A stretch of DNA of 64,000 nucleotides from Chryseobacterium shigense. Its GTDB lineage: Bacteria > Bacteroidota > Bacteroidia > Flavobacteriales > Weeksellaceae. The first letter of the stretch is position 1; every line of letters begins with the position of its first letter. A model generated the notes under the pieces. The model ran no database searches. It was not told the origin of the DNA and was given only the letters and a program-made list of their open reading frames with translations. The translations under genes and the position numbers were made by a program. This document shows, in pieces, positions 1 through 64,000 of the stretch. The stretch covers positions 124,001-188,000 of the forward strand of contig NZ_JACHLC010000005.1 of NCBI RefSeq assembly GCF_014207845.1, written 5' to 3'.

Positions 1-219
1 CGGTTTTGGGGTGAGATCAAAGGAAACAATCAGCAAAAACAGGAAAAAGTAATGGAAAAGATCAATTATATTCTGGATCACAGAACATGGTGGAATGTTT
101 TTTATCATTATAAACATGAGCTTGTTTTTGAGGTCAGGGAAAAGGAAGGACACGGAATCCGGTGGAGTCATGGCGGCAAGCAGCTGATTGGTTTTCTGGA
201 AAAATTTATCAACGGATAA
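1..219 (+). CDS. Hypothetical protein, C-terminal fragment
   Basis: The frame is open from the window edge to TAA at 217-219 and gives 72 residues rich in Trp, His and Lys. The C-terminal part has a G-x-G-I-R-W-S followed by L-I-G-F-L-E. I do not recognise the family. The start lies outside the window. A new promoter begins just after it, so it is not in the operon that follows. Confidence 0.6.
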   Translation, partial: RFWGEIKGNNQQKQEKVMEKINYILDHRTWWNVFYHYKHELVFEVREKEGHGIRWSHGGKQLIGFLEKFING

Positions 220-231
220 AATATAAATTTC

Positions 232-269
232 ACTGCGTAAAAAGATTGCGCATTGAGTTGATAATTTTG
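232..269 (+). promoter_or_regulatory. Shared island promoter, copy A (solenoid operon)
   Basis: The 21-nt element at 232-252 fits A plus CTRCGYAAAAAGANTGCGYA. It is followed after exactly 9 nt by the -7 box TAATTTTG (262-269). The same element with the same spacing precedes the Ro60 gene and the Y-RNA array. The -7 box is of the Bacteroidota housekeeping type. The upstream element sits where an activator or alternative sigma factor would bind. Confidence 0.75.
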
Positions 270-305
270 CAGGTATAAACTGAGGTCTACCACTAAAAAA
301 TAAAT

Positions 306-734
306 ATGATGCTGAAGAAAATATTTGACTTTTTTAGAAACAGCAGTCCTGCTGTAGAAATAAGCGTTTTCCCTGTAACAGAAGAAAAAAAACTTTCTTT
401 TACAGAAAACCCGGACATTCCTGAACTGCCTGAAAATATTTCTTACAGAAGTACGGAGACAAAAATAAAGAAAAGGATTGATGACCTTCAGCAGTATACC
501 GAAGACTATAAAGAATACTGCCTGGAAAAAACAGGCAACCAACATATATTGAAAGCAAAAGGATATAAAGTTATTGATAAAGATACCGCTGCGGAAACCA
601 TTAAAATCTCCGGAGATGCCTTTATTTTTCATAACGAGCATAAAATACTGCGTATTGAAAGTGAGTATTTTGTAAAATATATCCAGCAGGAATACAATCC
701 CATAACAAAACTGATAGAAAATGCATACGACTGA
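306..734 (+). CDS. Hypothetical protein (142 aa)
   Basis: First gene of the operon behind shared promoter copy A. It encodes 142 hydrophilic, Glu/Lys-rich residues with no signal peptide or membrane segment. A helical, possibly coiled-coil stretch lies near residues 50-80. It overlaps the next gene by 14 nt (721-734), so the two are probably translationally coupled. I do not recognise the family. Co-regulation with Ro60 and the Y-RNAs suggests a role in RNA metabolism, but that is inference. Confidence 0.7.
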   Translation: MMLKKIFDFFRNSSPAVEISVFPVTEEKKLSFTENPDIPELPENISYRSTETKIKKRIDDLQQYTEDYKEYCLEKTGNQHILKAKGYKVIDKDTAAETIKISGDAFIFHNEHKILRIESEYFVKYIQQEYNPITKLIENAYD

Positions 735-2637
735 TCCTGTAAACAGATACAAAGTATTTTCCGCAGAAGACCTGCCGGAAATAATTTCTGACGAGCATTT
801 GACAGTAGAGATTTATGGCAGAAATATCACATGGGAAATCCTGGAACTGAACGGAAATCTGCTGATTCGCGGAGAAGGCTGTCATTTCCCGAATCTTGTA
901 AAGGTCAGCGGCTCTTTATCTGTAGATGCCGGAAATTGCTCCCTTCCGAGCCTCAGAACGGTAGAAGAAAATTTTACCCTTCACTGCCCGGCAGAATTAG
1001 ACAAACTGAGAACCGTAAAAGGACATTTTAAGTGTATTGTTGATTATAATTTCAAACACCTGGAAACCATCGGAGGAAGCATTTCCCTTAAAAAAGCCAA
1101 TGTTATAGCAAGAGGTAAGAAACTGACCCTGATAAAAAATGTGATATCGGTAAGATTCCAGTATGAGGTTGAATTTCTTCCTGAAACCGGCATTTTTAAT
1201 GTAGATATTTTCGGGGATAATATTATGATCCCTCATCATATAATTTATGGGAAGATCAATGTTTATGGTAAAAATGTATCTTTTCCTCACCTTGAATCTC
1301 TTCAGGGGATGATCAATATGGAGTGCCGCGACAAAAACGGGCACTATTTTACCCACGATTTTCCGAATCTGAAAAAAATTAAGGGACATCTGAGGTTTGA
1401 AAGGACAAAGGCTTCTTTTCCTGTACTACAGGAAATAACTGGAAATATTACTCTTGGAAAAGGCTGTTATGCAGATTTCCCGCTGCTGGAAACCTCCGGA
1501 AGCATTTCTGTTAACTATGATTCTGGAGTAAGATTCCCTGTGTTGAAGAATGTTGAAGGAAATATTGTAAACCAGGGTGAAACCTGTAATTTCATTTCCC
1601 TTGAAAAGGTAAAAGGAACTTATCGGACCTATAATACAATTGCTCCAAGGCTTCAGGAAGTTGGGAATCTCCTTATGCATACCTCCATTGAATTTGAGCA
1701 TCTTAAAAGAATCAATGGAAAGCTGGAAAATGCTTTTAAGGTCAATTTTAAATCTCTGGAATATGTAAATTACCTCGGGGACGAAAAACTTCGCGGATCC
1801 CGTTTCCCTTCATTAAAAGAAATCAATTTTTATCTGTATAATGAAGAGGATCATTTTGAACATCTGGCAAAAAATGTTTATTTTAGAGTCAATGGCAGGA
1901 TGTATCTTTCAAAAGATAAGCTGATTATTTCCAGAGTACCTTTCAAATATGTGGTTCATCAGCAGAATTACAGCATCAGGAAACTGGTGTCCATACTTAA
2001 GCTGCGCCACAGCAGTTTTCTCAATTTTATGACCAGGGAGTATGAGCGTGAATGGGCAAAGTTTGAAACACCTTTTTTTACCAAAATCCTGAAGAAAATA
2101 GAAAAATTATGGGATGTAGTGGAAACAATAAAATTTGAAGAATTCTTTGAATCTGATGACAGAAACTTCCGCTTTTTCTGTTTTAACTATATTGGTGTCG
2201 GAAATCTGATGAAGCATTTTGAAGCAGAAAAAATCAACGAAGAAGAAATAGAGCTTAATTATAATGAATACGATCAGAACGGAAATAAAATCCAGGTTAA
2301 AAGGATCAACCGTTATGAATTGTATGAAATTGAGAATACAAAGCTGGGAATTAACGTGTGGCGCGATACGGATAAATATTCCTATGCGGTAAAATGCTGG
2401 TGTCCTTCCACGGAAAAAGAACACTGGCTTTGGGTAGAGCAGGAATATAAAGGAAATGCATTAACAGCTATTGCATCCACTTTCAGGATCCACGAAAATA
2501 TTATTCCGTTTATCAAATGTCTCAAAAGGCAGGGTGATCTCCTGATCTGTGAACTGGAAAGGGAAGTAAAGCCACGCGGTTTTCCAAGGGCATTGACAGC
2601 TTCAGAATATTTCAACCTGTTGGAAGTGGAAACATAA
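721..2637 (+). CDS. Solenoid-repeat protein with unknown C-terminal domain (638 aa)
   Basis: Residues about 20-400 repeat a pattern of roughly 20 residues: L-x-G-x-I/L, then F-P-x-L, then K-x-V/I-x-G. This resembles an irregular leucine-rich or beta-solenoid fold. Residues about 420-638 form a separate domain with W-x-C-P, H-W-L-W-V and R-G-F-P-R segments. There is no signal peptide, so it is probably cytosolic. It overlaps the gene before it, and two tRNA-like genes follow directly. The shared promoter ties it to the Ro60/Y-RNA regulon. It may be a scaffold or RNA/protein recognition component; no catalytic motif is evident. Confidence 0.75.
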   Translation: MHTTDPVNRYKVFSAEDLPEIISDEHLTVEIYGRNITWEILELNGNLLIRGEGCHFPNLVKVSGSLSVDAGNCSLPSLRTVEENFTLHCPAELDKLRTVKGHFKCIVDYNFKHLETIGGSISLKKANVIARGKKLTLIKNVISVRFQYEVEFLPETGIFNVDIFGDNIMIPHHIIYGKINVYGKNVSFPHLESLQGMINMECRDKNGHYFTHDFPNLKKIKGHLRFERTKASFPVLQEITGNITLGKGCYADFPLLETSGSISVNYDSGVRFPVLKNVEGNIVNQGETCNFISLEKVKGTYRTYNTIAPRLQEVGNLLMHTSIEFEHLKRINGKLENAFKVNFKSLEYVNYLGDEKLRGSRFPSLKEINFYLYNEEDHFEHLAKNVYFRVNGRMYLSKDKLIISRVPFKYVVHQQNYSIRKLVSILKLRHSSFLNFMTREYEREWAKFETPFFTKILKKIEKLWDVVETIKFEEFFESDDRNFRFFCFNYIGVGNLMKHFEAEKINEEEIELNYNEYDQNGNKIQVKRINRYELYEIENTKLGINVWRDTDKYSYAVKCWCPSTEKEHWLWVEQEYKGNALTAIASTFRIHENIIPFIKCLKRQGDLLICELEREVKPRGFPRALTASEYFNLLEVET

Positions 2638-2642
2638 TTATA

Positions 2643-2712
2643 GAAACAGTAGTTTAATTGGAAAAACATTCGAGTATGCGGAAGGTTGCAGGTTCGAGCC
2701 CTGTCTGTTTCT
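2643..2712 (+). tRNA. tRNA-like gene, anticodon not assignable
   Basis: The acceptor stem GAAACAG/CTGTTTC is perfect. The D arm is GTTTAATTGGAAAAAC, and the T arm has a standard GGTTCGAGCC core. The anticodon arm (about 2669-2686) pairs poorly and gives no credible anticodon. Its D arm is nearly identical to those at 2758 and 14454, so the three form a family. It is 5 nt after the solenoid gene and probably co-transcribed. Confidence 0.6.
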
Positions 2713-2756
2713 ATTTAAAAAATATAAAAATATCTGCTCTTAAATTTTCAAATAAC

Positions 2757-2827
2757 GGAAGCAATAGTTTAACGGAAAAACACACACTTTTAATGTGACT
2801 TGCGGGTTCGAATCCAGCTTGCTTTCT
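2757..2827 (+). tRNA. tRNA-Lys-like gene (anticodon UUU)
   Basis: The acceptor GGAAGCAA pairs with TTGCTTTC, with one GU. The D arm is GTTTAACGGAAAAAC. The anticodon stem CACA/TGTG encloses loop CTTTTAA, giving UUU with U33 and A37. The T stem has one mismatch. It lies between the solenoid gene and tatD in the same direction. Confidence 0.65.
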
Positions 2828-2858
2828 TTTTTCAAATAAAAAAACAAAACAAAAACAA

Positions 2859-3644
2859 ATGAATACATACATTGATATTGGCATTAATCTGACCAATAAA
2901 CAGTTCTATAATGAATACGAAGAAATTATCAACCGTGCGTTGGATAATGGGGTAGAACAAATGATCCTTACAGGAACAAGTATACGAGGAAGCAAAGAAT
3001 CTGCACAAATAGCTGAAGATTATCCGGAAATTTTATTTTCTACAGCAGGAATTCATCCACATGATGCAAAATCTTTTAATAACGAAAGCATCCGGGAACT
3101 CAGGAACCTTCTGAAATTAGACCATGTGATTTCGGTAGGAGAGTGCGGGCTGGATTTTGACCGGGATTTTTCCCCAAGACCTGTTCAGGAAAAATGCTAC
3201 AGAGCCCAGCTGGAATTAGCCGTTGAGGTGAATAAACCGTTATTTCTCCATGAAAGATCAGCCTTTAAGAGATTTAATGAAATTACAGATGAATATCTTA
3301 TCAGGCTGCCGAAAGCTGTTGTACACTGCTTTACCGGAACGCTGAATGAGGCTAAAATATACCTTGAAAAAGGGTTTTATTTAGGATTTACCGGAGCTGT
3401 AAGTGATGATAAAAGATTTAAACACCTGGAAGACGTCATAAAATATACTCCTCTGGACCGGATGATGATAGAAACAGATGCACCTTTCATGCTGCCGAAG
3501 AATATGCCGAGAATGCAGAACCGCCGCAACGAACCTTCTTTTTTACCTTACGTAGCGCAAACCATCGCCCACTGGAAAAAGATCAGCATTTCCGAAGTTG
3601 CAGACGGAACCACAGAAACCGCCAGAAAATTTTTCAAGATATAA
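2859..3644 (+). CDS. tatD: TatD family metal-dependent deoxyribonuclease/exonuclease
   Basis: A 261-residue TIM-barrel metallohydrolase of standard TatD length. Visible motifs are D-I-G-I-N-L near the N-terminus (in place of the more usual DxHxH), G-I-H-P-H at about 65, G-E-C-G-L-D-F at about 95, L-H-E-R at about 128, V-H-C-F-T-G at about 155 and E-T-D-A-P-F at about 205. The divergent first motif and the flanking tRNA-like genes suggest a specialised nuclease, possibly for RNA ends. The start follows an A-rich leader. A terminator overlaps its stop codon. Confidence 0.85.
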   Translation: MNTYIDIGINLTNKQFYNEYEEIINRALDNGVEQMILTGTSIRGSKESAQIAEDYPEILFSTAGIHPHDAKSFNNESIRELRNLLKLDHVISVGECGLDFDRDFSPRPVQEKCYRAQLELAVEVNKPLFLHERSAFKRFNEITDEYLIRLPKAVVHCFTGTLNEAKIYLEKGFYLGFTGAVSDDKRFKHLEDVIKYTPLDRMMIETDAPFMLPKNMPRMQNRRNEPSFLPYVAQTIAHWKKISISEVADGTTETARKFFKI

Positions 3645-3679
3645 AAAAGAGCTCTACTGATGAAGTAAAGCTCTTTTTT
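3643..3679. terminator. Bidirectional intrinsic terminator
   Basis: An 11-bp stem AAAAAAGAGCT/AGCTCTTTTTT with a partly paired loop ends the tatD transcript. It can also serve the convergent deoD gene. Confidence 0.75.
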
Positions 3680-3758
3680 ATGCTAAATCGTAAAACGGTA
3701 AAAATGCAAATTTGTAGATCAGCCTGTTAACTGTCTTTGCTTCTCTGCCTTTTTACTT

Positions 3759-4469
3759 TTAAAGACTCTTCAATGCTGATTCCAAAGCCAGCTCCATCAT
3801 TGGTTTAAGGGCTTTTTCTCTTTCATCAGCTGAGATTTTTTCGTGAGTAGGGATAATATCAGTTACGGTAAGAATCGTAGCGGCATTTTTCCCTAAATGC
3901 TGTGCATTCGCAAATAATCCGAAAGCTTCCATCTCTACAGCCGGACAGTTATATTTTGTTGCAATTTCAGGAATATTAGGGTCTTTTCTGTAGAAAATAT
4001 CGCTGCTGTGCACATTGATCGCCTTTGCATCCAAAGAAAGTTCCTGAGCAGTTTTATTGATTGTTTCAAAAATGTTTCCTTGGTGAGAAAGAATCTCATC
4101 CTCAATTCCCCATGCATATTTTGCATATGTACTTTCACTTGCTGCATTCTCAATATTTAAAATATCAAAAAGCTTAAGGTCCGTAGTATAAGCTCCGCAG
4201 GTCCCTATTCTGATGATGGTATCTACCTCATATTCCGTAAACAATTCAAAAGAATAGATCCCGATGCTTGGGAAGCCCATTCCGCTTGCCCCTACAGTAA
4301 TTTCTTTACCTTTATAAAGGCCTGTATAATAAAAGATACCCCTTGTTTTGCTTACCAGTCTGGCATTTTCCAAATAATTTTCAGCAATATATTGTGCACG
4401 GAGCGGATCCCCCGGCTGTAATACTACTTTGGCAATTTCTCCTTTTTTTGCACTGATGTGAATACTCAT
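3759..4469 (-). CDS. deoD: Purine-nucleoside phosphorylase DeoD
   Basis: Phosphorolysis of purine (deoxy)nucleosides. Family motifs are L-Q-P-G-D-P-L-R-A phosphate binding at about 20, G-M-G-F-P-S at about 64, R-I-G-T-C-G-A at about 87, V-E-M-E-A at about 178 and T-V-T-D-I at about 202. I chose the ATG at 4469, giving M-S-I-H-I-S-A-K-K-G, because DeoD proteins begin there; an upstream ATG would add ten hydrophobic residues not seen in the family. It is transcribed alone. Confidence 0.92.
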   Translation of the reverse strand: MSIHISAKKGEIAKVVLQPGDPLRAQYIAENYLENARLVSKTRGIFYYTGLYKGKEITVGASGMGFPSIGIYSFELFTEYEVDTIIRIGTCGAYTTDLKLFDILNIENAASESTYAKYAWGIEDEILSHQGNIFETINKTAQELSLDAKAINVHSSDIFYRKDPNIPEIATKYNCPAVEMEAFGLFANAQHLGKNAATILTVTDIIPTHEKISADEREKALKPMMELALESALKSL

Positions 4470-4561
4470 AATGTTATTTTGAAGCAACAAAGATAACAAC
4501 TTTTAGCTTGAAAAATCCAAACGTTTGCTGTTCAGTCCACAAAGTTTCCGGTATTCAAATT

Positions 4562-4607
4562 CCCCTCCGGAGGAGGGGTGTCAGATCGCAGATCTGACGG
4601 GGTGGTC
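4562..4607. repeat. Dispersed palindromic repeat
   Basis: Two adjacent palindromes, CCCCTCCGGAGGAGGGG (4562-4578) and TCAGATCGCAGATCTGA (4581-4597), are followed by CGGGGTGG. It is more GC-rich than its surroundings and resembles intergenic repeat units common in Chryseobacterium and relatives. It lies between the divergent deoD and ternary operon. Confidence 0.55.
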
Positions 4608-4651
4608 AAAAAGACAGCAATACACAATTATATTTAACCGTTATAAAAATT

Positions 4652-4680
4652 TTGTTCTCTGCGAAATAGTTTTATTTTTG
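4652..4680 (+). promoter_or_regulatory. Promoter of the ternary-system operon
   Basis: TTG (4652-4654), an 18-nt spacer, then TATTTTTG (4673-4680) match the Bacteroidota -33/-7 consensus. The predicted start site lies within a few nucleotides of the first ATG (4685), so the first message may be leaderless. Confidence 0.55.
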
Positions 4681-4684
4681 TTAG

Positions 4685-5332
4685 ATGATGCAAACCGGAT
4701 CCCCGTTTTTAGATACTATTTTCCTGCTGCGGAACAGTGGATGCATTACCATTTTTTCAAACCTTCAGGAAATCTCAAAAAAAGAGGAACAGGAAGCCAA
4801 AGATTATTTTGAAACCGAATTCGAAAAAGAAAGGTTAGAATTTTTATCTGCAGATCTTCATTGTCAGAAAGAAACAGCTGTTTGGGCCGCCAAGGTTTTG
4901 TATCACAGTGCCCAGCTCTATCTTATCCGGGAAAACACCGCAAAAGATCTGGATAAACTCATCCCGAGATGGAAAACACCGCCGGATATCTCTTCGGTTT
5001 TGTCTGCAGATATGTCATTGAGATTCCTGCCACAGATTGTATCCCTGCTCAATATAGCTGATCCTCAGGACCCGTTGGTTAAAATTCTTGAAAGTATTCT
5101 TACACAGTTTCATTATTCAGGAATAGGATATCATCTTAATCTGGAAAAAATAAACTGGGAAAAAGAATTAAAAGATAAAACTTACCGGAAATTGTATCTG
5201 GAAAGAATTGTTGAAAAAAAAGCTTATGAACTGGCAGAAATCCCTTACATCAATAAACTGTTGATGGCAGAATTTGGGTTACATAAAGATACCTATTGGA
5301 AAGACTTAAAAATTATTGAACATGGAGATTAA
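4685..5332 (+). CDS. Ternary-system accessory protein (215 aa)
   Basis: First gene of a seven-gene operon. A soluble, helical, charged protein without signal peptide or recognisable catalytic motif. All downstream genes overlap or nearly touch, so the operon is tightly coupled. Two ATG codons (4685 and 4688) are possible starts. By position it is one of the variable small components that accompany MoxR/vWA/beta-propeller systems; I cannot name the family. Confidence 0.7.
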   Translation: MMQTGSPFLDTIFLLRNSGCITIFSNLQEISKKEEQEAKDYFETEFEKERLEFLSADLHCQKETAVWAAKVLYHSAQLYLIRENTAKDLDKLIPRWKTPPDISSVLSADMSLRFLPQIVSLLNIADPQDPLVKILESILTQFHYSGIGYHLNLEKINWEKELKDKTYRKLYLERIVEKKAYELAEIPYINKLLMAEFGLHKDTYWKDLKIIEHGD

Positions 5333-6038
5333 TACTGCGGTTACAATTGGCTTTGTAACGGCTTCCTATTTTTTTATTTTCGGTATTTTGGCGTATTATG
5401 CCCAAAAGGTCATCTTTAAAAAGAAGGTGAATGAGATTCATATGTTTATGTCATTCTCCAAACCACTGTATTCCTATACACTCAGGAATAATATTAAAGT
5501 TAAATTTGGCTATTTACCCCTCTCCAGCTATGTCAACGTTGATTCTGATGAAGATTTTGTGCTGGATAGTCTGGAACTGAAAAAGCATGAAGCAAAAACC
5601 AGGAACAATAATATGGCTTTCCAGGCTATGGTAACAGTTCTTTTTCTGATTATCTTTGTGGCTGCGAATTTCATACTGGGAAATAATACCATTAGCATGT
5701 TCCAGGATTTTGGCTCTAATATTTGGGAGCTTATGTCCGGAAAACAGGGTTTTTCAGATTTTATGACATTTATTCACAGCCAGTATGATGCTTACGGGAA
5801 ATACTTTTTTATAGTGGCGGCTACAATGATGTATTTTATTTTCATTGCAGTACTGATGATCATTACTTCGCTGTCTTCCTATCTGGCAATACTGTTGTCC
5901 ATTATCATTATCGTGGCAGATTTTTTATTGGTTTTTAAATACTTTGAACTACCGCTGACTTTTTATATTGATATTATGCTCTCATTAATTATAAGTGGAT
6001 TCATATATTTTTTATTGCTGAGATTTTTTATTAAATAA
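5322..6038 (+). CDS. Multi-pass membrane protein of the ternary system (238 aa)
   Basis: The ATG at 5322 is preferred over an upstream TTG; it overlaps the previous stop by 11 nt. About five hydrophobic segments are visible: residues 6-28, 100-120, 162-185, 187-205 and 215-235. A soluble stretch of roughly 70 residues separates the first two. No enzyme motif is seen. It ends 6 nt before the ATPase gene and probably anchors the complex in the inner membrane. Confidence 0.75.
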   Translation: MEINTAVTIGFVTASYFFIFGILAYYAQKVIFKKKVNEIHMFMSFSKPLYSYTLRNNIKVKFGYLPLSSYVNVDSDEDFVLDSLELKKHEAKTRNNNMAFQAMVTVLFLIIFVAANFILGNNTISMFQDFGSNIWELMSGKQGFSDFMTFIHSQYDAYGKYFFIVAATMMYFIFIAVLMIITSLSSYLAILLSIIIIVADFLLVFKYFELPLTFYIDIMLSLIISGFIYFLLLRFFIK

Positions 6039-6044
6039 ATACTG

Positions 6045-7178
6045 ATGACTCAAAATATTATAAAACTTAATACCGTTCTCAATTACGTAAAAGATACCTT
6101 CGTAGGTAAAAATGACGTGGTAGACCTGTTGGGAATATGTCTTCTTGCCAAAGAAAATGCATTTCTGTACGGTCCTCCCGGTACGGCAAAATCTGCCATT
6201 GTGAGAACACTGTCAAAAACAGTAAAAGACGGAAAAAACTTTGAATACCTTTTAACCCGCTTCACAGAACCGAATGAAATTTTTGGTCCTTTTGATATCA
6301 GGAAACTAAAAGAAGGAGAACTGCTCACCAATACCGAAGGCATGATGCCGGAAGCCTCGCTGATTTTCCTGGATGAGATTTTTAATGCCAATTCAGCCAT
6401 CCTGAACTCACTTCTGACAGCTTTGAACGAAAAGATCTTTAAAAGAGGAAAAGAAACCAAACATCTCCCGGCTCTCATGTTCGTAGGAGCCAGTAATGTT
6501 CTTCCCGAAGACGAATCACTTAACGCATTATTTGACCGTTTTTTGGTTAGAATAAATGTTGATTACGTAAATCCTGAGCTGCTTCAGCAGGTACTTCTCG
6601 CCGGAAGAAAACTTGAAAACCAGACAGAAACAGATATCCCTGAAATTCAGGCAGACGAGATAAGGGAACTTCAGAACCTGTGTAAAACAGTCGATCTGAA
6701 ACCCATTTACGAAGTCTATCTGAACACCATTATCAGCCTTCGGAATACAGGAATTGCCATCTCCGACCGTAGAGCTGTAAAGCTTCAGAACCTGATCGCG
6801 GCCAGTGCCCTGATCTGTGGAAGAAATGAAGCCATACTTTCCGATCTCTGGGTATTGAAACATATTTGGGATACCGAAGAACAGATCGAGATTCTTGAAG
6901 GAATTATCAACAGGACCATTGAAAAAGACGATAATCCAAAATCTCACCCACAGGCCATGCAGAACAAAACCCCCAACCCGGAGGAGGTGATGAAAGATAT
7001 AAAAATCCTTGTGGAAAAATGGGATAGCGGAATGCTAAGTTTTGAAGAGCAGAATGTCATCAAAGATAAACTGAGATACCTCCAGACACGTTGCGACTGG
7101 ATCAGGAATCCGGAACAGAAACAATACATCCAGCAAGAAATTGAAAGCTTATGGCAGAAAATTCTTCAAAGCGTATAA
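6045..7178 (+). CDS. MoxR/RavA-type AAA+ ATPase
   Basis: Motor of the system, probably acting as a chaperone-like remodeler of its vWA partner. Walker A is G-P-P-G-T-A-K-S (about 44-51), Walker B is L-I-F-L-D-E (about 106-111), sensor 1 is V-G-A-S-N (about 148) and the arginine finger region is F-D-R-F. The F-T-E-P-N-E-I-F-G-P segment is typical of RavA-like MoxR proteins. The C-terminal 100 residues form the helical lid plus a coiled extension. It overlaps the next gene by 28 nt. Confidence 0.88.
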   Translation: MTQNIIKLNTVLNYVKDTFVGKNDVVDLLGICLLAKENAFLYGPPGTAKSAIVRTLSKTVKDGKNFEYLLTRFTEPNEIFGPFDIRKLKEGELLTNTEGMMPEASLIFLDEIFNANSAILNSLLTALNEKIFKRGKETKHLPALMFVGASNVLPEDESLNALFDRFLVRINVDYVNPELLQQVLLAGRKLENQTETDIPEIQADEIRELQNLCKTVDLKPIYEVYLNTIISLRNTGIAISDRRAVKLQNLIAASALICGRNEAILSDLWVLKHIWDTEEQIEILEGIINRTIEKDDNPKSHPQAMQNKTPNPEEVMKDIKILVEKWDSGMLSFEEQNVIKDKLRYLQTRCDWIRNPEQKQYIQQEIESLWQKILQSV

Positions 7179-7894
7179 ACGAATTCTGGGCAGAACTTCC
7201 CCGGGCCGATGAAGATTTTCTGGGAGCCATCCGGGATTGGAAGAATGTGCAGATTGCAGCAGATGATGATACGGTGTGGATGAAAGGCTTCACCGAAGAA
7301 CAGGCTGTATCTGCCGAGATCCAGCAGTTACCCAATTGTATATTGTATGAATTGCGTGAAGGACTTCTGTTTAAAAAAGGAGCGCTGGTGCCAAGCAAAA
7401 AAATGAGAACAGCTTTGCTTTGGTCACCGTTAGATAAAGCATTGAAGCTTACTTTTCCTCCTTCCAACCAGAATTATTTTGGAATAGATGAAAAAGTTGA
7501 AGTAAGATTAAAACCGGGTAATGAAGAACAGTCTGTTGTAGCATTATTAAGCAGAATAGACGAAATTAAAGAAAGTATTCCAGCCCAGCCCAATTTCAGG
7601 CTTGAAAAAATAGAATGGACGGTTATTGATGATAAAGCGTTATTTCTCGGAACACCACTGTTAAGCCTTCCCGGAAAAACCTATTGGATAAGAGACGGAC
7701 ATCTTCTGCCCGCAGGCTTTGATTTTGAATTTAAAAATATGAGCGCTCTTCTGCAGCAGCAACATAATAAAGAGTCTGACAAATGGTTATTATGGAACGA
7801 AGACGGAACCTTTCTTCCCATCAGAAAAGAAGATTTCCGGACACTGTCCGTAAGCTCCTTCCGTCTTACTGAAAAAACAAAAGAATGGATTTAA
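7151..7894 (+). CDS. bpX-type protein of the ternary system (247 aa)
   Basis: A soluble protein with alternating beta-strand patterns and no catalytic motif. It overlaps the ATPase gene by 28 nt and the vWA gene by 10 nt. In MoxR-vWA-beta-propeller ternary systems (Kaur, Burroughs, Iyer and Aravind, as I recall) such proteins are called bpX domains and precede the vWA protein. The assignment rests on context more than on a recognised motif. Confidence 0.65.
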   Translation: MAENSSKRINEFWAELPRADEDFLGAIRDWKNVQIAADDDTVWMKGFTEEQAVSAEIQQLPNCILYELREGLLFKKGALVPSKKMRTALLWSPLDKALKLTFPPSNQNYFGIDEKVEVRLKPGNEEQSVVALLSRIDEIKESIPAQPNFRLEKIEWTVIDDKALFLGTPLLSLPGKTYWIRDGHLLPAGFDFEFKNMSALLQQQHNKESDKWLLWNEDGTFLPIRKEDFRTLSVSSFRLTEKTKEWI

Positions 7895-10266
7895 ACGAAT
7901 ATTTCCAGTCATACGAGAACTACTTTTGGGAATGGGAAACCGATGAGGATATCGCCGGAGATTCCGGGTACCATGATAATAACCTTATCTCGATTCCGGG
8001 GGGTGGGGCTATAGCGTACAGGCCTTATATAATGGAAATCCTGAAAGAGCTTCAGCCGCAGGGATGGCCTCCGTTTGGTGCATTGCTGATGGCTTTATAT
8101 GCCATGCAGGATGGGTATACAGATTTTGCAGGCCCATTAAACCATACCGCGAATTTTCACAGCATCGGAAACTTTGATTTCACCGCAGAAAAAAGCATAG
8201 AGTTCCTCGAAAAACTGAAATCGTTAAATAAAATCTATAAACAGGGACAAAACAGAATTATACTGCTTCAGACCCTGTTTCAGGATTCCCATAACAGAAC
8301 CGCTCCCGGAAAGGCAGAAATGATCCTCACCATTTACTACAAAAGACCTCAGATTTTAGCTTCCAGTGCCGAAAAAAAATATGCGGGACCATCAGCGATC
8401 AACAAAGATCTGAGCACACTTAACCTTTTGAATGAAAAATTTCCCACCGTTCAGTCTATCGTTGATGCCATGCGGGATCACATAGACGAGCCGGAACTGG
8501 ATGATGAGGTAATAGAAGAAGAAACAACAGTAGAAACGGATAAAGATTTTATCCAGCAACTCATCGAAGAGCCCAAAACATTTCAGGTAGGAAGCCTCAT
8601 CAAAAGAATCTGGAGCGGACTGAGAATTCCCATGCGTCATTTATCTCCCGGAGAACAGCCCATCGGAGGAATTTCCGATATGGCAAATAAAGGCGATCTT
8701 CACCGGATGCTTCTTTCCGAATTTGCCAATGATGATGAAGTATTCATGAACAGGATAGCCAATAACGAAGCATTGTATATCCAAAGGGAGATCCCGCCGG
8801 AAGAAAATGTTTTTGAACGCATCATTTTAATTGATACTTCCCTGAGAAATTGGGGAACTCCCAAAGTGTTGGCCTTTGCATCTGCCATTGCCGTCATCAG
8901 GCATCCGAAAGCCCGTTCCGAATGTAAGGTTTTTGCATTGGGACAGGCCGGTATACCGATTTCTCTCGACAAAACGGAAGATGTTATTGAAAATCTTAAC
9001 CAGGTAAGCCCGGTTCTGGAAGTTTCAGAAGCATTAGGTAAGTTTTTTAATGAAGAGAATACCGAAAAAGATCTTGAAGTATTCTTTATCACCCACGAGG
9101 AAAATCTTGCTGATGAAAAAATCAGGAAAGTAATACATGAAAACCGGGACAGACTGAAATTCCTGATTACAACTACTTCAGACGGCGAACTGAATTTCTA
9201 TAAACATCATAAAGGAGCAAGAAAACATATCCAGAAAATAAAACTTCCGCTGCAGGAACTGTGGGCAAATCCGCCACAGCGGAAACAGAAAGTTCATCAG
9301 ATCAATGGTAAGAAAACAGATCTTCCACAGAATTATCCGATCCTGTTTCCGACACCATCCAATAAAATAGCCCAGTTTTTATATGAAGGTGAATTTTATA
9401 TCCTGAGTTCAAAAAAGCAGCTGTTGAAAACTTATCTGTCTGATAACTACTATGACCGGAATTCTTATGACTATTACAAAACTTACCACGGCTGCGAGGC
9501 TCTGATTGAAGATATTTCGGTAAAACCGAAGGGACAGTTTGCTTTGGCTAAAAATAAACAGCAGCATTTTATTTTATGTCAGTATCAGCCGGATAAAAAA
9601 CTGGTTTCAAAGCTCAATCTGAGTACTAAAGAATATTCTGAGCAGAACGTTACCGGGCTGAATATTCCGGGTTCATATCATCTGGTTTATTTCGGAAAGA
9701 ACTTTTACCTGCACCAGCCTATGAATTCTTCCTTGTATAAGATTAATTTGGAAGGAAACATTTCTGTGGAATCCATCTTCAATGATGATGGTGAAATAGA
9801 TAAAAATATTGCAAAGGCAGAAACAGAAGTTACCAAACTGAACCGCAGTGGGATGAAAATAATCAGTAACTTCAACAGGATGGGAATCAATGAAAACAAT
9901 AATCTCGTTATTTCCGGAAATGAGCTCTGCAGACTGTACGAAAACTCGCTGAACCTATATAAAAACAGATTTCCGGTGAAGATCCTTGCCGAGCAGAACA
10001 AAAATAAGTTCACATTTCAGGACGGTAGTGAAATTATTACAGATTCCCGTGGAATGCTTACTTTTAAGAGCAGCAATACCGGTATTCCCACATTTTATAT
10101 TCCTTCCACAGAATATGGGTTTCTGGCATTGGCAACCAACACCGAATATGGCGGATCAGAATATTATCTTCCAAAGCAAACATTGCTCAAAGTAAAAACC
10201 ATGGAAGAAATGTATTCCCAGTATTTAACAGCATTTATTGATCAGATTCTGGATTATGGAACTTAG
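7885..10266 (+). CDS. vWA plus C-terminal beta-propeller-like protein (793 aa)
   Basis: Residues 1-200 form a helical domain with W-P-P-F-G near 70. Residues about 230-440 contain a vWA domain in which R-I-I-L-I-D-T-S-L-R-N stands at the metal site; this keeps D-x-S but not the full DxSxS. Residues about 470-790 show repeated G-x-F/Y-x-L blades consistent with a beta-propeller. This is the vWA/propeller partner of the MoxR ATPase, probably a sensor or effector scaffold. It overlaps both neighbours. Confidence 0.78.
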   Translation: MDLNEYFQSYENYFWEWETDEDIAGDSGYHDNNLISIPGGGAIAYRPYIMEILKELQPQGWPPFGALLMALYAMQDGYTDFAGPLNHTANFHSIGNFDFTAEKSIEFLEKLKSLNKIYKQGQNRIILLQTLFQDSHNRTAPGKAEMILTIYYKRPQILASSAEKKYAGPSAINKDLSTLNLLNEKFPTVQSIVDAMRDHIDEPELDDEVIEEETTVETDKDFIQQLIEEPKTFQVGSLIKRIWSGLRIPMRHLSPGEQPIGGISDMANKGDLHRMLLSEFANDDEVFMNRIANNEALYIQREIPPEENVFERIILIDTSLRNWGTPKVLAFASAIAVIRHPKARSECKVFALGQAGIPISLDKTEDVIENLNQVSPVLEVSEALGKFFNEENTEKDLEVFFITHEENLADEKIRKVIHENRDRLKFLITTTSDGELNFYKHHKGARKHIQKIKLPLQELWANPPQRKQKVHQINGKKTDLPQNYPILFPTPSNKIAQFLYEGEFYILSSKKQLLKTYLSDNYYDRNSYDYYKTYHGCEALIEDISVKPKGQFALAKNKQQHFILCQYQPDKKLVSKLNLSTKEYSEQNVTGLNIPGSYHLVYFGKNFYLHQPMNSSLYKINLEGNISVESIFNDDGEIDKNIAKAETEVTKLNRSGMKIISNFNRMGINENNNLVISGNELCRLYENSLNLYKNRFPVKILAEQNKNKFTFQDGSEIITDSRGMLTFKSSNTGIPTFYIPSTEYGFLALATNTEYGGSEYYLPKQTLLKVKTMEEMYSQYLTAFIDQILDYGT

Positions 10267-11959
10267 AATAAAGCCTTTTCCGAAAAATACCTATTCTAAA
10301 AAAGGGCTTTTAATCAAAGACCCGTCACCTCGTGTATGGCTTTATGAAATGGAAGTTTTGGGGATAGATCTTGCTAAGGTAAAATCCTATGCTATTCCGG
10401 CAGATCAGCCTGATGTTCTGTACGGATGCCTGCTTGTATTTCATGATGAAGCACCTCAGGAAATTGGGAAAAATGCATATTTCCAGTGTGTAGATGACAA
10501 ACTTTTTATCCCTGAAAATACTGTTTTTTATCCCAAGATCAATCCTGAAGACTGGCAGTATGCCGGTGCAAAATTTCTGGTAATGCATCCGGAATTTGGT
10601 TTGGTGAAACTAACGGAAGAGATCAACTGGTTTTCCGTAATACAGGAGCCTGAAATATCAGAAAGAAAGGTAAGAAGACCGTCGAATGGTGTAAAAACTC
10701 CTCAGCATATCGAAAGCTTTACTGTTGAGATGGATGATGAAAAAGTTCTGGCCACCCTTCAGCAGCCTAAAAATGAGGAAGAGTGGATGAAAAACCTGCC
10801 TTTTGATCTCAAAAAAGTAATGGCGGGAAATAAAAAAGAAATTGAAAAATATTTAAAATATATAGAAAAATATCCTGACAGGGCTGTAGATCTTGGTGTA
10901 CCACTGGATATTATGGGAACTTCCCGTGGTGACGGATTTGGAAAGTTTACCTTTGGAGGAAGTTGGCTGAGTACCTTATTTGGAGGAGCGGGAGATGAGA
11001 AAGAAACAACAGGAAGCAGGAATTTCCGTTGGATATTCTGGGCAGCTGTTATAGGAGCTATACTTTTCAGGATCTTTATGCCTTCAGAAGACAAGGCTCA
11101 AAAGGAAGATTTTCTGGTTTCCTCCGGTAAAATTATGAATGGAACCGATAAAGCGCGGGCAGATATGATTGCCTATCAGTCCGGAGTAACGGATATTGAT
11201 ATGAAAATCGATTCTATTTATGGAAAAGAGAGGAAAAAACTTTCCGGTGAGTATGCTGCTGCGGGCGCCGCGATGTCAAAAGATAAAAACGAAAGGGAAA
11301 AATATAAAAAGACGGGTGGAAGGAATCTTGGAGAAGTAGGAAATGATATTGAAAAGCTCAATAACAGAGAACAGAACAGCAGAGATTTCCTTAAAATCAT
11401 TTATTCAAAAAGGATAACGAAGCATCTTGTTCAGCAGGAAGAAAAAATGAAACGGCGTATATCAGATTCCCTGAAGAAATATACGAAAGGAAAACCTGTT
11501 AACGGAGAGGTTGTGAAATTTATATTAAAGAAAAAACAGGTATTAATGGCCGATTCGCTGGGCCGGCTTTACGGGACTGTTGATATGATGAATCTTCCTC
11601 CGGCTGCCATTAAAGATTCAAAAACAGGAACCCTTGAATCGGGTGAAAATAGTAGGAAGGAAAAGACAAAGGTTTCAGATATTCTGTATCTTGTGATCTT
11701 TATGTTCGGAGCGGTGGGAATTTATTCTTTCATTGTCAAACGAAAATCTCCAAATTTAGGTGGTGATAGCGTACCGTTGTGGGTGAAAATTATTTTATCT
11801 GCGGTTCTTGTTTCCATGCTGGTATATCTTTTCTATCCGCTCATCAGTATGTTCGGATACAACTGGTTTGTATGGATCCTTGTATTTTTTGTGATTCTTC
11901 TTCTTTACCGCCTGTTCAGCGAAGACAAAACCATTTTAAATACCGGAGACGATGAATAA
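10256..11959 (+). CDS. Membrane-anchored bpX-type protein (567 aa)
   Basis: The ATG at 10256 (M-E-L-R-I-K) is preferred over a TTG six codons upstream; it overlaps the vWA gene by 11 nt. Residues 1-170 form a beta-rich N-terminal domain. One membrane segment lies near 260 (F-R-W-I-F-W-A-A). A long charged helical region runs to about 460. Three further membrane segments lie in the last 100 residues. It probably transmits state between the cytosolic ATPase/vWA and the membrane. Function unknown. Confidence 0.7.
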   Translation: MELRIKPFPKNTYSKKGLLIKDPSPRVWLYEMEVLGIDLAKVKSYAIPADQPDVLYGCLLVFHDEAPQEIGKNAYFQCVDDKLFIPENTVFYPKINPEDWQYAGAKFLVMHPEFGLVKLTEEINWFSVIQEPEISERKVRRPSNGVKTPQHIESFTVEMDDEKVLATLQQPKNEEEWMKNLPFDLKKVMAGNKKEIEKYLKYIEKYPDRAVDLGVPLDIMGTSRGDGFGKFTFGGSWLSTLFGGAGDEKETTGSRNFRWIFWAAVIGAILFRIFMPSEDKAQKEDFLVSSGKIMNGTDKARADMIAYQSGVTDIDMKIDSIYGKERKKLSGEYAAAGAAMSKDKNEREKYKKTGGRNLGEVGNDIEKLNNREQNSRDFLKIIYSKRITKHLVQQEEKMKRRISDSLKKYTKGKPVNGEVVKFILKKKQVLMADSLGRLYGTVDMMNLPPAAIKDSKTGTLESGENSRKEKTKVSDILYLVIFMFGAVGIYSFIVKRKSPNLGGDSVPLWVKIILSAVLVSMLVYLFYPLISMFGYNWFVWILVFFVILLLYRLFSEDKTILNTGDDE

Positions 11960-12971
11960 GCAGAAGTTTTTAGACAAATTCCTGACCGCATTTATGATTC
12001 TTGCTGTGTTTAAGATCATCGGGATTGCAGCACAGCTCTTTCACGAAAGCTTTTGGAGCGTGGTGGGTACACTGGTGATCTTCCTTGTCGTTGCTTTTAT
12101 CATTATGATTGTAATTACCGCTTTAAAAGATAAAGAGCGGAACAGCAATAATTCAGGAAAAAGAGGCTCCGGCGGAGGGAATTTTTATCTGGAAACCTCT
12201 TTATTCGACAGAATCCGAAATAAGTACGAAGAACTTGCCGAAAAATATATTGCTGAAAATGAGTATAAAAAAGCAGCTAAAGTATATATGAATCTTCTCC
12301 AGGACAATTTCCGGGGTGCAAAAACACTGGAAAACGGAGGTTTCTATAACGAAGCAGCAGCAGTTTATCTGAAAAAACTGAACAATAAGTCCGAAGCAGC
12401 CTCCTGCTATGAAAAAGCAAAGCAGTATAAAAAAGCAATCGATCTGTATAAAGAAATGCAGCAGAAAGAAAAAGTAGGGGATCTTTACAAAGAACTTAAT
12501 GATATTAAAAATGCCCACAGCTACTATCAAATGGTTGCCGATGATTATACCGCAAACAGCCAGATGGTAAAAGCATCATTGATATACAGTAAAAAAATGG
12601 AAAAGCCTGAAGAAGCCCAAAAAGTTCTGCTGAAAGGATGGAACGAAGATAAGGATGCATTCAACTGCCTGAATAATTATTTTGCCAATATTTTTGATGT
12701 TAAAAAACTGGGAACAGAAATTCAGAATCTTTACCTACAAACACCTTCCTACAAAAAGACCATTTACCTTGATGCGATGAAGCATGAGTTTAAAAAAGAT
12801 CCGAAATTACAGTCCGTAACCCGCAATATTGCTTATGAAATCATTGCTGAAAAAGTGGCTACCCGCTCTGAGATTATCAATGAATTGAAATACTTTAACC
12901 CTGATGACAATGTAATTTTGAAAGATATTTCAAGATTTAAAACGGGAAGGAATAAGATGTTGAGGAATTGA
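11952..12971 (+). CDS. TPR-repeat membrane protein (339 aa), last gene of the ternary operon
   Basis: Two N-terminal membrane segments (about 10-30 and 33-57) are followed by a Gly/Ser linker and helix-turn-helix repeats. These fit the TPR signature, for example Y-x-K-A-A-K-V-Y-M-N-L and Y-N-E-A-A-A-V-Y-L-K, through about residue 230. It overlaps the previous gene by 8 nt. Most likely a protein-protein docking subunit. Confidence 0.75.
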   Translation: MNKQKFLDKFLTAFMILAVFKIIGIAAQLFHESFWSVVGTLVIFLVVAFIIMIVITALKDKERNSNNSGKRGSGGGNFYLETSLFDRIRNKYEELAEKYIAENEYKKAAKVYMNLLQDNFRGAKTLENGGFYNEAAAVYLKKLNNKSEAASCYEKAKQYKKAIDLYKEMQQKEKVGDLYKELNDIKNAHSYYQMVADDYTANSQMVKASLIYSKKMEKPEEAQKVLLKGWNEDKDAFNCLNNYFANIFDVKKLGTEIQNLYLQTPSYKKTIYLDAMKHEFKKDPKLQSVTRNIAYEIIAEKVATRSEIINELKYFNPDDNVILKDISRFKTGRNKMLRN

Positions 12972-13070
12972 AATCAAAAATTAAAAGATTAAAACATTTA
13001 AAAATTCAAAGATTCAAAAATTAGGTGTTTTTTTAAGTAAGATGGCAGAGGTACTCGAAGCCTACGTCCT

Positions 13071-14441
13071 TTACCAACCAGTCTCTTTATAGTTTTTCAA
13101 AAGTTTCCCGTAAAGCTGCTGATCTCCGTTATTGATCTGCACAACCGGATGAAAAATCCGCATCGCACCATCCACAGGATCAAGTGGCGGTATTCTTGTT
13201 TTTTCAAACAGCCTTTCCCTTTTGCTTTCTGCAGCTCCCGTAGAGATCCAGCCTACATCCACAGCATTCATGAAGATTCCGTCTTTCACAAAGTCAGGGG
13301 CTGAGGTCTTGGTAAGCATATTCAGAGCAGCTTTCGTCATATTGGTATGAGGATGAAACTCATTTTTACTCTTATAACTGAACTGGCCTTCTGTAGAAGT
13401 TACATTAATAATATGTCTGTTTTTCACCAGGCTTTTCTTCATTAAAGGCTTGAGGGCAGAAATCAGGAGGTACGGGGAAATATGATTAATAAGATTTACT
13501 TCCAGAAGTTCTTCCGTTCCAATTTCATCCATCACGGAATTCCAGCTGTTCTGATCTCTGAAATCTTTAGGCTGCCCAAACCTGTTAAGCTGAATTTCAT
13601 CAAAATCTTCATCAGATACTATCAGGAATTCGGTTTTATCTTTATGGACAGGAGTTTTGTTCTCTATTAAATTCTGATTTTCAAGATTAGATAAAAGAAG
13701 CTGTTCTTTCAGTTGCAACGGCTGATAATATTCAGCAGGATATTTAATAGTTTGGGCAGCATTGTTCACCAGTATTTCAATACTTTCAAAATTTTGATAA
13801 CAATAATCTGTGAATTCATGAACCGATCTGATGTTTCTTAAGTCGAGACCATATAAAAAAAGTCTATTTTTCCATTCATCATAATCCTTTTCTTTCTGGA
13901 ACTGTTCAAATGCCAAAGCCGGAAACCTGGAGGTCACAACCACTTTTGCGCCACTTTTTAAAAACTTTAGAGCTGTGGCATATCCTATTTTCACTCTTCC
14001 TCCGGTAATAATAACGGTCTGTCCACTGAAGTCATAAGTAAGATCCCTGTTTTTATAGTTCTCATCTGCACATGACGGACAAAGCTTATGATAAAAAAAG
14101 TGAATTTCATGATAAGACCGGTGACAGCAATAACAAACTTGTGGTTTTGCCAGTAAAGAAGATGGTTTCTCGGTATGAATGTGAAAATATGAAGTCTGGT
14201 TTTCCAAAGCCTGTTGTACAATAACCGACTTTTTAAGAATCTCCACATCAGAACTTTTATTATTTTCAGCGAGATAATTATCCAGATTATTTTGGATATT
14301 CTTTTTGGCTTTTTTCCGGATTGAAGAAATCAGGGTTTTGAAACGCCGGTTATCCGGATTATTTAAAGGATCGGCCTGAAGAGCTTCCAGAACTTTCAGA
14401 CACGTTTCCCACTCTTCGCTGCTAAAAGGATATGGGGCCAT
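13071..14441 (-). CDS. SDR-family protein with N-terminal zinc ribbon and altered active site
   Basis: The 456 residues comprise a helical N-terminal region, a C-x-C-C / C-P-x-C zinc ribbon at about 103-125, and a Rossmann SDR domain. That domain shows V-I-I-T-G-G-R-x-x-I-G-Y-A (about 135) and N-N-A-A (about 218). The catalytic YxxxK is T-N-M-T-K, so the Tyr is absent while Ser and Lys remain. It may bind NAD(P) without normal dehydrogenase chemistry. It is read toward the ternary operon and lies between it and the tRNA region. Confidence 0.75.
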   Translation of the reverse strand: MAPYPFSSEEWETCLKVLEALQADPLNNPDNRRFKTLISSIRKKAKKNIQNNLDNYLAENNKSSDVEILKKSVIVQQALENQTSYFHIHTEKPSSLLAKPQVCYCCHRSYHEIHFFYHKLCPSCADENYKNRDLTYDFSGQTVIITGGRVKIGYATALKFLKSGAKVVVTSRFPALAFEQFQKEKDYDEWKNRLFLYGLDLRNIRSVHEFTDYCYQNFESIEILVNNAAQTIKYPAEYYQPLQLKEQLLLSNLENQNLIENKTPVHKDKTEFLIVSDEDFDEIQLNRFGQPKDFRDQNSWNSVMDEIGTEELLEVNLINHISPYLLISALKPLMKKSLVKNRHIINVTSTEGQFSYKSKNEFHPHTNMTKAALNMLTKTSAPDFVKDGIFMNAVDVGWISTGAAESKRERLFEKTRIPPLDPVDGAMRIFHPVVQINNGDQQLYGKLLKNYKETGW

Positions 14442-14453
14442 AATTCAATTTTG

Positions 14454-14523
14454 TGGGGGAGAAGGGTTCGAACCTCCATTTTCACGTTAGCAGTGTAGTG
14501 TTTTTCCAGTTAAACTATCCCCC
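14454..14523 (-). tRNA. tRNA-like gene, anticodon ambiguous (GCU or CUA)
   Basis: The acceptor GGGGGA/TCCCCC pairs. The D arm is GTTTAACTGGAAAAAC, and the T arm is GGTTCGAACC with a strained stem. The anticodon arm folds in two ways. Loop CTGCTAA gives GCU (Ser) but with a weak stem. Stem CAC/GTG with loop TGCTAAC gives CUA but lacks U33. The D arm matches the tRNA-like genes at 2643 and 2757. Confidence 0.6.
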
Positions 14524-14572
14524 TTTCTTGTGAACAAAAGTATTATTTTCCTCTCTCAAAAACAATTTTTCA

Positions 14573-14580
14573 TATATTTG
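14573..14580 (+). promoter_or_regulatory. -7 box upstream of leader ORF 1
   Basis: TATATTTG fits TAnnTTTG and lies 13 nt before the leader ATG. I see no clear -33 TTG at normal spacing. Confidence 0.45.
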
Positions 14581-14593
14581 CGCCAGAAAAATT

Positions 14594-14722
14594 ATGACAC
14601 TACAAAGAGCACATATCAATGTAAATCTATGCGATAGCCCTTCAATAAAAGGATTATTCGGATATGAATGGATGATATGGAATGAGGCGAAATGTGCTTG
14701 CTTTGAAAATTATTTACAATAA
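14594..14722 (+). CDS. Leader ORF 1 containing all 20 amino acids (42 aa)
   Basis: The ORF begins M-T-L-Q-R-A-H-I-N-V and ends E-N-Y-L-Q. Its 42 residues include every standard amino acid, with rare ones over-represented: three Cys, two Trp, two Met and two Gln. A terminator hairpin begins 32 nt after the stop. TGAGGCG inside codons 30-32 (14683-14689) can pair with the hairpin's 5' arm (14756-14762). This is the layout of a transcription-attenuation leader peptide. No similarity to a known leader is recognised. Confidence 0.7.
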   Translation: MTLQRAHINVNLCDSPSIKGLFGYEWMIWNEAKCACFENYLQ

Positions 14723-14753
14723 ACCCGTAAAAATTTAAACAAAATACTGCAGA

Positions 14754-14781
14754 AACGCCTCGAATGATCGGGGCGTTTTTT
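14754..14781 (+). terminator. Attenuator terminator after leader ORF 1
   Basis: A 10-bp stem AACGCCTCGA/TCGGGGCGTT with loop ATGA is followed by a T tract. Its 5' arm is complementary (7 bp, one GU) to 14683-14689 within the leader ORF, so terminator and antiterminator are mutually exclusive. Confidence 0.8.
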
Positions 14782-15031
14782 GTGTTTTAGGCCATAAATT
14801 ATTTAGAATGAAAAAAAATAACCATAAAATTGAAAATTTTTTAATTAACAATGAACATTTAATACAATAAATAAGAGTGATAAGTAACCCGATGAGAGAC
14901 AGTCATTTAGGTATTTAAGACATCTGCAGGATATTGCGGACAGAAATTTCCTATGCTAAAAATTAGATTTAAATATCTGATTATCAATATTTTAAATTAA
15001 AAATAAATTTGTGGGTTAAAAAAAATCATAT
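14782..15031. other. AT-rich spacer between the two attenuators
   Basis: No ORF, tRNA or convincing hairpin is visible. The stretch is AT-rich and leads into the promoter of leader ORF 2. Confidence 0.5.
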
Positions 15032-15039
15032 TTACTTTG
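15009..15039 (+). promoter_or_regulatory. Promoter of leader ORF 2 and the tRNA array
   Basis: TTG (15009-15011) is followed after about 20 nt by TTACTTTG (15032-15039), a near-consensus Bacteroidota promoter. The predicted message starts about 60 nt before the leader ATG. Confidence 0.6.
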
Positions 15040-15103
15040 CAACCGAAAATTGAAAGCAACAGGTTTTCAGGATTCAAAAACTTTTAAATAAACAAAAAAT
15101 ATA

Positions 15104-15229
15104 ATGAAACAATTACATAACATATCTAATCTGGATTCAAGACTATACGGACAGGGGCCGAAAGGATATACATGTATGCCTGATAGTGAATTTATAGATA
15201 AAAGGTGCTTATATACGTGGGTCAGCTAA
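15104..15229 (+). CDS. Leader ORF 2 containing 19 of 20 amino acids (41 aa)
   Basis: The ORF begins M-K-Q-L-H-N-I-S-N-L and ends L-Y-T-W-V-S; only Ala is missing. Its codons include a match for all 16 isoacceptors in the downstream tRNA array: CAT, AAA, AGA/AGG, GAT, CCG/CCT, ATG, AAC/AAT, TGT/TGC, TAC/TAT, ACA/ACG, GAA, CTA/CTG, TTA, TTT, CAA/CAG and TGG. A strand at 15203-15215 can pair over 13 bp (one bulge) with 15248-15261, which includes the terminator's 5' arm. The ATG follows an A-rich leader usual for this phylum. Best read as an attenuation leader. Confidence 0.75.
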   Translation: MKQLHNISNLDSRLYGQGPKGYTCMPDSEFIDKRCLYTWVS

Positions 15230-15283
15230 TGATCTCTTACGTCTGAATATATACAGCACCTCCCGAAAAGAGGTGCTTTTTTT
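15203..15283 (+). promoter_or_regulatory. Antiterminator/terminator switch in front of the tRNA array
   Basis: Antiterminator: AGGTGCT plus TATATA (15203-15215) pairs with TATATA plus AGCACCT (15248-15261), with one bulged C at 15254. Terminator: AGCACCTC/GAGGTGCT (15255-15262 with 15270-15277). The two share 15255-15261 and cannot coexist. A ribosome that completes the leader would cover the antiterminator strand and favour termination. Stalling further upstream would favour read-through into the tRNAs. Confidence 0.75.
15255..15283 (+). terminator. Attenuator terminator after leader ORF 2
   Basis: An 8-bp GC-rich stem with loop CCGAAAA and a run of seven T (15277-15283). The first tRNA gene starts 3 nt later, so array transcription from this promoter needs read-through. 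Confidence 0.85.
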
Positions 15284-15285
15284 AT

Positions 15286-15357
15286 GGTTTCTTTAGCTTA
15301 TTTGGTAAAGCGCCGGTCTGTGGAACCGGAGAACAGGGTTCGATCCCCGAAGATACC
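15286..15357 (+). tRNA. tRNA-His (GUG)
   Basis: The anticodon stem CCGGT/ACCGG encloses loop CTGTGGA. The acceptor has one T-T mismatch, and the terminal G-C pair fits the extra G of tRNA-His. The T stem is only partly paired. First member of the array. Confidence 0.8.
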
Positions 15358-15368
15358 CAAAGTAATAT

Positions 15369-15445
15369 AATCTCATAGCTCAAATGGTTAGAGCACCGGT
15401 CTTTTAAACCGGGGGTTGAAAGTTCAAATCTTTCTGGGATTACCA
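15369..15445 (+). tRNA. tRNA-Lys (UUU)
   Basis: Acceptor AATCTCA/TGGGATT, D arm GCTC/GAGC, anticodon loop CTTTTAA, T stem GAAAG/CTTTC, discriminator A and an encoded CCA. Confidence 0.88.
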
Positions 15446-15447
15446 AT

Positions 15448-15521
15448 GGCTTCGTAACTCAATTGGATAGAGTAACGGTTTTCTAAACCGTAGGTTACAG
15501 GTTCGAATCCTGTCGGAGTCA
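15448..15521 (+). tRNA. tRNA-Arg (UCU)
   Basis: Acceptor GGCTTCG/CGGAGTC with two GU pairs; anticodon stem ACGGT/ACCGT around TTTCTAA; T stem ACAGG/CCTGT; discriminator A. No CCA is encoded. Confidence 0.88.
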
Positions 15522-15528
15522 CAAAAAA

Positions 15529-15599
15529 GGTCTATTGAGGTAACGGTAACCTGCCCGACTGTCTCTTGGGTACTGCGAGTTCGATTCTCGCATAGACCG
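15529..15599 (+). tRNA. tRNA-Asp (GUC)
   Basis: Acceptor GGTCTAT/ATAGACC is perfect. The anticodon loop is CTGTCTC, with pyrimidine 37 instead of the usual purine. T stem GCGAG/CTCGC. Discriminator G as expected for Asp. Confidence 0.85.
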
Positions 15600-15602
15600 C
15601 AA

Positions 15603-15659
15603 AGATTCACGGAAAATTTCAGCTCGGCTGTCTCCCGGAAAGAAATATAAAGTGAATCT
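15603..15659 (+). ncRNA. Armless tRNA-Asp-like element
   Basis: An 8-bp outer stem AGATTCAC/GTGAATCT is separated by only about 41 nt. The middle holds a short stem TCGG/CCGG around CTGTCTC, the same seven-base loop as the neighbouring tRNA-Asp. D and T arms are absent. It looks like an acceptor plus anticodon-arm mimic. It could be a decayed tRNA or a minimal decoy. Confidence 0.5.
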
Positions 15660-15665
15660 GCAAAA

Positions 15666-15737
15666 CTGGAAAGATAACGGTGGTTGTTTACCCGCCTTGG
15701 ACGCGGGAGGTCATAGGTTCGAATCCTATTTTCCAGA
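15666..15737 (+). tRNA. tRNA-Pro (UGG)
   Basis: Acceptor CTGGAAA/TTTCCAG is perfect. Anticodon stem CCCGC/GCGGG around CTTGGAC. T stem ATAGG/CCTAT. The D stem is weak. Confidence 0.85.
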
Positions 15738-15742
15738 CTGAA

Positions 15743-15819
15743 AAATGAATGGTGAATTTTGTTTCACAAGTGAATGTTAAAAATTGACAGGCAACGCAAA
15801 TTGACAATCACCATTCATT
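15743..15819. repeat. GTGAAT-type inverted-repeat spacer
   Basis: AAATGAATGGTGA (about 15743-15755) is the reverse complement of TCACCATTCATTT (about 15807-15819). The interior carries more GTGAAT/TTGACA words. Related spacers occur near 17658, 49220 and 61255, so this is a dispersed repeat family. Confidence 0.55.
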
Positions 15820-15824
15820 TAAAA

Positions 15825-15898
15825 GATTTCGTAGCTCAATAGGTTAGAGTATCGGTTTCATAAGCCGGAGGTTGAAGGTTCGAGTCCTTCCGAAATTA
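15825..15898 (+). tRNA. tRNA-Met or tRNA-Ile2 (CAU)
   Basis: Acceptor GATTTCG/CGAAATT with one GU; anticodon loop TTCATAA; T stem GAAGG/CCTTC; discriminator A. If the wobble C is lysidinylated it would read ATA, a codon used twice in each leader ORF. Confidence 0.85.
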
Positions 15899-15904
15899 CA
15901 AAAC

Positions 15905-15976
15905 GATTTTGTAGCTCAACGGTAGAGCACCGGTCTGTTAAACCGGAAGTTGAAAGTTCGAATCTTTCCGGAATCG
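15905..15976 (+). tRNA. tRNA-Asn (GUU)
   Basis: Acceptor GATTTTG/CGGAATC with GU pairs; D arm GCTC/GAGC; anticodon stem CCGGT/ACCGG around CTGTTAA; T stem GAAAG/CTTTC; discriminator G. Confidence 0.88.
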
Positions 15977-16014
15977 CAGATAGCTAAATGTTAATTGTTT
16001 CGAAAAAAAGAGAA

Positions 16015-16085
16015 AAGAAAAGGTTTGTCAGGAGCAGAAGATCTTTACGCCAAAAACACGATAAAAAACAGACAGGCTTTTTCTT
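16015..16085 (+). ncRNA. Unknown hairpin RNA element, copy 1
   Basis: A 15-bp stem ends GTTTGTC/GACAGGC and encloses a loop with AGCAGAAGATCTT. Stem length and loop core recur in copies 2-4. GU and compensatory changes in the stem imply selection on RNA structure. Confidence 0.6.
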
Positions 16086-16145
16086 GACTCTGAATTATTG
16101 AGATTGAAAAGAATAAATAATAAACATAATATAAATTTTTAGATG

Positions 16146-16210
16146 AAAATAAAGTTTGTCGGGCGCAGAAGTTCTTATATCAAACAAAAAATTAAGACAG
16201 ACTTTATTTT
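16146..16210 (+). ncRNA. Unknown hairpin RNA element, copy 2
   Basis: A 15-bp continuous stem (AAAATAAAGTTTGTC with GACAGACTTTATTTT) encloses GGGCGCAGAAGTTCTTATA. It lies between tRNA-Asn and tRNA-Cys. Confidence 0.6.
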
Positions 16211-16287
16211 TTAATGAAAATCTAAATAAAAGAATAATCAGTAAAATGAAAATTACTCATTGCTCATTACTGATTACTTATAAAAAC

Positions 16288-16369
16288 GATGGTTCGCCAA
16301 AGTGGAAGAGTCGGGGCGGTCTGCAAAACCGTTGTGAAAACTTAGTGGGTTTGAATCCCATAACCATCT
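16288..16369 (+). tRNA. tRNA-Cys (GCA) with long variable region
   Basis: Acceptor GATGGTT/AACCATC is perfect. Anticodon loop is CTGCAAA. Discriminator T is the Cys identity base. The D arm and a roughly 12-nt variable region resemble the tRNA-Tyr that follows, so a Tyr/Leu-like body carries a Cys anticodon. Confidence 0.82.
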
Positions 16370-16407
16370 CAAATAACTAAAATGAGATTAGTTCCGGAGA
16401 AAAAGTA

Positions 16408-16463
16408 AAAGTTTGTCGAGCGTAGAAGTTCTTATATCAAACTAAAAATTACAGACAGGCTTT
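16408..16463 (+). ncRNA. Unknown hairpin RNA element, copy 3
   Basis: A 10-bp stem AAAGTTTGTC/GACAGGCTTT encloses GAGCGTAGAAGTTCTTATA. It lies between tRNA-Cys and tRNA-Tyr. Confidence 0.6.
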
Positions 16464-16563
16464 GTTTTTCTTCACAAAAAGAATTTAGATGGTAAAAATT
16501 AGAAAATGAAAATAAAGAATGAAAAAATTACCCATTACTAATTACTTATTACCCATCATATCT

Positions 16564-16650
16564 GGAAGTACGCCGAAGTTGGAGAGTCGGGGCAGACTGT
16601 AAATCTGTTGCTTTATTGCTGAGTAGGTTCGAATCCTGCTACTTCCACCA
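16564..16650 (+). tRNA. tRNA-Tyr (GUA)
   Basis: Acceptor GGAAGTA/TACTTCC, anticodon loop CTGTAAA, long class II variable arm (about 16610-16622), T stem GTAGG/CCTGC, discriminator A and encoded CCA. Confidence 0.88.
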
Positions 16651-16652
16651 AA

Positions 16653-16726
16653 ACCGCTGATAATGTAACGGCAGCATGCAGGAAATGTACTCTTGTTGTT
16701 CAGGTTCGATTCCTGGTCAGTCGGTT
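16653..16726 (+). tRNA. tRNA-Thr-like (UGU), degenerate
   Basis: The acceptor ACCGCTGA pairs with TCAGTCGGT only with a bulged T. Anticodon stem CAGGA/TCTTG encloses AATGTAC, which has A33 where U is nearly universal. The T arm is intact. It may be non-functional in translation. Confidence 0.68.
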
Positions 16727-16731
16727 CAAAA

Positions 16732-16803
16732 ACTCCATTAGCATAGAGGTGAGTGCATCCGGCTTTCTACCGGGAGACGAGGGTTCGGTTCCCTTATGGA
16801 GTA
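16732..16803 (+). tRNA. tRNA-Glu (UUC)
   Basis: Acceptor ACTCCAT/ATGGAGT is perfect. Anticodon stem TCCGG/CCGGG encloses CTTTCTA, with pyrimidine 37. T stem GAGGG/CCCTT. Discriminator A. Confidence 0.82.
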
Positions 16804-16900
16804 CAAATGTGAATGGTCAAAATCAGTTATACATAATGAATACCATGAAAGTTCAGATTTGAGTAATAAAATTGATCGATCATTCACAGAAAAACAGGAA

Positions 16901-16980
16901 GGAGAAAAGTTTGTCAAGCGCAGAAGATCTTACAAGCACTAACAAACAGGCATAGTTTTTAATATAGACAGGCTTTCTCT
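16901..16980 (+). ncRNA. Unknown hairpin RNA element, copy 4
   Basis: The stem GGAGAAAAGTTTGTC pairs with GACAGGCTTTCTCT with one bulge. The loop has the shared core GCGCAGAAGATCTTA plus an extra 15-20 nt. Confidence 0.58.
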
Positions 16981-17089
16981 GACCTTAATGATAAGTAATA
17001 AGTAATGAGCAATAAGTAATTTGTGAATAATGAATGAATAATTCTTTGGATTACTCATTACCAATTATTCATTACTCATAAAATAACCT

Positions 17090-17163
17090 GCGGGAATGGT
17101 GGAAATGGCAGACACACTTGATTTAGGCTCAAGGTTTTGGGGGTTCGAGGCCCTCTTCCCGTA
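17090..17163 (+). tRNA. tRNA-Leu (UAG), shortened variable arm
   Basis: Acceptor GCGGGAA/TTCCCGT; anticodon stem CTTGA/TCAAG around TTTAGGC; T stem GGGGG/CCCTC partly paired. The variable region is only about 6-7 nt although Leu tRNAs are normally class II. Confidence 0.82.
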
Positions 17164-17171
17164 CAAAAATT

Positions 17172-17245
17172 GCCTCTCTATTCCAATTGGCAGAGAAAAC
17201 GGATTTAAACCCCGTAAAGTCCCGGTTCAAATCCGGGGAGAGGTA
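17172..17245 (+). tRNA. tRNA-Leu (UAA), class I-like
   Basis: Acceptor GCCTCTC/GAGAGGT; anticodon loop TTTAAAC with one mismatch in the stem; T stem CCCGG/CCGGG. The variable loop is about 5 nt, again short for Leu, and the D stem is weak. Confidence 0.78.
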
Positions 17246-17338
17246 CAAAAAGTATAGGTAATAAGTAATTGCTGCGATGAATAAATTGTAAATGTAATGA
17301 ATGTATGGAATTACTTATTACTCAATACTTATAAATCC

Positions 17339-17411
17339 GGAAGAGTGGTGTAGCAGGTCTGCACGTTAGTCTGAAAAACTAAAGGTACAGGTTCGATTCC
17401 TGTCTGTTCCA
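17339..17411 (+). tRNA. tRNA-Phe (GAA)
   Basis: Acceptor GGAAGAG/CTGTTCC with one G-G mismatch; anticodon stem TTAGT/ACTAA around CTGAAAA; T stem ACAGG/CCTGT; discriminator A. Confidence 0.82.
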
Positions 17412-17501
17412 CAAAATATGTGTAATGAGTAATGTACAATAAGTAATCAATGACATACAAAAATATATTACGAATTACCTATTACTCATTACTTATGAAA
17501 C

Positions 17502-17574
17502 TGATTCATAGTGTAATTGGTCAGCACACAAGACTTTGACTCTTGCTGTTCAGGTTCGAGTCCTGGTGAATCAA
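17502..17574 (+). tRNA. tRNA-Gln (UUG)
   Basis: Acceptor TGATTCA/TGAATCA is perfect; anticodon stem CAAGA/TCTTG around CTTTGAC; T arm TCAGG/CCTGG; discriminator A. Confidence 0.87.
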
Positions 17575-17581
17575 CAAATTT

Positions 17582-17652
17582 ACTCTGATAGTGTAATGGC
17601 AGCATCTCAGTCTCCAAAACTGATGGTATTGGTTCGGGTCCGGTTCAGAGTG
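17582..17652 (+). tRNA. tRNA-Trp (CCA)
   Basis: Acceptor ACTCTGA/TCAGAGT is perfect; anticodon stem TCAGT/ACTGA around CTCCAAA; T stem ATTGG/CCGGT with GU pairs; discriminator G as usual for Trp. Last member of the array, about 130 nt before the RNA-repair operon. Confidence 0.87.
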
Positions 17653-17781
17653 CAAAAAAGTGAATGGCTAATAGTGAATTTTACTTCATAAGTGAATTTA
17701 AATTGATAAGTGAAACGAACTGACAATTCACGATTGACAAATTAAAATACAAACAAAACAAATTTAAAACATGTAGAAAAA

Positions 17782-18267
17782 ATGGAAACGCAACAAGAAA
17801 TATGGCAGAACATGAATGGAAATTTTTTCCGGAAACCTATCACGCAGCTGGTAGAAGAAGCCATTATCCGCGAACAGGCTAACGGCCACCGTCTTAAAGT
17901 ATGTGTGGGTTCAGACTCTCACGTTTATGGAGACGCAATTAATTACGCAACGGCAGTAGTATTTGTTCGTGAAGGAAAAGGAGCGTTTACCTTTATCAGA
18001 AAAGAAAGAGAAATACAGAAAATCAGTATCAAAGAACGAATGCTGAACGAGGTAAACAGATCCGTAGAAATTGCTTACGCTATCTGTGCCGTTCTGGATG
18101 CTTATGGTGTGGAAATGGAGGTACACGCAGACATTAATACCGACCCCGATTTTAAATCAAATACCGCATTGAAAGATGCTATGGGCTATATTCTGGGAAT
18201 GGGATATGTGTTTAAGGCAAAACCTCACGCATTTGCAAGCTCCAATTGTGCTGATATGATGGTTTAA
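17782..18267 (+). CDS. RNase H-fold nuclease, YkuK/DUF458-like
   Basis: The 161 residues show an RNase H-like core. V-C-V-G-S-D-S-H (about 40) carries the first acidic residue, a Glu-containing helix lies near 85-95, and V-H-A-D-I-N-T-D (about 115-122) carries further metal ligands. It probably cuts RNA. First gene of the repair operon, directly after the tRNA array with no terminator between them, so read-through could co-express them. Confidence 0.78.
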   Translation: METQQEIWQNMNGNFFRKPITQLVEEAIIREQANGHRLKVCVGSDSHVYGDAINYATAVVFVREGKGAFTFIRKEREIQKISIKERMLNEVNRSVEIAYAICAVLDAYGVEMEVHADINTDPDFKSNTALKDAMGYILGMGYVFKAKPHAFASSNCADMMV

Positions 18268-18306
18268 AATATAAAACGACAGGTATTCAAAAATAAAAAT
18301 GGAATC

Positions 18307-18678
18307 ATGGAACTCACAAAAAGATTATTGTTTCTCGATGATATAAGATATCCAATTGAAGCATATCATTATACCAGACAGGATATTTTCCTCAGAAAAG
18401 ACTGGCATATTGTCCGCAATTACGAACAGTTTGTGAACAGGATTCTTGAAAAAGGACTTCCGGAAATGATCTCTTTTGATCATGACCTGGCGGATGAACA
18501 TTATCTGGAGCCGGATACCCTGAAATTTGTAGAGAAAACAGGCTACGATTGTGCCAAATGGCTGGTAGAATATTGCATGGATAACTATTTGAATCTGCCA
18601 AAATTCTACTGCCATTCTATGAATCCGGTAGGAAAGGAAAATATTGAAAGCCTTTTAAAAAACTTTAAAAAATTGTAA
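18307..18678 (+). CDS. Cyclic-phosphate processing receiver-like protein (cREC)
   Basis: The 123 residues have L-F-L-D-D-I-R (about 8), I-S-F-D-H-D-L (about 56) and T-G-Y-D-C-A-K-W-L (about 79). These are the hallmarks of the receiver-derived family that Burroughs and Aravind linked to processing of cyclic phosphates in RNA repair. The RNA ligase two genes downstream fits, since 2',3'-cyclic ends must be opened before ligation. It overlaps the next gene by 1 nt. Confidence 0.8.
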   Translation: MELTKRLLFLDDIRYPIEAYHYTRQDIFLRKDWHIVRNYEQFVNRILEKGLPEMISFDHDLADEHYLEPDTLKFVEKTGYDCAKWLVEYCMDNYLNLPKFYCHSMNPVGKENIESLLKNFKKL

Positions 18679-19250
18679 TGGATATTTTTAGATTAATTCA
18701 GGATATAAAAACGCATCTGAAGCTCAGCTTTGATGAAGCTGATAGGTGGTTTGATAAAGATCAGAAAACGTTAAATTATAAGCCTTCAAATGGAGGATGG
18801 ACTACTCACCAAATTCTTGAACATATTTATCTTACAAACTTTTATCTGCTTATCCTTATTGAAAAAGGATCGAAAAAAGCAATGCGAAATTATAAAGCTC
18901 TTGATTTGGATGCTGAAATAAAAGATTACAGTTTCGATAAAGAAAAGTTTGAAAAAGTAGGAGAGTATGGCGCTTTTGAATGGATAAGACCGGAACATAT
19001 GGAGCCAAAAGGAGACTTAAATTTAAATCAGATAAGGAATTTAATTTCCCAGCAGTATCATCAGTGTTTAAACTATTTAAATCTGATGAAAAATGGTGAA
19101 GGCCTCCTTTGCAAAACAACGATGACTGTAAATGATTTAGGAAAAATTAATGCCTATGAGTACATTTATTTTCTCTCACTTCATACCCAGCGGCACATTA
19201 CTCAAATGCTGAATAATGAATCAGAAACTATTAAAAAATTTAAAAAATGA
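18678..19250 (+). CDS. DinB-like four-helix metal-binding protein
   Basis: The 190-residue helical bundle has the DinB_2 pattern: W-T-T-H-Q-I-L-E-H near 38-46 and H-T-Q-R-H near the C-terminus supply His ligands. Its biochemical role is unknown; the family includes thiol-dependent transferases. It overlaps the RNA ligase gene by 4 nt, so it is part of the same machinery. Confidence 0.8.
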   Translation: MDIFRLIQDIKTHLKLSFDEADRWFDKDQKTLNYKPSNGGWTTHQILEHIYLTNFYLLILIEKGSKKAMRNYKALDLDAEIKDYSFDKEKFEKVGEYGAFEWIRPEHMEPKGDLNLNQIRNLISQQYHQCLNYLNLMKNGEGLLCKTTMTVNDLGKINAYEYIYFLSLHTQRHITQMLNNESETIKKFKK

Positions 19251-20263
19251 TTTTCAAAACATATAACTCTATAGAAAATGCTTACCAAACCCGTGTGGTC
19301 GATCAGATCAGGTTACAGGGTTTTGGGGATGAGTTTTTTATAGTACAGGAAAAGGTTCACGGGGCTAATTTCTCTTTCTTTACCGATGGAAAGGGAATTA
19401 AGATCGGAAAAAGAACCGCTTTTATTGAAAAAGATGAAAAGTTTTTCAATGCTCACCAGATTTTGGAAAAGTACAGGAAAAATGTGATCAATTTATTCCA
19501 TAAAGTGAAAAGCATATATCCTGATACTGAAACTGTAGTAATCTACGGAGAATTATTCGGGGGAGGTTACAAACACAAAGAAGTAGTACCCGTAAAAGAC
19601 GCTGTAAAAGTGCAGAAAGGTATTGAATATGTACCTCACAACGAATTCTATGCTTTCGACATTAAATTGAACGGTACTACTTATCTGGATACAGATTTGG
19701 TGAATATGATTTTCGAAGAAACAGGATTTTTCTATGCTAAAATTTTATTTCAGGGTTCACTTGAAGAAGCTTTGAGATTTCCGAACGCTTTTGATTCCAA
19801 AATCCCGGGCTGGCTTGGCCTTCCTGAAATTGAAAACAATATCTGTGAAGGAACTATTGTCAAAACTTTGAAAACCAGGTATTTTGGAAACGGTTCAAGA
19901 GTTATTCTGAAAAATAAGAATGAAAAATGGACTGAAAAATCCAAAATGGTGAGAAAGCAGGAGAAAACTGTTCAAAAACAGGTCAGCTTCAGTGAAACTG
20001 CTCAAAATATCTGGGAAGAGATTCAAAAATATGTCACTGTAAACAGGTTAAATAATGTAGTAAGCAAAATTGGAGAATTTGAACCCAAAATGCTTGGTAG
20101 GATTATAGGCCTTTTTGCACAAGATATTTTGGAAGATTTTGGAAAAGATTTTCCTGAAGTTTTTAGCACAGTGGAAAAAGAAGAACAGAAAAGAATCAAT
20201 AAAAAACTGAATACTTTGGTTATTGATTTTATAAAAGAAGAGTTGATGACTCTTAAAGTTTAG
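19247..20263 (+). CDS. RNA ligase, T4 Rnl2-like
   Basis: Seals 3'-OH/5'-phosphate RNA nicks through a covalent Lys-AMP. Nucleotidyltransferase motifs are present: I (E-K-V-H-G, about 37), III (V-I-Y-G-E-L-F-G, about 99), IIIa (F-Y-A-F-D-I, about 140), IV (E-G-T-I-V-K, about 203) and V (V-I-L-K-N-K-N, about 222). The C-terminal roughly 95 residues form a helical domain of Rnl2 size. Core enzyme of the repair operon; damaged tRNA is the likely substrate given the adjacent array. Confidence 0.9.
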   Translation: MIFKTYNSIENAYQTRVVDQIRLQGFGDEFFIVQEKVHGANFSFFTDGKGIKIGKRTAFIEKDEKFFNAHQILEKYRKNVINLFHKVKSIYPDTETVVIYGELFGGGYKHKEVVPVKDAVKVQKGIEYVPHNEFYAFDIKLNGTTYLDTDLVNMIFEETGFFYAKILFQGSLEEALRFPNAFDSKIPGWLGLPEIENNICEGTIVKTLKTRYFGNGSRVILKNKNEKWTEKSKMVRKQEKTVQKQVSFSETAQNIWEEIQKYVTVNRLNNVVSKIGEFEPKMLGRIIGLFAQDILEDFGKDFPEVFSTVEKEEQKRINKKLNTLVIDFIKEELMTLKV

Positions 20264-20377
20264 TTTCGGTAATTTTTTACCGGAACTTTTTTACATTTAA
20301 AAATGAAACCGCCAGCATCAGAGTGTGATAATTCACTTCCAAAGAATTTTTGGCGGTGGTAAAAAAAGAAAAAAATT

Positions 20378-21325
20378 ATGTTACAGGCAGAAATAAAAAG
20401 TCTTTTAAGAGAAGACATCAGTATATTGATAAAAACAACCAATTCAGGAAAGCATTACTTGTATGACTGTGGTGAAGCCAGCTTATTGACAGTAAAAGAA
20501 ATACAGTCACTTTCAGCAGTATTCATCAGCCATACACACATCGATCATTTTTCCAATTTTGACGGAATTTTCAGGCATCAGATTGGAAGCGGAGAAAAAA
20601 TTGTCATCTGCGGACCGAAAAATATCCATCATCAGATTGAATCTCGCTTAAAATCTTACACATGGAACCTGGTGGATGAAAATGCCATTGAATATGAAAT
20701 CCGGGAAATTGTTTCAGAAGAAGAAATTAATGTCTATAGAATCCGTCCGCCATATTGGAAGCCCGAATTGGTGACAACTCAGAATTTCCTTTTTGAAGAC
20801 GAATATGTGAATGTTGATTTCGCGATTCTTGACCATAAAACAGATTCTATTGCTTATCTGTTTAAGGAAAAAGATTCAGTTACTTTTAATGAAAACGGTT
20901 CCGGATTCAAAAAAGGAAAATGGATCGGCGAACTGAAAGCAGCTTTTGAAAACGACCAGTCAGAAAAAGAAATTGAGATTGAAGGAACAGTTTACAAAGC
21001 TTTTGATTTATTCCGTTTATTGACAAAAAATGCAGGCTACAGACTAGGCGTCATTATGGATCATGCCGTTTGTGAAAGCAATTATGATAAGCTAAAAACG
21101 GTTTTCAAAAGAGCGGATATGGTTTACATTGAAACATTTTACAAAGATGAGGATCAGGAATTTGCAAAGATCAATTATCACAGCTTCGCTTCTGCATCAG
21201 GAAAGATTATGAAAGATTGTCAGGTGAAAGAATCAGTTCCCATCCATTTTTCAAGAAGATATACGGAAAATGATGTAACTGAAATTGAAACTGCTTTTTA
21301 TAAAGCATTCTCAGAAACTAACTAA
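20378..21325 (+). CDS. Metallo-beta-lactamase fold hydrolase, RNase Z-like
   Basis: The 315 residues carry L-Y-D-C-G (about 30), I-S-H-T-H-I-D-H-F (about 50), I-M-D-H (about 228) and a late N-Y-H-S. This is a full set of zinc ligands resembling tRNase Z or phosphodiesterase members. In this operon it may trim or open RNA 3' ends. About 114 nt separate it from the ligase gene. Confidence 0.8.
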   Translation: MLQAEIKSLLREDISILIKTTNSGKHYLYDCGEASLLTVKEIQSLSAVFISHTHIDHFSNFDGIFRHQIGSGEKIVICGPKNIHHQIESRLKSYTWNLVDENAIEYEIREIVSEEEINVYRIRPPYWKPELVTTQNFLFEDEYVNVDFAILDHKTDSIAYLFKEKDSVTFNENGSGFKKGKWIGELKAAFENDQSEKEIEIEGTVYKAFDLFRLLTKNAGYRLGVIMDHAVCESNYDKLKTVFKRADMVYIETFYKDEDQEFAKINYHSFASASGKIMKDCQVKESVPIHFSRRYTENDVTEIETAFYKAFSETN

Positions 21326-21360
21326 AGCTTGAACTAAAAATCAGTATGATTTAAAAAACA

Positions 21361-21410
21361 GATAAACACAATCATCTGTGAAAATCTGCGCAATCTGTGG
21401 TAAAAAAAAT
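21361..21410 (+). repeat. ATCTGTG-type dispersed repeat
   Basis: Contains CAATCATCTGTGAAAATCTG and AATCTGTGGTAAAAAAA. Related copies occur at 28158-28200 and in the large inverted repeat at 40933-41032. Confidence 0.55.
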
Positions 21411-21444
21411 GTACTAAAACATTAACAAACAAACTATTAAAAAA

Positions 21445-22011
21445 ATGAAACCAAATATATTTTTTACAGCAGACCACCATTTCGGTCATGCCAATATTAT
21501 AAAATTTTCAGAACGGCCATTTGAGTCCCTGGATCATATGAATGAAGAACTCATCAAAAGATGGAACGAAAAGATCAGCAGCAACGATACCGTCTACCAT
21601 CTTGGCGATGTCAGCTTGGGAAAACCCGACTTCACCAAAGAAATTCTGGATAGATTAAACGGTAAGATCCATTTGATCAAAGGAAACCACGAAGGCGCAG
21701 CCCTCACATATCCCAAACGTTTTGATTCCATAAGAGATTACCACGAACTGAGAATTGATGAACCCGAAAATGCCAACGGCAAACAGAAAATCATTCTCCT
21801 GCACTACGCTATGCGTACATGGAACGGCTCACATCGCGGGGTATGGCAGCTGTACGGCCACTCACACGGAACCTTGCCTGATGATGAAATGGCATTAAGC
21901 TTCGATGTAGGGGTAGACTGTCACAATTTCTATCCGGTTTCTTACGAAGAAGTCAAAGAAATTATGAAGCGAAAGAAATGCTCGCCGCCATTTAACACAA
22001 GAGAAGAATAG
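21445..22011 (+). CDS. Calcineurin-like metallophosphoesterase
   Basis: The 188 residues have all five family motifs: D-H-H-F-G-H (about 10), G-D-V (about 53), G-N-H-E (about 76), L-H-Y (about 114) and Y-G-H-S-H-G (about 133). Related small enzymes act on cyclic or terminal phosphates; end-healing before ligation is a reasonable guess here. Confidence 0.85.
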   Translation: MKPNIFFTADHHFGHANIIKFSERPFESLDHMNEELIKRWNEKISSNDTVYHLGDVSLGKPDFTKEILDRLNGKIHLIKGNHEGAALTYPKRFDSIRDYHELRIDEPENANGKQKIILLHYAMRTWNGSHRGVWQLYGHSHGTLPDDEMALSFDVGVDCHNFYPVSYEEVKEIMKRKKCSPPFNTREE

Positions 22012-22105
22012 TATTTTGAATAGTCATGGATGAAAGAGTGAAAACCGGATTTTGTAAAACTTCCAACCTTTCTTATCCATTTTTTTAACAACAAAATGTA
22101 AACAA

Positions 22106-22657
22106 ATGAAAACAACAGAAAATATATTAATTATTGACCTGGAAGCCACCTGCTGGGATGAACGGCCCCCCAGAGGCCAGGAAAGCGAGATTATTGAAAT
22201 CGGTGTCTGTATTATGAACACAAAAACCGGTGCAATCTCAAAAAATGAAGGCATTTTAGTGAAACCACAATATTCAAAGGTAAGCCCTTTCTGTACGGAA
22301 CTTACCACCATCACCCAAAGAATGCTGGATGATGAAGGAATTATGCTGGAAGATGCACTGGATATTCTGAGAGCTGAATATAACTCCGAGGATCTTACCT
22401 GGGCCAGCTATGGAAACTATGATCTGAATATGCTACAGAACCAGGCCAGGAGATTCAATGTGGATTATCCGCTGAGTAACGATCATATCAATGTAAAGAC
22501 ATTGTTTGGCCAGCTGCATCCAACGGTAAGAAAAAGTGTAGGAATGAGCCGTGCCTTAGGCGAGCTTAACCTGAAACTTGAAGGTACCCACCACAGAGGT
22601 GTTGATGACGCAAAGAATATTGCAAAGATTCTTCATTGGTGCTTGAGGCAATCTTAA
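22106..22657 (+). CDS. DEDDh 3'-5' exonuclease, ERI1/KapD-like
   Basis: The 183 residues carry ExoI I-I-D-L-E-A-T-C-W (about 10), ExoII Y-G-N-Y-D-L-N-M-L (about 106) and ExoIII H-R-G-V-D-D-A (about 168), the complete DEDDh set. The E-A-T-C-W signature is typical of ERI1/KapD exoribonucleases. It probably trims 3' ends of damaged RNA. Last gene before the operon's terminator. Confidence 0.87.
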   Translation: MKTTENILIIDLEATCWDERPPRGQESEIIEIGVCIMNTKTGAISKNEGILVKPQYSKVSPFCTELTTITQRMLDDEGIMLEDALDILRAEYNSEDLTWASYGNYDLNMLQNQARRFNVDYPLSNDHINVKTLFGQLHPTVRKSVGMSRALGELNLKLEGTHHRGVDDAKNIAKILHWCLRQS

Positions 22658-22684
22658 TACAATCATTATTAAAAATGTAGTATG

Positions 22685-22714
22685 CTCCCTTTTTTAAGGG
22701 AGTTTTTTATTGCT
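22685..22714 (+). terminator. Terminator of the RNA-repair operon
   Basis: Stem CTCCCTT/AAGGGAG with a TTTT loop, followed by six T. Confidence 0.85.
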
Positions 22715-22926
22715 TAAAAAATTGAATAATGAACTCTCAATCAAATTGATAATAAAAATCTGGCAGTTTAAATAAAAAGAGCGAAGTATTCTTTTAACTT
22801 TTATTCGGAAATGCCTGCTGAACTGTTGTTTAAAGCATAATTTTTTGTTAAAAAATTCACTTTATAGGGATAATTGTATGCCGGTCAGTCCTTTTTTTGT
22901 TATTTTAGGCCCTAAAGACTGGAATC

Positions 22927-23256
22927 ATGCTTATTGAACATGAATGGAAGAGGATTTATTTTAACCATAAACTCAGAAAAATAATTCCTTTTTATAAAAA
23001 ATTTAACTCCAGGGAGAAAAAAGAAACTGCGGTCATTTTAAAGGAATTTTTAAATAGAGACCGGAGATATAATCCTATTTCCATGCTTTCCCTTCTGAAT
23101 TCTGAGCGGATTCCGGAACAGTACCAGGCTTCATGCCATTATCCAATACCTGTAAATCCCATTAATGAATTTTCGAATCGTATGTTCCCGGATGTACAGG
23201 AAACTGCTATCATAAACTGTTGCCTATTAATCATCTTAAAATGGATCATATGGTGA
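22927..23256 (+). pseudogene. N-terminal remnant paralogue of the next gene (109 aa)
   Basis: Residues 14-48 (H-K-L-R-K-I-I-P-F-Y-K-K) align with the start of the 898-residue protein that follows (K-T-H-E-I-I-P-Y-L-K-K), including the E-x-K/R-K-x spacing. The rest diverges and stops at 109 residues. It looks like a truncated duplicate, though a short functional protein is possible. Confidence 0.55.
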
Positions 23257-23320
23257 CGGAAGACTAAAAGAATGACAAAACAAAAATAACCTGAAAAAAT
23301 TATTACCAAATTAAAAACAA

Positions 23321-26017
23321 ATGAAAGAAAGGCTTTATGATATCCTTAATGAGGAAAAAACACATGAGATTATTCCATACCTGAAGAAGCTCACAGAAGA
23401 AGAAAGAAAGGCCCTGGTTCCTACAATAAAAAAGCTGGACAGGGAGATCAGTAAGATCGTAATGACAAAAAAATCCTATCATACTGCAGGCTCCGCAGAG
23501 CAGCATTCTATTATTGATATCGCTTCATTTGTCTGCATGGATCAGAAACATTACGGGAAAAACTACTGGAGTCTTTTCAGAGATAAGGAACAGACCGAAA
23601 AAATACTGGAGTGGGGATGCCCGGACTGGTTTTCAGATTTCATTAATGATTCTGTAGATGCAGAATTTACTGCATTCAATTATCATGATATTTTAAGATG
23701 GTCTGAAAAAGGTTATGTAAAACCTACACCTGAGCTGCTGGGCTATCACCTGAGCCTTCATCCGTATGATCTGGAAAAATTTCCGGTAACTTTGGAAACC
23801 CATTTCTGGTACCTGTGCGAATTTCCTTCAAAATCACTTCCTTTTACAAGAGAATGGCTCCCGTTGGTTCAGAAACTGATTGCTGAAAATAAAATCGACA
23901 GAACAAAATTTCTCAGGGAATCCCTTCTGGCGGCAAACAGGAATTTCAACAAAAATGTTACAGGATGGTTTATGGATGCATTCATCGCAGTGAAACCTTC
24001 TGATGATGAACTTGTGGCACTTCAGGATGAACTGATGGCAGGATTAGCTTCCGTACAGTCAAAGGCAGTCAATACCATACTCTTACACTTGAAAAAAATA
24101 GTTCTGGACCCGGCATTCAGAACCGATGAGTTTTCACATTTTCTTCCCAACCTGTTAAGTTCAGAGATCAAAACAGTTGTAACAACTAGTTTAACGGTTA
24201 CAGAAAAAGTTTTACAGAAAAGTAATACTGACACTGAAAACCTTGGAATTGCCCTGAGCGCAGCATTTGTAAGCAAAGATGAAAGCATACAGACCAAAGC
24301 GGCAAAGTTCATTCTTAAATACATTCCGGTCTCAGAAGAGATCAAAGAAGCTTTGTCCCATTATACCGATAACATATTATCCAATGTAAGACCGGTATTG
24401 GCCCAATACATAGAGAACAGGCAGCTGGATCTGGATCATGTTAAGCCTGAAAAACTCGAGCTCATTAATGAAGAATGCAAAATTCAGGAACTGCAAAGTT
24501 TTGAAGATCTCATGTTTTTCCTTCCGCAGGCTATAGAAAATCCGGGAACCTATTATTATGATCTGGCACTTGCAGGACTTGTACACTTCGCAGATGAAGC
24601 CGATTCCGGATCTGTAAAACTTTTTGAACCCGTATTTCAAAAGGCCTGTAAAACCATTGCCAAATGGGAGGTGAATCACTTCAACGTACTGTTATGCAAC
24701 CTGATTATCAATTACGGATTGCTGCTGCTGAAAAAATTCCCGTTACAGCTTACAAATATTGAAAAAATATATAACAGAACCCGTGAGGATGAAGCCTCGA
24801 GAGAAGTGTATTCCACCTATCATAAAAAGCTGAAACCCATTAAAGATATTTATGCCGGAGGATTGGCTATGGAACCCTTCAAACATTTGGCGGTACGTGT
24901 TTTTAATCAAATAGAATCAGGAGATAGAACTCCGCTGCTATCTACTGTTACTCATGAGCCATGTTGGATAAATCCTGAAGCATTGGTAGAAAGATTGGAA
25001 ATCTATCAGAACAGAAATATTGAGCCTGATGACCTGGATGTACAGCTTGCACTACAGCGTTGTTCACTGGAAAAAACTTCATACGCATTACAGTTGGCTG
25101 AAGAAAAGTTAAAAGGAGAGTATAAAGAGCTTCTGCTCTTCTTTTTTAATAAAAATGCTTCTCCAAAAGGAAAATTTCAACATCCGTCATGGTGGATGAC
25201 AGCAGGAATTACACGATCCCCCGGTGTATGTTTTGAAGAATTTAAAACTTTCGGATATGATGATATTCCTGAAGAATTCCTGACCGGTATTTATGACTGG
25301 AAAACAATTGACAGCAAAAAAAACTCCTATTATCCTGTTGAACTTAATATCAGTGTTCCGAAATATCACCTGAAAAAAAGACAGCATCAGCTTTTTCTGG
25401 AATACTTTATTGCTGAGCAGGGAAACTTTTCAGAAGTTCCGTCCCTGATCTGGAGTTTTCCCAACACATTAGGAAATGTTTTGGCAAAGATCATTAAACA
25501 CTGCCTCTTCTACTCAGGAATTGCAGAAGTTTATGAAAGAAATATGGTGCTGAATGCGGCTCAGGCACTTCATCAGATGAAAAAGCCTCTGGATACAATA
25601 GGTTATCTGTTTCTGGGAACCATTTTCCTGGACGGAGACAAGGTAATACGCGGTACTGCGGCAGAGATCTGGTTGGAGCATACTTCCCATAAAGTAATGG
25701 ATGATGTACGTTTGGGACAGGTAATCGGGCTTCACGAAAAGCTGGAATGGGCTCCTGTGAAAAGATTTACAGATCTTGTACAGCATCAGATGCTCAATGT
25801 AAGCAAAGACCACAATCTGGCACTGGAACAGCTTCTCACTCATATTTTACATCAGATGGAAACACCTGTTACCAATCTTAAAAAAATATTGGACATTTAC
25901 CACGAGGTTTTGGCTTTGAACCAATCAGAGACCGATAAGAACTTAAAAGAAAAACTGAATAGCTGGAAAGAAAATTCCAGCCTGAAAAAAATCTGCAGTC
26001 TTCTTCTAAAAAAATAG
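23321..26017 (+). CDS. Large HEAT-like helical protein, DUF6493-like (898 aa)
   Basis: Almost entirely helical, with repeat-like amphipathic pairs and no signal peptide or catalytic motif. The start M-K-E-R-L-Y-D-I-L-N and the E-I-I-P-Y-L-K-K-L segment match what I recall of DUF6493. Such proteins commonly pair with SWIM-domain genes in MolR/Yeh-like operons alongside MoxR ATPases and vWA proteins. The SWIM gene starts 2 nt downstream. Probably a scaffold. Confidence 0.7.
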   Translation: MKERLYDILNEEKTHEIIPYLKKLTEEERKALVPTIKKLDREISKIVMTKKSYHTAGSAEQHSIIDIASFVCMDQKHYGKNYWSLFRDKEQTEKILEWGCPDWFSDFINDSVDAEFTAFNYHDILRWSEKGYVKPTPELLGYHLSLHPYDLEKFPVTLETHFWYLCEFPSKSLPFTREWLPLVQKLIAENKIDRTKFLRESLLAANRNFNKNVTGWFMDAFIAVKPSDDELVALQDELMAGLASVQSKAVNTILLHLKKIVLDPAFRTDEFSHFLPNLLSSEIKTVVTTSLTVTEKVLQKSNTDTENLGIALSAAFVSKDESIQTKAAKFILKYIPVSEEIKEALSHYTDNILSNVRPVLAQYIENRQLDLDHVKPEKLELINEECKIQELQSFEDLMFFLPQAIENPGTYYYDLALAGLVHFADEADSGSVKLFEPVFQKACKTIAKWEVNHFNVLLCNLIINYGLLLLKKFPLQLTNIEKIYNRTREDEASREVYSTYHKKLKPIKDIYAGGLAMEPFKHLAVRVFNQIESGDRTPLLSTVTHEPCWINPEALVERLEIYQNRNIEPDDLDVQLALQRCSLEKTSYALQLAEEKLKGEYKELLLFFFNKNASPKGKFQHPSWWMTAGITRSPGVCFEEFKTFGYDDIPEEFLTGIYDWKTIDSKKNSYYPVELNISVPKYHLKKRQHQLFLEYFIAEQGNFSEVPSLIWSFPNTLGNVLAKIIKHCLFYSGIAEVYERNMVLNAAQALHQMKKPLDTIGYLFLGTIFLDGDKVIRGTAAEIWLEHTSHKVMDDVRLGQVIGLHEKLEWAPVKRFTDLVQHQMLNVSKDHNLALEQLLTHILHQMETPVTNLKKILDIYHEVLALNQSETDKNLKEKLNSWKENSSLKKICSLLLKK

Positions 26018-26019
26018 AT

Positions 26020-27363
26020 ATGGAAGATACGCTAATTTACAACTATCAGAGACCATCATCTTTGATAAGAAAAGATACATCTGAAGAATTATTTCTGTCC
26101 AAGTACAGCGAAATTCAGAAAAATACGGATGCCCCCTGCTTTTTTTGGGGAGATGTAAGCCAGCCGTTTATATTGGCAAGGTGCCTCATTACGCTATCCA
26201 ATATTGTGAAATCCAGCTTTAACCTGTCACCGTTTCAGACAGCACTGCTTAAAGATCCTATCGTAACTGCCGGAAATAACAAATTACGCTTTGAAGGATT
26301 TTCACATTGTGCGGGTGTTTACGCAAGAGTAGATGTATTGCCTGATGGACTTCACGGTGAGTTTATAGAAAGCGGAACCACCAATGTGGATTTTAATCAG
26401 TCCATGATTACAGCGCTGGGAAGCATCAGGCCCAGTGAAAAAATAATGCTTTCCATAGGTGAAAAAGAAGTAGGGCTTTACAAAGAAGATAGAAAAGTAA
26501 TAGAAAGAAAAGCCCCGTTACCTGTAAAGTGGATCAAAGGATTAAGTACAGTCCAGATCTATCTTTCCGAATCTGAAAAACTTCATTGTTTCAATAAAAT
26601 TCAGACCCAGCAGCTGTTCAGAGGAATACCGAAAGGGACTATTAAAACAGATTATTACCTGATCATCAGAGGAAACAGGCCCATGTTTTCACCGGTAAAA
26701 TCGGTGGATGCCGTTTGCATCGGAGGACTTCATAGACTGCGTTTGCTGGAGCCCCTTCTTCCTTATATTGATAAAATGCAGGTATTTCCGCATTCCAGTA
26801 TGCAGTCCACTACATGGCAGCTCTGTTTGGGAAATATAAGGTTCAGTTTTTCATTATCAAGAGAAAGCTGGCGGGGATTTTCCGGCGAAGGAGCAGTGCT
26901 GGACAGCCTGACAGATGATGTTTCCGATGAATGGATTGATGCATTGGATAAATATGCCTATGCCAACCAGGCTTTTAATCCTTCAGTATTTGCTTTGAAT
27001 GAAAATATTAATTTAAAAAAAACGGAAAATCTTACAGGAAGATTAGCTGCTATGGGACTTTTGGGCTATGACCTGGACGATAACGGGTTTTTCTACCGGA
27101 GACTGCCATTTAAATTAAGTCGTATCATCGGCTTAAATCCACGTATGAAAAATGCAGAAAAGCTCATCGCAGAAGGAAAAATAGAAATATTAAATAAAAG
27201 TGAAACCAGAACTGAGGCAAGAGTGGAAGGCACAGATGTACATCACACAGTAATTATAGAGAATGATAAAGAGCGGTGCACCTGCGAATGGTTCAGCAAA
27301 TACCAGGGCGAAAGAGGGCCGTGTAAACATGTGCTTGCCGTAAAGAAATTAATGCAGATTTAA
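26020..27363 (+). CDS. SWIM zinc-finger protein, YehQ-like
   Basis: 447 residues. The C-terminus has the SWIM motif C-T-C-E-W...C-K-H at about 426-441, a zinc-binding fold used for nucleic-acid or protein binding. The first 400 residues are globular and of unknown function. It is coupled to the DUF6493-like gene. In E. coli the yeh cluster links a SWIM protein with MoxR and vWA partners, echoing the ternary system here. Confidence 0.8.
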   Translation: MEDTLIYNYQRPSSLIRKDTSEELFLSKYSEIQKNTDAPCFFWGDVSQPFILARCLITLSNIVKSSFNLSPFQTALLKDPIVTAGNNKLRFEGFSHCAGVYARVDVLPDGLHGEFIESGTTNVDFNQSMITALGSIRPSEKIMLSIGEKEVGLYKEDRKVIERKAPLPVKWIKGLSTVQIYLSESEKLHCFNKIQTQQLFRGIPKGTIKTDYYLIIRGNRPMFSPVKSVDAVCIGGLHRLRLLEPLLPYIDKMQVFPHSSMQSTTWQLCLGNIRFSFSLSRESWRGFSGEGAVLDSLTDDVSDEWIDALDKYAYANQAFNPSVFALNENINLKKTENLTGRLAAMGLLGYDLDDNGFFYRRLPFKLSRIIGLNPRMKNAEKLIAEGKIEILNKSETRTEARVEGTDVHHTVIIENDKERCTCEWFSKYQGERGPCKHVLAVKKLMQI

Positions 27364-27365
27364 GT

Positions 27366-27404
27366 AAAAGGACAGCTTTTTAAAATAAGTCTGTCCTTTT
27401 TCAT
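27366..27404. terminator. Bidirectional terminator
   Basis: AAAAGGACAG/CTGTCCTTTT with an AT-rich loop lies between the convergent SWIM and VOC genes. Confidence 0.8.
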
Positions 27405-27407
27405 TTA

Positions 27408-27851
27408 TTAATGCTTCATCCATTCTTCGTAAGAGACCACGCCCAGTTGCGGTTTTCCTTCACCTTCAAGGATGGAAATAAATTCTAGCTGGTTTCCGTC
27501 CGGATCATTGAAGTAAATAGCCAGCGCAGGCATCCAGGCAAAAACCATTGGTTTATCAATGCCGTCCCTTAGAAAGTTATAAGGCTTCAGATCTTTTTTC
27601 TTCAGAAAATCTACGGAATAATTTAAAATATCTTCCTTACTGCAGGAAAAGGCAAAATGTCTTGTCTGCAGGTTTTCTTTTTGCTCCCATAATCCCAGCA
27701 TGAATTCCTTATCTTTTCCTATCCATAAAAAGGCAATAGGACGGTTTTCATCCCTATGCGCCAGTTTCAGACCCAATACTTCGGTATAAAATTGTATAGA
27801 ATCTTCTAAGTTACTTACCTGAACATGAGTTTCATATAATCCTTTGATCAT
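27408..27851 (-). CDS. VOC/glyoxalase-superfamily protein
   Basis: The 147 residues form one glyoxalase-like unit with H-V-Q-V-S-N-L near the N-terminus and F-N-D-P-D-G-N-Q-L-E-F near 123-133, both usual metal-site regions. The substrate cannot be told; options include thiol transfer or dioxygenase chemistry. It is a single gene. Confidence 0.85.
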   Translation of the reverse strand: MIKGLYETHVQVSNLEDSIQFYTEVLGLKLAHRDENRPIAFLWIGKDKEFMLGLWEQKENLQTRHFAFSCSKEDILNYSVDFLKKKDLKPYNFLRDGIDKPMVFAWMPALAIYFNDPDGNQLEFISILEGEGKPQLGVVSYEEWMKH

Positions 27852-28278
27852 TACTTGAATTTTAATGGATACAAAACTATATAATGCATTTTCAAAACTG
27901 AAAGAACCGTAATTCCTTTATTGAAAATGGATGATAGAAAAATTGTATTTAAGATTAAAAGATTAAAAGATTAAAAGATTAAAAGATTAAAAGATTAAAA
28001 GATTAAAAGATTAAAAGATTAAAAGATTTTTATCAATATTCAATAGGGGTGGGCTTTAGCCCACTTCAAAAAAAAAATCCATTCATCCGGCTTTAGCCAA
28101 AACTTAAATTTTAAACACAAATTACACAAATACTTTACACAAATAACCACAATCATCTGCGTTCATCTGTAAAATCTGTGGTTATAAAAAAACTTATGAT
28201 GCTCTTAAATAAGATGAAACTTCAAGTTTTATAATCAAATATTTTACAACCTCCGAAAAAAAAATTGCACAAAAATTT
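27852..28278. other. Repeat-rich intergenic region before the Ro60 gene
   Basis: Holds the GATTAAAA tandem repeat (27953-28028), a GTGGGC/GCCCAC hairpin (28049-28064) and an ATCTGTG-type repeat (28158-28200). No ORF or RNA gene is evident before the shared promoter element at 28279. Confidence 0.7.
27953..28028. repeat. GATTAAAA 8-bp tandem repeat, about 9.5 copies
   Basis: Perfect 8-bp periodicity over about 76 bp. Since 8 is not a multiple of 3 and no ORF spans it, it would affect spacing or structure only. A degenerate relative lies at 12973-13023. Confidence 0.95.
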
Positions 28279-28316
28279 ACTACGCAAAAAGACTGCGTAA
28301 TACTGTTTTTACTTTG
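28279..28316 (+). promoter_or_regulatory. Shared island promoter, copy B (Ro60 gene)
   Basis: Element 28279-28299 (A plus CTACGCAAAAAGACTGCGTA), 9 nt, then TTACTTTG (28309-28316). It has the same element and spacing as the promoters at 232 and 30446. Confidence 0.78.
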
Positions 28317-28375
28317 CATCAGAAATCAGAGAGGAAGATGATCCTCTAAAATGTTTAACAAAAAAACAGTAACTC

Positions 28376-29893
28376 ATGAAATTTAATTTTTTAAGAAAAG
28401 AGAAAAATACCGTAATGAACTACGAAGGTGCAAAAGCATTTACAATGACACCCGCCGAAGAACTATATAGTGCTGTTGTTACAACAGGATTATCCAATAC
28501 ATCCTACGAAAAAGGAAATGAAAGATTGGAAAGAATCCAGTCTCTGATCAAAAAAAATGATCCTGAATTTGTAGGTAAATTGGCGGTTTATGCAAGAAAT
28601 GATATGTATCTGCGTTCAATTCCTTTGGTTCTTACCGCAGAGTTGGCCAAGCAAATCTCAGGTACAGATCTGGTGAGCAGAACTGTAGATGGTGTTGTAC
28701 AGAGAGCAGATGAAATCACTGAACTTTTGGCTTACTACCAGACTGCCAATGAAAGAACAGAAACTAAAAAACTGAACAGACTTTCAAAACAGATCCAGAA
28801 AGGTCTTGCAAAATCTTTCAATAAATTTGACGAATACCAGTTTGCCAAATACAACAGGAAGGCAGAAGTAACCTTGAGAGATGCCCTGTTTCTGGTTCAC
28901 CCGAAAGCAAAAGATGAAAGTCAGCAGGCAATCTTCAACAAGATTGTTGGTGATACATTGGAAACTCCTTACACATGGGAAGTTGAGCTTTCAGTTTTAG
29001 GTCAGACAAAATTTGCAAACGAAGCAGAAAAAAAGCAGGCTTTTAAAAATAAATGGGAAGAATTAATCTTCAGTAATAAGCTGGGTTATATGGCGACTCT
29101 CAGAAACCTGAGAAATATTATAGAAGCAGGAGTTTCTTCTGAAGCGATGTCCAAAGTTTGCAGTTATTTATCCAGCGAAAAAGCTGTAATGAACTCAAAG
29201 CAGCTTCCGTTCAGATTCTTGGCAGCATACAGAGAACTTAAAACTATTGATTCTCCTTATATTGCATCCATTCTGCAGGCATTGGAAGATGCCGTTTTGG
29301 TGAGTGCAAAAAACATTAAAGGTTTTGGTTTTAACACTTCGGTGGTGATTGCTGCAGACGTTTCAGGTTCTATGCAGAAGCCGGTTTCTTCCAGAAGCAA
29401 AGTATTGCTTTATGATATCGGTTTGTTGATGTCTATGATCCTGCAGTCACAATGTAAAAACGTTATTACAGGTATGTTCGGTGACAGCTGGAAAAGAATT
29501 CCTATGCCTAAGAGCGGTATTTTGAGAAATGTTAATGAATTCTACAAACGGGAAGGTGAAGTAGGTTATTCTACCAATGGTTACCTTGTGATTGAAGACC
29601 TGATTAAAAGGAGAGAAAAAACAGACAAAGTAATGCTATTTACCGATACTCAGTTATGGAACAGCAACGGAACAAAAAATTCCTTTGAAGATTCCTGGAA
29701 CCGGTACAAAAGTATTGCTCCAAATGCAAAATTATATATTTTTGACCTGGCAGGTTACGGAACACAGCCGCTGGATATCAGAAAAAATGATGTATATCTT
29801 ATCGCAGGTTGGTCAGATAAAGTTTTCGATGTACTGAATGCTTTGGAAGACAGAAAATCTGCCGTTCAGATCATTAAAAAAGTAGTGCTGTAA
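28376..29893 (+). CDS. rsr: Ro60/Rsr-like TROVE domain protein
   Basis: Ring-shaped RNA-binding protein for misfolded RNAs and Y RNAs. Residues about 15-330 form the helical TROVE repeats (A-Y-Y-Q, N-D-M-Y-L-R and L-R-N-L-R-N-I segments). Residues about 325-505 are a vWA domain with an intact metal site, A-A-D-V-S-G-S-M. Length (505) and domain order match bacterial Rsr. The nine Y-RNA-like genes just downstream and the shared promoter element support this. Confidence 0.93.
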   Translation: MKFNFLRKEKNTVMNYEGAKAFTMTPAEELYSAVVTTGLSNTSYEKGNERLERIQSLIKKNDPEFVGKLAVYARNDMYLRSIPLVLTAELAKQISGTDLVSRTVDGVVQRADEITELLAYYQTANERTETKKLNRLSKQIQKGLAKSFNKFDEYQFAKYNRKAEVTLRDALFLVHPKAKDESQQAIFNKIVGDTLETPYTWEVELSVLGQTKFANEAEKKQAFKNKWEELIFSNKLGYMATLRNLRNIIEAGVSSEAMSKVCSYLSSEKAVMNSKQLPFRFLAAYRELKTIDSPYIASILQALEDAVLVSAKNIKGFGFNTSVVIAADVSGSMQKPVSSRSKVLLYDIGLLMSMILQSQCKNVITGMFGDSWKRIPMPKSGILRNVNEFYKREGEVGYSTNGYLVIEDLIKRREKTDKVMLFTDTQLWNSNGTKNSFEDSWNRYKSIAPNAKLYIFDLAGYGTQPLDIRKNDVYLIAGWSDKVFDVLNALEDRKSAVQIIKKVVL

Positions 29894-29926
29894 AAGGCAC
29901 TGCTTTTCTACTAAAAAAATAAAACT

Positions 29927-29971
29927 ATGCAGGTTATTATGTACGATAGTAAATTTGAAATAGATGAGTAA
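29927..29971 (+). CDS. Possible 14-residue coupling ORF
   Basis: The ORF M-Q-V-I-M-Y-D-S-K-F ends in TAATG, where the stop overlaps the next gene's ATG at 29971. It may serve translational coupling or be chance. Confidence 0.3.
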   Translation: MQVIMYDSKFEIDE

Positions 29972-30426
29972 TGAATGAAGCATACCATCAATGTATAGAA
30001 AACAATTTCCTTGTCAAAGAAGATCTCACCCATCTCTGCATATGTCCCTGTTGCGGCGCACCCGATTGCGGTGAAGAATATATGCTCATTACAGAATCAG
30101 AAGCGGGAACGGAAGCTGTGCTCTTTGGTGGAGCAAGTTTCAGAAGATATCTGAACTATTGGTTTTACGAAGGCATTACCCCTGAAGAATACAGCAGTCT
30201 GCCGGAATTGGTAAGACAGAATAATGAATGTACAGGCTGGCAAAACATAGAAGCTGAATGTACCGAAATAGATGCTCATGATTTTCTGAGAACTTTGGAA
30301 GCCGTAAAAAACTGCAACCATATTGAATATAAGGATACGGATTTTGAAAACTATTATTATCCTGTTTTTAAAAGCTTTACAGAAGATGTTATCAATAAAG
30401 CACAGAAATTATATATCAGTATTTAA
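29971..30426 (+). CDS. Hypothetical protein between Ro60 and the Y-RNA array (151 aa)
   Basis: An acidic protein with a C-I-C-P-C-C-G-A-P-D-C-G cluster at residues 22-34 that could bind zinc. The remainder is mixed helix/strand with many aromatic residues. It is not recognised. It follows the Ro60 gene by 77 nt with no terminator, so it is probably co-transcribed and may be a Ro60 partner. Confidence 0.7.
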   Translation: MNEAYHQCIENNFLVKEDLTHLCICPCCGAPDCGEEYMLITESEAGTEAVLFGGASFRRYLNYWFYEGITPEEYSSLPELVRQNNECTGWQNIEAECTEIDAHDFLRTLEAVKNCNHIEYKDTDFENYYYPVFKSFTEDVINKAQKLYISI

Positions 30427-30445
30427 AAAAATAAAAAAAATATTA

Positions 30446-30483
30446 ACTGCGTAAAAAGAATGCGCACTTTCAGAATAACTTTG
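30446..30483 (+). promoter_or_regulatory. Shared island promoter, copy C (Y-RNA array)
   Basis: Element 30446-30466 (A plus CTGCGTAAAAAGAATGCGCA), 9 nt, then TAACTTTG (30476-30483). The expected start site falls close to the 5' end of the first Y-RNA stem at 30497. Confidence 0.8.
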
Positions 30484-30496
30484 CATTGTTATTAAT

Positions 30497-30563
30497 CCGG
30501 TGCCGTAAGGAAAGAATTCCTTCGACTTTTAATTGAATATGAGTCTTTCCGCCTGATGCCCGG
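30497..30563 (+). ncRNA. Y-RNA-like gene 1 (minimal)
   Basis: End-pairing stem CCGG/CCGG with a bulged C on the 3' strand, 5' motif GTGCCGT, then hairpin AAGGAA/TTCCTT and TTCG. No tRNA-like module. Nearest the promoter. Confidence 0.65.
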
Positions 30564-30571
30564 TAAAACAG

Positions 30572-30656
30572 ACCAATGCCGTACAGTAAGAGTTTCATCG
30601 TCAAACTTCCAATTTGAATACATTCAAAAACTCTTATGGCCAGTTGCTTGGTTTTT
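30572..30656 (+). ncRNA. Y-RNA-like gene 2 (minimal)
   Basis: Stem ACCAA/TTGGT with the bulged C, 5' motif ATGCCGT and a CATCG after the inner hairpin. A GTTTTT run follows the 3' strand and could end the transcript. No clear T or D arm. Confidence 0.6.
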
Positions 30657-30702
30657 ATAAATAATAAGCATAATATTAAAATAACCATGAAAATTTAAAA
30701 AT

Positions 30703-30845
30703 AATCAAGTGTCGTTTTAGGATCATACTTCGGGATTTTGAAACATTGGGTCGCAGGTTCGATTCCTGCCCTTTCCCTCGAAAAGGAGAGGTAGCTCAGC
30801 AGGTAGAGCAAGTGCACGGAAGATCCTTTCATCATTACCTTGATT
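30703..30845 (+). ncRNA. Y-RNA-like gene 3 with circularly permuted tRNA module
   Basis: Outer stem AATCAAGT/ACCTTGATT with bulged C. Inside, the order is T arm (30753-30769, loop TTCGATT), acceptor 3' strand CCTTTCC, a short loop, acceptor 5' strand GGAGAGG, then D arm GCTC/GAGC. This is a tRNA body opened at the anticodon and closed at the acceptor end. Confidence 0.8.
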
Positions 30846-30862
30846 AAAAAACTTTAAAATAA

Positions 30863-31005
30863 AATCAGGTGTCGTCTAGGAATCATACTTCGATACGCGT
30901 CATCAGGTCACAGGTTCGATCCCTGTCTTCCCTGTTGTAAACGGGATTGTAGCTCAGCAGGCAGAGCAGATGGAAAAGAAAGATTCTGCCATTATTACCC
31001 TGATT
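30863..31005 (+). ncRNA. Y-RNA-like gene 4 with tRNA module
   Basis: Outer stem AATCAGGT/ACCCTGATT with bulged C, GTGTCGT motif and ACTTCG. T arm ACAGG-TTCGATC-CCTGT, imperfect acceptor TCCC/GGGA, D arm GCTC/GAGC in permuted order. Confidence 0.78.
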
Positions 31006-31052
31006 TAAAAATATATGATGTTATTCAATTAAAAAAGACTTTTAAAACAAAA

Positions 31053-31179
31053 ATCGAGTGTCGTAGTATAGAAATACTTCGTTCCAGGCTTAAGATACAG
31101 GTTCAAATCCTGTCTGTGAAAACAGTTGTCTAATGGTAAGATATAAGCATAAAAGTGTCTGTATGAAAATTACCTTGAT
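31053..31179 (+). ncRNA. Y-RNA-like gene 5 with reduced tRNA module
   Basis: Outer stem ATCGAGT/ACCTTGAT, inner hairpin AGTAT/ATACT, then T arm ACAGG/CCTGT, a short CTGT/ACAG acceptor and a D-like GTCTAATGGTAAGAT. Confidence 0.72.
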
Positions 31180-31185
31180 GTAAAC

Positions 31186-31286
31186 AAAGAGTGCCGTTAG
31201 AGAAAACTTACTTCGGTTACAATTGGTTCGACTCCAGCATAAACCTGATGGTTTATATAAGCAGTTTTCCCGCCTTTAGCCTCTTT
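31186..31286 (+). ncRNA. Y-RNA-like gene 6 with reduced tRNA module
   Basis: Outer stem AAAGAG/CTCTTT with bulged C, GTGCCGT and ACTTCG. T-like arm TTGG-TTCGACT-CCAG is followed by hairpin ATAAACC/GGTTTAT, an acceptor stem capped by a tetraloop. The D arm is rudimentary. Confidence 0.68.
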
Positions 31287-31302
31287 TTAATTAAAAAAAC
31301 AA

Positions 31303-31526
31303 GCAGATAAGTGTCGTAGAGAAGGGTTCCTTCGTAATATAACGGTCCTAAGGTAGCGTAATTCGGGTGACCGAACCAGCGACGCCGGATTGAAACCCGG
31401 CCTGGCAAAAGTTTTCTCAGGAAAATGTAAGTCTCACGCAGATGTAGAATTGCCGGTTCACTGCCCCTTAAGGGTAAGAACGACGCTCTGAAAGAGCAAA
31501 CTCTTTTCGCCTGTTTCCTTATCTGC
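31303..31526 (+). ncRNA. Y-RNA-like gene 7 carrying a 23S rRNA helix 69-71 mimic
   Basis: Outer stem GCAGATAAG/CTTATCTGC with the usual GTGTCGT, hairpin and TTCG. In place of a tRNA module it has ATAACGGTCCTAAGGTAGCG (31339-31358), identical to a universally conserved part of 23S rRNA. Similarity runs on both sides (CGTAA-TAT before, AATTC and CGGGT after). The remaining 150 nt hold further hairpins, including GCCGG/CCGGC. At about 224 nt it is the largest unit. Confidence 0.78.
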
Positions 31527-31530
31527 CAAA

Positions 31531-31683
31531 AAAACAAGTGCCGTAGAACAGTGTTACTTCGCTCATCACGACGGGGTCGCGGGTTCGAATCCCGTCTCTT
31601 CCACAAAAACATAGTCTATAAACAGGAAGAGTAGCTCAGTTGGTTAGAGCACGCTTATACACTTTCAGCCGTTGCCTTGTTTT
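31531..31683 (+). ncRNA. Y-RNA-like gene 8 with full circularly permuted tRNA module
   Basis: Outer stem AAAACAAG/CTTGTTTT with bulged C. T arm GCGGG-TTCGAAT-CCCGT, acceptor CTCTTCC (3' strand) then a roughly 20-nt linker starting ACA, GGAAGAG (5' strand) and D arm GCTCAGTTGGTTAGAGC. All seven acceptor pairs form. Confidence 0.82.
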
Positions 31684-31690
31684 AAAATAT

Positions 31691-31823
31691 AAAAGTGTCG
31701 TAAAGGAAAAATTCCATCGTCACACATTTTGGGGAGGAATAGCGAAGCCGGTAACTCCGGCAAGGCTATCCGGTTCGACTCCGGCTGGCTGACTGCCCCG
31801 TTTTTTCCTGCTCATTACCTTTT
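31691..31823 (+). ncRNA. Y-RNA-like gene 9
   Basis: Outer stem AAAAGT/ACCTTTT with bulged C, GTGTCGT, hairpin GGAA/TTCC and ATCG. The interior holds GCCGG/CCGGC and a T-like arm CCGG-TTCGACT-CCGG inside a GGGG/CCCC-closed fold, arranged differently from units 3, 4 and 8. Confidence 0.72.
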
Positions 31824-31829
31824 ACAAAA

Positions 31830-31854
31830 ATGCCGGTGAATTATTCGCCGGCAT
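31830..31854. terminator. Terminator between Y-RNA array and convergent HTH gene
   Basis: An 11-bp stem beginning ATGCCGGTGAA with a 3-nt loop. The T tract is best on the minus strand (TTTTTG). The stem overlaps the last codons of the minus-strand gene. Confidence 0.7.
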
Positions 31855-32188
31855 TTATTACTTTTTCTATTTCTTCCTCAAAGGTCTTTTTCCAGTTCAT
31901 GATCGTTGTCCTGCTGATTTTATATTTCCGGGACATATAACTGGTGGAAAAACCATGCTTATTCTGATACTGCAAAAGCTTGAACATGGTTTTTTTATCA
32001 TAAGTTTTTAACTTTTGATTGCTAGCCTGGCTTTCTTTTGACTGTTCAAAAATCTTATCATTAAAATTCAATACATCTTCAGTTGTATTAAGTTTTTCTA
32101 AAAGCGATTTGATTTTCGGGTCTTTCAGCTTTTCCGGATGCTCCAGCCTCAGCATATCATAATATATCTTTTTGTAATTGGGGCGCAT
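31841..32188 (-). CDS. Helix-turn-helix protein, transposase-like (115 aa)
   Basis: Residues about 75-108 form a helix-turn-helix (F-S-T-S-Y-M-S-R-K-Y-K-I-S-R-T-T). The N-terminal half is charged and helical. It is the second of two adjacent HTH genes, 12 nt apart. The pair resembles small transposase-like HTH proteins scattered in Chryseobacterium. No catalytic transposase domain or inverted repeats are seen, so they could be regulators. Confidence 0.7.
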   Translation of the reverse strand: MRPNYKKIYYDMLRLEHPEKLKDPKIKSLLEKLNTTEDVLNFNDKIFEQSKESQASNQKLKTYDKKTMFKLLQYQNKHGFSTSYMSRKYKISRTTIMNWKKTFEEEIEKVINAGE

Positions 32189-32200
32189 AAAGAATTCTGT

Positions 32201-32632
32201 TTATCCGTTACTATTATCCTCTTTTTTCTGAATCCATCGGTGAAGCGTACTTTTAGGAATGGAATATTCTTTAATCACCTCATTGTAAGTCATTTCACCG
32301 GATAGAATCCTTTTCATAATAAAATCCTTGATCTCCTGGGTATAAATATTCTTTCTGAAATAAGGAATTTTATCAGATTTCTTCTGATTCTTATTCACTG
32401 CAGATGGTGGTGCATAAAGGATCAGGTGAGAGCTGTACAATCTGAAAAAATCATATTCCAGCAACTTACTCCATCTCAAAAGTAACTCTGTATCTATTGA
32501 TTTGCTTTGATACACAGCCTCAATAAAACTTTCATCTTTATTGATGAAATTACAGATCCTTTCCATCGGGACCTCATTTTCATCAACCATCTCTTTGATG
32601 AATTTTCCTATATGAATTTCTTTATATAACAT
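32201..32632 (-). CDS. Helix-turn-helix protein, transposase-like (143 aa)
   Basis: The N-terminal 65 residues suggest one DNA-binding fold (F-I-N-K-D-E-S-F-I-E-A-V). Residues about 100-137 form a second helix-turn-helix (M-T-Y-N-E-V-I-K-E-Y-S-I-P-K-S-T-L-H). It precedes the 115-residue HTH gene in the same direction. It marks the right edge of the RNA island and is a candidate regulator of it, though unproven. Confidence 0.7.
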   Translation of the reverse strand: MLYKEIHIGKFIKEMVDENEVPMERICNFINKDESFIEAVYQSKSIDTELLLRWSKLLEYDFFRLYSSHLILYAPPSAVNKNQKKSDKIPYFRKNIYTQEIKDFIMKRILSGEMTYNEVIKEYSIPKSTLHRWIQKKEDNSNG

Positions 32633-33220
32633 ATATTGAGTACTTTTTTGTTAAATTCAATTAAGGAAAACAGATAATATATTACATTCCGAAGAATAAC
32701 GTAACGTTCAAAAAACAACGTCCGGAAAATCTTAGCAGCAGCAAAAAAAAGAAATTTAAGCTCAACACTATACCTGATTATGCACAGTCGGCAGTCTGAG
32801 GGGATGACCATCCGGTAATTGTTTAGGTTATATCTTAAGAACACTCTGTTTCTTCGGCTCCTATCTCTACATGCTCGTTCAATTCATTCAGACAAAACCT
32901 CTTTTATGTTTCAAGCTGATTCCTGTATAAATATTCTTATCAGGCCTTTTTATACAGTTTTCGTAATATTTTTAACTATTTACCTTAGTATCAACAGATT
33001 CTTACTTATTATACATTTTATTAAAAAGTAAATAATCTGTTTGTTCGTTTTCAAATTTAAATAAAAATTAGAACCTAATTCTCAAAAACACATAAAAAAT
33101 ATCTATTAAAATTAATTTTAATTAAAATTAACAAATTAAATGAACGATTGTGTGAATTATTTTAATTAAATAAAGCTGTATTAAAAAAATAAAGAATATT
33201 GTATTCCATTCTCCCAGTAC
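32633..33220. other. Intergenic region without recognisable genes
   Basis: AT-rich. A 70-codon open frame on the plus strand (32819-33031) has hydrophobic, low-complexity content and no support. The promoter of the SulP gene lies at the right end (-7 box TACCTTTG at about 33222-33229). Confidence 0.6.
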
Positions 33221-33236
33221 ATACCTTTGCAGTGCA

Positions 33237-34775
33237 ATGAAAAATACAATAAGTTTATTCGATTTCTCGAAAAAGATAAATTACAAGAACGAGCTTCTGG
33301 CTGGATTTACGGTAGCCATGACCATGATTCCGGAATCACTTTCATTTGCAATTCTGGCCGGACTTCCTCCACTTACCGGGCTTTATGCAGCCTTTATGAT
33401 GGGGCTCATCACTGCTATCTTGGGCGGACGTCCCGGAATGGTTTCAGGTGGGGCAGGAGCAACCATTGTGGTATTGATCGCTTTAATAAAATCCCACGGA
33501 ATAGAATATCTTTTTGCCGCTGTTGCCCTTGCCGGAATCTTCCAGATGCTTGTCGGAATTTTTAAGCTGGGGAAATTTGTGAGGCTTATTCCGCAACCCG
33601 TGATGTACGGCTTTTTGAACGGCCTCGCCATTATTATTTTTATGGCCCAGATAGAACAGTTTAAAATAACCGGTAATGCAGGGGCTTCTGGCTGGCTTCA
33701 GGGAATGCCTTTGTATATTATGGCAGGATTAACTGCTTTAACGATTACCATTGTATATTTTTTTCCAAAGATAACCAAAGCTGTTCCGGCATCTTTAGTG
33801 GCAATTATTGTTGTATTTGCTGTAGTTTTAGGCTTTGATATCCCAACGAAAACAGTGGCGGATATTGCCCATATCAGTGGAAGCCTTCCGGATTTTCATA
33901 TTCCGCAGCTTCCTTTCACTTTTGAAACCTTACAGATTATTTTTCCTTATGCACTGATAATGGCAGGAGTAGGACTTATTGAATCCCTTTTAACATTATC
34001 AATGGTAGATGAGATCACGAATTCAAAAGGAAATGCCAATAAAGAATCTGTAGCGCAGGGAATTGCCAACATCACCAACGGCTTTTTCGGAGGAATGGGA
34101 GGCTGTGCTATGGTGGCACAAACACTTGTGAACCTAAATGCAGGTTCAAGAGCGAGATTATCCGGAATTATTGCCTCCGTTATGATTTTGCTGATTATTC
34201 TGTTCGGGGCGCCTTTTATTGAAAAAATTCCAATGGCTGCGCTGGTAGGTGTTATGATGATGGTTGCTGTAAGTACATTCCAGTGGGTTTCCATCCGTAT
34301 TGTTAACAAAATGCCTAAATCTGACATTTTTGTAGGAATTACCGTAGCCCTGATCACAGTTGTTCTTCATAATCTTGCGCTGGCAGTACTGGTAGGGGTT
34401 ATAATTGCCGCATTGGTTTTTGCCTGGGACAACGCCAAAAGAATCCGGGCCAGGAAATCTACAGATGAAAACGGTGTAAAACATTATGAAATATATGGAC
34501 CTTTATTTTTTGGATCAGTAACAGCATTCATGGATAAATTTGATGTGATGGATGATCCTGATGAGGTAGTTGTTGATTTCAGGGAAAGCAGGATTGTAGA
34601 TATGAGTGCCATTGATGCACTGGATAAATTATCAAAACGTTACAGCCAGCAAAATAAAAAGCTCTATCTGCGCCACCTCAGTGAAGACTGCCGTAAAATG
34701 CTGAAAAACGCAGAAGCCGTTATAGAAATCAGTATCCGGGAAGACCCTACGTATAAAGTGATACCGGAGAAATAA
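33237..34775 (+). CDS. SulP family anion transporter with STAS domain
   Basis: The 512 residues start with the SulP core of about 10-12 membrane segments (M-I-P-E-S-L-S-F-A and G-L-P-P-L-T-G-L-Y at 30-50). Residues about 410-512 form a cytosolic STAS domain (D-F-R-E-S-R-I-V-D-M-S-A-I-D-A-L). The likely substrate is sulfate or bicarbonate. The ATG lies about 7 nt after a TACCTTTG box, so the 5' UTR is very short. Confidence 0.92.
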   Translation: MKNTISLFDFSKKINYKNELLAGFTVAMTMIPESLSFAILAGLPPLTGLYAAFMMGLITAILGGRPGMVSGGAGATIVVLIALIKSHGIEYLFAAVALAGIFQMLVGIFKLGKFVRLIPQPVMYGFLNGLAIIIFMAQIEQFKITGNAGASGWLQGMPLYIMAGLTALTITIVYFFPKITKAVPASLVAIIVVFAVVLGFDIPTKTVADIAHISGSLPDFHIPQLPFTFETLQIIFPYALIMAGVGLIESLLTLSMVDEITNSKGNANKESVAQGIANITNGFFGGMGGCAMVAQTLVNLNAGSRARLSGIIASVMILLIILFGAPFIEKIPMAALVGVMMMVAVSTFQWVSIRIVNKMPKSDIFVGITVALITVVLHNLALAVLVGVIIAALVFAWDNAKRIRARKSTDENGVKHYEIYGPLFFGSVTAFMDKFDVMDDPDEVVVDFRESRIVDMSAIDALDKLSKRYSQQNKKLYLRHLSEDCRKMLKNAEAVIEISIREDPTYKVIPEK

Positions 34776-34951
34776 AGAGTGTAAGGTAATGAGAAAGGAA
34801 GACGGAAGATGGAAGGTGGAAGATGCAAGCAGCTGAAAGGGAAATCTGCTTCATCCGTTCAATCAACGGGAGATTAAAAGAATTCACTATTGACACTCAC
34901 TATCACAATAACCAAACAAGGACTGTAAAATAACTTTACAGCCCTTGTTTT

Positions 34952-37018
34952 TTAGGTTATTAATGTATTGGCAATGAAATCAGGCACCAAAGCATAGTGC
35001 GATAACTTCATACTGATTGATGCTCTTCCGCTTGTAAGAGTCCTCAGATCAGAAATATATCCGAAAGTAGAAGCCAGCGGAACTTCTGCTGTGAAAATCT
35101 TTCTGCCTGACTTTTCATCAATAGACGAAATAATTCCCCTTCTTCGGTTAATATCGGCTGTTACTGCACCCGTATACTCTTCAATGCTCTGAATTTCAAC
35201 CTGCATCACCGGTTCCAGAAGCTTTGGACTGCATGATAAAGCCGCTGCTCTGAATCCATCTCTGGCTGCCATTTCAAAATCAGTTGCAGCAGAATCCTTA
35301 ACATGGAAAGAACCGTCCTGAAGTGTTACCTTCATGCTTTCCAGAGGATATCCTTTAAGTGCCCCGTTCTCCATAGCATCCCTGAATCCTTTTTCAACAG
35401 AAGGAATGAATTCGGAAGGAATAGTACCTCCTTTAATCAGGTTGATAAATTCAAGCCCCGGTTCATTACTCACTCTAGGTCCGATTTCAAAAGTGATATC
35501 GGCAAACTGTCCGCTTCCGCCATTCTGCTTGGAAAGCTTTTCCCTGTGAGTTCTGGTTTCCGTTAAAATCTCACGGTAAGATACTTTAGGTTCCCCTTGA
35601 TTGACTTCTATCCCATGATTCAGACGGATCTTTTCCAGGGTAACTTCAAGGTGAAGCTCTCCCAGGCCGCTTAATAAAGTCTCCCCGGTTTGCCTGTCCC
35701 TTTCAACTACTAAAGAAGGATCTTCTTCCTGGATTTTGGCCAGAACCAAACCGAAAGATTTCTCGTCACTGTTTGTTTTAGGCTCAATTGAAACCCTGAT
35801 GACAGGAGCAGGAATGGTAATCGCTTCCAAAAGTACCGGTTTCCCGACAGCAGATAAAGAATCTCCTGTTTTGGCATCTTTTATTCCCGTTAAGGCAACA
35901 ATATCACCCGCTTTTCCTTCTTCCAAGGATAACGTTTTGTCCGACTGCATCTGCAGAATTCTTGATATTCTGAAACTTTCACCTGTTCTCACATTCAAAA
36001 CCGTATCACCGGATTTTATCTTCCCGGAATATATACGGAGCATGGCGAACCTGCCCATATGTTTATCAATCAAGACTTTAAAGACAAGCCCTGAAAAATA
36101 TTCCGTTTCATTTCTTCCCAATTCCACGGTCTTTTCCGTATCGGGAGTTTTCCCCTGAACGGCAGGCAACTGATCCGGAGCGGGAAGATAGGTTACTACG
36201 GCATCCAATAGAGGCTGTACTCCTTTGTTTTTAAAAGCAGAACCACATAGGACAGGAACCGCAGCTCCTGACCTGCAGACTCTTTGTAAGGCTTCAGTAA
36301 TTATGTCTTCCGTGATGTTATCTTCAGGATTCATGAAAATCTCAAAGAATGCTTCATCATATCCGGCGAGAATTTCCATTAATTTCATTCTGTATTCATC
36401 TGCATCAGCTTTGTAATCTGCCGGAATTTCTTTTTCAACGATGATTTCTCCGTTTTCGTCCGTCCAGTATAACGCTTTCTGTCTGATCAGGTCAATGACA
36501 CCCTCAAACTGGGCCTCAGCTCCAATCGGAATTTGAAGAGCCATAGGAACAGCATTAAGTTTCGTTTCAATTTCCTTGAGAACTCCAAAGAAATCCGCTC
36601 CGATTCTGTCCATTTTATTGATGAAACAGATCTTTGAAATTCCATGCTTTTCAGCCTGGAACCATACATTTTCAGTTTGCGGCTGAACTCCGGAAGAAGC
36701 GCAGAAAACAGCGACAACACTGTCCAGAACTCTTAAAGAACGTTCCACTTCCACGGCAAAATCAATGTGTCCGGGAGTATCAATGATATTGATATTATAA
36801 ACGGTTTCCCCTTTTTTCCATTGCGTTGAAACGGCAGCGGAAGAAATGGTAATACCTCTGTTTTTTTCCTGGATATCTTTATCCATGGTGGTATTTCCGT
36901 CGTCTACATTTCCGATCTTGTGAATAAGGCCCGTGTAATAAAGAAGCCTTTCCGATAAAGTGGTTTTTCCTGCGTCTACATGCGCTATAATTCCTATATT
37001 TCTTGTGTTATATTTCAT
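34952..37018 (-). CDS. Elongation factor G paralogue
   Basis: A 688-residue translational GTPase with A-H-V-D-A-G-K-T-T (G1), D-T-P-G-H (G3) and N-K-M-D (G4), then domains II-V in the EF-G order. It is slightly short for EF-G. It stands alone rather than in the str operon, so it is probably a second EF-G (fusA2-like) with a specialised role, such as recycling or rescue of stalled ribosomes. A leader ORF and terminator lie upstream (37336-37474). Confidence 0.88.
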   Translation of the reverse strand: MKYNTRNIGIIAHVDAGKTTLSERLLYYTGLIHKIGNVDDGNTTMDKDIQEKNRGITISSAAVSTQWKKGETVYNINIIDTPGHIDFAVEVERSLRVLDSVVAVFCASSGVQPQTENVWFQAEKHGISKICFINKMDRIGADFFGVLKEIETKLNAVPMALQIPIGAEAQFEGVIDLIRQKALYWTDENGEIIVEKEIPADYKADADEYRMKLMEILAGYDEAFFEIFMNPEDNITEDIITEALQRVCRSGAAVPVLCGSAFKNKGVQPLLDAVVTYLPAPDQLPAVQGKTPDTEKTVELGRNETEYFSGLVFKVLIDKHMGRFAMLRIYSGKIKSGDTVLNVRTGESFRISRILQMQSDKTLSLEEGKAGDIVALTGIKDAKTGDSLSAVGKPVLLEAITIPAPVIRVSIEPKTNSDEKSFGLVLAKIQEEDPSLVVERDRQTGETLLSGLGELHLEVTLEKIRLNHGIEVNQGEPKVSYREILTETRTHREKLSKQNGGSGQFADITFEIGPRVSNEPGLEFINLIKGGTIPSEFIPSVEKGFRDAMENGALKGYPLESMKVTLQDGSFHVKDSAATDFEMAARDGFRAAALSCSPKLLEPVMQVEIQSIEEYTGAVTADINRRRGIISSIDEKSGRKIFTAEVPLASTFGYISDLRTLTSGRASISMKLSHYALVPDFIANTLIT

Positions 37019-37335
37019 TTTGCTGTATTTAAATTGTTGATTATTAGAATGTTTTAGAATTGAATGCTCAAGTTGTTGAAACGGAATACTTTATTTGGCG
37101 CAAAGTTTTTTCTTAAGAATCTTTTCATTTTAAGTTTTGCAAAGAATGCGGCTTTGCCGTTGATTAAGCTGTTGGTATAGTGTAAGCTTAATCAGATCAA
37201 TCGGAGATTGATTATTTCTTTGCTTTCTTACTAATGATTAGAGTTGAAGTTCTTTGCGTTAAAGAAACCGTACCCGTACGAAACTCTTATGTTCCATTCT
37301 ATTTTCTTTTAATGATTATGTCTGAAAATAAGGCA
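37019..37335 (-). other. Leader region of the EF-G paralogue
   Basis: A long untranslated stretch between the attenuator and the EF-G start. It contains an imperfect palindrome GATTAAGCT...AAGCTTAATC (37161-37193). No ORF is evident. Confidence 0.5.
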
Positions 37336-37367
37336 GCAAAAAAGACCCATCTGAACAGATAGGTCTT
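37336..37367 (-). terminator. Attenuator terminator upstream of the EF-G paralogue
   Basis: Read on the minus strand: 11-bp stem AAGACCTATCT/AGATGGGTCTT with loop GTTC and a TTTTTT tail. It lies between the leader ORF and EF-G. Confidence 0.78.
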
Positions 37368-37399
37368 CAATATATTTTTAATAATACAAGATCTAAGAA

Positions 37400-37474
37400 C
37401 TATTCAGATAAATATTTAGTGCTGCCAGAGTACACAGCTCTCACAGGGTTGCTTAAAGTTATTATATTTATCAT
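37400..37474 (-). CDS. Leader ORF of the EF-G paralogue (24 aa)
   Basis: The peptide begins M-I-N-I-I-T-L-S-N-P and ends S-T-K-Y-L-S-E. It is followed 33 nt later by an intrinsic terminator. ATAG-T-TCTT across the stop codon can pair with AAGA-C-CTAT of the terminator's 5' arm (eight pairs, one mismatch), suggesting attenuation. Unlike the tRNA-array leaders it lacks Cys, Asp, Phe, His, Gln and Trp, so it may sense translation inhibition rather than single tRNAs. Confidence 0.55.
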   Translation of the reverse strand: MINIITLSNPVRAVYSGSTKYLSE

Positions 37475-37771
37475 TTTTGTTGACATTGTTGATTTTTAAT
37501 CGGTTGCGAATTTAAATAAATTTTTTAATTGTCAAAAATTTTTCTGAAGAATTTTTTGCTAAATGAATGTAAACAAATAGTTAAGCTTTGCCCATAGCCA
37601 GTAGAAAAGTTGGTGAAATTTCATAAAAAATTCTTAAAACAGAGAAGTTCGCAATGCTTTTATAAGAAAAATTTTATCTTTGAAAATAATAGGAAATTAA
37701 ACACTTGTTGATGATTGAACAATTTTAAATCTTTTTCAAGAAGCTAAATAAAAACTTTTAACTTAAAACTA

Positions 37772-38472
37772 TTGAAAACAGATATTGACATTCATAACCA
37801 CTGTCATTTTTCCTTTGACTTGTGGCTTACTCTAATCAAATCTCATCCTGAATTTAAAGCAAAAAGAGTTGAGCTGTTCTCCTCATTTTTTTTAATGTTG
37901 ATAAACCGATAAATGAGGTTGCAAAAACCGTAAAATATTATGATGATCTTTGCAATACGGTTAATGAGGTTACAGGAGGGAATATTGAGATTTTTGAGAT
38001 CTATTTAATGATACTTGGAGCACTGAATGTTGATATAAAACAGTTGAATAAAGAAAAACTGGAAGCCTTTTATCTGAAAAGCGAAGAACTGTTTTTAGAA
38101 TATAAGCCTGTTATCATTTTCGAAAATATTAACGACTTTCTTGATGAAATTAAAAATCAGGGAAAAACAGTTAATATTTTAAGTAATACAGGATTTATCA
38201 AAGGAAGAACCATGAGGAAATTCCTGATTCAGGAAGAACTGGATCAGTATATAGGTTTTCACATTTATTATGAAGGAACTCCTACCAATGTAAGAGAAGT
38301 TTTCGCCAAATATGACATTGCGAATGACGCTTCATTCAAAGGGCATGTGGCTATGGTAATGGGAGTTTTCTATAAAAGAAACGGAGAATGGAAATTCAAT
38401 GCAATCGGGGGCGCTACTTCAGACAGAAAACTGGAGCAGACGATCCAGACCGTTCAGGCCAATTATTTGTAA
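37772..38472 (+). pseudogene. Broken HAD hydrolase fused to the C-terminal end of a TerD protein
   Basis: The first frame (TTG at 37772) reads T-D-I-D-I-H-N-H-C-H-F-S-F-D-L-W-L-T-L, a HAD motif I, then stops soon after a run of eight T (37886-37893). A second frame continues N-V-D-K-P-I-N and runs to 38472 as a HAD cap and motif II (L-S-N-T-G). From about 38262 the sequence becomes TerD-like (E-G-T-P-T-N-V-R-E-V-F and R-N-G-E-W-K-F-N-A-I-G). A deletion probably joined HAD and terD genes, and a T-run indel split the frame. Confidence 0.75.
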
Positions 38473-38646
38473 CCAAAAGATATTCAATCATAATAGGGTT
38501 AGGTTCGTTCAGAAAAAATGAATAATTTTACAGGCTTTAGCAAGAACCTGTTTATAGATTGATATCAAAATAAAAACATTAAAAATTAGCAATATTTGTG
38601 CGTACAGTACATCTATTGCTTTTATCATATAATAACATAAACTGAA

Positions 38647-39687
38647 GTGGAACATCAAAGTATTTTAGAATTACACCCGGGCTTGGTGTGGGGATTTGCG
38701 GTAACGGTAGTTATCATGCTGCTCCTGGATTTAGGAGTATTCAACAAAAAGAGCCATGAAGTATCGTCAAAAGAAGCTACCATCTGGTCTGTCGTATGGA
38801 TTTCATTATCTATGGTTTTTTCCGGGGTAGTGTACTGGGTTTTCAATACAGACGGAACTCCTCAGAGCCATGCGCTGGCTATTGAGAAATTTACACAGTA
38901 TCAGGCAGCCTACTGGATCGAGAAAGCTCTTTCCGTAGATAACCTGTTCGTGTTTATCCTTGTTTTCGGGTTCTTTAAAGTTCCGAAATACCTCCATCAT
39001 AAAGTTCTCTTCTGGGGAATCATTGGTGCGCTGATATTCAGGGCCATATTTATCTTTGCGGGGGTAGGGCTTATCAACCTTACTTATCTTCCAGAAATGA
39101 ATATCTTCGGGGAAGCAGTAAAAATCAATGTGGTAATGACACTCTTTGGACTGTTCCTTGTCTATGCTGGGATCAAATCCTGGGGTGAAGGAGATGGTGA
39201 AGATGATGAAGATTACAACAATACAGCCGGAGCAAGATTAATTAAAAGCTTCTGGAAAGTTTCCGATAATTATGATGGTGATAAATTCTTCACCATTCAG
39301 AACGGAATCAAAATGGCAACCCCGCTTTTGGTAGTGGTGGGAGTTATTGAATTTACTGACGTTCTTTTCGCGGTAGACTCTATTCCGGCCATCTTTGCGA
39401 TTTCAAATGACCCGTTCATCCTTTATACATCCAATATTTTTGCCATCTTAGGATTGAGATCCTTATATTTCCTGTTGGCGAATTTTATCCACATGTTCAG
39501 CAAACTTTCATACGGATTGGCAATTATCCTGTCATTCATCGGGATAAAAATGCTTATTGCACCGTGGATTCATATTCCGTCTCCGGTTTCATTGGGAATT
39601 GTAGGAGGGGTATTGGTGCTTTCCGTTCTTGCATCCATTGTTTTCCCTGAAAAGGAAGAAGATGAGAAAGAAAAGATGGAAGAATAA
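38647..39687 (+). CDS. TerC family membrane protein
   Basis: 346 residues with 8-9 membrane segments and the TerC signatures V-D-N-L-F-V-F (about 97-103) and F-A-V-D-S-I-P-A-I-F (about 240-249) with conserved Asp residues. The family takes part in tellurite resistance and metal homeostasis, including metal supply to exported proteins. It starts with GTG. It lies downstream of the HAD-TerD remnant, so it is the surviving part of a ter-like cluster. Confidence 0.9.
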   Translation: MEHQSILELHPGLVWGFAVTVVIMLLLDLGVFNKKSHEVSSKEATIWSVVWISLSMVFSGVVYWVFNTDGTPQSHALAIEKFTQYQAAYWIEKALSVDNLFVFILVFGFFKVPKYLHHKVLFWGIIGALIFRAIFIFAGVGLINLTYLPEMNIFGEAVKINVVMTLFGLFLVYAGIKSWGEGDGEDDEDYNNTAGARLIKSFWKVSDNYDGDKFFTIQNGIKMATPLLVVVGVIEFTDVLFAVDSIPAIFAISNDPFILYTSNIFAILGLRSLYFLLANFIHMFSKLSYGLAIILSFIGIKMLIAPWIHIPSPVSLGIVGGVLVLSVLASIVFPEKEEDEKEKMEE

Positions 39688-39714
39688 ATAGTATCAAAAT
39701 TACTTTTAAATACA

Positions 39715-39746
39715 GGCTCCTGAAAGATCAATTTCAGGAGCCTTTT
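39715..39746 (+). terminator. Terminator after terC
   Basis: Stem GGCTCCTGAAA/TTTCAGGAGCC followed by TTTT. Confidence 0.85.
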
Positions 39747-39811
39747 ATATCTTAATGGTTCAAAAAGCAGAATTTTCGTAGTTAAAAAAATATTTCTGAG
39801 ATCGTTTTAAT

Positions 39812-40816
39812 TTATTGATGCTTATGCAACAACTTATTAATCTTTCTTCTCGTCTGCACAGAAACCTTATATGCTTCATCACGCAGTTTCTGTATTTTTC
39901 CCACAGGTTGAAAAAAAGCTTTACTTTCAAATGGGTTGAATGAAAGCAGTTCATTGGTACAATCGCGGGAGTCAAGCAATGAACCTTTATTGATTACTAC
40001 TTCCCCGATTTTAATATAAGGAGAATTTTTCCATTCCACATTCAACCGGTTAATCGGTTGGCCTTTCAGATCATAGCACAGCTGAATAAAAACATCTGCA
40101 GCATAATTATGATCCTGAAAATAATTTTTTAAAGCATCCTGCATCTTCAGCTTACGTCCAAATTTTTTATTGACAGACTTGGGAACCAGTTTGATCTTGA
40201 TCATATGTTCTCCAAGCCGGTAAGCTCCCACAGAATGATAGTCAAAAGACAGAATAAAGTCGTTTCTTTTACCCAGAAGATTTAAAATATTTTTGACAAA
40301 AGATAAAGTGAAAAAAGAAGGAATTATTTTAGCAGCCTGAGCAGTCAGTGAAAAAATATTGCTCCATTTTTTGATATAAAACCGGTTCAGAGCAGTAAAC
40401 AGCTTCAGAAACTGGGAAACCGAATTCGTAGGAAATAAAGGAAAATTAACAAGAGGAAAATTAGCGATCAGTTCACCATTTTCATCCTTGATTTTTACAG
40501 CAAATCCATAAGCAGGAATATCTTTTCCGGCAGTATTGATTTTCAGCCCGGCATTGGAAAGTCTTATGGTAAGATCAAATTTTTCGCTGTCAAAAAACAG
40601 AAGAAGTTCTTCAGGGATATTCTTATCAATGAAAAATGTACCGTCAGCTATAGTATAAGTTTTTGCATGGGCATTTCTGGTGGCATAATTGGTGTCACTT
40701 ATAGAAGATGACTGTTCAACAAAATCAGCAATCGATTTTTTATTGATTTCAAAGAGTTTCTTTTCCTCCTCATTAAGCTCATCAAATTTCTTATTATATT
40801 TTAATAATTGTGGCAT
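39812..40816 (-). CDS. Catalase-related heme protein
   Basis: The 334 residues resemble small catalase-like proteins. A-H-A-K-T-Y-T-I at about 48 is where the family has its His, R-L-S-N-A-G at about 85 matches the heme pocket R-x-S-N, and A-Y-G-F-A-V-K-I follows. The C-terminal half is divergent and there is no signal peptide. The natural reaction is uncertain; peroxide or lipid-peroxide chemistry is likely. Confidence 0.7.
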   Translation of the reverse strand: MPQLLKYNKKFDELNEEEKKLFEINKKSIADFVEQSSSISDTNYATRNAHAKTYTIADGTFFIDKNIPEELLLFFDSEKFDLTIRLSNAGLKINTAGKDIPAYGFAVKIKDENGELIANFPLVNFPLFPTNSVSQFLKLFTALNRFYIKKWSNIFSLTAQAAKIIPSFFTLSFVKNILNLLGKRNDFILSFDYHSVGAYRLGEHMIKIKLVPKSVNKKFGRKLKMQDALKNYFQDHNYAADVFIQLCYDLKGQPINRLNVEWKNSPYIKIGEVVINKGSLLDSRDCTNELLSFNPFESKAFFQPVGKIQKLRDEAYKVSVQTRRKINKLLHKHQ

Positions 40817-41167
40817 TTAGTTTTTAAATCCAATTATAAAGCCAAGTTTCTGAATTTGTGTTAACATAATATTAAAATTGTTTGAATTTTGAAGAGTTGT
40901 AGTGACAAAATGAAAATTATATTGAATTTTCCACCACAGATTTCGCTGATTTACACAGATGTTTATGTTGTACTTTATTGAAATTGTTAAAGTTATGTGC
41001 AATCATCTGTGTAAATCAGCGAAATCTGTGGTAAAAAAATATTGAAGCTTTGTATTTTAGTGATAAAGTATATCATAAAGTCCCTCTATTTTTCAGTCTC
41101 CGGCTCCCATCTTCCCGCTTGCTCCATCCTTTGCCAAAAACCCCTATCTTTGTAAAAAATATCAACA
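40817..41167. other. Intergenic region dominated by a large inverted repeat
   Basis: Contains the inverted repeat at 40933-41032 and otherwise AT-rich sequence. A promoter-like TATCTTTG lies shortly before the FKBP start. Confidence 0.65.
40933..41032. repeat. Perfect 29-bp inverted repeat with 42-nt loop
   Basis: The left arm (40933-40961) and right arm (41004-41032) are exact reverse complements and carry the ATCTGTG/AAATC words of the dispersed repeat at 21361 and 28158. MITE-like; no ORF inside. Confidence 0.85.
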
Positions 41168-41602
41168 ATGGGAGTAGCAGATATGTTATTTAAAAAGAAA
41201 AAAGAACTGGCAGAGAAAAACCTCAATGACGGTAAAGAGTACATGGAAGAATACGGCAAAAGAGAAAGCGTTGTACAGTTGCCAAGCGGCTTGCAATACG
41301 AAATCATTACCGAAGGAGATGGCGCAAAACCAGGTCCTAAATCTACAGTAAAATGCCATTACCACGGAACAACCATTTCAGGTAAAGTTTTCGACAGCTC
41401 TGTGAAAAGAGGTACACCGGCATCTTTCCCTTTGAACAAAGTAATTAAAGGATGGACAGAAGCACTTCAGTTAATGCCCGTAGGAAGTAAATGGAGACTG
41501 ATTATTCCTCCGCATCTGGCATATGGAGATCAGCAGATCAGCAAAGAAATAGGACCGAACTCCACACTTGTATTTGAAGTGGAGCTGTTGGATATAAAGT
41601 AA
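41168..41602 (+). CDS. FKBP-type peptidyl-prolyl cis-trans isomerase
   Basis: 144 residues. A short charged N-terminal helix, then an FKBP domain with V-K-C-H-Y-H-G-T, F-D-S-S, I-K-G-W-T-E-A-L and I-P-P-H-L-A-Y-G-D. There is no signal peptide, so it is cytosolic and FklB-like. It assists proline isomerisation in protein folding. Confidence 0.92.
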   Translation: MGVADMLFKKKKELAEKNLNDGKEYMEEYGKRESVVQLPSGLQYEIITEGDGAKPGPKSTVKCHYHGTTISGKVFDSSVKRGTPASFPLNKVIKGWTEALQLMPVGSKWRLIIPPHLAYGDQQISKEIGPNSTLVFEVELLDIK

Positions 41603-41622
41603 TCCGGCTTAAAAATAGCTTA

Positions 41623-41655
41623 AAAAAATTACCTGAATCCGGGTAATTTTTTTAT
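41623..41655 (+). terminator. Terminator after the FKBP gene
   Basis: AAAAAATTACCTG/CGGGTAATTTTTT with loop AATC and a T tract. Confidence 0.85.
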
Positions 41656-41755
41656 TTGTATTATATTCGTACAGATTAATGAAGGAGGTTAAGTAAATAA
41701 AGATTTGTCCTCTGCTATTCATCCAAAAACTGCAAAAAGCAAAAAATATAACTGA

Positions 41756-42706
41756 ATGAAAAGATTCTTTTACATTTTGGCGGTATTCAGCCTGCTGACA
41801 TCCTGTGTTTCCAAAAAGAACCAGGTGATTAAACAAAATATCCTTACCCTGAAGGATAGTTATTGCAAGGCTCCTTTCAAATACAATTACAGCAATAAAC
41901 TTCCGTCATATAATGCAGATTCCATTTTATTGGCCAATAAAGAGCTGCAGGGAATATTTTCCGATCAGAGCATTCTTATTCTAAATGCTTTGGATAATCT
42001 TGATGAAGTTCACCAGATCATTGATCTTAAAAAAGATTCCTCTATTGCTTCCCAGGTTAAAGTATTGCAGCTTAAATCCAGGATCAACAGCAAAATCACG
42101 ATTGCCCTTACAGAACTGGATGCTGTAGCTGCAGAATTCGACTGTGAAGGTGAAAGAGTAGCCCAGATCGGGAATTATGTGGATAACCTTAATGAATCTA
42201 AAAATAACAAACTTATCCTGCTTTCCATTGTAACGGGAGCTACGGCTTCTATTGCAGGTGGAATTATAAAAGATGGCGGATGGAGCAATGCAGTTGATAT
42301 CGGTGGAGGAGTTTTAGGAGCTGGTTTCGGTTTGGCAACACTTAACCCCAAAGGAAAAAAAGTAGAATTTATTCACCAGAGAAACTTATTGATAGACATC
42401 TGGAGAGAAAAGCTGGAATCCCCGAATTTCCCACCGTTCATCTGGTATATGTATACAGAGAAAAAGTTTTCCAATAAAGAAGAGCATTCCATTATCAGCA
42501 ATATGAAAGAAAGATGGCTGCATTACCAGTTTGATGATGTTAAAGCTGATGCCGATCAGTCAGTTATTTTCAGCAACGGAGGTTTCTACAGGGCGGATGA
42601 TCTTCATAACCGTGCCGCCATGCTCAACCAGATGCAGTCTGCCACACGGACAATCAATCAGAATATCAATTATTTATTGCTGGATCTGGATAAATTAATA
42701 CTTTAA
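41756..42706 (+). CDS. Putative lipoprotein of unknown function (316 aa)
   Basis: The N-terminus F-S-L-L-T-S-C-V-S-K-K is a lipobox with Cys at about 17. A glycine-rich hydrophobic stretch (about 160-195, A-S-I-A-G-G-I, V-L-G-A-G-F-G) could be a membrane hairpin. The rest is helical. The family is unrecognised. It precedes the Rrf2 gene but has its own transcription. Confidence 0.7.
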   Translation: MKRFFYILAVFSLLTSCVSKKNQVIKQNILTLKDSYCKAPFKYNYSNKLPSYNADSILLANKELQGIFSDQSILILNALDNLDEVHQIIDLKKDSSIASQVKVLQLKSRINSKITIALTELDAVAAEFDCEGERVAQIGNYVDNLNESKNNKLILLSIVTGATASIAGGIIKDGGWSNAVDIGGGVLGAGFGLATLNPKGKKVEFIHQRNLLIDIWREKLESPNFPPFIWYMYTEKKFSNKEEHSIISNMKERWLHYQFDDVKADADQSVIFSNGGFYRADDLHNRAAMLNQMQSATRTINQNINYLLLDLDKLIL

Positions 42707-42718
42707 GAAAAATTTAAC

Positions 42719-42737
42719 TGTAATAAAATTTGTTACA
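42719..42737. promoter_or_regulatory. Rrf2-type operator upstream of its own gene
   Basis: TGTAATAAAATTTGTTACA is an imperfect palindrome whose exact reverse complement is found at 43201-43219. It lies about 15 nt before the -7 box TACCTTTG (42752-42759). A related TGTAATTACA sits at 42763-42772. Confidence 0.75.
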
Positions 42738-42772
42738 ATTAAGAATTTGTTTACCTTTGCCCTGTAATTACA

Positions 42773-43183
42773 ATGAACAATACAAGATTTGCTACGGCAA
42801 TACATATTATGACCTTATTGGCAAAAAGTCCTCAGGAGTGGCTTACTTCTGAATGGATGGCGGGCAGCATCAACATCAATCCGGTGATGGTACGAAAAGA
42901 GATCAGCGTATTGAGGGAAGTTGGCCTGATAGTCAGCAGACAGGGAAAAGAAGGTGGAAGCCAGCTTGCTAAAAGTGCAGAACAAATCAGTATATCGGAA
43001 ATCTACAGAGCAGTGAAGAATACTGAGGTTTTAGGCAAGAAAAATCAAAATCCTAATCCGGCATGCAGCGTAGGTAAAGAGATCAATAATCATTTAAATA
43101 CATTATTTGAAGAAACAGATAAGTTGGTTACTCAATTTTTAGGTGATAAATCCCTGAAAGAATTTTCAGAGCAGTTCGAATAA
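42773..43183 (+). CDS. Rrf2 family transcriptional regulator
   Basis: 136 residues. The N-terminal winged helix begins M-N-N-T-R-F-A-T-A-I-H and includes V-M-V-R-K-E-I and G-G-S-Q-L-A. Only one Cys (C-S-V-G, about 102) lies where iron-sulfur members carry three, so this is probably a YwnA-like redox or electrophile sensor rather than an Fe-S protein. Matching operators precede it and the next gene, so it likely represses both. Confidence 0.9.
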   Translation: MNNTRFATAIHIMTLLAKSPQEWLTSEWMAGSININPVMVRKEISVLREVGLIVSRQGKEGGSQLAKSAEQISISEIYRAVKNTEVLGKKNQNPNPACSVGKEINNHLNTLFEETDKLVTQFLGDKSLKEFSEQFE

Positions 43184-43200
43184 AAATTTTTAACCATAAA

Positions 43201-43219
43201 TGTAACAAATTTTATTACA
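43201..43219. promoter_or_regulatory. Rrf2-type operator upstream of the oxidoreductase
   Basis: TGTAACAAATTTTATTACA is the exact reverse complement of the site at 42719. It lies 26 nt before the oxidoreductase ATG. Confidence 0.78.
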
Positions 43220-43244
43220 ATTTAATTTTAAAATAAAAAATAGT

Positions 43245-43898
43245 ATGAAAAAAGTATCAGTAATCGGTGCGACCGGTTTTGTAGGCAAACAAGTAGTAAA
43301 CGAATTGGCAGAACGAGGATATGAAGTAGAAGCTTTGGTGAGAGATGCCTCTAAAGTAGAAACAAAAGGAAACGTAACTGCAAAAAGCGTTGATGTAAAC
43401 AATACAGACGAACTGGCAGAAGCTTTAAAGGGAAGTGATGCCGTAATCAGCGCTTTCAATGCAGGATGGACGAATCCCAATCTTTACAACGACTTCCTGA
43501 ACGGTTCTGTTAATATTGAAAAAGCAGTAGAAAAGTCAGGAATAAAAAGACTTATCGTAGTAGGAGGAGCAGGAAGCCTTTACACTCCCGATAACGTACA
43601 GATTGTAGACACTCCGGATTTTCCTGAAGCTTATAAGCCGGGAGCAACAGCAGCAAGAGACTATTTAAACAGGATCAAAGAAAATAATACGTTGGACTGG
43701 ACCTTTTTCAGTCCTGCCATTGAAATGAACCAGGCCAATGTAGGAGAAAGAACAGGAAAGTACAGAACATCTTTGGAAACACCGGTCTTTGATGAAAACG
43801 GAAGAAGCCGTCTTTCTGTGGAAGATGTAGCAGTAGTTTTGGTAGACGAGCTGGAAAAGAACAACCACATCCGTGAACGTTTTACAGCAGCATATTAA
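43245..43898 (+). CDS. NAD(P)H-binding atypical SDR (NmrA/YwnB-like)
   Basis: The 217 residues start with V-I-G-A-T-G-F-V-G-K-Q-V, the atypical-SDR Gly-rich motif. V-V-G-G-A-G-S-L follows at about 106 and W-T-F-F-S-P at about 149. Length and features match YwnB-like flavin/NAD(P)H reductases. It is controlled by the Rrf2 operator just upstream and followed 15 nt later by an MBL gene. It probably detoxifies electrophiles or signals redox state. Confidence 0.85.
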   Translation: MKKVSVIGATGFVGKQVVNELAERGYEVEALVRDASKVETKGNVTAKSVDVNNTDELAEALKGSDAVISAFNAGWTNPNLYNDFLNGSVNIEKAVEKSGIKRLIVVGGAGSLYTPDNVQIVDTPDFPEAYKPGATAARDYLNRIKENNTLDWTFFSPAIEMNQANVGERTGKYRTSLETPVFDENGRSRLSVEDVAVVLVDELEKNNHIRERFTAAY

Positions 43899-43913
43899 TT
43901 TAAAAAATAAACA

Positions 43914-45089
43914 ATGTTAAAAAAGAAATTATTATCATTGGTAGCGATGCTGGGGTTTGTAAGCATCCTTCTGGCAGGAAATCTGAAGATTAAAGTTTAC
44001 AATCCCGGGGCCAAAGCTATCTTTCCTATTACCTCCACTATTATTTACGGGGATAAAGATGCTATGCTTATTGATGCCCAGTTTCAGAAGCAGTATGCAG
44101 AACAGCTGGTAAAAGAAATTAAGGCAACAGGAAAAAATCTGAAAACGGTTTTTATTTCCCACAGTGACCCGGATTTTTATTTCGGACTTGATGTAATCAA
44201 AAAAGCATTTCCAAACGTAAAAATCATTTCAACAGCACAGACTGCTTATCTTATATCTGCTTCAAAGGATGATAAAATGGCGGTATGGAAACCACAGCTG
44301 AAAGAAGATGCCCCTTCAGAGATTATTATTCCGGAAGCAGTTAATGCAATTCCGGATCTGGAAGGCAATAAAATTGAAATAAAACAGAATGCTGAAGATC
44401 CTGCCCACAGTTTTGTCTGGATTCCCTCTCTAAAAACTGTGGCAGGAGGTATTTCCGTTTCCGTAGATTCACATATCTGGATGGCAGATACACAGAATAT
44501 CAAAGCAATCGATCAATGGATCGGGCAGATTGATGCCATGAAAGCATTAAAACCTGAACAGGTAGTACCTTCGCACTTTGCAAAACAGTCTTTGTCTCCT
44601 CAGTCCCTTGATTTCGTTAAAAATTACCTGGAAAACTATAAAAAAGCAGTCACAGAAAATAAGACATCTTCCGCTGTTACAGATTTTATGGTAAAAAAAT
44701 ATCCTGACCTTCACGGAAAAGAAGAACTGGAAATGGGAGCAAAAGTTTTCTTTGGAGAAATGAATTGGGATCTGAAATCACCATATCCCGCCATTGGAAA
44801 GAAAGTGGAAGCCGATTTCGGAACACTTAAATTCATGCTGGATTTTAAAGACAATAAAGAAATGACCTTTACAGGAGTTTCCGAAAATGTAAAAGGCAGT
44901 ACAGATACCGTACAGTATACTGCTGTAGAAGTGGCAAAAAATGTCTTTATGGTATACTGGCATGAACCCAAATTAGGCTCTGATGTTACCCACATTCAGG
45001 ATTACAACAAAAATATAATTTATACCAATATTGCAGAACCGAACGGAACATTCACCCACTTGAAAGGAACTCTGAAGATTCTGAAATAA
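43914..45089 (+). CDS. Exported MBL-fold protein with altered metal site
   Basis: 391 residues with an N-terminal signal peptide (residues 1-21). The expected HxHxDH reads H-S-D-P-D-F, so two zinc ligands are changed, while D-A-Q at about 44 and H-F-A at about 221 remain. A second domain covers about 270-391. Same operon as the Rrf2-regulated oxidoreductase. Enzymatic activity is uncertain. Confidence 0.8.
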   Translation: MLKKKLLSLVAMLGFVSILLAGNLKIKVYNPGAKAIFPITSTIIYGDKDAMLIDAQFQKQYAEQLVKEIKATGKNLKTVFISHSDPDFYFGLDVIKKAFPNVKIISTAQTAYLISASKDDKMAVWKPQLKEDAPSEIIIPEAVNAIPDLEGNKIEIKQNAEDPAHSFVWIPSLKTVAGGISVSVDSHIWMADTQNIKAIDQWIGQIDAMKALKPEQVVPSHFAKQSLSPQSLDFVKNYLENYKKAVTENKTSSAVTDFMVKKYPDLHGKEELEMGAKVFFGEMNWDLKSPYPAIGKKVEADFGTLKFMLDFKDNKEMTFTGVSENVKGSTDTVQYTAVEVAKNVFMVYWHEPKLGSDVTHIQDYNKNIIYTNIAEPNGTFTHLKGTLKILK

Positions 45090-45099
45090 AATAAATAAT

Positions 45100-45133
45100 A
45101 AAAAACGGCTGTCAACTCGACAGCCGTTTTTTT
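45100..45133. terminator. Bidirectional terminator
   Basis: AAAAACGGCTGTC/GACAGCCGTTTTT with loop AACTC lies between convergent genes. Confidence 0.9.
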
Positions 45134-46169
45134 ATAAATTCATAAACAATTTCGGATTAACCGGTGTATTGTTTTTATGTACTTCGTAATGAAGGTGAGG
45201 CCCTGTAGAACGCCCGGAGTTTCCTGACTTGGCGATAACCTGTCCCACTTTTACCTTATCATTTACTTTTGAAACCAATTGCGATAAGTGGCCGTAAAGC
45301 GTGGCAAGCCCGTTCCCGTGAGAAACAATAACACAGTTTCCGTAACCTCCTTTCTGTCCGGAAAAGATTACAGTTCCTGCAGCGGCAGCTCTTACATCTG
45401 AACCATAAGCAACTGCAATATCCAGCCCTTTGTGAAACTGCATCTGATCAGCTTCAGCAGGTGGATTGTTCTTTTCCACAGGAGCTTTTGCTGAAGCATT
45501 GCCGGCTACAGCTTTCGTTGATGTTGTCGCAGCAGGCGTTGGTGCCGGAGCAGCAGGAGCCGCTTTAGGAGTTACCATTACCTTTACTTCTCTTTTATTG
45601 CCATAGCTGTCTGTCAGTTCAATGATTTTTTCAACGGGCTCAGCTTTTACTTCAGGCTTTGGAGCAGCAACAACTACTGCCGGCTTAGATTCTGAAGCCG
45701 TATTTGATTTTACAGAAGCAAATACCGTTTTAAAAGGAATCGGGTTTTTTCTGATGCCGAAATTGGAGGAAATATATCCGTCTGTTGGCATTCCCAGGGG
45801 AACTTCCATCAGTTTTTTCTGAAGATTCATTAAATACTGGCTGTAGCGGTTGGCCTGTTTAGCTAAGTATATGGAATTTGAGATACTGTCTTTACTGAGA
45901 ACCATCAGCTTTTCATTGGAGATATCTTTAGACTTCAAGAATGAATTAAGCTGGGCTACAGTCTGATCCACCATAGTGAGATCTGTTTTCATTTTCAAAT
46001 AATCTACACTGTCTTTTTCAGTGTTAATTTTTACCAGGTTCACTTCGTACATTTTGTCATCTTTTTCAGAAAATAACCTGGCGATAAGGATAGCCTGCGC
46101 AAAAACTACTAGTAAAAGTCCTCCCAGGAGAATGTTTACGTTCTTCTTGCTGTTTAGAAATTTCTTCAT
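45132..46169 (-). CDS. M23 family metallopeptidase (LytM domain)
   Basis: 345 residues. One N-terminal membrane segment (about 9-30), a coiled-coil region to about 120, a Pro/Ala-rich linker to about 240, then a LytM domain with H-K-G-L-D (about 243), L-Y-G-H-L-S (about 290) and G-P-H-L-H-Y (about 322). All zinc ligands are present, so it is a peptidoglycan endopeptidase facing the periplasm. Confidence 0.92.
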   Translation of the reverse strand: MKKFLNSKKNVNILLGGLLLVVFAQAILIARLFSEKDDKMYEVNLVKINTEKDSVDYLKMKTDLTMVDQTVAQLNSFLKSKDISNEKLMVLSKDSISNSIYLAKQANRYSQYLMNLQKKLMEVPLGMPTDGYISSNFGIRKNPIPFKTVFASVKSNTASESKPAVVVAAPKPEVKAEPVEKIIELTDSYGNKREVKVMVTPKAAPAAPAPTPAATTSTKAVAGNASAKAPVEKNNPPAEADQMQFHKGLDIAVAYGSDVRAAAAGTVIFSGQKGGYGNCVIVSHGNGLATLYGHLSQLVSKVNDKVKVGQVIAKSGNSGRSTGPHLHYEVHKNNTPVNPKLFMNL

Positions 46170-46397
46170 TTTTCTTCTCTTAGTATATTTACAAAACGGT
46201 TTTAAGCCTGCAAATTTAATTAAAAATACTCTTTGATGTATATTTTTAAAGAAAACTTAGTTTTTTCTGTATTTAACGTTTGATTAGCTGTTTAATTGTG
46301 TTGAAGTGTTAATTTTTTCAGAAAGTGGCTTTTATCATCGTTTTAAAAGTCTGCGTTCCGTCTTTGTTTTAATATATTTGCAGTTCACATTCCAATT

Positions 46398-47438
46398 ATG
46401 GCTAAAAAGAAAATAATTTCAGAATCTTCCAATCCAAAAAAGAATAAGAACGATATTTCTGTAGGAGTAGTAGGAAGCGGAAGTTTTGCAACCGCTATCG
46501 TAAAAATGCTTGTTGAAAACTGTAAAGTAGTACACTGGTGCGTAAGAAGTGAATTTGTAAAAGGAGCTATAGAACTCCGCGGGCACAATCCAACCTATCT
46601 TACGGCGGTTAATTTTAATCTTAAAAGTCTGAAACTTACTACGGATATTAATGAGCTTGTCTCTGCCTGCGATGTGATCGTATTGGCAACCCCATCTATT
46701 TACCTTTCGGATACGATGGAGAAAATAAGCTGTGAATATGGTGACAAAATTTTTGTTTCAGCCATTAAAGGGATTATACCTAAAGTAAACGATGTGGTAG
46801 CTCATTATCTGAGAGATGAATTTAAGATTGGTTTCAGAAACCAGGCGGTTATTGCAGGGCCATGCCACGCTGAGGAAGTTGCTATGGAAAGACTTTCTTA
46901 TCTTACGGTAGCAGCAGTAGAAGATGAAACTGCTGAAAAACTTGAAAAAATATTCAGTTCAGATTTTATCAAAGTACATTCCAGCAAGGATATTTTAGGA
47001 AATGAATACAGTGCCATTCTTAAAAATATTTTTGCAATAGGAGCAGGAATTGCGAGCGGGCTGGGGTATGGAGATAACTTTACCGCTGTTTTTGTTTCCA
47101 ATGCGATCCGTGAAATGGAAATTTTCCTTGAAGCTGTATACGAAGCCCCTAGAGACGTCAATGAAAGTGCTTATCTGGGTGACCTTCTGGTAACAGCGTA
47201 CTCCCTTTTTTCCAGAAACCGCAGTTTAGGAAATCTTATCGGAAAAGGATATACCGTAAAATCTGCAATCCAGTCCATGAATATGGTGGCAGAAGGATAT
47301 TATGCTGCAGATTCCATTTATAAAACAGCAAAACAGAAGCATTTGAAGCTTCCTATTATAGATACGGTTTATGCCATCCTTTATGAAGGAAAAAATGCAG
47401 AAAAACAGTTTAAAAAGCTTACTGCAAAACTAAATTAG
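46398..47438 (+). CDS. gpsA: NAD(P)-dependent glycerol-3-phosphate dehydrogenase
   Basis: 346 residues with G-S-G-S-F-A-T-A (about 27-34), S-A-I-K-G-I (about 117), A-G-P-C-H-A-E-E (about 149) and the catalytic Lys region I-L-K-N-I-F-A-I-G-A-G (about 209). It reduces dihydroxyacetone phosphate to sn-glycerol-3-phosphate for phospholipid synthesis. Cytosolic, single gene. Confidence 0.92.
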   Translation: MAKKKIISESSNPKKNKNDISVGVVGSGSFATAIVKMLVENCKVVHWCVRSEFVKGAIELRGHNPTYLTAVNFNLKSLKLTTDINELVSACDVIVLATPSIYLSDTMEKISCEYGDKIFVSAIKGIIPKVNDVVAHYLRDEFKIGFRNQAVIAGPCHAEEVAMERLSYLTVAAVEDETAEKLEKIFSSDFIKVHSSKDILGNEYSAILKNIFAIGAGIASGLGYGDNFTAVFVSNAIREMEIFLEAVYEAPRDVNESAYLGDLLVTAYSLFSRNRSLGNLIGKGYTVKSAIQSMNMVAEGYYAADSIYKTAKQKHLKLPIIDTVYAILYEGKNAEKQFKKLTAKLN

Positions 47439-47481
47439 AAAAAGTAAGGCCTTTACTGACCTCTAGCTTAATCATAAAAAT

Positions 47482-47516
47482 AAAAAACTTAAGTCATTCA
47501 GGGCTTAAGTTTTTTA
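47482..47516 (+). terminator. Terminator after gpsA
   Basis: AAAAACTTAAG/CTTAAGTTTTT with a TCATTCAGGG loop. Confidence 0.8.
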
Positions 47517-47706
47517 TTTCATACCTATTTAATAACTGTGAACTCTGGTTTGATTATTTCTTCAATAGATAAATATTGACAGTATTCATAGAATTTTTTT
47601 GCCTGTTTAAAAACCATTTTTACCATAAAAATTAACGTGTTAAAATCGTTAAACATTTTCCTGTTTATAAAACTTTTTCCCGAAATTTGAAATAAAATTT
47701 AGAATT

Positions 47707-49212
47707 ATGCCACAATCGCTTACAAGCAGAACACCGAAACCGAAATATGACGTTGTACTGATAGGCGGCGGAATCATGAGCGCCACTTTAGCAACACTGC
47801 TTCACGAATTTGATCCCAGTCTTGAGATTGCCATATTTGAAAGGCTCGGAAGATTTGCAAAGGAAAGTACAGCAGCATGGAACAACGCAGGAACAGGGCA
47901 TTCTGCTTTTTGTGAACTAAACTATACTCCTGAAAAACCGGATGGCACTATTGATATTACCAAAGCGGAAAGCATTGCAGAACAGTTTGAAATGTCAAAA
48001 CAGTTCTGGTCTTATCTAGTAAATCAGGGATATATCAAAGATCCTAAGGAATTTATCAATTCCTGTCCACATATGAGCCTGGTATTTGGTGAAAAAGATG
48101 CTGAATATCTTAGAAAACGCCATGAGAAAATGTCAGATTCCGTATTGTTTTCCGGGATGGAATATTCTACCGATCACGAGCAGCTTAAAGAATGGATTCC
48201 TTTAGTCATGAGCAAAAGAAATCAGTCTGAAGTGATGGCAGCTACCAAAATGGATATGGGAACGGATGTTAACTTCGGAACTTTAACCAGAAAAATGGGA
48301 AGACACCTGCTGGAAGATTCCAATGTAGAAGTATTCCTGTATCATGAAGTAAAAGATATTGATCCCAGAGAAGACGGAAAATGGGAAATGAAGGTTAAAG
48401 ATAGGATTCACAGCCATAAACAGGAAGTTGTTGCAGATTTTGTATTTATCGGAGCCGGAGGTTATGCACTTCCGTTGCTGGACAGTTCTGATATTAAGGA
48501 AAGTGAAGGTTACGGAGGCTTTCCTGTTTCGGGACAGTGGTTGGTAAGTCATAATCAGGAATTAGTGGAAAAGCATCATGCTAAAGTATATACCCAGGCA
48601 ACTGTAGATGCTCCGCCTATGTCTGTTCCTCACCTTGATCTCAGAATTATTGATGGTAAAAAAGCACTTCTTTTTGGACCTTTTGCCGGATTTTCCACAA
48701 AATTCCTAAGAGAAGGAAGCTATCTTGATCTGCCTGAAAGTGTCAACACAAAAAACCTGAGATCATTATTCGGGGCATGGTGGCACAATATTCCGCTGAC
48801 AAAATATCTTATTCAGCAGGTTGCTATGACAAAATCCCAAAGAATGCAGCACCTTCGTGAATTCATCAAAGATGCCAAAGAAGAAGACTGGGAACTGAAA
48901 GTAGCCGGCCAGAGAGTACAGATTATTAAAAAGGATGAAAAAGATGGTGGAAAACTGGAATTCGGAACTGAAGTGGTGGTCAACAAAAGCGGAACTATCG
49001 CCTCATTGTTGGGAGCTTCTCCCGGAGCTTCCACAGCAGTATACGCAATGTTGAACGTACTTGAAAAATGTTTCCCTGAGAAATTACAGGGCGAATGGAA
49101 GGATAAGTTGCTTGAAATAGTTCCTTCATACGGCCAAAAATTAGCCCAAAACCCTGAACTTACCGAGAAAATAAGAAATTATACCAAAGAAAAATTAGAA
49201 CTGGAATATTAA
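47707..49212 (+). CDS. mqo: Malate:quinone oxidoreductase
   Basis: 501 residues. FAD-binding G-G-G-I-M-S-A-T-L (about 21-29), W-N-N-A-G-T-G-H-S-A (about 59) and the C-terminal G-A-S-P-G-A-S-T-A (about 439) are Mqo signatures. It oxidises malate to oxaloacetate and passes electrons to quinone at the inner membrane, replacing or supporting malate dehydrogenase. Confidence 0.95.
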   Translation: MPQSLTSRTPKPKYDVVLIGGGIMSATLATLLHEFDPSLEIAIFERLGRFAKESTAAWNNAGTGHSAFCELNYTPEKPDGTIDITKAESIAEQFEMSKQFWSYLVNQGYIKDPKEFINSCPHMSLVFGEKDAEYLRKRHEKMSDSVLFSGMEYSTDHEQLKEWIPLVMSKRNQSEVMAATKMDMGTDVNFGTLTRKMGRHLLEDSNVEVFLYHEVKDIDPREDGKWEMKVKDRIHSHKQEVVADFVFIGAGGYALPLLDSSDIKESEGYGGFPVSGQWLVSHNQELVEKHHAKVYTQATVDAPPMSVPHLDLRIIDGKKALLFGPFAGFSTKFLREGSYLDLPESVNTKNLRSLFGAWWHNIPLTKYLIQQVAMTKSQRMQHLREFIKDAKEEDWELKVAGQRVQIIKKDEKDGGKLEFGTEVVVNKSGTIASLLGASPGASTAVYAMLNVLEKCFPEKLQGEWKDKLLEIVPSYGQKLAQNPELTEKIRNYTKEKLELEY

Positions 49213-49236
49213 AAAGTAAATAGTAAATAATCAGTT

Positions 49237-49722
49237 GTGAATTTAAATCCTATCACGGAAATTTACAATTCACTTGCGAAGCAAAATTCACAATTGACTA
49301 TCCCTAACTATAAAAAAGTGGAAGAAGTAATCATAAAGCCCGTTATTGCCAAAGAACTTCTGGAATCTCTTCAAACCAAAGTGGATGAAGAGAAGCAGGT
49401 TATTGTACATTGCTGTTTTCCGGCATCCCCTTTTTTAGGCAATCTGATCAGGATATGGAATTCCACATATCTTATTGATAACCAGTCTGATCACAAAAGC
49501 AAGCTGATCCATGCAGAAAATATTTCAATTTATCCTAACTGGACACCGGTTCCGTTTATGCGGGATTTCTGGTTTACTTTAGTATTTTCTGGCCTGCCGA
49601 GAGACTGTAAAAGTTTTGACCTCAAAGAAGTTATTCCCGAAGAAGGCGGATTCTTTGTGGAATCTATTAAAAGAAATTCACTGGATATTTACCGTGTAAA
49701 AATTTCAGAATCTTATTATTAA
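49237..49722 (+). CDS. Hypothetical protein (up to 161 aa)
   Basis: The GTG start at 49237 lies inside a GTGAAT/ATTCAC dispersed repeat (about 49220-49310), so the first 20-25 residues may be repeat-derived and the true start may lie further in. The downstream part has V-I-V-H-C-C-F-P-A and W-T-P-V-P-F-M-R-D-F-W. The family is unrecognised. It is followed 9 nt later by aadS. Confidence 0.6.
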   Translation: MNLNPITEIYNSLAKQNSQLTIPNYKKVEEVIIKPVIAKELLESLQTKVDEEKQVIVHCCFPASPFLGNLIRIWNSTYLIDNQSDHKSKLIHAENISIYPNWTPVPFMRDFWFTLVFSGLPRDCKSFDLKEVIPEEGGFFVESIKRNSLDIYRVKISESYY

Positions 49723-49731
49723 CAGAAAACG

Positions 49732-50595
49732 ATGAAAGCGCGGGAAGAAAAACTGGAAAAAATCATCAGTTGGGCTGAAAATAATCCTGACATACGCGCT
49801 GTACTGCTCACCAGCTCACTCGTAAATCCCTATGCACCCGTTGACGACTTCAGCGATCTTGATATAGAGCTGATCTTCGAGGATATGAATAATTACGAGG
49901 AAGATAAAGAATGGATTTATCTTTTCGGTGATCCGGTTTCTATGATAGAAGAAGATGATACATATTTTGAAGGAAAGCATGCCATGAAAATGGTTTTGTA
50001 TTCTGATCATGTGAAAGTTGATTTCAAGCTTTATCAGAAATCAGAGTTTGTCAGGGAAATTCAGGATTCTCTTCCTGATGATTGGGATGTAGGCTATAAA
50101 GTTTTGATTGATAAAGACCATCTGACTCAGGAGATGAAATCTCCCACATATCAGTCTGTAATGATTCATCAACCGGAAGAACAAAAGTTTTTACAGTTAA
50201 TCAACGACTTTTGGTGGGATACAACCTATGTAGCAAAATGCCTGAAACGCGGAGATCTGTTTTACGCTAAATTTATGTCAGAAAACGTAATCCGTACAGA
50301 TTACCTGGTTCCCCTGATTGAATGGTATATTGCCAGTGAACAGGGATGGAAAAACGTCACTACGAATAAACATGGTCGTCTTTTCAAAAAATATCTGCCT
50401 GTAGAGATTTGGAAAAGAGTAGAAACTACTTTTTCAGGAAGCGGTATAGAAGAGAACTGGCACGCTTTATATGCAATGGCAGACCTGGTACATGAGTTTG
50501 GGACAATTTTAGCAAAAAAACTCAATTTTGAATATCCTCAGAAAAAGGAAAATAATGTAAGAAAATATCTGGATGAGGTAAAATCTATGGCCTGA
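49732..50595 (+). CDS. aadS: Aminoglycoside 6-adenylyltransferase (AadS-like)
   Basis: 287 residues. L-L-T-S-S-L-V-N-P (about 25-33) and D-F-S-D-L-D-I-E-L (about 39-47) form the nucleotidyltransferase active site, with paired Asp residues binding metal. The family adenylates streptomycin-type aminoglycosides. AadS genes are typical chromosomal genes in Chryseobacterium and Elizabethkingia relatives. No mobile element is seen beside it. Confidence 0.88.
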   Translation: MKAREEKLEKIISWAENNPDIRAVLLTSSLVNPYAPVDDFSDLDIELIFEDMNNYEEDKEWIYLFGDPVSMIEEDDTYFEGKHAMKMVLYSDHVKVDFKLYQKSEFVREIQDSLPDDWDVGYKVLIDKDHLTQEMKSPTYQSVMIHQPEEQKFLQLINDFWWDTTYVAKCLKRGDLFYAKFMSENVIRTDYLVPLIEWYIASEQGWKNVTTNKHGRLFKKYLPVEIWKRVETTFSGSGIEENWHALYAMADLVHEFGTILAKKLNFEYPQKKENNVRKYLDEVKSMA

Positions 50596-50731
50596 TTTTA
50601 GATTAATTGCCTATGTCTCGTTACATTTTGAATACAGATGCCTGTTTTTGCAGCGTAGTGAGATTTAAAAACAAATATCATTTTAATCTCTATGAAAAAT
50701 TCATAGTTTTACTCATATTTTATAACCACTC

Positions 50732-51349
50732 ATGAAAAAATATATAATCTTACTTCTGTTTTTTCCACTTTTTATTTTTTCTCAAAAAATGGTTTCTACG
50801 GAGATCACGGAAATCAGAGAATTTCAGGAAGACCTCAATGCAGAATATCTTAATCCCAAAGAAACACCTTTACGTGGAGATAATTTTACCAATTTTAAAG
50901 GGCATCCGTTCTTTCCGGCAGATCTTAAATATATAGTCACTGCTAAATTCAGTAAAACAAAAAATCCACGGCCTTTCAATCTCCCTACTTCTTCCGGTAA
51001 AACCAAATCTTACAGAGAATATGGAAAAGCAACATTTGAGCTGAACGGAAAATCCTATACCCTGACTTTATATCAAAGCCTCGATCTGATCAAACAGAAA
51101 AAATATAAAGATTACTTATTTCTTCCCTTCCACGATGCAACCAATGAAAAAGAAACCTATGGCGGCGGAAAATACATGGATCTGAAAATTCCGAAAGGAA
51201 ATACCATTGTTCTGGATTTCAACAAGTCCTACCAACCTTATTGTGCATATAACGCCTATGATTATAACTGCCCTGTAGTGCCTGAGGAAAACAGACTTCC
51301 CATAGAGATCAGGGCTGGGGTGATGTATGAGGATATCTATCATCACTAA
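50732..51349 (+). CDS. DUF1684 family exported protein
   Basis: 205 residues with a signal peptide (I-I-L-L-L-F-F-P-L-F-I-F-S). The core R-E-Y-G-K-A-T-F-E-L-N-G, F-L-P-F-H-D-A-T-N, Y-G-G-G-K-Y-M and D-F-N-K-S-Y-Q-P-Y-C-A-Y matches DUF1684, including the late Y-N-C-P-V-V-P-x-E-N. The function is unknown. The GNAT gene follows 3 nt later. Confidence 0.88.
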   Translation: MKKYIILLLFFPLFIFSQKMVSTEITEIREFQEDLNAEYLNPKETPLRGDNFTNFKGHPFFPADLKYIVTAKFSKTKNPRPFNLPTSSGKTKSYREYGKATFELNGKSYTLTLYQSLDLIKQKKYKDYLFLPFHDATNEKETYGGGKYMDLKIPKGNTIVLDFNKSYQPYCAYNAYDYNCPVVPEENRLPIEIRAGVMYEDIYHH

Positions 51350-51352
51350 CAT

Positions 51353-51826
51353 ATGGTCAGCCTGAGGTTTTTTAAAGATCTTGATTTCGGGGAGCTTAAT
51401 TATTCCCTGAATGAAAATCAGCTGCAATATACTTCAATGGTAGAAAAAGCTTTGAAGAGGATAGAAGAGAGAAATGACGGTAAAGAGTTTCCGGTTACCA
51501 TCTTTAAAGATGAAAAACCTGCGGGATTTTTTGTACTTGATTTTGGAGAAGATAAGCTGGATCTTACAGAGAATGAAGAATCGGTTTTATTAAGATCTTT
51601 ATCCATAAATCCGTGTTTACAGGGAAAAGGAATCGGAAATACTGCCATGCAGAAAGTAGATTCTTTTGTCAGAGAAAACTTTCCGGATTGCAGTGAAATT
51701 GTTCTGGCAGTCAACCAGAAGAACATTTCAGCTTATCATATCTATCTGAAAGCTGGTTATCTGTACGATGGCAAAACCAGAATAGGAAGGAGCGGACCTC
51801 AATACCTGATGCACAAAAAAATTTAA
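51353..51826 (+). CDS. GNAT family N-acetyltransferase
   Basis: 157 residues with the acetyl-CoA site G-K-G-I-G-N-T-A (about 86-93) and a late V-N-Q-K-N-I-S-A-Y-H-I-Y-L-K-A-G-Y, the standard GNAT C-terminal strand and helix. The substrate is not inferable. Coupled to the DUF1684 gene. Confidence 0.87.
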   Translation: MVSLRFFKDLDFGELNYSLNENQLQYTSMVEKALKRIEERNDGKEFPVTIFKDEKPAGFFVLDFGEDKLDLTENEESVLLRSLSINPCLQGKGIGNTAMQKVDSFVRENFPDCSEIVLAVNQKNISAYHIYLKAGYLYDGKTRIGRSGPQYLMHKKI

Positions 51827-51898
51827 GAAAATTTTAATTTCAAATTTTCTGTTTGGCCTGGTTCTTTCCATTAACTTTGAGTAAAATACAGATTTAAT

Positions 51899-52708
51899 AT
51901 GGAAATATCACTTAAAAATCAGGTAGCCGTAGTCACCGGAGCTTCAAGCGGAATAGGTAAAGGAGTTGCCAAATCATTAGCAGCAGCGGGAGCAACAGTT
52001 GTTGTGAATTATCCCTTTGAAGGCGCACTGGAACAGGCTAATGCAGTTCTGAAAGAAATTACAGATGAAGGAGGAAAAGGAATTACTTACCAATGCGATG
52101 TTTCTAAAGAAGATCAGGTTGTGAAAATGTTTCAGGACGTAGTTTCCCAATTGGGAACCGTAGATATTCTGATTAATAATGCGGGAATTCAGAAAGATGC
52201 TAAATTCACGGAAATGACCATCGATCAGTGGAATGCAGTAATCGGGGTAAACCTTACAGGACAATTCCTTTGCGCAAGAGAAGCTATAAAAGAATTTCTC
52301 CGCCGCGGAATTGATACTTCACGTTCCGTAGCCTGTGGAAAAATTATTCATATCAGCTCTGTTCATGAGATTATTCCCTGGGCCGGCCATGCCAACTATG
52401 CTTCAAGCAAAGGAGCGATAAGAATGCTTATGCAGACTTTAGCCCAGGAATACGGAGCAGATAAAATCCGTGTAAACTCTATCTGTCCGGGAGCCATTCA
52501 GACCCCGATCAATACCAATGCCTGGAATACTCCGGAAGCATTGAATTCCCTTCTTACACTAATTCCTTACAACAGAATTGGCCAGCCCGAAGATATCGGA
52601 AACCTGGCAGTGTTTCTGGCGAGTGACTTTTCCGATTATATTACAGGAGCCAGCATTTTTGTAGATGGTGGAATGACAACTTTTGAAAGTTTTTCTACGG
52701 GAGGATAG
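51899..52708 (+). CDS. SDR oxidoreductase, glucose 1-dehydrogenase-like
   Basis: The 269 residues contain T-G-A-S-S-G-I-G-K-G (about 14), N-N-A-G-I-Q (about 94), catalytic S-S-V-H and Y-A-S-S-K (Y about 166), and C-P-G-A-I-Q-T-P. All catalytic residues are intact. Similar to glucose 1-dehydrogenases. The glucosidase downstream may supply glucose, so the pair could act together on sugars. Confidence 0.88.
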   Translation: MEISLKNQVAVVTGASSGIGKGVAKSLAAAGATVVVNYPFEGALEQANAVLKEITDEGGKGITYQCDVSKEDQVVKMFQDVVSQLGTVDILINNAGIQKDAKFTEMTIDQWNAVIGVNLTGQFLCAREAIKEFLRRGIDTSRSVACGKIIHISSVHEIIPWAGHANYASSKGAIRMLMQTLAQEYGADKIRVNSICPGAIQTPINTNAWNTPEALNSLLTLIPYNRIGQPEDIGNLAVFLASDFSDYITGASIFVDGGMTTFESFSTGG

Positions 52709-52786
52709 GTTTTTAAGTTTTGGGTGGCTATTTAGTTACTTCACGTCTCAGATCTTCTCATTAATACATTTTACAAAAAATAATAC

Positions 52787-55456
52787 ATGTCCGAAAAACA
52801 AAGACTTTCAGAACTCTCATGGAAAAAATGGGGACCATACGTCAGCAACCGTGAATGGGGGCTCGTTCGCGAAGATTACAGTGCAGATGGAGATGCATGG
52901 AATTATACCACCCACGATACTGCAGAAGCCAAAACATACCGTTGGGGTGAAGAAGGTATCTGCGGCATCTGTGATGATCTTCAGAAGCTGGTTTTTTCCA
53001 TAGGATTCTGGAATAAAAAAGATAAAATGGTAAAAGAACGTTTCTTTGGCCTTACCAACGGACAGGGAAACCATGGGGAAGACGTAAAGGAATATTTTTA
53101 TTACCTTGATTCTACGCCTACCCATTCCTATATGAAGATGCTGTACAAGTATCCGCAGAATCCTTTTCCTTACGAAGAACTCCTGAAAGTCAATGCGGAA
53201 AGAAGTAAAAATGAACCTGAATATGAGCTGATAGACACCGGGATCTTTGACCGGAATGAATACTTTGACATCTTTATTGAATATGCCAAAGAAAGCGAGC
53301 ATGATATTCTGATTAAACTTACCATTGTCAATAAATCCGAAAAAGAAGCCCCGATTATCATATTGCCAACCGTTTGGTTCAGAAATACATGGAATTGGGG
53401 TTACGATGATTACAAACCACAGCTGGACAGTCAGGATGCGCAGCATATTGCTGTTAAACACAATGATATTGACATCAAAAACTTATATGCAAAGCAATCT
53501 TCAAAGACCTTGTTTTGTGATAACGAAACCAATACCGAAAGGCTCTATCAATCTCCTAATGAATCAAGATATTGTAAAGATGGAATCAATGATTTTGTGA
53601 TTAACGGAAATTCCCAGGCTGTAAATCCTAAAAGTACCGGAACAAAAGCTTCTTTTTTTATTGATGAAATACTGAAAGCGGGAGAATCAAAAATCTTTGA
53701 ATTCAGAATGACGGATAAAGAATTAAAAGATCCGTTTACTGATTTTGAAGAGATTTTCGAAATCAGGAAAAAAGAAGCGGATGATTTTTATGCTGAAATT
53801 CAGAAAGGGATACAGTCGCAGGATGAAAAACTGGTACAGAGACAGGCGTTTGCCGGAATGCTCTGGAACAAAATGTTTTATCATTACAACGTTGAAAAAT
53901 GGCTGAAAGGAGACCCCGGAGAAATGTCCCCTCCCAAATCCCGTGAAAAAATCAGGAATTACGACTGGAAACATCTCAATAACGAACATATCATTTCAAT
54001 GCCCGATAAATGGGAATATCCGTGGTATGCCACTTGGGACCTGGCTTTTCATACCATCAGTTTTTCATTGATAGACCCGGATTTTGCAAAACATCAGCTT
54101 AAACTTTTCCTGTTTGAATGGTATATGCACCCTAACGGTCAGCTTCCCGCCTATGAATGGAATTTCAGCGATGTAAATCCTCCGGTTCATGCCTGGGCAG
54201 TTTTCAGGGTTTTTAAAATTGATGAATATATCAAGGGAAAACCGGATCTTGAGTTTCTGGAAAGTGCATTCCAGAAGCTTCTTATGAACTTTACATGGTG
54301 GGTGAATAAAAAAGACAGCAACGGCAATAATATTTTCGAAGGAGGCTTTTTAGGCCTTGATAATATTGGTGTTTTTGACCGGAATTTAACCCTTCCGAAT
54401 GGTGAGCAGCTGGAACAGTCGGACGGAACCAGCTGGATGGCAATGTTTGCCCTGAATATGATGAGAATTGCCCTTGAACTGGCACTTTATAACAGTGTTT
54501 ATGAAGAAATGGCAATGAAATTTTTTGAACATTTCCTTTCCATTGCCAATTCGCTGGATAATATGGGGGATGAGAATTTCAGCCTTTGGGACCAGGAAGA
54601 TGAATTTTTCTACGATGCCCTTGCTTCCAGTGACGGAGACCATATGTATCTAAGGTTGAGAACGATTGTAGGCCTGATTCCTATGTTTGCCGTTGAGGTA
54701 ATTGATGATGAAATGATTGAAAAGCTTCCGAATTTCAAAAAAAGAATGAAATGGGTTCTTGAAAATAAGCCTGAGCTGACCTCACTTGTGTCCAGATGGG
54801 AGGTAAAAGGGCAGGATTCCAAACACCTTCTTTCACTGCTTCGCGGACACCGTTTGAAAAGATTATTGACAAGAATGCTGAATCCTGAAGAGTTTTTAAG
54901 CGATTACGGAGTTCGGGCACTGTCTAAAGAATATGAGCAGAATCCTTATACTCTAAATTTAAACGGAACGGATTACAGCGTGAAATATACTCCTGCAGAA
55001 AGCGACAGTGGTCTTTTTGGAGGAAACAGCAATTGGAGGGGACCGATTTGGTTTCCAATTAATTTTCTCATTATCGAAAGCCTTCAGAGGTTTTTCTTTT
55101 ACTACAGCCCGGATTTCCTGGTGGAATATCCTACAGGAAGCGGAAATTATTCGAATCTGGACCAGATTGCAGATTCCTTAAGTAAAAGGCTGGCCAGAAT
55201 ATTCCTGATGGATGAAAACGGAAAACGCCCTGTAAATGGTCAGTATGAAAGATTTCAGACAGATCCGGATTTTAAAGACTATATTTTGTTTTATGAATAT
55301 TTTCACGGCGATAATGGAAGAGGAGTAGGAGCATCACACCAAACGGGATGGACCGGCCTGATTGCAAAAATACTACAGCCAAGATTTTCGAAAAAAGAAA
55401 TCGCGGAATCTGAAACTGAGATGCCGGAAGATGCAGAAGGACAAAAAAGCAAATAG
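52787..55456 (+). CDS. GH63-like glucosidase / MGH1-like glycoside hydrolase
   Basis: 889 residues. A beta-rich N-terminal domain is followed by an (alpha/alpha)6 barrel. W-Y-A-T-W-D-L-A-F-H (about 413), Y-E-W-N-F-S-D-V-N-P-P (about 458), D-G-T-S-W-M-A (about 546), N-W-R-G-P-I-W-F-P (about 745) and the C-terminal Q-T-G-W-T-G are typical of GH63 and mannosylglycerate hydrolase relatives. Cytosolic by lack of signal peptide. It cleaves alpha-glucosides. Confidence 0.88.
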   Translation: MSEKQRLSELSWKKWGPYVSNREWGLVREDYSADGDAWNYTTHDTAEAKTYRWGEEGICGICDDLQKLVFSIGFWNKKDKMVKERFFGLTNGQGNHGEDVKEYFYYLDSTPTHSYMKMLYKYPQNPFPYEELLKVNAERSKNEPEYELIDTGIFDRNEYFDIFIEYAKESEHDILIKLTIVNKSEKEAPIIILPTVWFRNTWNWGYDDYKPQLDSQDAQHIAVKHNDIDIKNLYAKQSSKTLFCDNETNTERLYQSPNESRYCKDGINDFVINGNSQAVNPKSTGTKASFFIDEILKAGESKIFEFRMTDKELKDPFTDFEEIFEIRKKEADDFYAEIQKGIQSQDEKLVQRQAFAGMLWNKMFYHYNVEKWLKGDPGEMSPPKSREKIRNYDWKHLNNEHIISMPDKWEYPWYATWDLAFHTISFSLIDPDFAKHQLKLFLFEWYMHPNGQLPAYEWNFSDVNPPVHAWAVFRVFKIDEYIKGKPDLEFLESAFQKLLMNFTWWVNKKDSNGNNIFEGGFLGLDNIGVFDRNLTLPNGEQLEQSDGTSWMAMFALNMMRIALELALYNSVYEEMAMKFFEHFLSIANSLDNMGDENFSLWDQEDEFFYDALASSDGDHMYLRLRTIVGLIPMFAVEVIDDEMIEKLPNFKKRMKWVLENKPELTSLVSRWEVKGQDSKHLLSLLRGHRLKRLLTRMLNPEEFLSDYGVRALSKEYEQNPYTLNLNGTDYSVKYTPAESDSGLFGGNSNWRGPIWFPINFLIIESLQRFFFYYSPDFLVEYPTGSGNYSNLDQIADSLSKRLARIFLMDENGKRPVNGQYERFQTDPDFKDYILFYEYFHGDNGRGVGASHQTGWTGLIAKILQPRFSKKEIAESETEMPEDAEGQKSK

Positions 55457-55529
55457 GCAAAAAGCGGAACTGCTGAATTAAGTTGTAATTTGTTCGGCTA
55501 GCTTAGTGATTTTTCTCTTTTAATCACAT

Positions 55530-56216
55530 TTATTCAAAAATCTGTTGAATGACTTCCAGTGATGCCGGGATTTTAAAATCTGTAATATGATAATGATAGT
55601 ATACTAAAATACTGTCAAGAAAATCTTTTCGCTGTGAAGAGTGGATTTTTGTTGCATAAAGGCTTTCTGAGCTGAGAATTGTTTTCCATAAGCCGGATAT
55701 TTCACTGTTAAACAGCTGATGTGCAGGAGCCTCTGAGAATGTTCCGGTTTCAGGATCCAAATACGGCCCGTTATGAACCAAAGGGGCAACCCCCTGAATC
55801 TTTAATACTGAAATTAAAAAGAGGAGATGACATTGATAATTCCTGGCCATTAATTCTTCTGTAAATTCATCAATACTTAAGAAAAGGCCGGGATTTTTAT
55901 TTTCGTGTCTTAAAACCTGGTTCAGGAAGTCTGAAATGAAAAAGATTATGGTATTGGTCTTAATATCCGTGTACATATCATGATTTTTCACCAGCTCAAA
56001 CCTGGAAACCAAGGGTATTCCATTACCTTTTACAGGATTAACGGTAAAACTGAGCATACTTAATGGCTGAAGCAGGGCTTTCTTTTTATTTCTTTTGGAA
56101 TAGATCCCTTTTACGAAATAGGTCTGAAAGCCATCCTCTTCTGTAAAACAATGCAGAACTGCATCATTTTCCCCATATTTTATGTATGATAATAAAAATC
56201 CGTTCTGTGAATTCAT
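55530..56216 (-). CDS. recO: DNA repair protein RecO
   Basis: 228 residues. An N-terminal OB-fold (F-L-L-S-Y-I-K-Y-G-E-N-D-A, then H-C-F-T-E-E-D-G) precedes a helical domain with R-H-E-N-K-N-P-G-L-F. It lacks the Cys zinc finger, as many Bacteroidota RecO do. It loads RecA with RecF/RecR. Its start overlaps the stop of the PorZ-like gene, so the two share a transcript. Confidence 0.88.
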   Translation of the reverse strand: MNSQNGFLLSYIKYGENDAVLHCFTEEDGFQTYFVKGIYSKRNKKKALLQPLSMLSFTVNPVKGNGIPLVSRFELVKNHDMYTDIKTNTIIFFISDFLNQVLRHENKNPGLFLSIDEFTEELMARNYQCHLLFLISVLKIQGVAPLVHNGPYLDPETGTFSEAPAHQLFNSEISGLWKTILSSESLYATKIHSSQRKDFLDSILVYYHYHITDFKIPASLEVIQQIFE

Positions 56217-58474
56217 TAATTAACTACAGCTATTTTTGCAGTAGCTTTATCTGAGCCGTCTTCATTGGTCATCAGTACAAAGTAAATACCTGAAGCCACT
56301 CTTGTACCTTTCAGATTGTTAAGGTCCCATTCATAATAACCTCCTCTGGCCACAGCAGAATGTATTACATTTCCTGCTGCATCTGTAATTCTGATATTTG
56401 TCTTTTCTGCAAGTCCTTTGATAGTCACTTTTCCTTTAAAGTTAGAATACACTACAGGGTTAGGATACACTACCACATTTCCAAAATTAGCAGTTACATC
56501 CGCAACATCTCCCTGATAAGATACAATACCATTAAAGGTTACAAAATATACTTTTCCGGTTTTCTTGTCTACTTTTATATCGGTAACAGAATTGGTAGGA
56601 AGAGGCGAGTTTTCTTTTGTGAAATGCTTAATGGTCTGCTGTCCGTCTGAAGAAAGATAATATACACCGCCTCCGTCTACGGAAAGCCATTTATAATCTC
56701 CTGCATCTACTTCTATCTGCAGTATTTGTCCGTCCCTGAAAAGTTCTTCCCCAAGTCCACCCTGTTCAATAATGATAGGCTCCACTTCCGGGCTTGGATC
56801 TTTTATTGCTGTAGCAGCATTAGGTAATATTCTTAATCCGCTGTCAGTACCAATCCATGCATCACCTGATTTACTGAAAGCTACAGATAACGTTCCTTTT
56901 GAGTTTCCTGCAAATCCGTTGGTATCTTTTAATATGTAATCTGTATCGTCTGAAAGGTTGGTAGGGTTTTTATAATCGTATACAATAAAATTATTGGTTC
57001 TTGGAAGCGGAATCCATATCATGTTTTCATAAAATACAGGTTTCTGCATACCTTCACCTGATAATCCGAATTTCTTTACAACAAAATTATCTGCAGCTTT
57101 GTCATATATACCTATTGATGGTGAGCCATCATTGAATCCTACAGAAACAAAGAGATTGTTTTGATTATCAAATGCAAACCCTACCGGACGACGGTAATAT
57201 ATACTTGGGGCACCCATATCATAATATTTTACGAGGTCAAAATCTTTATTTCCCGTATTATATTTCATTTTATAAACACCTTGTGAGCCCACCGTATAAT
57301 TAGTGAAAAATACTTCACTGTTGTCAGCGGGGTTCATTACGGCATCCAGAACATTGACGGGTGTAGTAAGTCCTATAAAATAGGAAGGATAGATCCATTC
57401 ACCCCCATTAAAGTAATAAAATCCGGGCTTCTTAGGATTCTCCGCAGGCTGGTTATACCTGTTCAGTCTCGATCCGGATGATATCAGCAACTGGTTATTG
57501 TCGTACAGATTGATCTTATAGGAAGAATTGGAATAAGGACCTGAAGGTTTATAGGTCGTACCACTTTCTTCCTTGATTCCGGATAAGATTGTTCCGGCAT
57601 ATATTTTTCCGCTGGCTGTGATAGCTGTGTTACAGTCTTCCCCCATACTCACGGCATTTAGAGATAATCCGTTTAATCCGAATGTATATATTCTGTTATC
57701 TGTTACTATGATATTGTTGGAATTGATAACAATGTCCCGGATATTCGAAAAACTTGCCGGTAATGGGGTACCGGTACCGCCATTGTAAATGTATGCTGAT
57801 GTGGCAGACGAAAAGATAAGTGATGATTCAGCATCAATATGTTTGAATGATCCTGGAATTTCTGTTGTCCATGTTGAAAATACCGGAAATGTAGTATTCA
57901 TTTCATGGCTTTTAAGGCCGGTATTTGTTACAGAATATATTTTATTTCCGAATATAGTTGCTTCGTTACTGGCCTCATAAACACCGCCGGTCACAAAAAA
58001 TGCGGAATCTCCGAATTCTTTTTTGTTGATATTAAATACAGAAACTCCATAACCCACAGATATTACAGCCTGATCTCCTGTAATGGAAATATGGTTGATC
58101 TTTTTGCTTCCGTTGTAGCCGGTTGCAATGGGTATATCAACAATATATTTAACCTCTTGCGGGGTAATGACATCCATAGAACCGTTTGCGTATCCTATAA
58201 TCCCTGTTTTAGTCTGTGGATTATAATCGAAGGCCGATATATTTACGTCATGGAGACCGTTAGCTTTTGACAGCTTCGTAATCTCTCCGGTTGCAATGCT
58301 ATAGTAGAATATCCCGTTTTCAGTCGCGGCAATGATCTTTCCGTTGTCTTCTTTCATGGCCAAGACATTGTTGTAGGAAAAAAGATCCGTCCATTTTTTA
58401 GATGAAATAACCTGTGCGTTCACGAATTGCAGGGAGGCTAAAATACCAAGAGAGATTAAAGAGAGTTTTTTCAT
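56216..58474 (-). CDS. porZ: PorZ-like two-component beta-propeller protein of the type IX secretion system
   Basis: 752 residues with a signal peptide (I-S-L-G-I-L-A-S-L-Q-F-V-N-A-Q). About 14 propeller blades follow (W-T-D-L-F-S-Y-N-N-V, G-I-F-Y-Y, W-I-G-T-D-S-G-L-R-I). The C-terminal sorting domain shows V-Y-P-N-P and G-I-Y-F-V-L-M-T. PorZ is part of the surface attachment complex that anchors T9SS cargo. The recO/porZ pairing is common in Flavobacteriia. Confidence 0.9.
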   Translation of the reverse strand: MKKLSLISLGILASLQFVNAQVISSKKWTDLFSYNNVLAMKEDNGKIIAATENGIFYYSIATGEITKLSKANGLHDVNISAFDYNPQTKTGIIGYANGSMDVITPQEVKYIVDIPIATGYNGSKKINHISITGDQAVISVGYGVSVFNINKKEFGDSAFFVTGGVYEASNEATIFGNKIYSVTNTGLKSHEMNTTFPVFSTWTTEIPGSFKHIDAESSLIFSSATSAYIYNGGTGTPLPASFSNIRDIVINSNNIIVTDNRIYTFGLNGLSLNAVSMGEDCNTAITASGKIYAGTILSGIKEESGTTYKPSGPYSNSSYKINLYDNNQLLISSGSRLNRYNQPAENPKKPGFYYFNGGEWIYPSYFIGLTTPVNVLDAVMNPADNSEVFFTNYTVGSQGVYKMKYNTGNKDFDLVKYYDMGAPSIYYRRPVGFAFDNQNNLFVSVGFNDGSPSIGIYDKAADNFVVKKFGLSGEGMQKPVFYENMIWIPLPRTNNFIVYDYKNPTNLSDDTDYILKDTNGFAGNSKGTLSVAFSKSGDAWIGTDSGLRILPNAATAIKDPSPEVEPIIIEQGGLGEELFRDGQILQIEVDAGDYKWLSVDGGGVYYLSSDGQQTIKHFTKENSPLPTNSVTDIKVDKKTGKVYFVTFNGIVSYQGDVADVTANFGNVVVYPNPVVYSNFKGKVTIKGLAEKTNIRITDAAGNVIHSAVARGGYYEWDLNNLKGTRVASGIYFVLMTNEDGSDKATAKIAVVN

Positions 58475-58475
58475 A

Positions 58476-59426
58476 TTATACGGTTATGCTGCTGTCTATG
58501 GCCTGGTTGTTCCAGGAAATATGCTTTATGTTTTTATTTGCGTCGAAGTAAAAATCTATTCTGCCAAGAAGAAGGCCGGCCCATCCTACCTGGTTTACCA
58601 GCACGTTTTTACCCTGTCTGTTGGTAAAAGTTTGTGGTTCAGGTAAAAAAGTATGGGTATGTCCGCCTAATATAATATCAATATTTTCTGTTTTGGCAGC
58701 CAGAATTTTGTCGCTTATTTTATCAGGTTCATCTTTGTAATCGTAGCCGATGTGGGAAAGGCAGATCACAAGATCACATTTTTGTTCGTTTTTCAGGAAG
58801 CTGGAATAATGTTGGGCTACATCTACAGGATCTGAATATACAGTTTCACCGTATTGTTTTTTTCCTACAAGACCATCCAGCTGGATACCCACGCCGAAAA
58901 TACCTACTTTTATTCCGTTTTTGTTAAATATTTTATATTGAGAGGTTTTCCCGTCCAGAACTGTATTTTTAAAATCGTAGTTTGAACAGATAAACGGAAA
59001 CTTTGCATTGGGAAGAGTTTTTAAGAAACCGTCAAGACCATTATCGAAATCGTGGTTTCCCATTGTAGAAGCATCGTACTTCATCATAGACATCAGCTTA
59101 AATTCCAGTTCGCCTCCGAAGAAATTAAAATAAGGGGTTCCCTGGAAAATATCGCCGGAATCCAGAAGAAGAACATTACTTTCCTGACTTCTGATCTGCT
59201 GTATCAGGCTCGCTCTTCTGGCAAATCCTCCCTGATTGGGATTTTTTGTATAGCTTGCATCAAAAGGCTCTATTCTGCTGTGCTGGTCGTTGGTATGAAG
59301 AATAGTCAGTTTATTTGCGGATTTAAAAGGATTGAATTTCAATTCTTCCGCCATCATCATATTGGGAGCTAAAGCTGCTGCTAAAGATCCGCCACCTATT
59401 ACTTTTAAAAAACTTTTTCTGTCCAT
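58476..59426 (-). CDS. Metallophosphatase, N-terminal half of a 5'-nucleotidase
   Basis: 316 residues. A Tat/Sec-like leader (D-R-K-S-F-L-K) precedes L-H-T-N-D-Q-H-S-R, D-S-G-D-I-F-Q-G, M-G-N-H-D-F-D-N-G and G-G-H-T-H-T-F, the full metal-binding set of UshA-type enzymes. The C-terminal substrate domain is encoded by the adjoining gene. Probably periplasmic nucleotide salvage. Confidence 0.9.
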   Translation of the reverse strand: MDRKSFLKVIGGGSLAAALAPNMMMAEELKFNPFKSANKLTILHTNDQHSRIEPFDASYTKNPNQGGFARRASLIQQIRSQESNVLLLDSGDIFQGTPYFNFFGGELEFKLMSMMKYDASTMGNHDFDNGLDGFLKTLPNAKFPFICSNYDFKNTVLDGKTSQYKIFNKNGIKVGIFGVGIQLDGLVGKKQYGETVYSDPVDVAQHYSSFLKNEQKCDLVICLSHIGYDYKDEPDKISDKILAAKTENIDIILGGHTHTFLPEPQTFTNRQGKNVLVNQVGWAGLLLGRIDFYFDANKNIKHISWNNQAIDSSITV

Positions 59427-60184
59427 TACTTCTTACCGATAAAATTTAAACGAACATCTGTATTTGGGACTACTTCAGGGTTTTTCTTAAAATATTCAAT
59501 GAAAAGATCCCTTAACCTGATTCCTGTAGAAATTGATTCTCCTTTGGAAAAAAATTTCATATTATCCCCGCCAAGCGCCAGGTAATCTGAAGTTGCAATA
59601 TAATAATCTTTGGCAGGATCTACAGATTTTCCGTTAATCTGGGATTTGGCCAGTTGCCCGTTATTGGTTTCAATATATAAATGAGAAACAGGATTGTTGA
59701 CCTGGGTTTTTGCATAATAATCAAAAAGTCCCTGAAGGTCTGATCCTTTCATTTTTACAATAATCACTTCATTTTCGAAAGGCATTACTTCAAAAACACT
59801 TTTCAGAAGAATATCTCCTTTGCCAATAGTGGTGCGTATTCCCCCGATATTGATCAGGGCTGCGTCTACATTTTTGTTGAGATTTTTTTTCGCCCATACA
59901 TCTGCACCTTCGAAAGTATAGTCGGCTAAAAGATTACCCAGATTGCTGTTATCACCCTGTTTGGTAAGATCTGTATTGGTATGGGAGATTTTCTGGTTCA
60001 TCTCCTTGTCCAGTTTTTGCTTATAAGGTTCAATAACTTTTACAAACTCCTCATCATTTTTCAGCTCATCATTAATAGAAATGTTTTTCTGAGACTGAAC
60101 TTTTGCCAGCTGCAGCGTAGAAGCTGTTTTGCAGGCAGTAAGTGTAGCCAGAGCAATTCCTAGTAACAAGAATTTATTTTTCAT
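59426..60184 (-). CDS. 5'-nucleotidase C-terminal domain lipoprotein
   Basis: I chose the ATG at 60184 (M-K-N-K-F-L-L-L-G) over one three codons upstream. A lipobox L-T-A-C lies at about 18. The domain has N-I-G-G-I-R-T-T, M-P-F-E-N-E-V and Y-I-A-T-S-D-Y-L-A-L-G-G-D, as in UshA C-terminal halves. It touches the metallophosphatase gene, so the two probably act as one split enzyme. Confidence 0.9.
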   Translation of the reverse strand: MKNKFLLLGIALATLTACKTASTLQLAKVQSQKNISINDELKNDEEFVKVIEPYKQKLDKEMNQKISHTNTDLTKQGDNSNLGNLLADYTFEGADVWAKKNLNKNVDAALINIGGIRTTIGKGDILLKSVFEVMPFENEVIIVKMKGSDLQGLFDYYAKTQVNNPVSHLYIETNNGQLAKSQINGKSVDPAKDYYIATSDYLALGGDNMKFFSKGESISTGIRLRDLFIEYFKKNPEVVPNTDVRLNFIGKK

Positions 60185-60378
60185 ATGTTGCAAATTATTT
60201 CTTTAAAGGTCATATGTAATCGCCAGGACTTGTAGTGTTTTTATACACGAGTTCAGTCATAGCGATGTCATAATATCTCTTAGTATATGCAAATATAATT
60301 ATATGTAGAATAAAACATTATTATTTATTACAAATTCTTATGGTAAATTATTAAATTTGGAAAAAATAATTCTAACAG

Positions 60379-61251
60379 ATGAGCATTTTAAAAGGAGTAG
60401 GTGTTGCATTGGTAACACCCTTTAATGAAGATTTATCCGTTGATTTCGACAGTTTAACAAAACTTGTTGAATACAATATCGAAAACGGAACCAATTATTT
60501 AGTTGTTTTGGGAACTACCGCGGAGGCAGCAACGCTTTCTGATGAGGAGAAGAAACAGGTGATTGAGCATATCATTAAGGTTAATAATAAACGTCTTCCT
60601 TTAGTTTTGGGAATTGGCGGTAATAATACTCTTGAGGTAAAGAAACAGATTGAAGAAACAGATCTTTCCGCGTTTGAAGCGGTACTTTCTGTATCTCCAT
60701 ATTATAACAAACCTAATCAGGAGGGGCTTTATCAGCATTATAAAGTACTGGCTTCCACCGGTAAAAATATTATCATTTATAATGTTCCGTCAAGAACAGG
60801 GCAGAATATTGAAGCAGATACCACCATCCGTCTGGCAAAAGAATTCCCGAATTTATTCCTGATTAAGGAGGCCGCACCAAACATTCTTCAGTATTTTGAT
60901 ATCCTGAGAAAGAAACCGGAAGGATTTTCACTGGTTTCAGGAGATGATGAGTATACACTTCCTGTGACTTTAGCGGGTGGAAATGGGGTGATCTCTGTAA
61001 TCGGGCAGGGATATCCGAAAGAATTTTCCACAATGGTTCAGCTGGCTTTTGAAGGAAAAGTGAAGGAAGCCTATGAAATCCATAATAAATTGGTAGAGAT
61101 CACAAGACTGATTTTTGCAGAAGGAAACCCTTGCGGAATTAAGGTAATTCTTACAGAAAAAGGAATTATTAAAAATTATTTAAGACTTCCTTTGGTACCT
61201 GCTTCAGAAGGACTTTATGCAAAAATTAAAGCTGAAATGGCAAAAATTTAA
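60379..61251 (+). CDS. dapA: 4-hydroxy-tetrahydrodipicolinate synthase
   Basis: 290 residues. G-T-T-A-E-A-A-T-L (about 45), the catalytic Y in Y-N-V-P-S-R-T-G (about 134) and the Schiff-base Lys in L-I-K-E-A-A (about 162) are conserved. It condenses pyruvate with aspartate semialdehyde for lysine and diaminopimelate synthesis. Confidence 0.94.
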   Translation: MSILKGVGVALVTPFNEDLSVDFDSLTKLVEYNIENGTNYLVVLGTTAEAATLSDEEKKQVIEHIIKVNNKRLPLVLGIGGNNTLEVKKQIEETDLSAFEAVLSVSPYYNKPNQEGLYQHYKVLASTGKNIIIYNVPSRTGQNIEADTTIRLAKEFPNLFLIKEAAPNILQYFDILRKKPEGFSLVSGDDEYTLPVTLAGGNGVISVIGQGYPKEFSTMVQLAFEGKVKEAYEIHNKLVEITRLIFAEGNPCGIKVILTEKGIIKNYLRLPLVPASEGLYAKIKAEMAKI

Positions 61252-61341
61252 TTAGCAAGTCAATTGTGAATATTATTTCGCAAGTGAATCGTCAATCTTA
61301 AAATGAAACTTTGACCATTCACCATTGACATCAATAATATC

Positions 61342-61376
61342 AAAGGTGAAAAGTTCCGGCTTTTCACTTTTTTTTA
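61342..61376 (+). terminator. Terminator after dapA
   Basis: AAAGGTGAAAAG/CTTTTCACTTT with loop TTCCGG and a T run. The preceding 61255-61335 holds a GTGAAT/TTGACA-type dispersed repeat. Confidence 0.8.
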
Positions 61377-61394
61377 ATCATAAAATGTAAAATA

Positions 61395-61898
61395 ATGAAA
61401 TTAACAGAAGCAACGGAAAAGGACATTCCACTGATACAGGATTTGGCCAGAAGATCATGGGAAAGTGCTTATGCGGGAATTATTTCCCGGGAACAGATAG
61501 AATATATGTTGGAGAACATGTATTCAGAAGAAGAAATTTCAAATCATCTTCAGAATCCCGATTATCATTATTACCTGATTTCTGATGAAGGAAATAATTC
61601 TTTTGAAGGCTTTATAGGATATGAAAATAATTATGAAACAGGAACCACAAAACTTCATCGTATCTATCTGGTTCCGGAAAGTAAAGGAAAAGGATTTGGA
61701 AAGGAAGCACTGAGCTTTTTAAAAGATAAAGTTTTTGAAAGTGGCAATAACAGAATTATTCTGAATGTGAATAAAGAAAATTCTGCCAAAAAATTCTATG
61801 AATCCCAGGGGTATAGAGTATATAATGAAGTGGTTCTGGATATAGGTGGAAATTTTGTTATGGATGATTATTTAATGGAATATGTATTTCACAAATGA
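61395..61898 (+). CDS. GNAT family N-acetyltransferase
   Basis: 167 residues. S-K-G-K-G-F-G-K-E-A-L (about 94-104) is the acetyl-CoA site, and N-V-N-K-E-N-S-A-K-K-F-Y-E-S-Q-G-Y the C-terminal motif. R-S-W-E-S-A-Y-A-G-I near the N-terminus is common in the YhdJ/IAA-type subgroup. The substrate is unknown. Confidence 0.88.
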   Translation: MKLTEATEKDIPLIQDLARRSWESAYAGIISREQIEYMLENMYSEEEISNHLQNPDYHYYLISDEGNNSFEGFIGYENNYETGTTKLHRIYLVPESKGKGFGKEALSFLKDKVFESGNNRIILNVNKENSAKKFYESQGYRVYNEVVLDIGGNFVMDDYLMEYVFHK

Positions 61899-62192
61899 TT
61901 GACTTAAAATTCTGTAACATTTAATTTTAATTCTATAACAGGTGATGTTTCTTTTTACTTCATCTTTGTATCAGAACCAAATCACTTTCAATAATACATT
62001 CATATGCTTGGTTTTGAGCTTTTATAGCTTTTTATCAGTATATTTTTTTCATCCTTAGTGTTTAAATTCCTGTATTCAATATGCAGGAGTTTTTTGTTTT
62101 TATATATTATGTTTAAAAAAATAACATCTATTTCACTTTTGAATGAAATAAATTGTTATATTTACTTCGAAATTCAACACACTTATACCAGG

Positions 62193-62774
62193 ATGAAAAT
62201 GTATGTAAAATTTGATTTCAATGCTCTCTGCAAGAAAGTATTGGATGAAAAGCTAAAGGAGCACGGGCTGAAATACCGCCTGCTGAACTTTGGTGAGGTA
62301 GAGTTCTATGAACCCATTACCCAGGAACAGCATAATCTTTTTAAGCAAAATCTTAAAGATTACGGAATAGAGATTATTGAAAGTCAGAAAACGGCTTTAG
62401 TACAGAAAATAAAAGATGCAATTGTAGAACTTGTTTTTTCTGAAAATGCCGTTCCCGTTAAGGCATCTATCTATATCGCAGAGAAACTGAACCACAGTTA
62501 TGGGTATCTTTCCAATCTTTTTTCAGAGGTTGCATTTACATCTATAGAAAATTTCATTATTCTTCAGAAAATAGAATATGCCAAAGAGCTGATCCTGAAT
62601 AATAAACAGAGTCTGACTGAAATTGCCCATAAACTAAATTATTCCAGTGTGGCTCACCTGAGTACCCAGTTCAAAAATACCACAGGAATTACACCCTCCC
62701 AGTTTCAGAAGATTATTACAAAAAGAAGGAAAAGCCAAAGCATTATCTTAAACTCAAAAATGCTCTATGAATAA
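62193..62774 (+). CDS. AraC-family transcriptional regulator
   Basis: 193 residues from the ATG at 62193. The upstream reading (from 62058) adds a low-complexity tail unlikely to be protein. Residues about 85-185 hold the two AraC helix-turn-helix motifs (A-E-K-L-N-H-S-Y-G-Y-L-S-N-L-F and I-A-H-K-L-N-Y-S-S-V-A-H-L-S-T-Q-F-K). The N-terminal domain is short. It overlaps the pseudo-receiver gene by 8 nt. Confidence 0.85.
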   Translation: MKMYVKFDFNALCKKVLDEKLKEHGLKYRLLNFGEVEFYEPITQEQHNLFKQNLKDYGIEIIESQKTALVQKIKDAIVELVFSENAVPVKASIYIAEKLNHSYGYLSNLFSEVAFTSIENFIILQKIEYAKELILNNKQSLTEIAHKLNYSSVAHLSTQFKNTTGITPSQFQKIITKRRKSQSIILNSKMLYE

Positions 62775-63213
62775 AGAATATCTGAATGTAATAGCAGCAG
62801 ATGATGACGAGGATAATATTATATTCTTTAAAAATATTTTCAAAGATTTAAAGATAGGAGTGAAGTCCCAATGTTTCTCCAACGGGGAAGACCTTATGCA
62901 CTATCTGAAGAGTTGCGGAGTAATTATTCCGGAAGTGGTTTTTATCAGATATGATATTCAGGGGAAAAACTCTATGGAATGCCTGGAAGAGATTAAGGCG
63001 GATCCCAAATTCAGCAACATTGTAATTGTGGTGTATGCTCACGAGATTTCTGAAACCGCAATAGAGGAAATTTTTGTAAACGGAGCCAATATTTTTATGA
63101 GAAAGCCTGAAACCTATGACGGCCTGAAAAAATCGCTTACAGAAATTATTACAATAAACTGGCAGTATCATTCTTCCGGACTGAATAAAGATAATTTCAT
63201 TATGAAAGTATGA
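62767..63213 (+). CDS. Response-regulator receiver-like protein lacking the phospho-Asp
   Basis: 148 residues. A-A-D-D-D-E-D-N supplies the acidic pocket and F-M-R-K-P the conserved Lys. The phosphoacceptor position reads V-V-F-I-R-Y-D, with Arg in place of Asp. It is probably a pseudo-receiver that signals by binding. Coupled to the AraC regulator, so it may modulate it. Confidence 0.82.
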   Translation: MNKEYLNVIAADDDEDNIIFFKNIFKDLKIGVKSQCFSNGEDLMHYLKSCGVIIPEVVFIRYDIQGKNSMECLEEIKADPKFSNIVIVVYAHEISETAIEEIFVNGANIFMRKPETYDGLKKSLTEIITINWQYHSSGLNKDNFIMKV

Positions 63214-63776
63214 TGAATAAAGATTTTATAAATTAAATTTTTATATAAAATTTTATATTTAATACATACTATTCACATAAAAGTGAAAATTGTATAATGA
63301 ATGATTAAAATAATATAAGGAGGAATTCACGCAATATGAGCAATTTTGTAAACGTAAACATTGCAACACAAATTAGCTATACAAAAAAAGCAATAATGTG
63401 AAGAGCAGATTATTTCATTAGAATCAAGATATAAGTCACAATGTTAGTTTTAACAAAATGGATTATGTTATTTCCAGCTATAAAGCATAGAAGATCTTTA
63501 AACAAAACGGTACAATCATGAAAACTTAAGAAAGTTGGAGGGTATTATTCATTTCATTCCCACTTCCTTCAACCTGAACAGTTAGTTTTTATAATAAGTA
63601 AGTTGGAAAAATAATTCATTTTGTTTTTTTAATTTATTTTAATAGTCGGAGCTGAAAATTCAAATAATATATAAATATTTTCACACCCAATCACAAAATA
63701 TTAGTTCTTGCTATTAAAATAAATTTTTTAGAATTTCGAAAAGTAATTTCTTCTAAATAACAGTTTTATAAGGGGG
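63214..63776. other. Long AT-rich intergenic region
   Basis: No convincing gene. A 21-codon ORF (63336-63401) follows an AGGAGGAA ribosome-site-like sequence, and an imperfect GTTGGAGGG/CCC...TTCAAC hairpin lies at about 63533-63573. The stretch ends at the strong terminator at 63777, so something transcribed rightward probably ends there. Confidence 0.45.
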
Positions 63777-63810
63777 CCGCGGAAAGATTTTTCTTTTCGC
63801 GGTTTTTTTT
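63777..63810 (+). terminator. Strong intrinsic terminator
   Basis: A 10-bp stem CCGCGGAAAG/CTTTTCGCGG with loop ATTTTT and eight T. It is adjacent to the stop of the convergent recG gene. Confidence 0.88.
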
Positions 63811-64000
63811 ATGAAATCTTACTCCATTTATTTTTTCCTTTATAATATTTCAGGTAATAATTTTTGATAATAAGATTTTCCGGTTTCATCAGATGCGGAT
63901 CGGCTTCCAGGATTTTATCCACGGTATTTTTTGTCGTTTTAATGATGGCAGAATCATTCACAAGATCCAGCCTTTTAAAATCCACAACACCACTTTGCTG
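63809..64000 (-). CDS. recG: ATP-dependent DNA helicase RecG, C-terminal fragment
   Basis: The 63 visible residues start Q-Q-S-G-V-V-D-F-K and contain A-D-P-H-L-M-K-P-E-N, matching the end of RecG (Q-S-G, then the D-P-x-L...N tail). The gene continues beyond the window edge. RecG remodels stalled forks and branched DNA. Confidence 0.85.
   Translation of the reverse strand, partial: QQSGVVDFKRLDLVNDSAIIKTTKNTVDKILEADPHLMKPENLIIKNYYLKYYKGKNKWSKIS

Follow-up and report, generated by a model that had tools for sequence, protein, structure and literature searches.

Leader-peptide attenuation is a textbook device by which a bacterium measures one amino acid. In the trp, his and leu attenuators, a short ORF enriched for one amino acid or for a small group of them precedes a terminator; a competing antiterminator includes the end of the ORF, and the stop codon lies between its strands. 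Leaders of the trp/his type respond to uncharged tRNA. The pair of short ORFs described here has the same arrangement, with antiterminators that are predicted. It departs from those attenuators in that its leaders sample nearly all amino acids, stand in tandem and lie ahead of genes for tRNAs and RNA repair; under the model proposed below, moreover, absence of translation would mean ON.

The gene whiB7 encodes a transcription factor. Its uORF in actinobacteria, induced by several antibiotics and by amino-acid starvation (PMC12121999, in the parts drawn on here), is comparable to the present leaders but precedes a gene of another kind. The same parts of that paper describe the toiL uORF of E. 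coli topAI-yjhQ, a likeness in that a single uORF responds to stalls at different positions; toiL differs in acting on a ribosome-binding site and on Rho-dependent termination and in having been tested with drugs, and the abstract and section 13 of PMC12121999 describe no all-residue make-up for it.

Other systems resemble the locus in their output. According to the sections of each source used here, the Salmonella rsr-yrlBA-rtcBA operon with RtcR (PMC7790460) is an RNA-repair operon responsive to damaged tRNA; there, a CARF-domain activator binds tRNA fragments, whereas here a cis leader would sense missing working tRNA, and the present ligase, unlike that operon, is of T4 Rnl2 type. The Anabaena trn operon with TrcR (PMC10272220) likewise contains a long extra tRNA array, normally silent and ON in translational stress, but its repressor is a ribbon-helix-helix protein, not a leader peptide. 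Changed anticodon loops also occur in extra tRNAs of phages, for which evasion of tRNA-targeting defences has been proposed (PMC10264068); those tRNAs are phage-borne, whereas the present array is chromosomal and apparently attenuated. By analogy, and within those sections, RtcR-controlled repair, the Anabaena trn array and the altered-loop phage tRNAs appear to be the nearest functional relatives. Attenuation by a leader peptide is already known; near-complete amino-acid leaders are undescribed in the literature we searched, which covered subscription journals sparsely and yielded no report of all-residue leaders.

Residue coverage and conservation of two predicted leader ORFs

The window, a 64,000-nt stretch of Chryseobacterium shigense DNA, carries on its + strand ORF1, ORF2 and a tRNA array starting at 15286, in that order. 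A MoxR-vWA-beta-propeller system lies upstream of the leaders. The ORFs and their promoter-like elements are as follows.

14573..14580, + strand: TATATTTG, a -7-like promoter element of Flavobacteria type, just 5' of ORF1 (from sequence)
14594..14722, + strand: leader ORF1, 42 codons, all 20 amino acids
15031..15040, + strand: TTTACTTTGC, a -7-like promoter element for ORF2 (from sequence; kept in the alignment rows inspected)
15104..15229, + strand: leader ORF2, 41 codons, 19 amino acids, without Ala

The assignment of TATATTTG follows TAnnTTTG, which we take to be the consensus of the Flavobacteria-type -7 element; in the 14 rows inspected of a 35-row alignment, TATCTTTGC/TATATTTGC occupy the promoter-like position of ORF1. 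An earlier note, made from the letters of this DNA, had given the lengths and residue contents listed above, and a recount of both ORFs agrees with it. Codons for all 16 isoacceptors that the note named, including CTA and TTA for Leu and AGA for Arg, do occur in each ORF.

Residue content was compared with random ORFs drawn from the protein composition of the window and with real protein stretches. The null mean at 42 codons is 16.5 distinct amino acids; under this null, P = 0.0046 for 20 of 42 in ORF1 and P = 0.044 for at least 19 of 41 in ORF2, and only 8 of 1904 real 42-residue stretches (0.42%) contain all 20. The chance calculation that the earlier note had suggested thus places the residue content above that of real protein stretches of equal length. 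With Leu, Ile, Arg and Ser split to give 24 codon boxes, ORF1 fills 23/24 (P = 0.0018) and ORF2 21/24 (P = 0.057). All 20 amino acids of ORF1 have appeared by codon 30, 5' of the predicted antiterminator strand described below (P = 0.0003); the corresponding part of ORF2 holds 17 distinct amino acids (P = 0.18), with Trp and Val found only 3' of that strand. Because a ribosome stalled at either would cover the strand, ORF2 may miss both. By itself ORF2 is weakly unusual: the strength of the case is conservation.

We compared 36 loci, namely the window and 35 genomes of the same genus, each matching the RNaseH-like gene that follows the array (in two pieces in G027). G021, whose contig is too short, is left out of every leader count, leaving 35 loci with upstream sequence. 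Both ORFs are open in all 35, window included. ORF1 has 20 distinct amino acids in 23 loci, 19 in 11 and 18 in one (mean 19.6), and ORF2 has 20 in 14, 19 in 12, 18 in eight and 17 in one; the excess of one or a few amino acids that marks a classical attenuator was found in none of these ORFs, each kind holding 17–20 distinct residues in 35/35. Together the two ORFs cover all 20 amino acids in 34/35 loci. Comparison of orthologous loci, likewise suggested in the earlier note, thus finds the ORFs at the array loci of the genus, with coverage persisting despite sequence drift.

Coverage extends to codons. ORF1 fills on average 22.9 and ORF2 22.2 of the 24 boxes against a null of 18.2 (sd 1.6), and eight ORF1s and three ORF2s fill all 24, a score reached by none of 2655 real windows of 42 codons. 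Of the 146 Leu codons of the ORF1s, 52 are the rare CTA, compared with 2.6% of Leu codons in window genes. On the 5' side of the antiterminator strand, a mean of 19.3 distinct amino acids fall within 30 codons of ORF1 (null 14.6) and 17.9 within about 33 codons of ORF2 (null 15.2). Alignment-column shuffles reached the observed mean count in 0 of 2000 trials for ORF1 and 7 of 2000 for ORF2; with phylogenetic relatedness uncontrolled, this drop fits compensation, a residue lost from one site being made up for elsewhere. An example is Trp, which G014 and G033 carry in AKWAC rather than YEWM; Trp is absent from 9/35 ORF2s and 3/35 ORF1s. Positions of unique residues showed extra conservation over repeated ones only as a trend in ORF1 (p = 0.066), and none in ORF2.

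The short ORFs are under coding constraint: all 35 are open, pN/pS is 0.61 for ORF1 and 0.41 for ORF2, and indels are mainly codon multiples. Their N-terminal residues are conserved. One-base indels shift the 3'-terminal codons in three loci (ORF1 of G008 and G029, ORF2 of G034), and the frames remain open.

A set of 80 named records (79 Chryseobacterium and one Weeksellaceae, with strains partly shared with the first set) gave a similar picture. ORF1 was recognised in 76/80 and ORF2 in 77/80, where L118, L169 and L174 offer just 60, 1569 and 2518 bases of upstream sequence, respectively; the ORF1 of L108 went unrecognised. CTA is present in 75 of the 76 recognised ORF1s, and in the 73 loci where one script recognised both ORFs, the pair covers 20 amino acids every time. 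Further loci of the genus, searched by patterns or rule, yielded both leaders in 12/16 and 8/10 cases and one leader in the rest.

We also scanned by rule for ORFs of 30–48 codons with at least 18 distinct residues and a terminator 10–90 nt past the stop. On the two strands of the window, this detector returned ORF1 and ORF2 and nothing else. With at least six complementary bases also required, it gave zero matches in 1,585,367 antisense bases. Apart from the leaders, scanning the sense strand in the 80 named records yielded two out-of-frame ORFs overlapping leader 1, in L141 and L179; looser filters (15–16 residues) added a few matches, such as L198 at -6247, L296, L298 and L300.

Terminators, predicted antiterminators and downstream genes

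Each ORF is followed by an intrinsic terminator, and complementarity predicts a competing structure at each.

14684..14689, + strand: 5' strand of predicted antiterminator 1, GAGGCG, ORF1 codons 31–32 (from complementarity)
14751..14780, + strand: intrinsic terminator 1 (stem aligned across loci)
14756–14761, + strand: CGCCTC, the partner strand of antiterminator 1, within terminator 1 (from complementarity)
14882..14970, + strand: central conserved RNA element of two hairpins, with loop GAGACAG at 14896–14902
15203..15215, + strand: 5' strand of predicted antiterminator 2, AGGTGCTTATATA, from ORF2 codon 34 (from complementarity)
15248..15261, + strand: 3' strand of antiterminator 2, TATATACAGCACCT, overlapping the 5' arm of terminator 2 (from complementarity)
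15255..15277, + strand: intrinsic terminator 2, directly 5' of the tRNA array (stem aligned across loci)
15624..15638, + strand: free spacer hairpin with loop CTGTCTC, complementary to GAGACAG of the central element

Both terminator stems align in 35/35 loci. A strict stem-plus-T-tract rule accepts terminator 1 in 27/35 and terminator 2 in 34/35; leader 1 fails it in 14 named loci (L100–L113), and the aligned members of this clade have a broken T tract, TTTCTTG. Terminator 2 covaries, with seven cells double-changed at one pair and 0 of 500 shuffles as high. At gathering scores, Rfam matched only tRNAs in the window, with no match to a T-box or another known RNA family.

As predicted, each antiterminator joins the end of its ORF to a terminator arm, and its strands enclose the stop codon in both leaders. 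We computed pairing in RNA ended before the terminator 3' arm, with shuffled ORF ends as the control. The probability that the terminator 5' arm pairs with the ORF averages 0.80 for leader 2 (above 0.5 in 35/35; shuffled 0.38) and 0.59 for leader 1 (above 0.5 in 32/34, the script having found no terminator for leader 1 of G026; shuffled 0.36). Antiterminator covariation within the genus is weak and was dropped as proof: 92.3% of cells are paired, shuffling of the partners still gives 91.9%, and 50 of 500 shuffles score as high as the real alignment. What supports the predicted antiterminators is conservation and recurrence elsewhere, rather than covariation.

The terminators precede an array of tRNAs and several protein genes.

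15286..17653, + strand: tRNA array with 15 ARAGORN calls and a Thr-like remnant
17782..18267, + strand: RNaseH_like protein, PF04308 (Pfam)
18307..18678, + strand: cREC cyclic-phosphate processing receiver domain, PF20274 (Pfam)
19247..20263, + strand: T4 Rnl2-type RNA ligase, PF09414 + PF18043 (Pfam)
28376..29893, + strand: Ro/TROVE-domain protein, a candidate member of the unit (Pfam)

The Thr-like sixteenth tRNA, at about 16655–16725, is uncalled by ARAGORN in the window; several relatives have a called Thr gene flanked by Tyr and Glu. Each of the 15 called tRNAs duplicates a canonical isoacceptor at 55–73% identity with changed loops, and several differ beside the anticodon (Asp, CTGTCTC against canonical CTGTCAC; Pro, CTTGGAC against TTTGGGA). 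Outside the array, the stretches of the genome examined carry tRNAs of 31 anticodons, including isoacceptors of all 15. In none of the 35 Chryseobacterium loci does the array include a called tRNA for Ala, Gly or Val, and the leaders contain these three residues in most of these loci; a sensor that samples residues missing from the array would be broader than the array.

PF04308 is presumably the former DUF458. A match to the RNA ligase occurs in 65 of 246 genomes of the family, a few of these matches being weak. The Ro/TROVE candidate stands farther off, and rsr of the Salmonella operon is a Ro-type gene. Other downstream genes encode a DinB-like protein, a metallo-beta-lactamase fold, a metallophosphatase and an exonuclease. 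A scan of 10 downstream proteins gave RNA-repair domains and no drug-resistance family, and a Pfam scan of 20 window proteins returned no RtcR (CARF plus sigma-54 activator).

Predicted leaders beyond Chryseobacterium

Four loci of a second genus, g28 (L071, L180–L182), have both leaders, with 19–20 and 17–18 amino acids. In a third, g38 (L072), leader 1 contains all 20 amino acids at 36% identity to ORF1, as against 80% for the RNaseH-like gene, and leader 2 contains 19 in 39 codons; each is followed by a terminator, and then come two tRNAs only, the RNaseH-like gene and the ligase. Profiles built from the Chryseobacterium leaders recognise L072 leader 1 (32 bits).

In family f3, the RNaseH-like gene occurs in 3/299 genomes, and the order search added one more locus. 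These four loci (L183, L184, L198, L199) show leader, terminator, central element, leader, 14–17 tRNAs and the gene. Their leaders of 37–43 codons have 19 amino acids; three frames of 69–70 codons have 19–20, two of them unremarkable for length (P = 0.39 and 0.45). Leader 2 of L183 and L184 was located by position, not rule, and the leader 1 start in L198 and L199 was set at the first ATG past the promoter-like element, the frames being open further upstream. Trp is absent from both leaders in L183 and L184. Across the leaders outside the genus, the antiterminator probability exceeds 0.5 in 17/21, but only in 7/21 is it higher than with 95 or more of 100 shuffles of the ORF end; pairing is unsupported for leader 2 of L183 (0.08), L184 (0.19) and L198 (0.22) and for leader 1 of L180 (0.37).

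Another order, represented by families f17–f19, had leaders in 2 of the 30 loci read (L224 and L225, both f18). We then searched f18 with the leader-linked paralogue, the single RNaseH-like paralogue in that family with such a link, and examined the upstream sequence of 20 of the 23 loci at ranks 3–25. Leader 1 is found by rule in 19/20, with 17–20 amino acids against a null mean of 14.6, and is 30 codons long in 14/19; since f3 and f18 leaders were found with filters of at least 14–16 distinct residues, single-locus P values are inflated. One 30-codon leader 1, MNRKHLNIEAQYGWSPIGDFTVCGACYAEE, has every amino acid. Leader 2, found in 17/20 loci and 50–53 codons long in 13/17, contains all 20 amino acids in 11/17 (null mean 17.3), and the pair covers 20 in 16/17. 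L301, where the rule gives a 65-codon frame, is outside the leader 1 count; L290 is outside the leader 2 count, and leader 2 of L289 was not found. The predicted leader 1 antiterminator reaches up to nine perfect pairs, for example TTGCGGGGC with GCCCCGCAA. tRNAs were called in 17/20 of these loci, L282, L286 and L290 having none within the stretch examined.

No f18 leader scores above the best shuffled control with the Chryseobacterium profiles. Compared with ORF1, f18 leader 1 has a mean identity of 0.28 (shuffled sequence, 0.22), and a similar H-I/T start motif occurs in 13/19. Shared ancestry of the two groups finds no support in the profile scores, yet the slight identity excess would fit a faint common descent, and the lineages may not be independent.

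Several wider generalizations were rejected. The GAGACAG/CTGTCTC loop pair is not a general part of these loci, f18 having GAGACAG in 1/20 and CTGTCTC in 6/20. Nor do leaders accompany every RNaseH-like gene: 28 of 32 f3 and f17–f19 loci have neither leader (by rule) nor array, with one tRNA in L208 and three scattered tRNAs in L222. At class level, 30 of 31 RNaseH-like places were examined (G882 left out), and G048 and G054, at 34–35% identity, have zero tRNAs. A phage origin was discarded, as 14 viral RNaseH-like loci have no tRNAs and no leaders.

Proposed switch, competing readings and implications

The ORFs, their conservation and composition, the terminators and the complementarity come directly from sequence and computation. 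On them we base a model that we hold to be quite probable, namely that the ORFs are leader peptides of two tandem ribosome-mediated transcription attenuators, likely sensing shortage of any tRNA. What we infer is that transcription starts at the promoter-like elements, that the ORFs are translated, that ribosomes stall and polymerase reads through, and that damaged or depleted tRNA is the natural signal. Once a ribosome had decoded the whole leader and arrived at its stop codon, it would disrupt the antiterminator, and the terminator could fold (OFF). A stall at any codon 5' of the antiterminator strand would leave that strand free, and the antiterminator would form (ON), as it would without any ribosome when initiation fails. 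RNA polymerase would then go on to transcribe the tRNA array and the genes for the RNaseH-like protein, cREC and the RNA ligase. Since stall-free translation would be needed in both leaders, the pair would form an AND gate covering nearly all tRNAs. The output would consist of divergent extra tRNAs with altered anticodon surroundings together with RNA-repair genes, a set that seems to fit a response to cleaved or depleted tRNAs.

The earlier note had proposed general sensors of tRNA depletion or cleavage that switch on spare tRNAs. The first part is well supported by coverage kept despite drift (36% identity between genera; f18 leaders unrecognised by profiles) and by a terminator and predicted antiterminator at each ORF. 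Spare tRNAs as the output proved too narrow: RNaseH-like, cREC and ligase genes follow, three f18 loci (L282, L286, L290) show no tRNA within the stretch examined and L072 has two tRNAs.

tRNA cleavage, uncharged tRNA and drug-stalled ribosomes would all give the same sequence picture. A general amino-acid starvation attenuator, for which the natural signal would be uncharged tRNA of any kind rather than cleavage, draws on this point, as sequence cannot separate uncharged from cleaved tRNA; we nevertheless regard it as unlikely, because what follows the leaders is a set of genes for tRNAs, for an RNA ligase and for a cyclic-phosphate processing domain rather than for biosynthesis, and extra tRNA genes would not relieve starvation. 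A sensor of drug-stalled or slow ribosomes, as proposed for toiL, would make the residue make-up incidental and the tRNAs no part of the signal. The predicted switch would indeed go ON upon any stall or initiation failure, and, in the parts of the sources used here, the single toiL uORF responds to several drug classes (PMC12121999) and translation-targeting antibiotics induce the Anabaena trn array (PMC10272220). Such a sensor leaves unexplained why residues and codon boxes, rare CTA included, are retained amid sequence drift, and the 10 downstream proteins scanned bring RNA-repair domains and zero drug-resistance families; we give it a rather low probability. Residue coverage and RNA-repair neighbours would thus favour tRNA monitoring over drug-stall or starvation sensing.

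The remaining readings deny the ORFs a sensing role. That they encode functional microproteins, residue-rich by chance, would agree with pN/pS below 1 and the conserved N-terminal residues, but L072 leader 1 has drifted to 36% identity beside an RNaseH-like neighbour still at 80%, and f18 leaders that no profile recognises have similar residue coverage and terminator coupling; this is very improbable. That small ORFs merely happen to precede terminators finds its one foothold in ORF2 of the window, for which P is 0.04–0.06 when taken alone. Chance is contradicted by conservation in 35/35 loci, by the scan controls (zero matches in 1.59 Mb of antisense sequence; only ORF1 and ORF2 in the window) and by f18 coverage, and we assign it a negligible probability.

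Beyond the tandem attenuators of the window, we lean, with somewhat more reserve, toward a class of full-alphabet attenuators: tandem leaders selected to hold at least one codon for essentially every tRNA would poll the whole decoding set, and any failure would release nuclease-evading tRNAs and RNA repair. Such attenuators would occur in two or more orders of the taxonomic class to which the window belongs, composition and anatomy being kept past profile recognition. The model predicts that a leader stripped of one codon type would make one tRNA invisible. It also supplies a search rule, a short ORF with a near-complete residue set and a terminator partnered by the ORF, that gave zero antisense false positives here. 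If the model is true, a leader measuring all tRNAs together would be a new kind of translation-integrity alarm. It would explain at the level of sequence why a bacterial chromosome carries an extra tRNA array, and it would tie defence and toxin systems that cleave tRNAs to an operon that answers them by repair and replacement.

Complementary loops of the central element and the array

The conserved two-hairpin RNA between the leader ORFs (the central element) and the tRNA array carry loops with exactly complementary sequences:

14896-14902: central-element loop GAGACAG (7 nt)
15529-15600: array tRNA-Asp, whose anticodon loop is a place where CTGTCTC can occur
15628-15634: CTGTCTC loop, the exact complement of GAGACAG

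In 42 of 43 arrays, CTGTCTC was present as the loop of a stem-loop: the anticodon loop of array tRNA-Asp, the loop of a free spacer hairpin, or both. Judged from sequence, GAGACAG in the central element and CTGTCTC in the array could possibly form a kissing pair. Both loops are present in families f1 and f3; they were not found together as a pair in f18, a family of another order.

The array spacers contain four repeats, spotted by eye, with the pattern AAAGTTTGTC...GCAGAAGNTCTTA...GACAGRCTTT:

about 16020-16085, 16150-16210, 16402-16465, and 16900-16982: array spacer repeats

Again by eye, long hairpins could form from these repeats.

Ends of the leader ORFs

Many leaders that are otherwise barely alignable share His-Ile or His-Thr among their first nine residues (ORF1 and ORF2 of the window; relatives' loci L072, L183, L184, L198, L199, L224, and L282-L301). 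Within f18, this N-terminal pair was found in 13 of 19 counterparts of ORF1 (leader 1), whereas only 2 of 17 counterparts of ORF2 (leader 2) had it.

At the other end, ORF2 is three codons shorter in loci L032, L033, L044, L060, and L065, where TAG replaces the Trp codon TGG and the stop directly follows Thr; the letters of the predicted antiterminator are retained.

Surrounding genes

Unusual tRNA-like genes and a MoxR-type system lie outside the array:

2642-2827: two unusual tRNAs, intergenic, upstream of the MoxR-type system
4685-12971: MoxR/bpX0-bpX1-bpX4 (MoxR-vWA-beta-propeller) system, upstream of the leader-array locus
14453-14524 (-): atypical tRNA-like gene with anticodon CTA, assigned as tRNA-Pyl, immediately 5' of ORF1

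One of the two tRNAs at 2642-2827 is without a clear anticodon. Ile- or Ser-type tRNA calls in the genomes of three relatives, G005, G006, and G015, match the tRNA-Pyl call in strand and approximate place.

The RNA ligase had no match in two Chryseobacterium genomes, G008 (L044) and G009 (L045). Because both retain the leaders, the array, and the RNaseH-like gene, the ligase is a non-obligate part.
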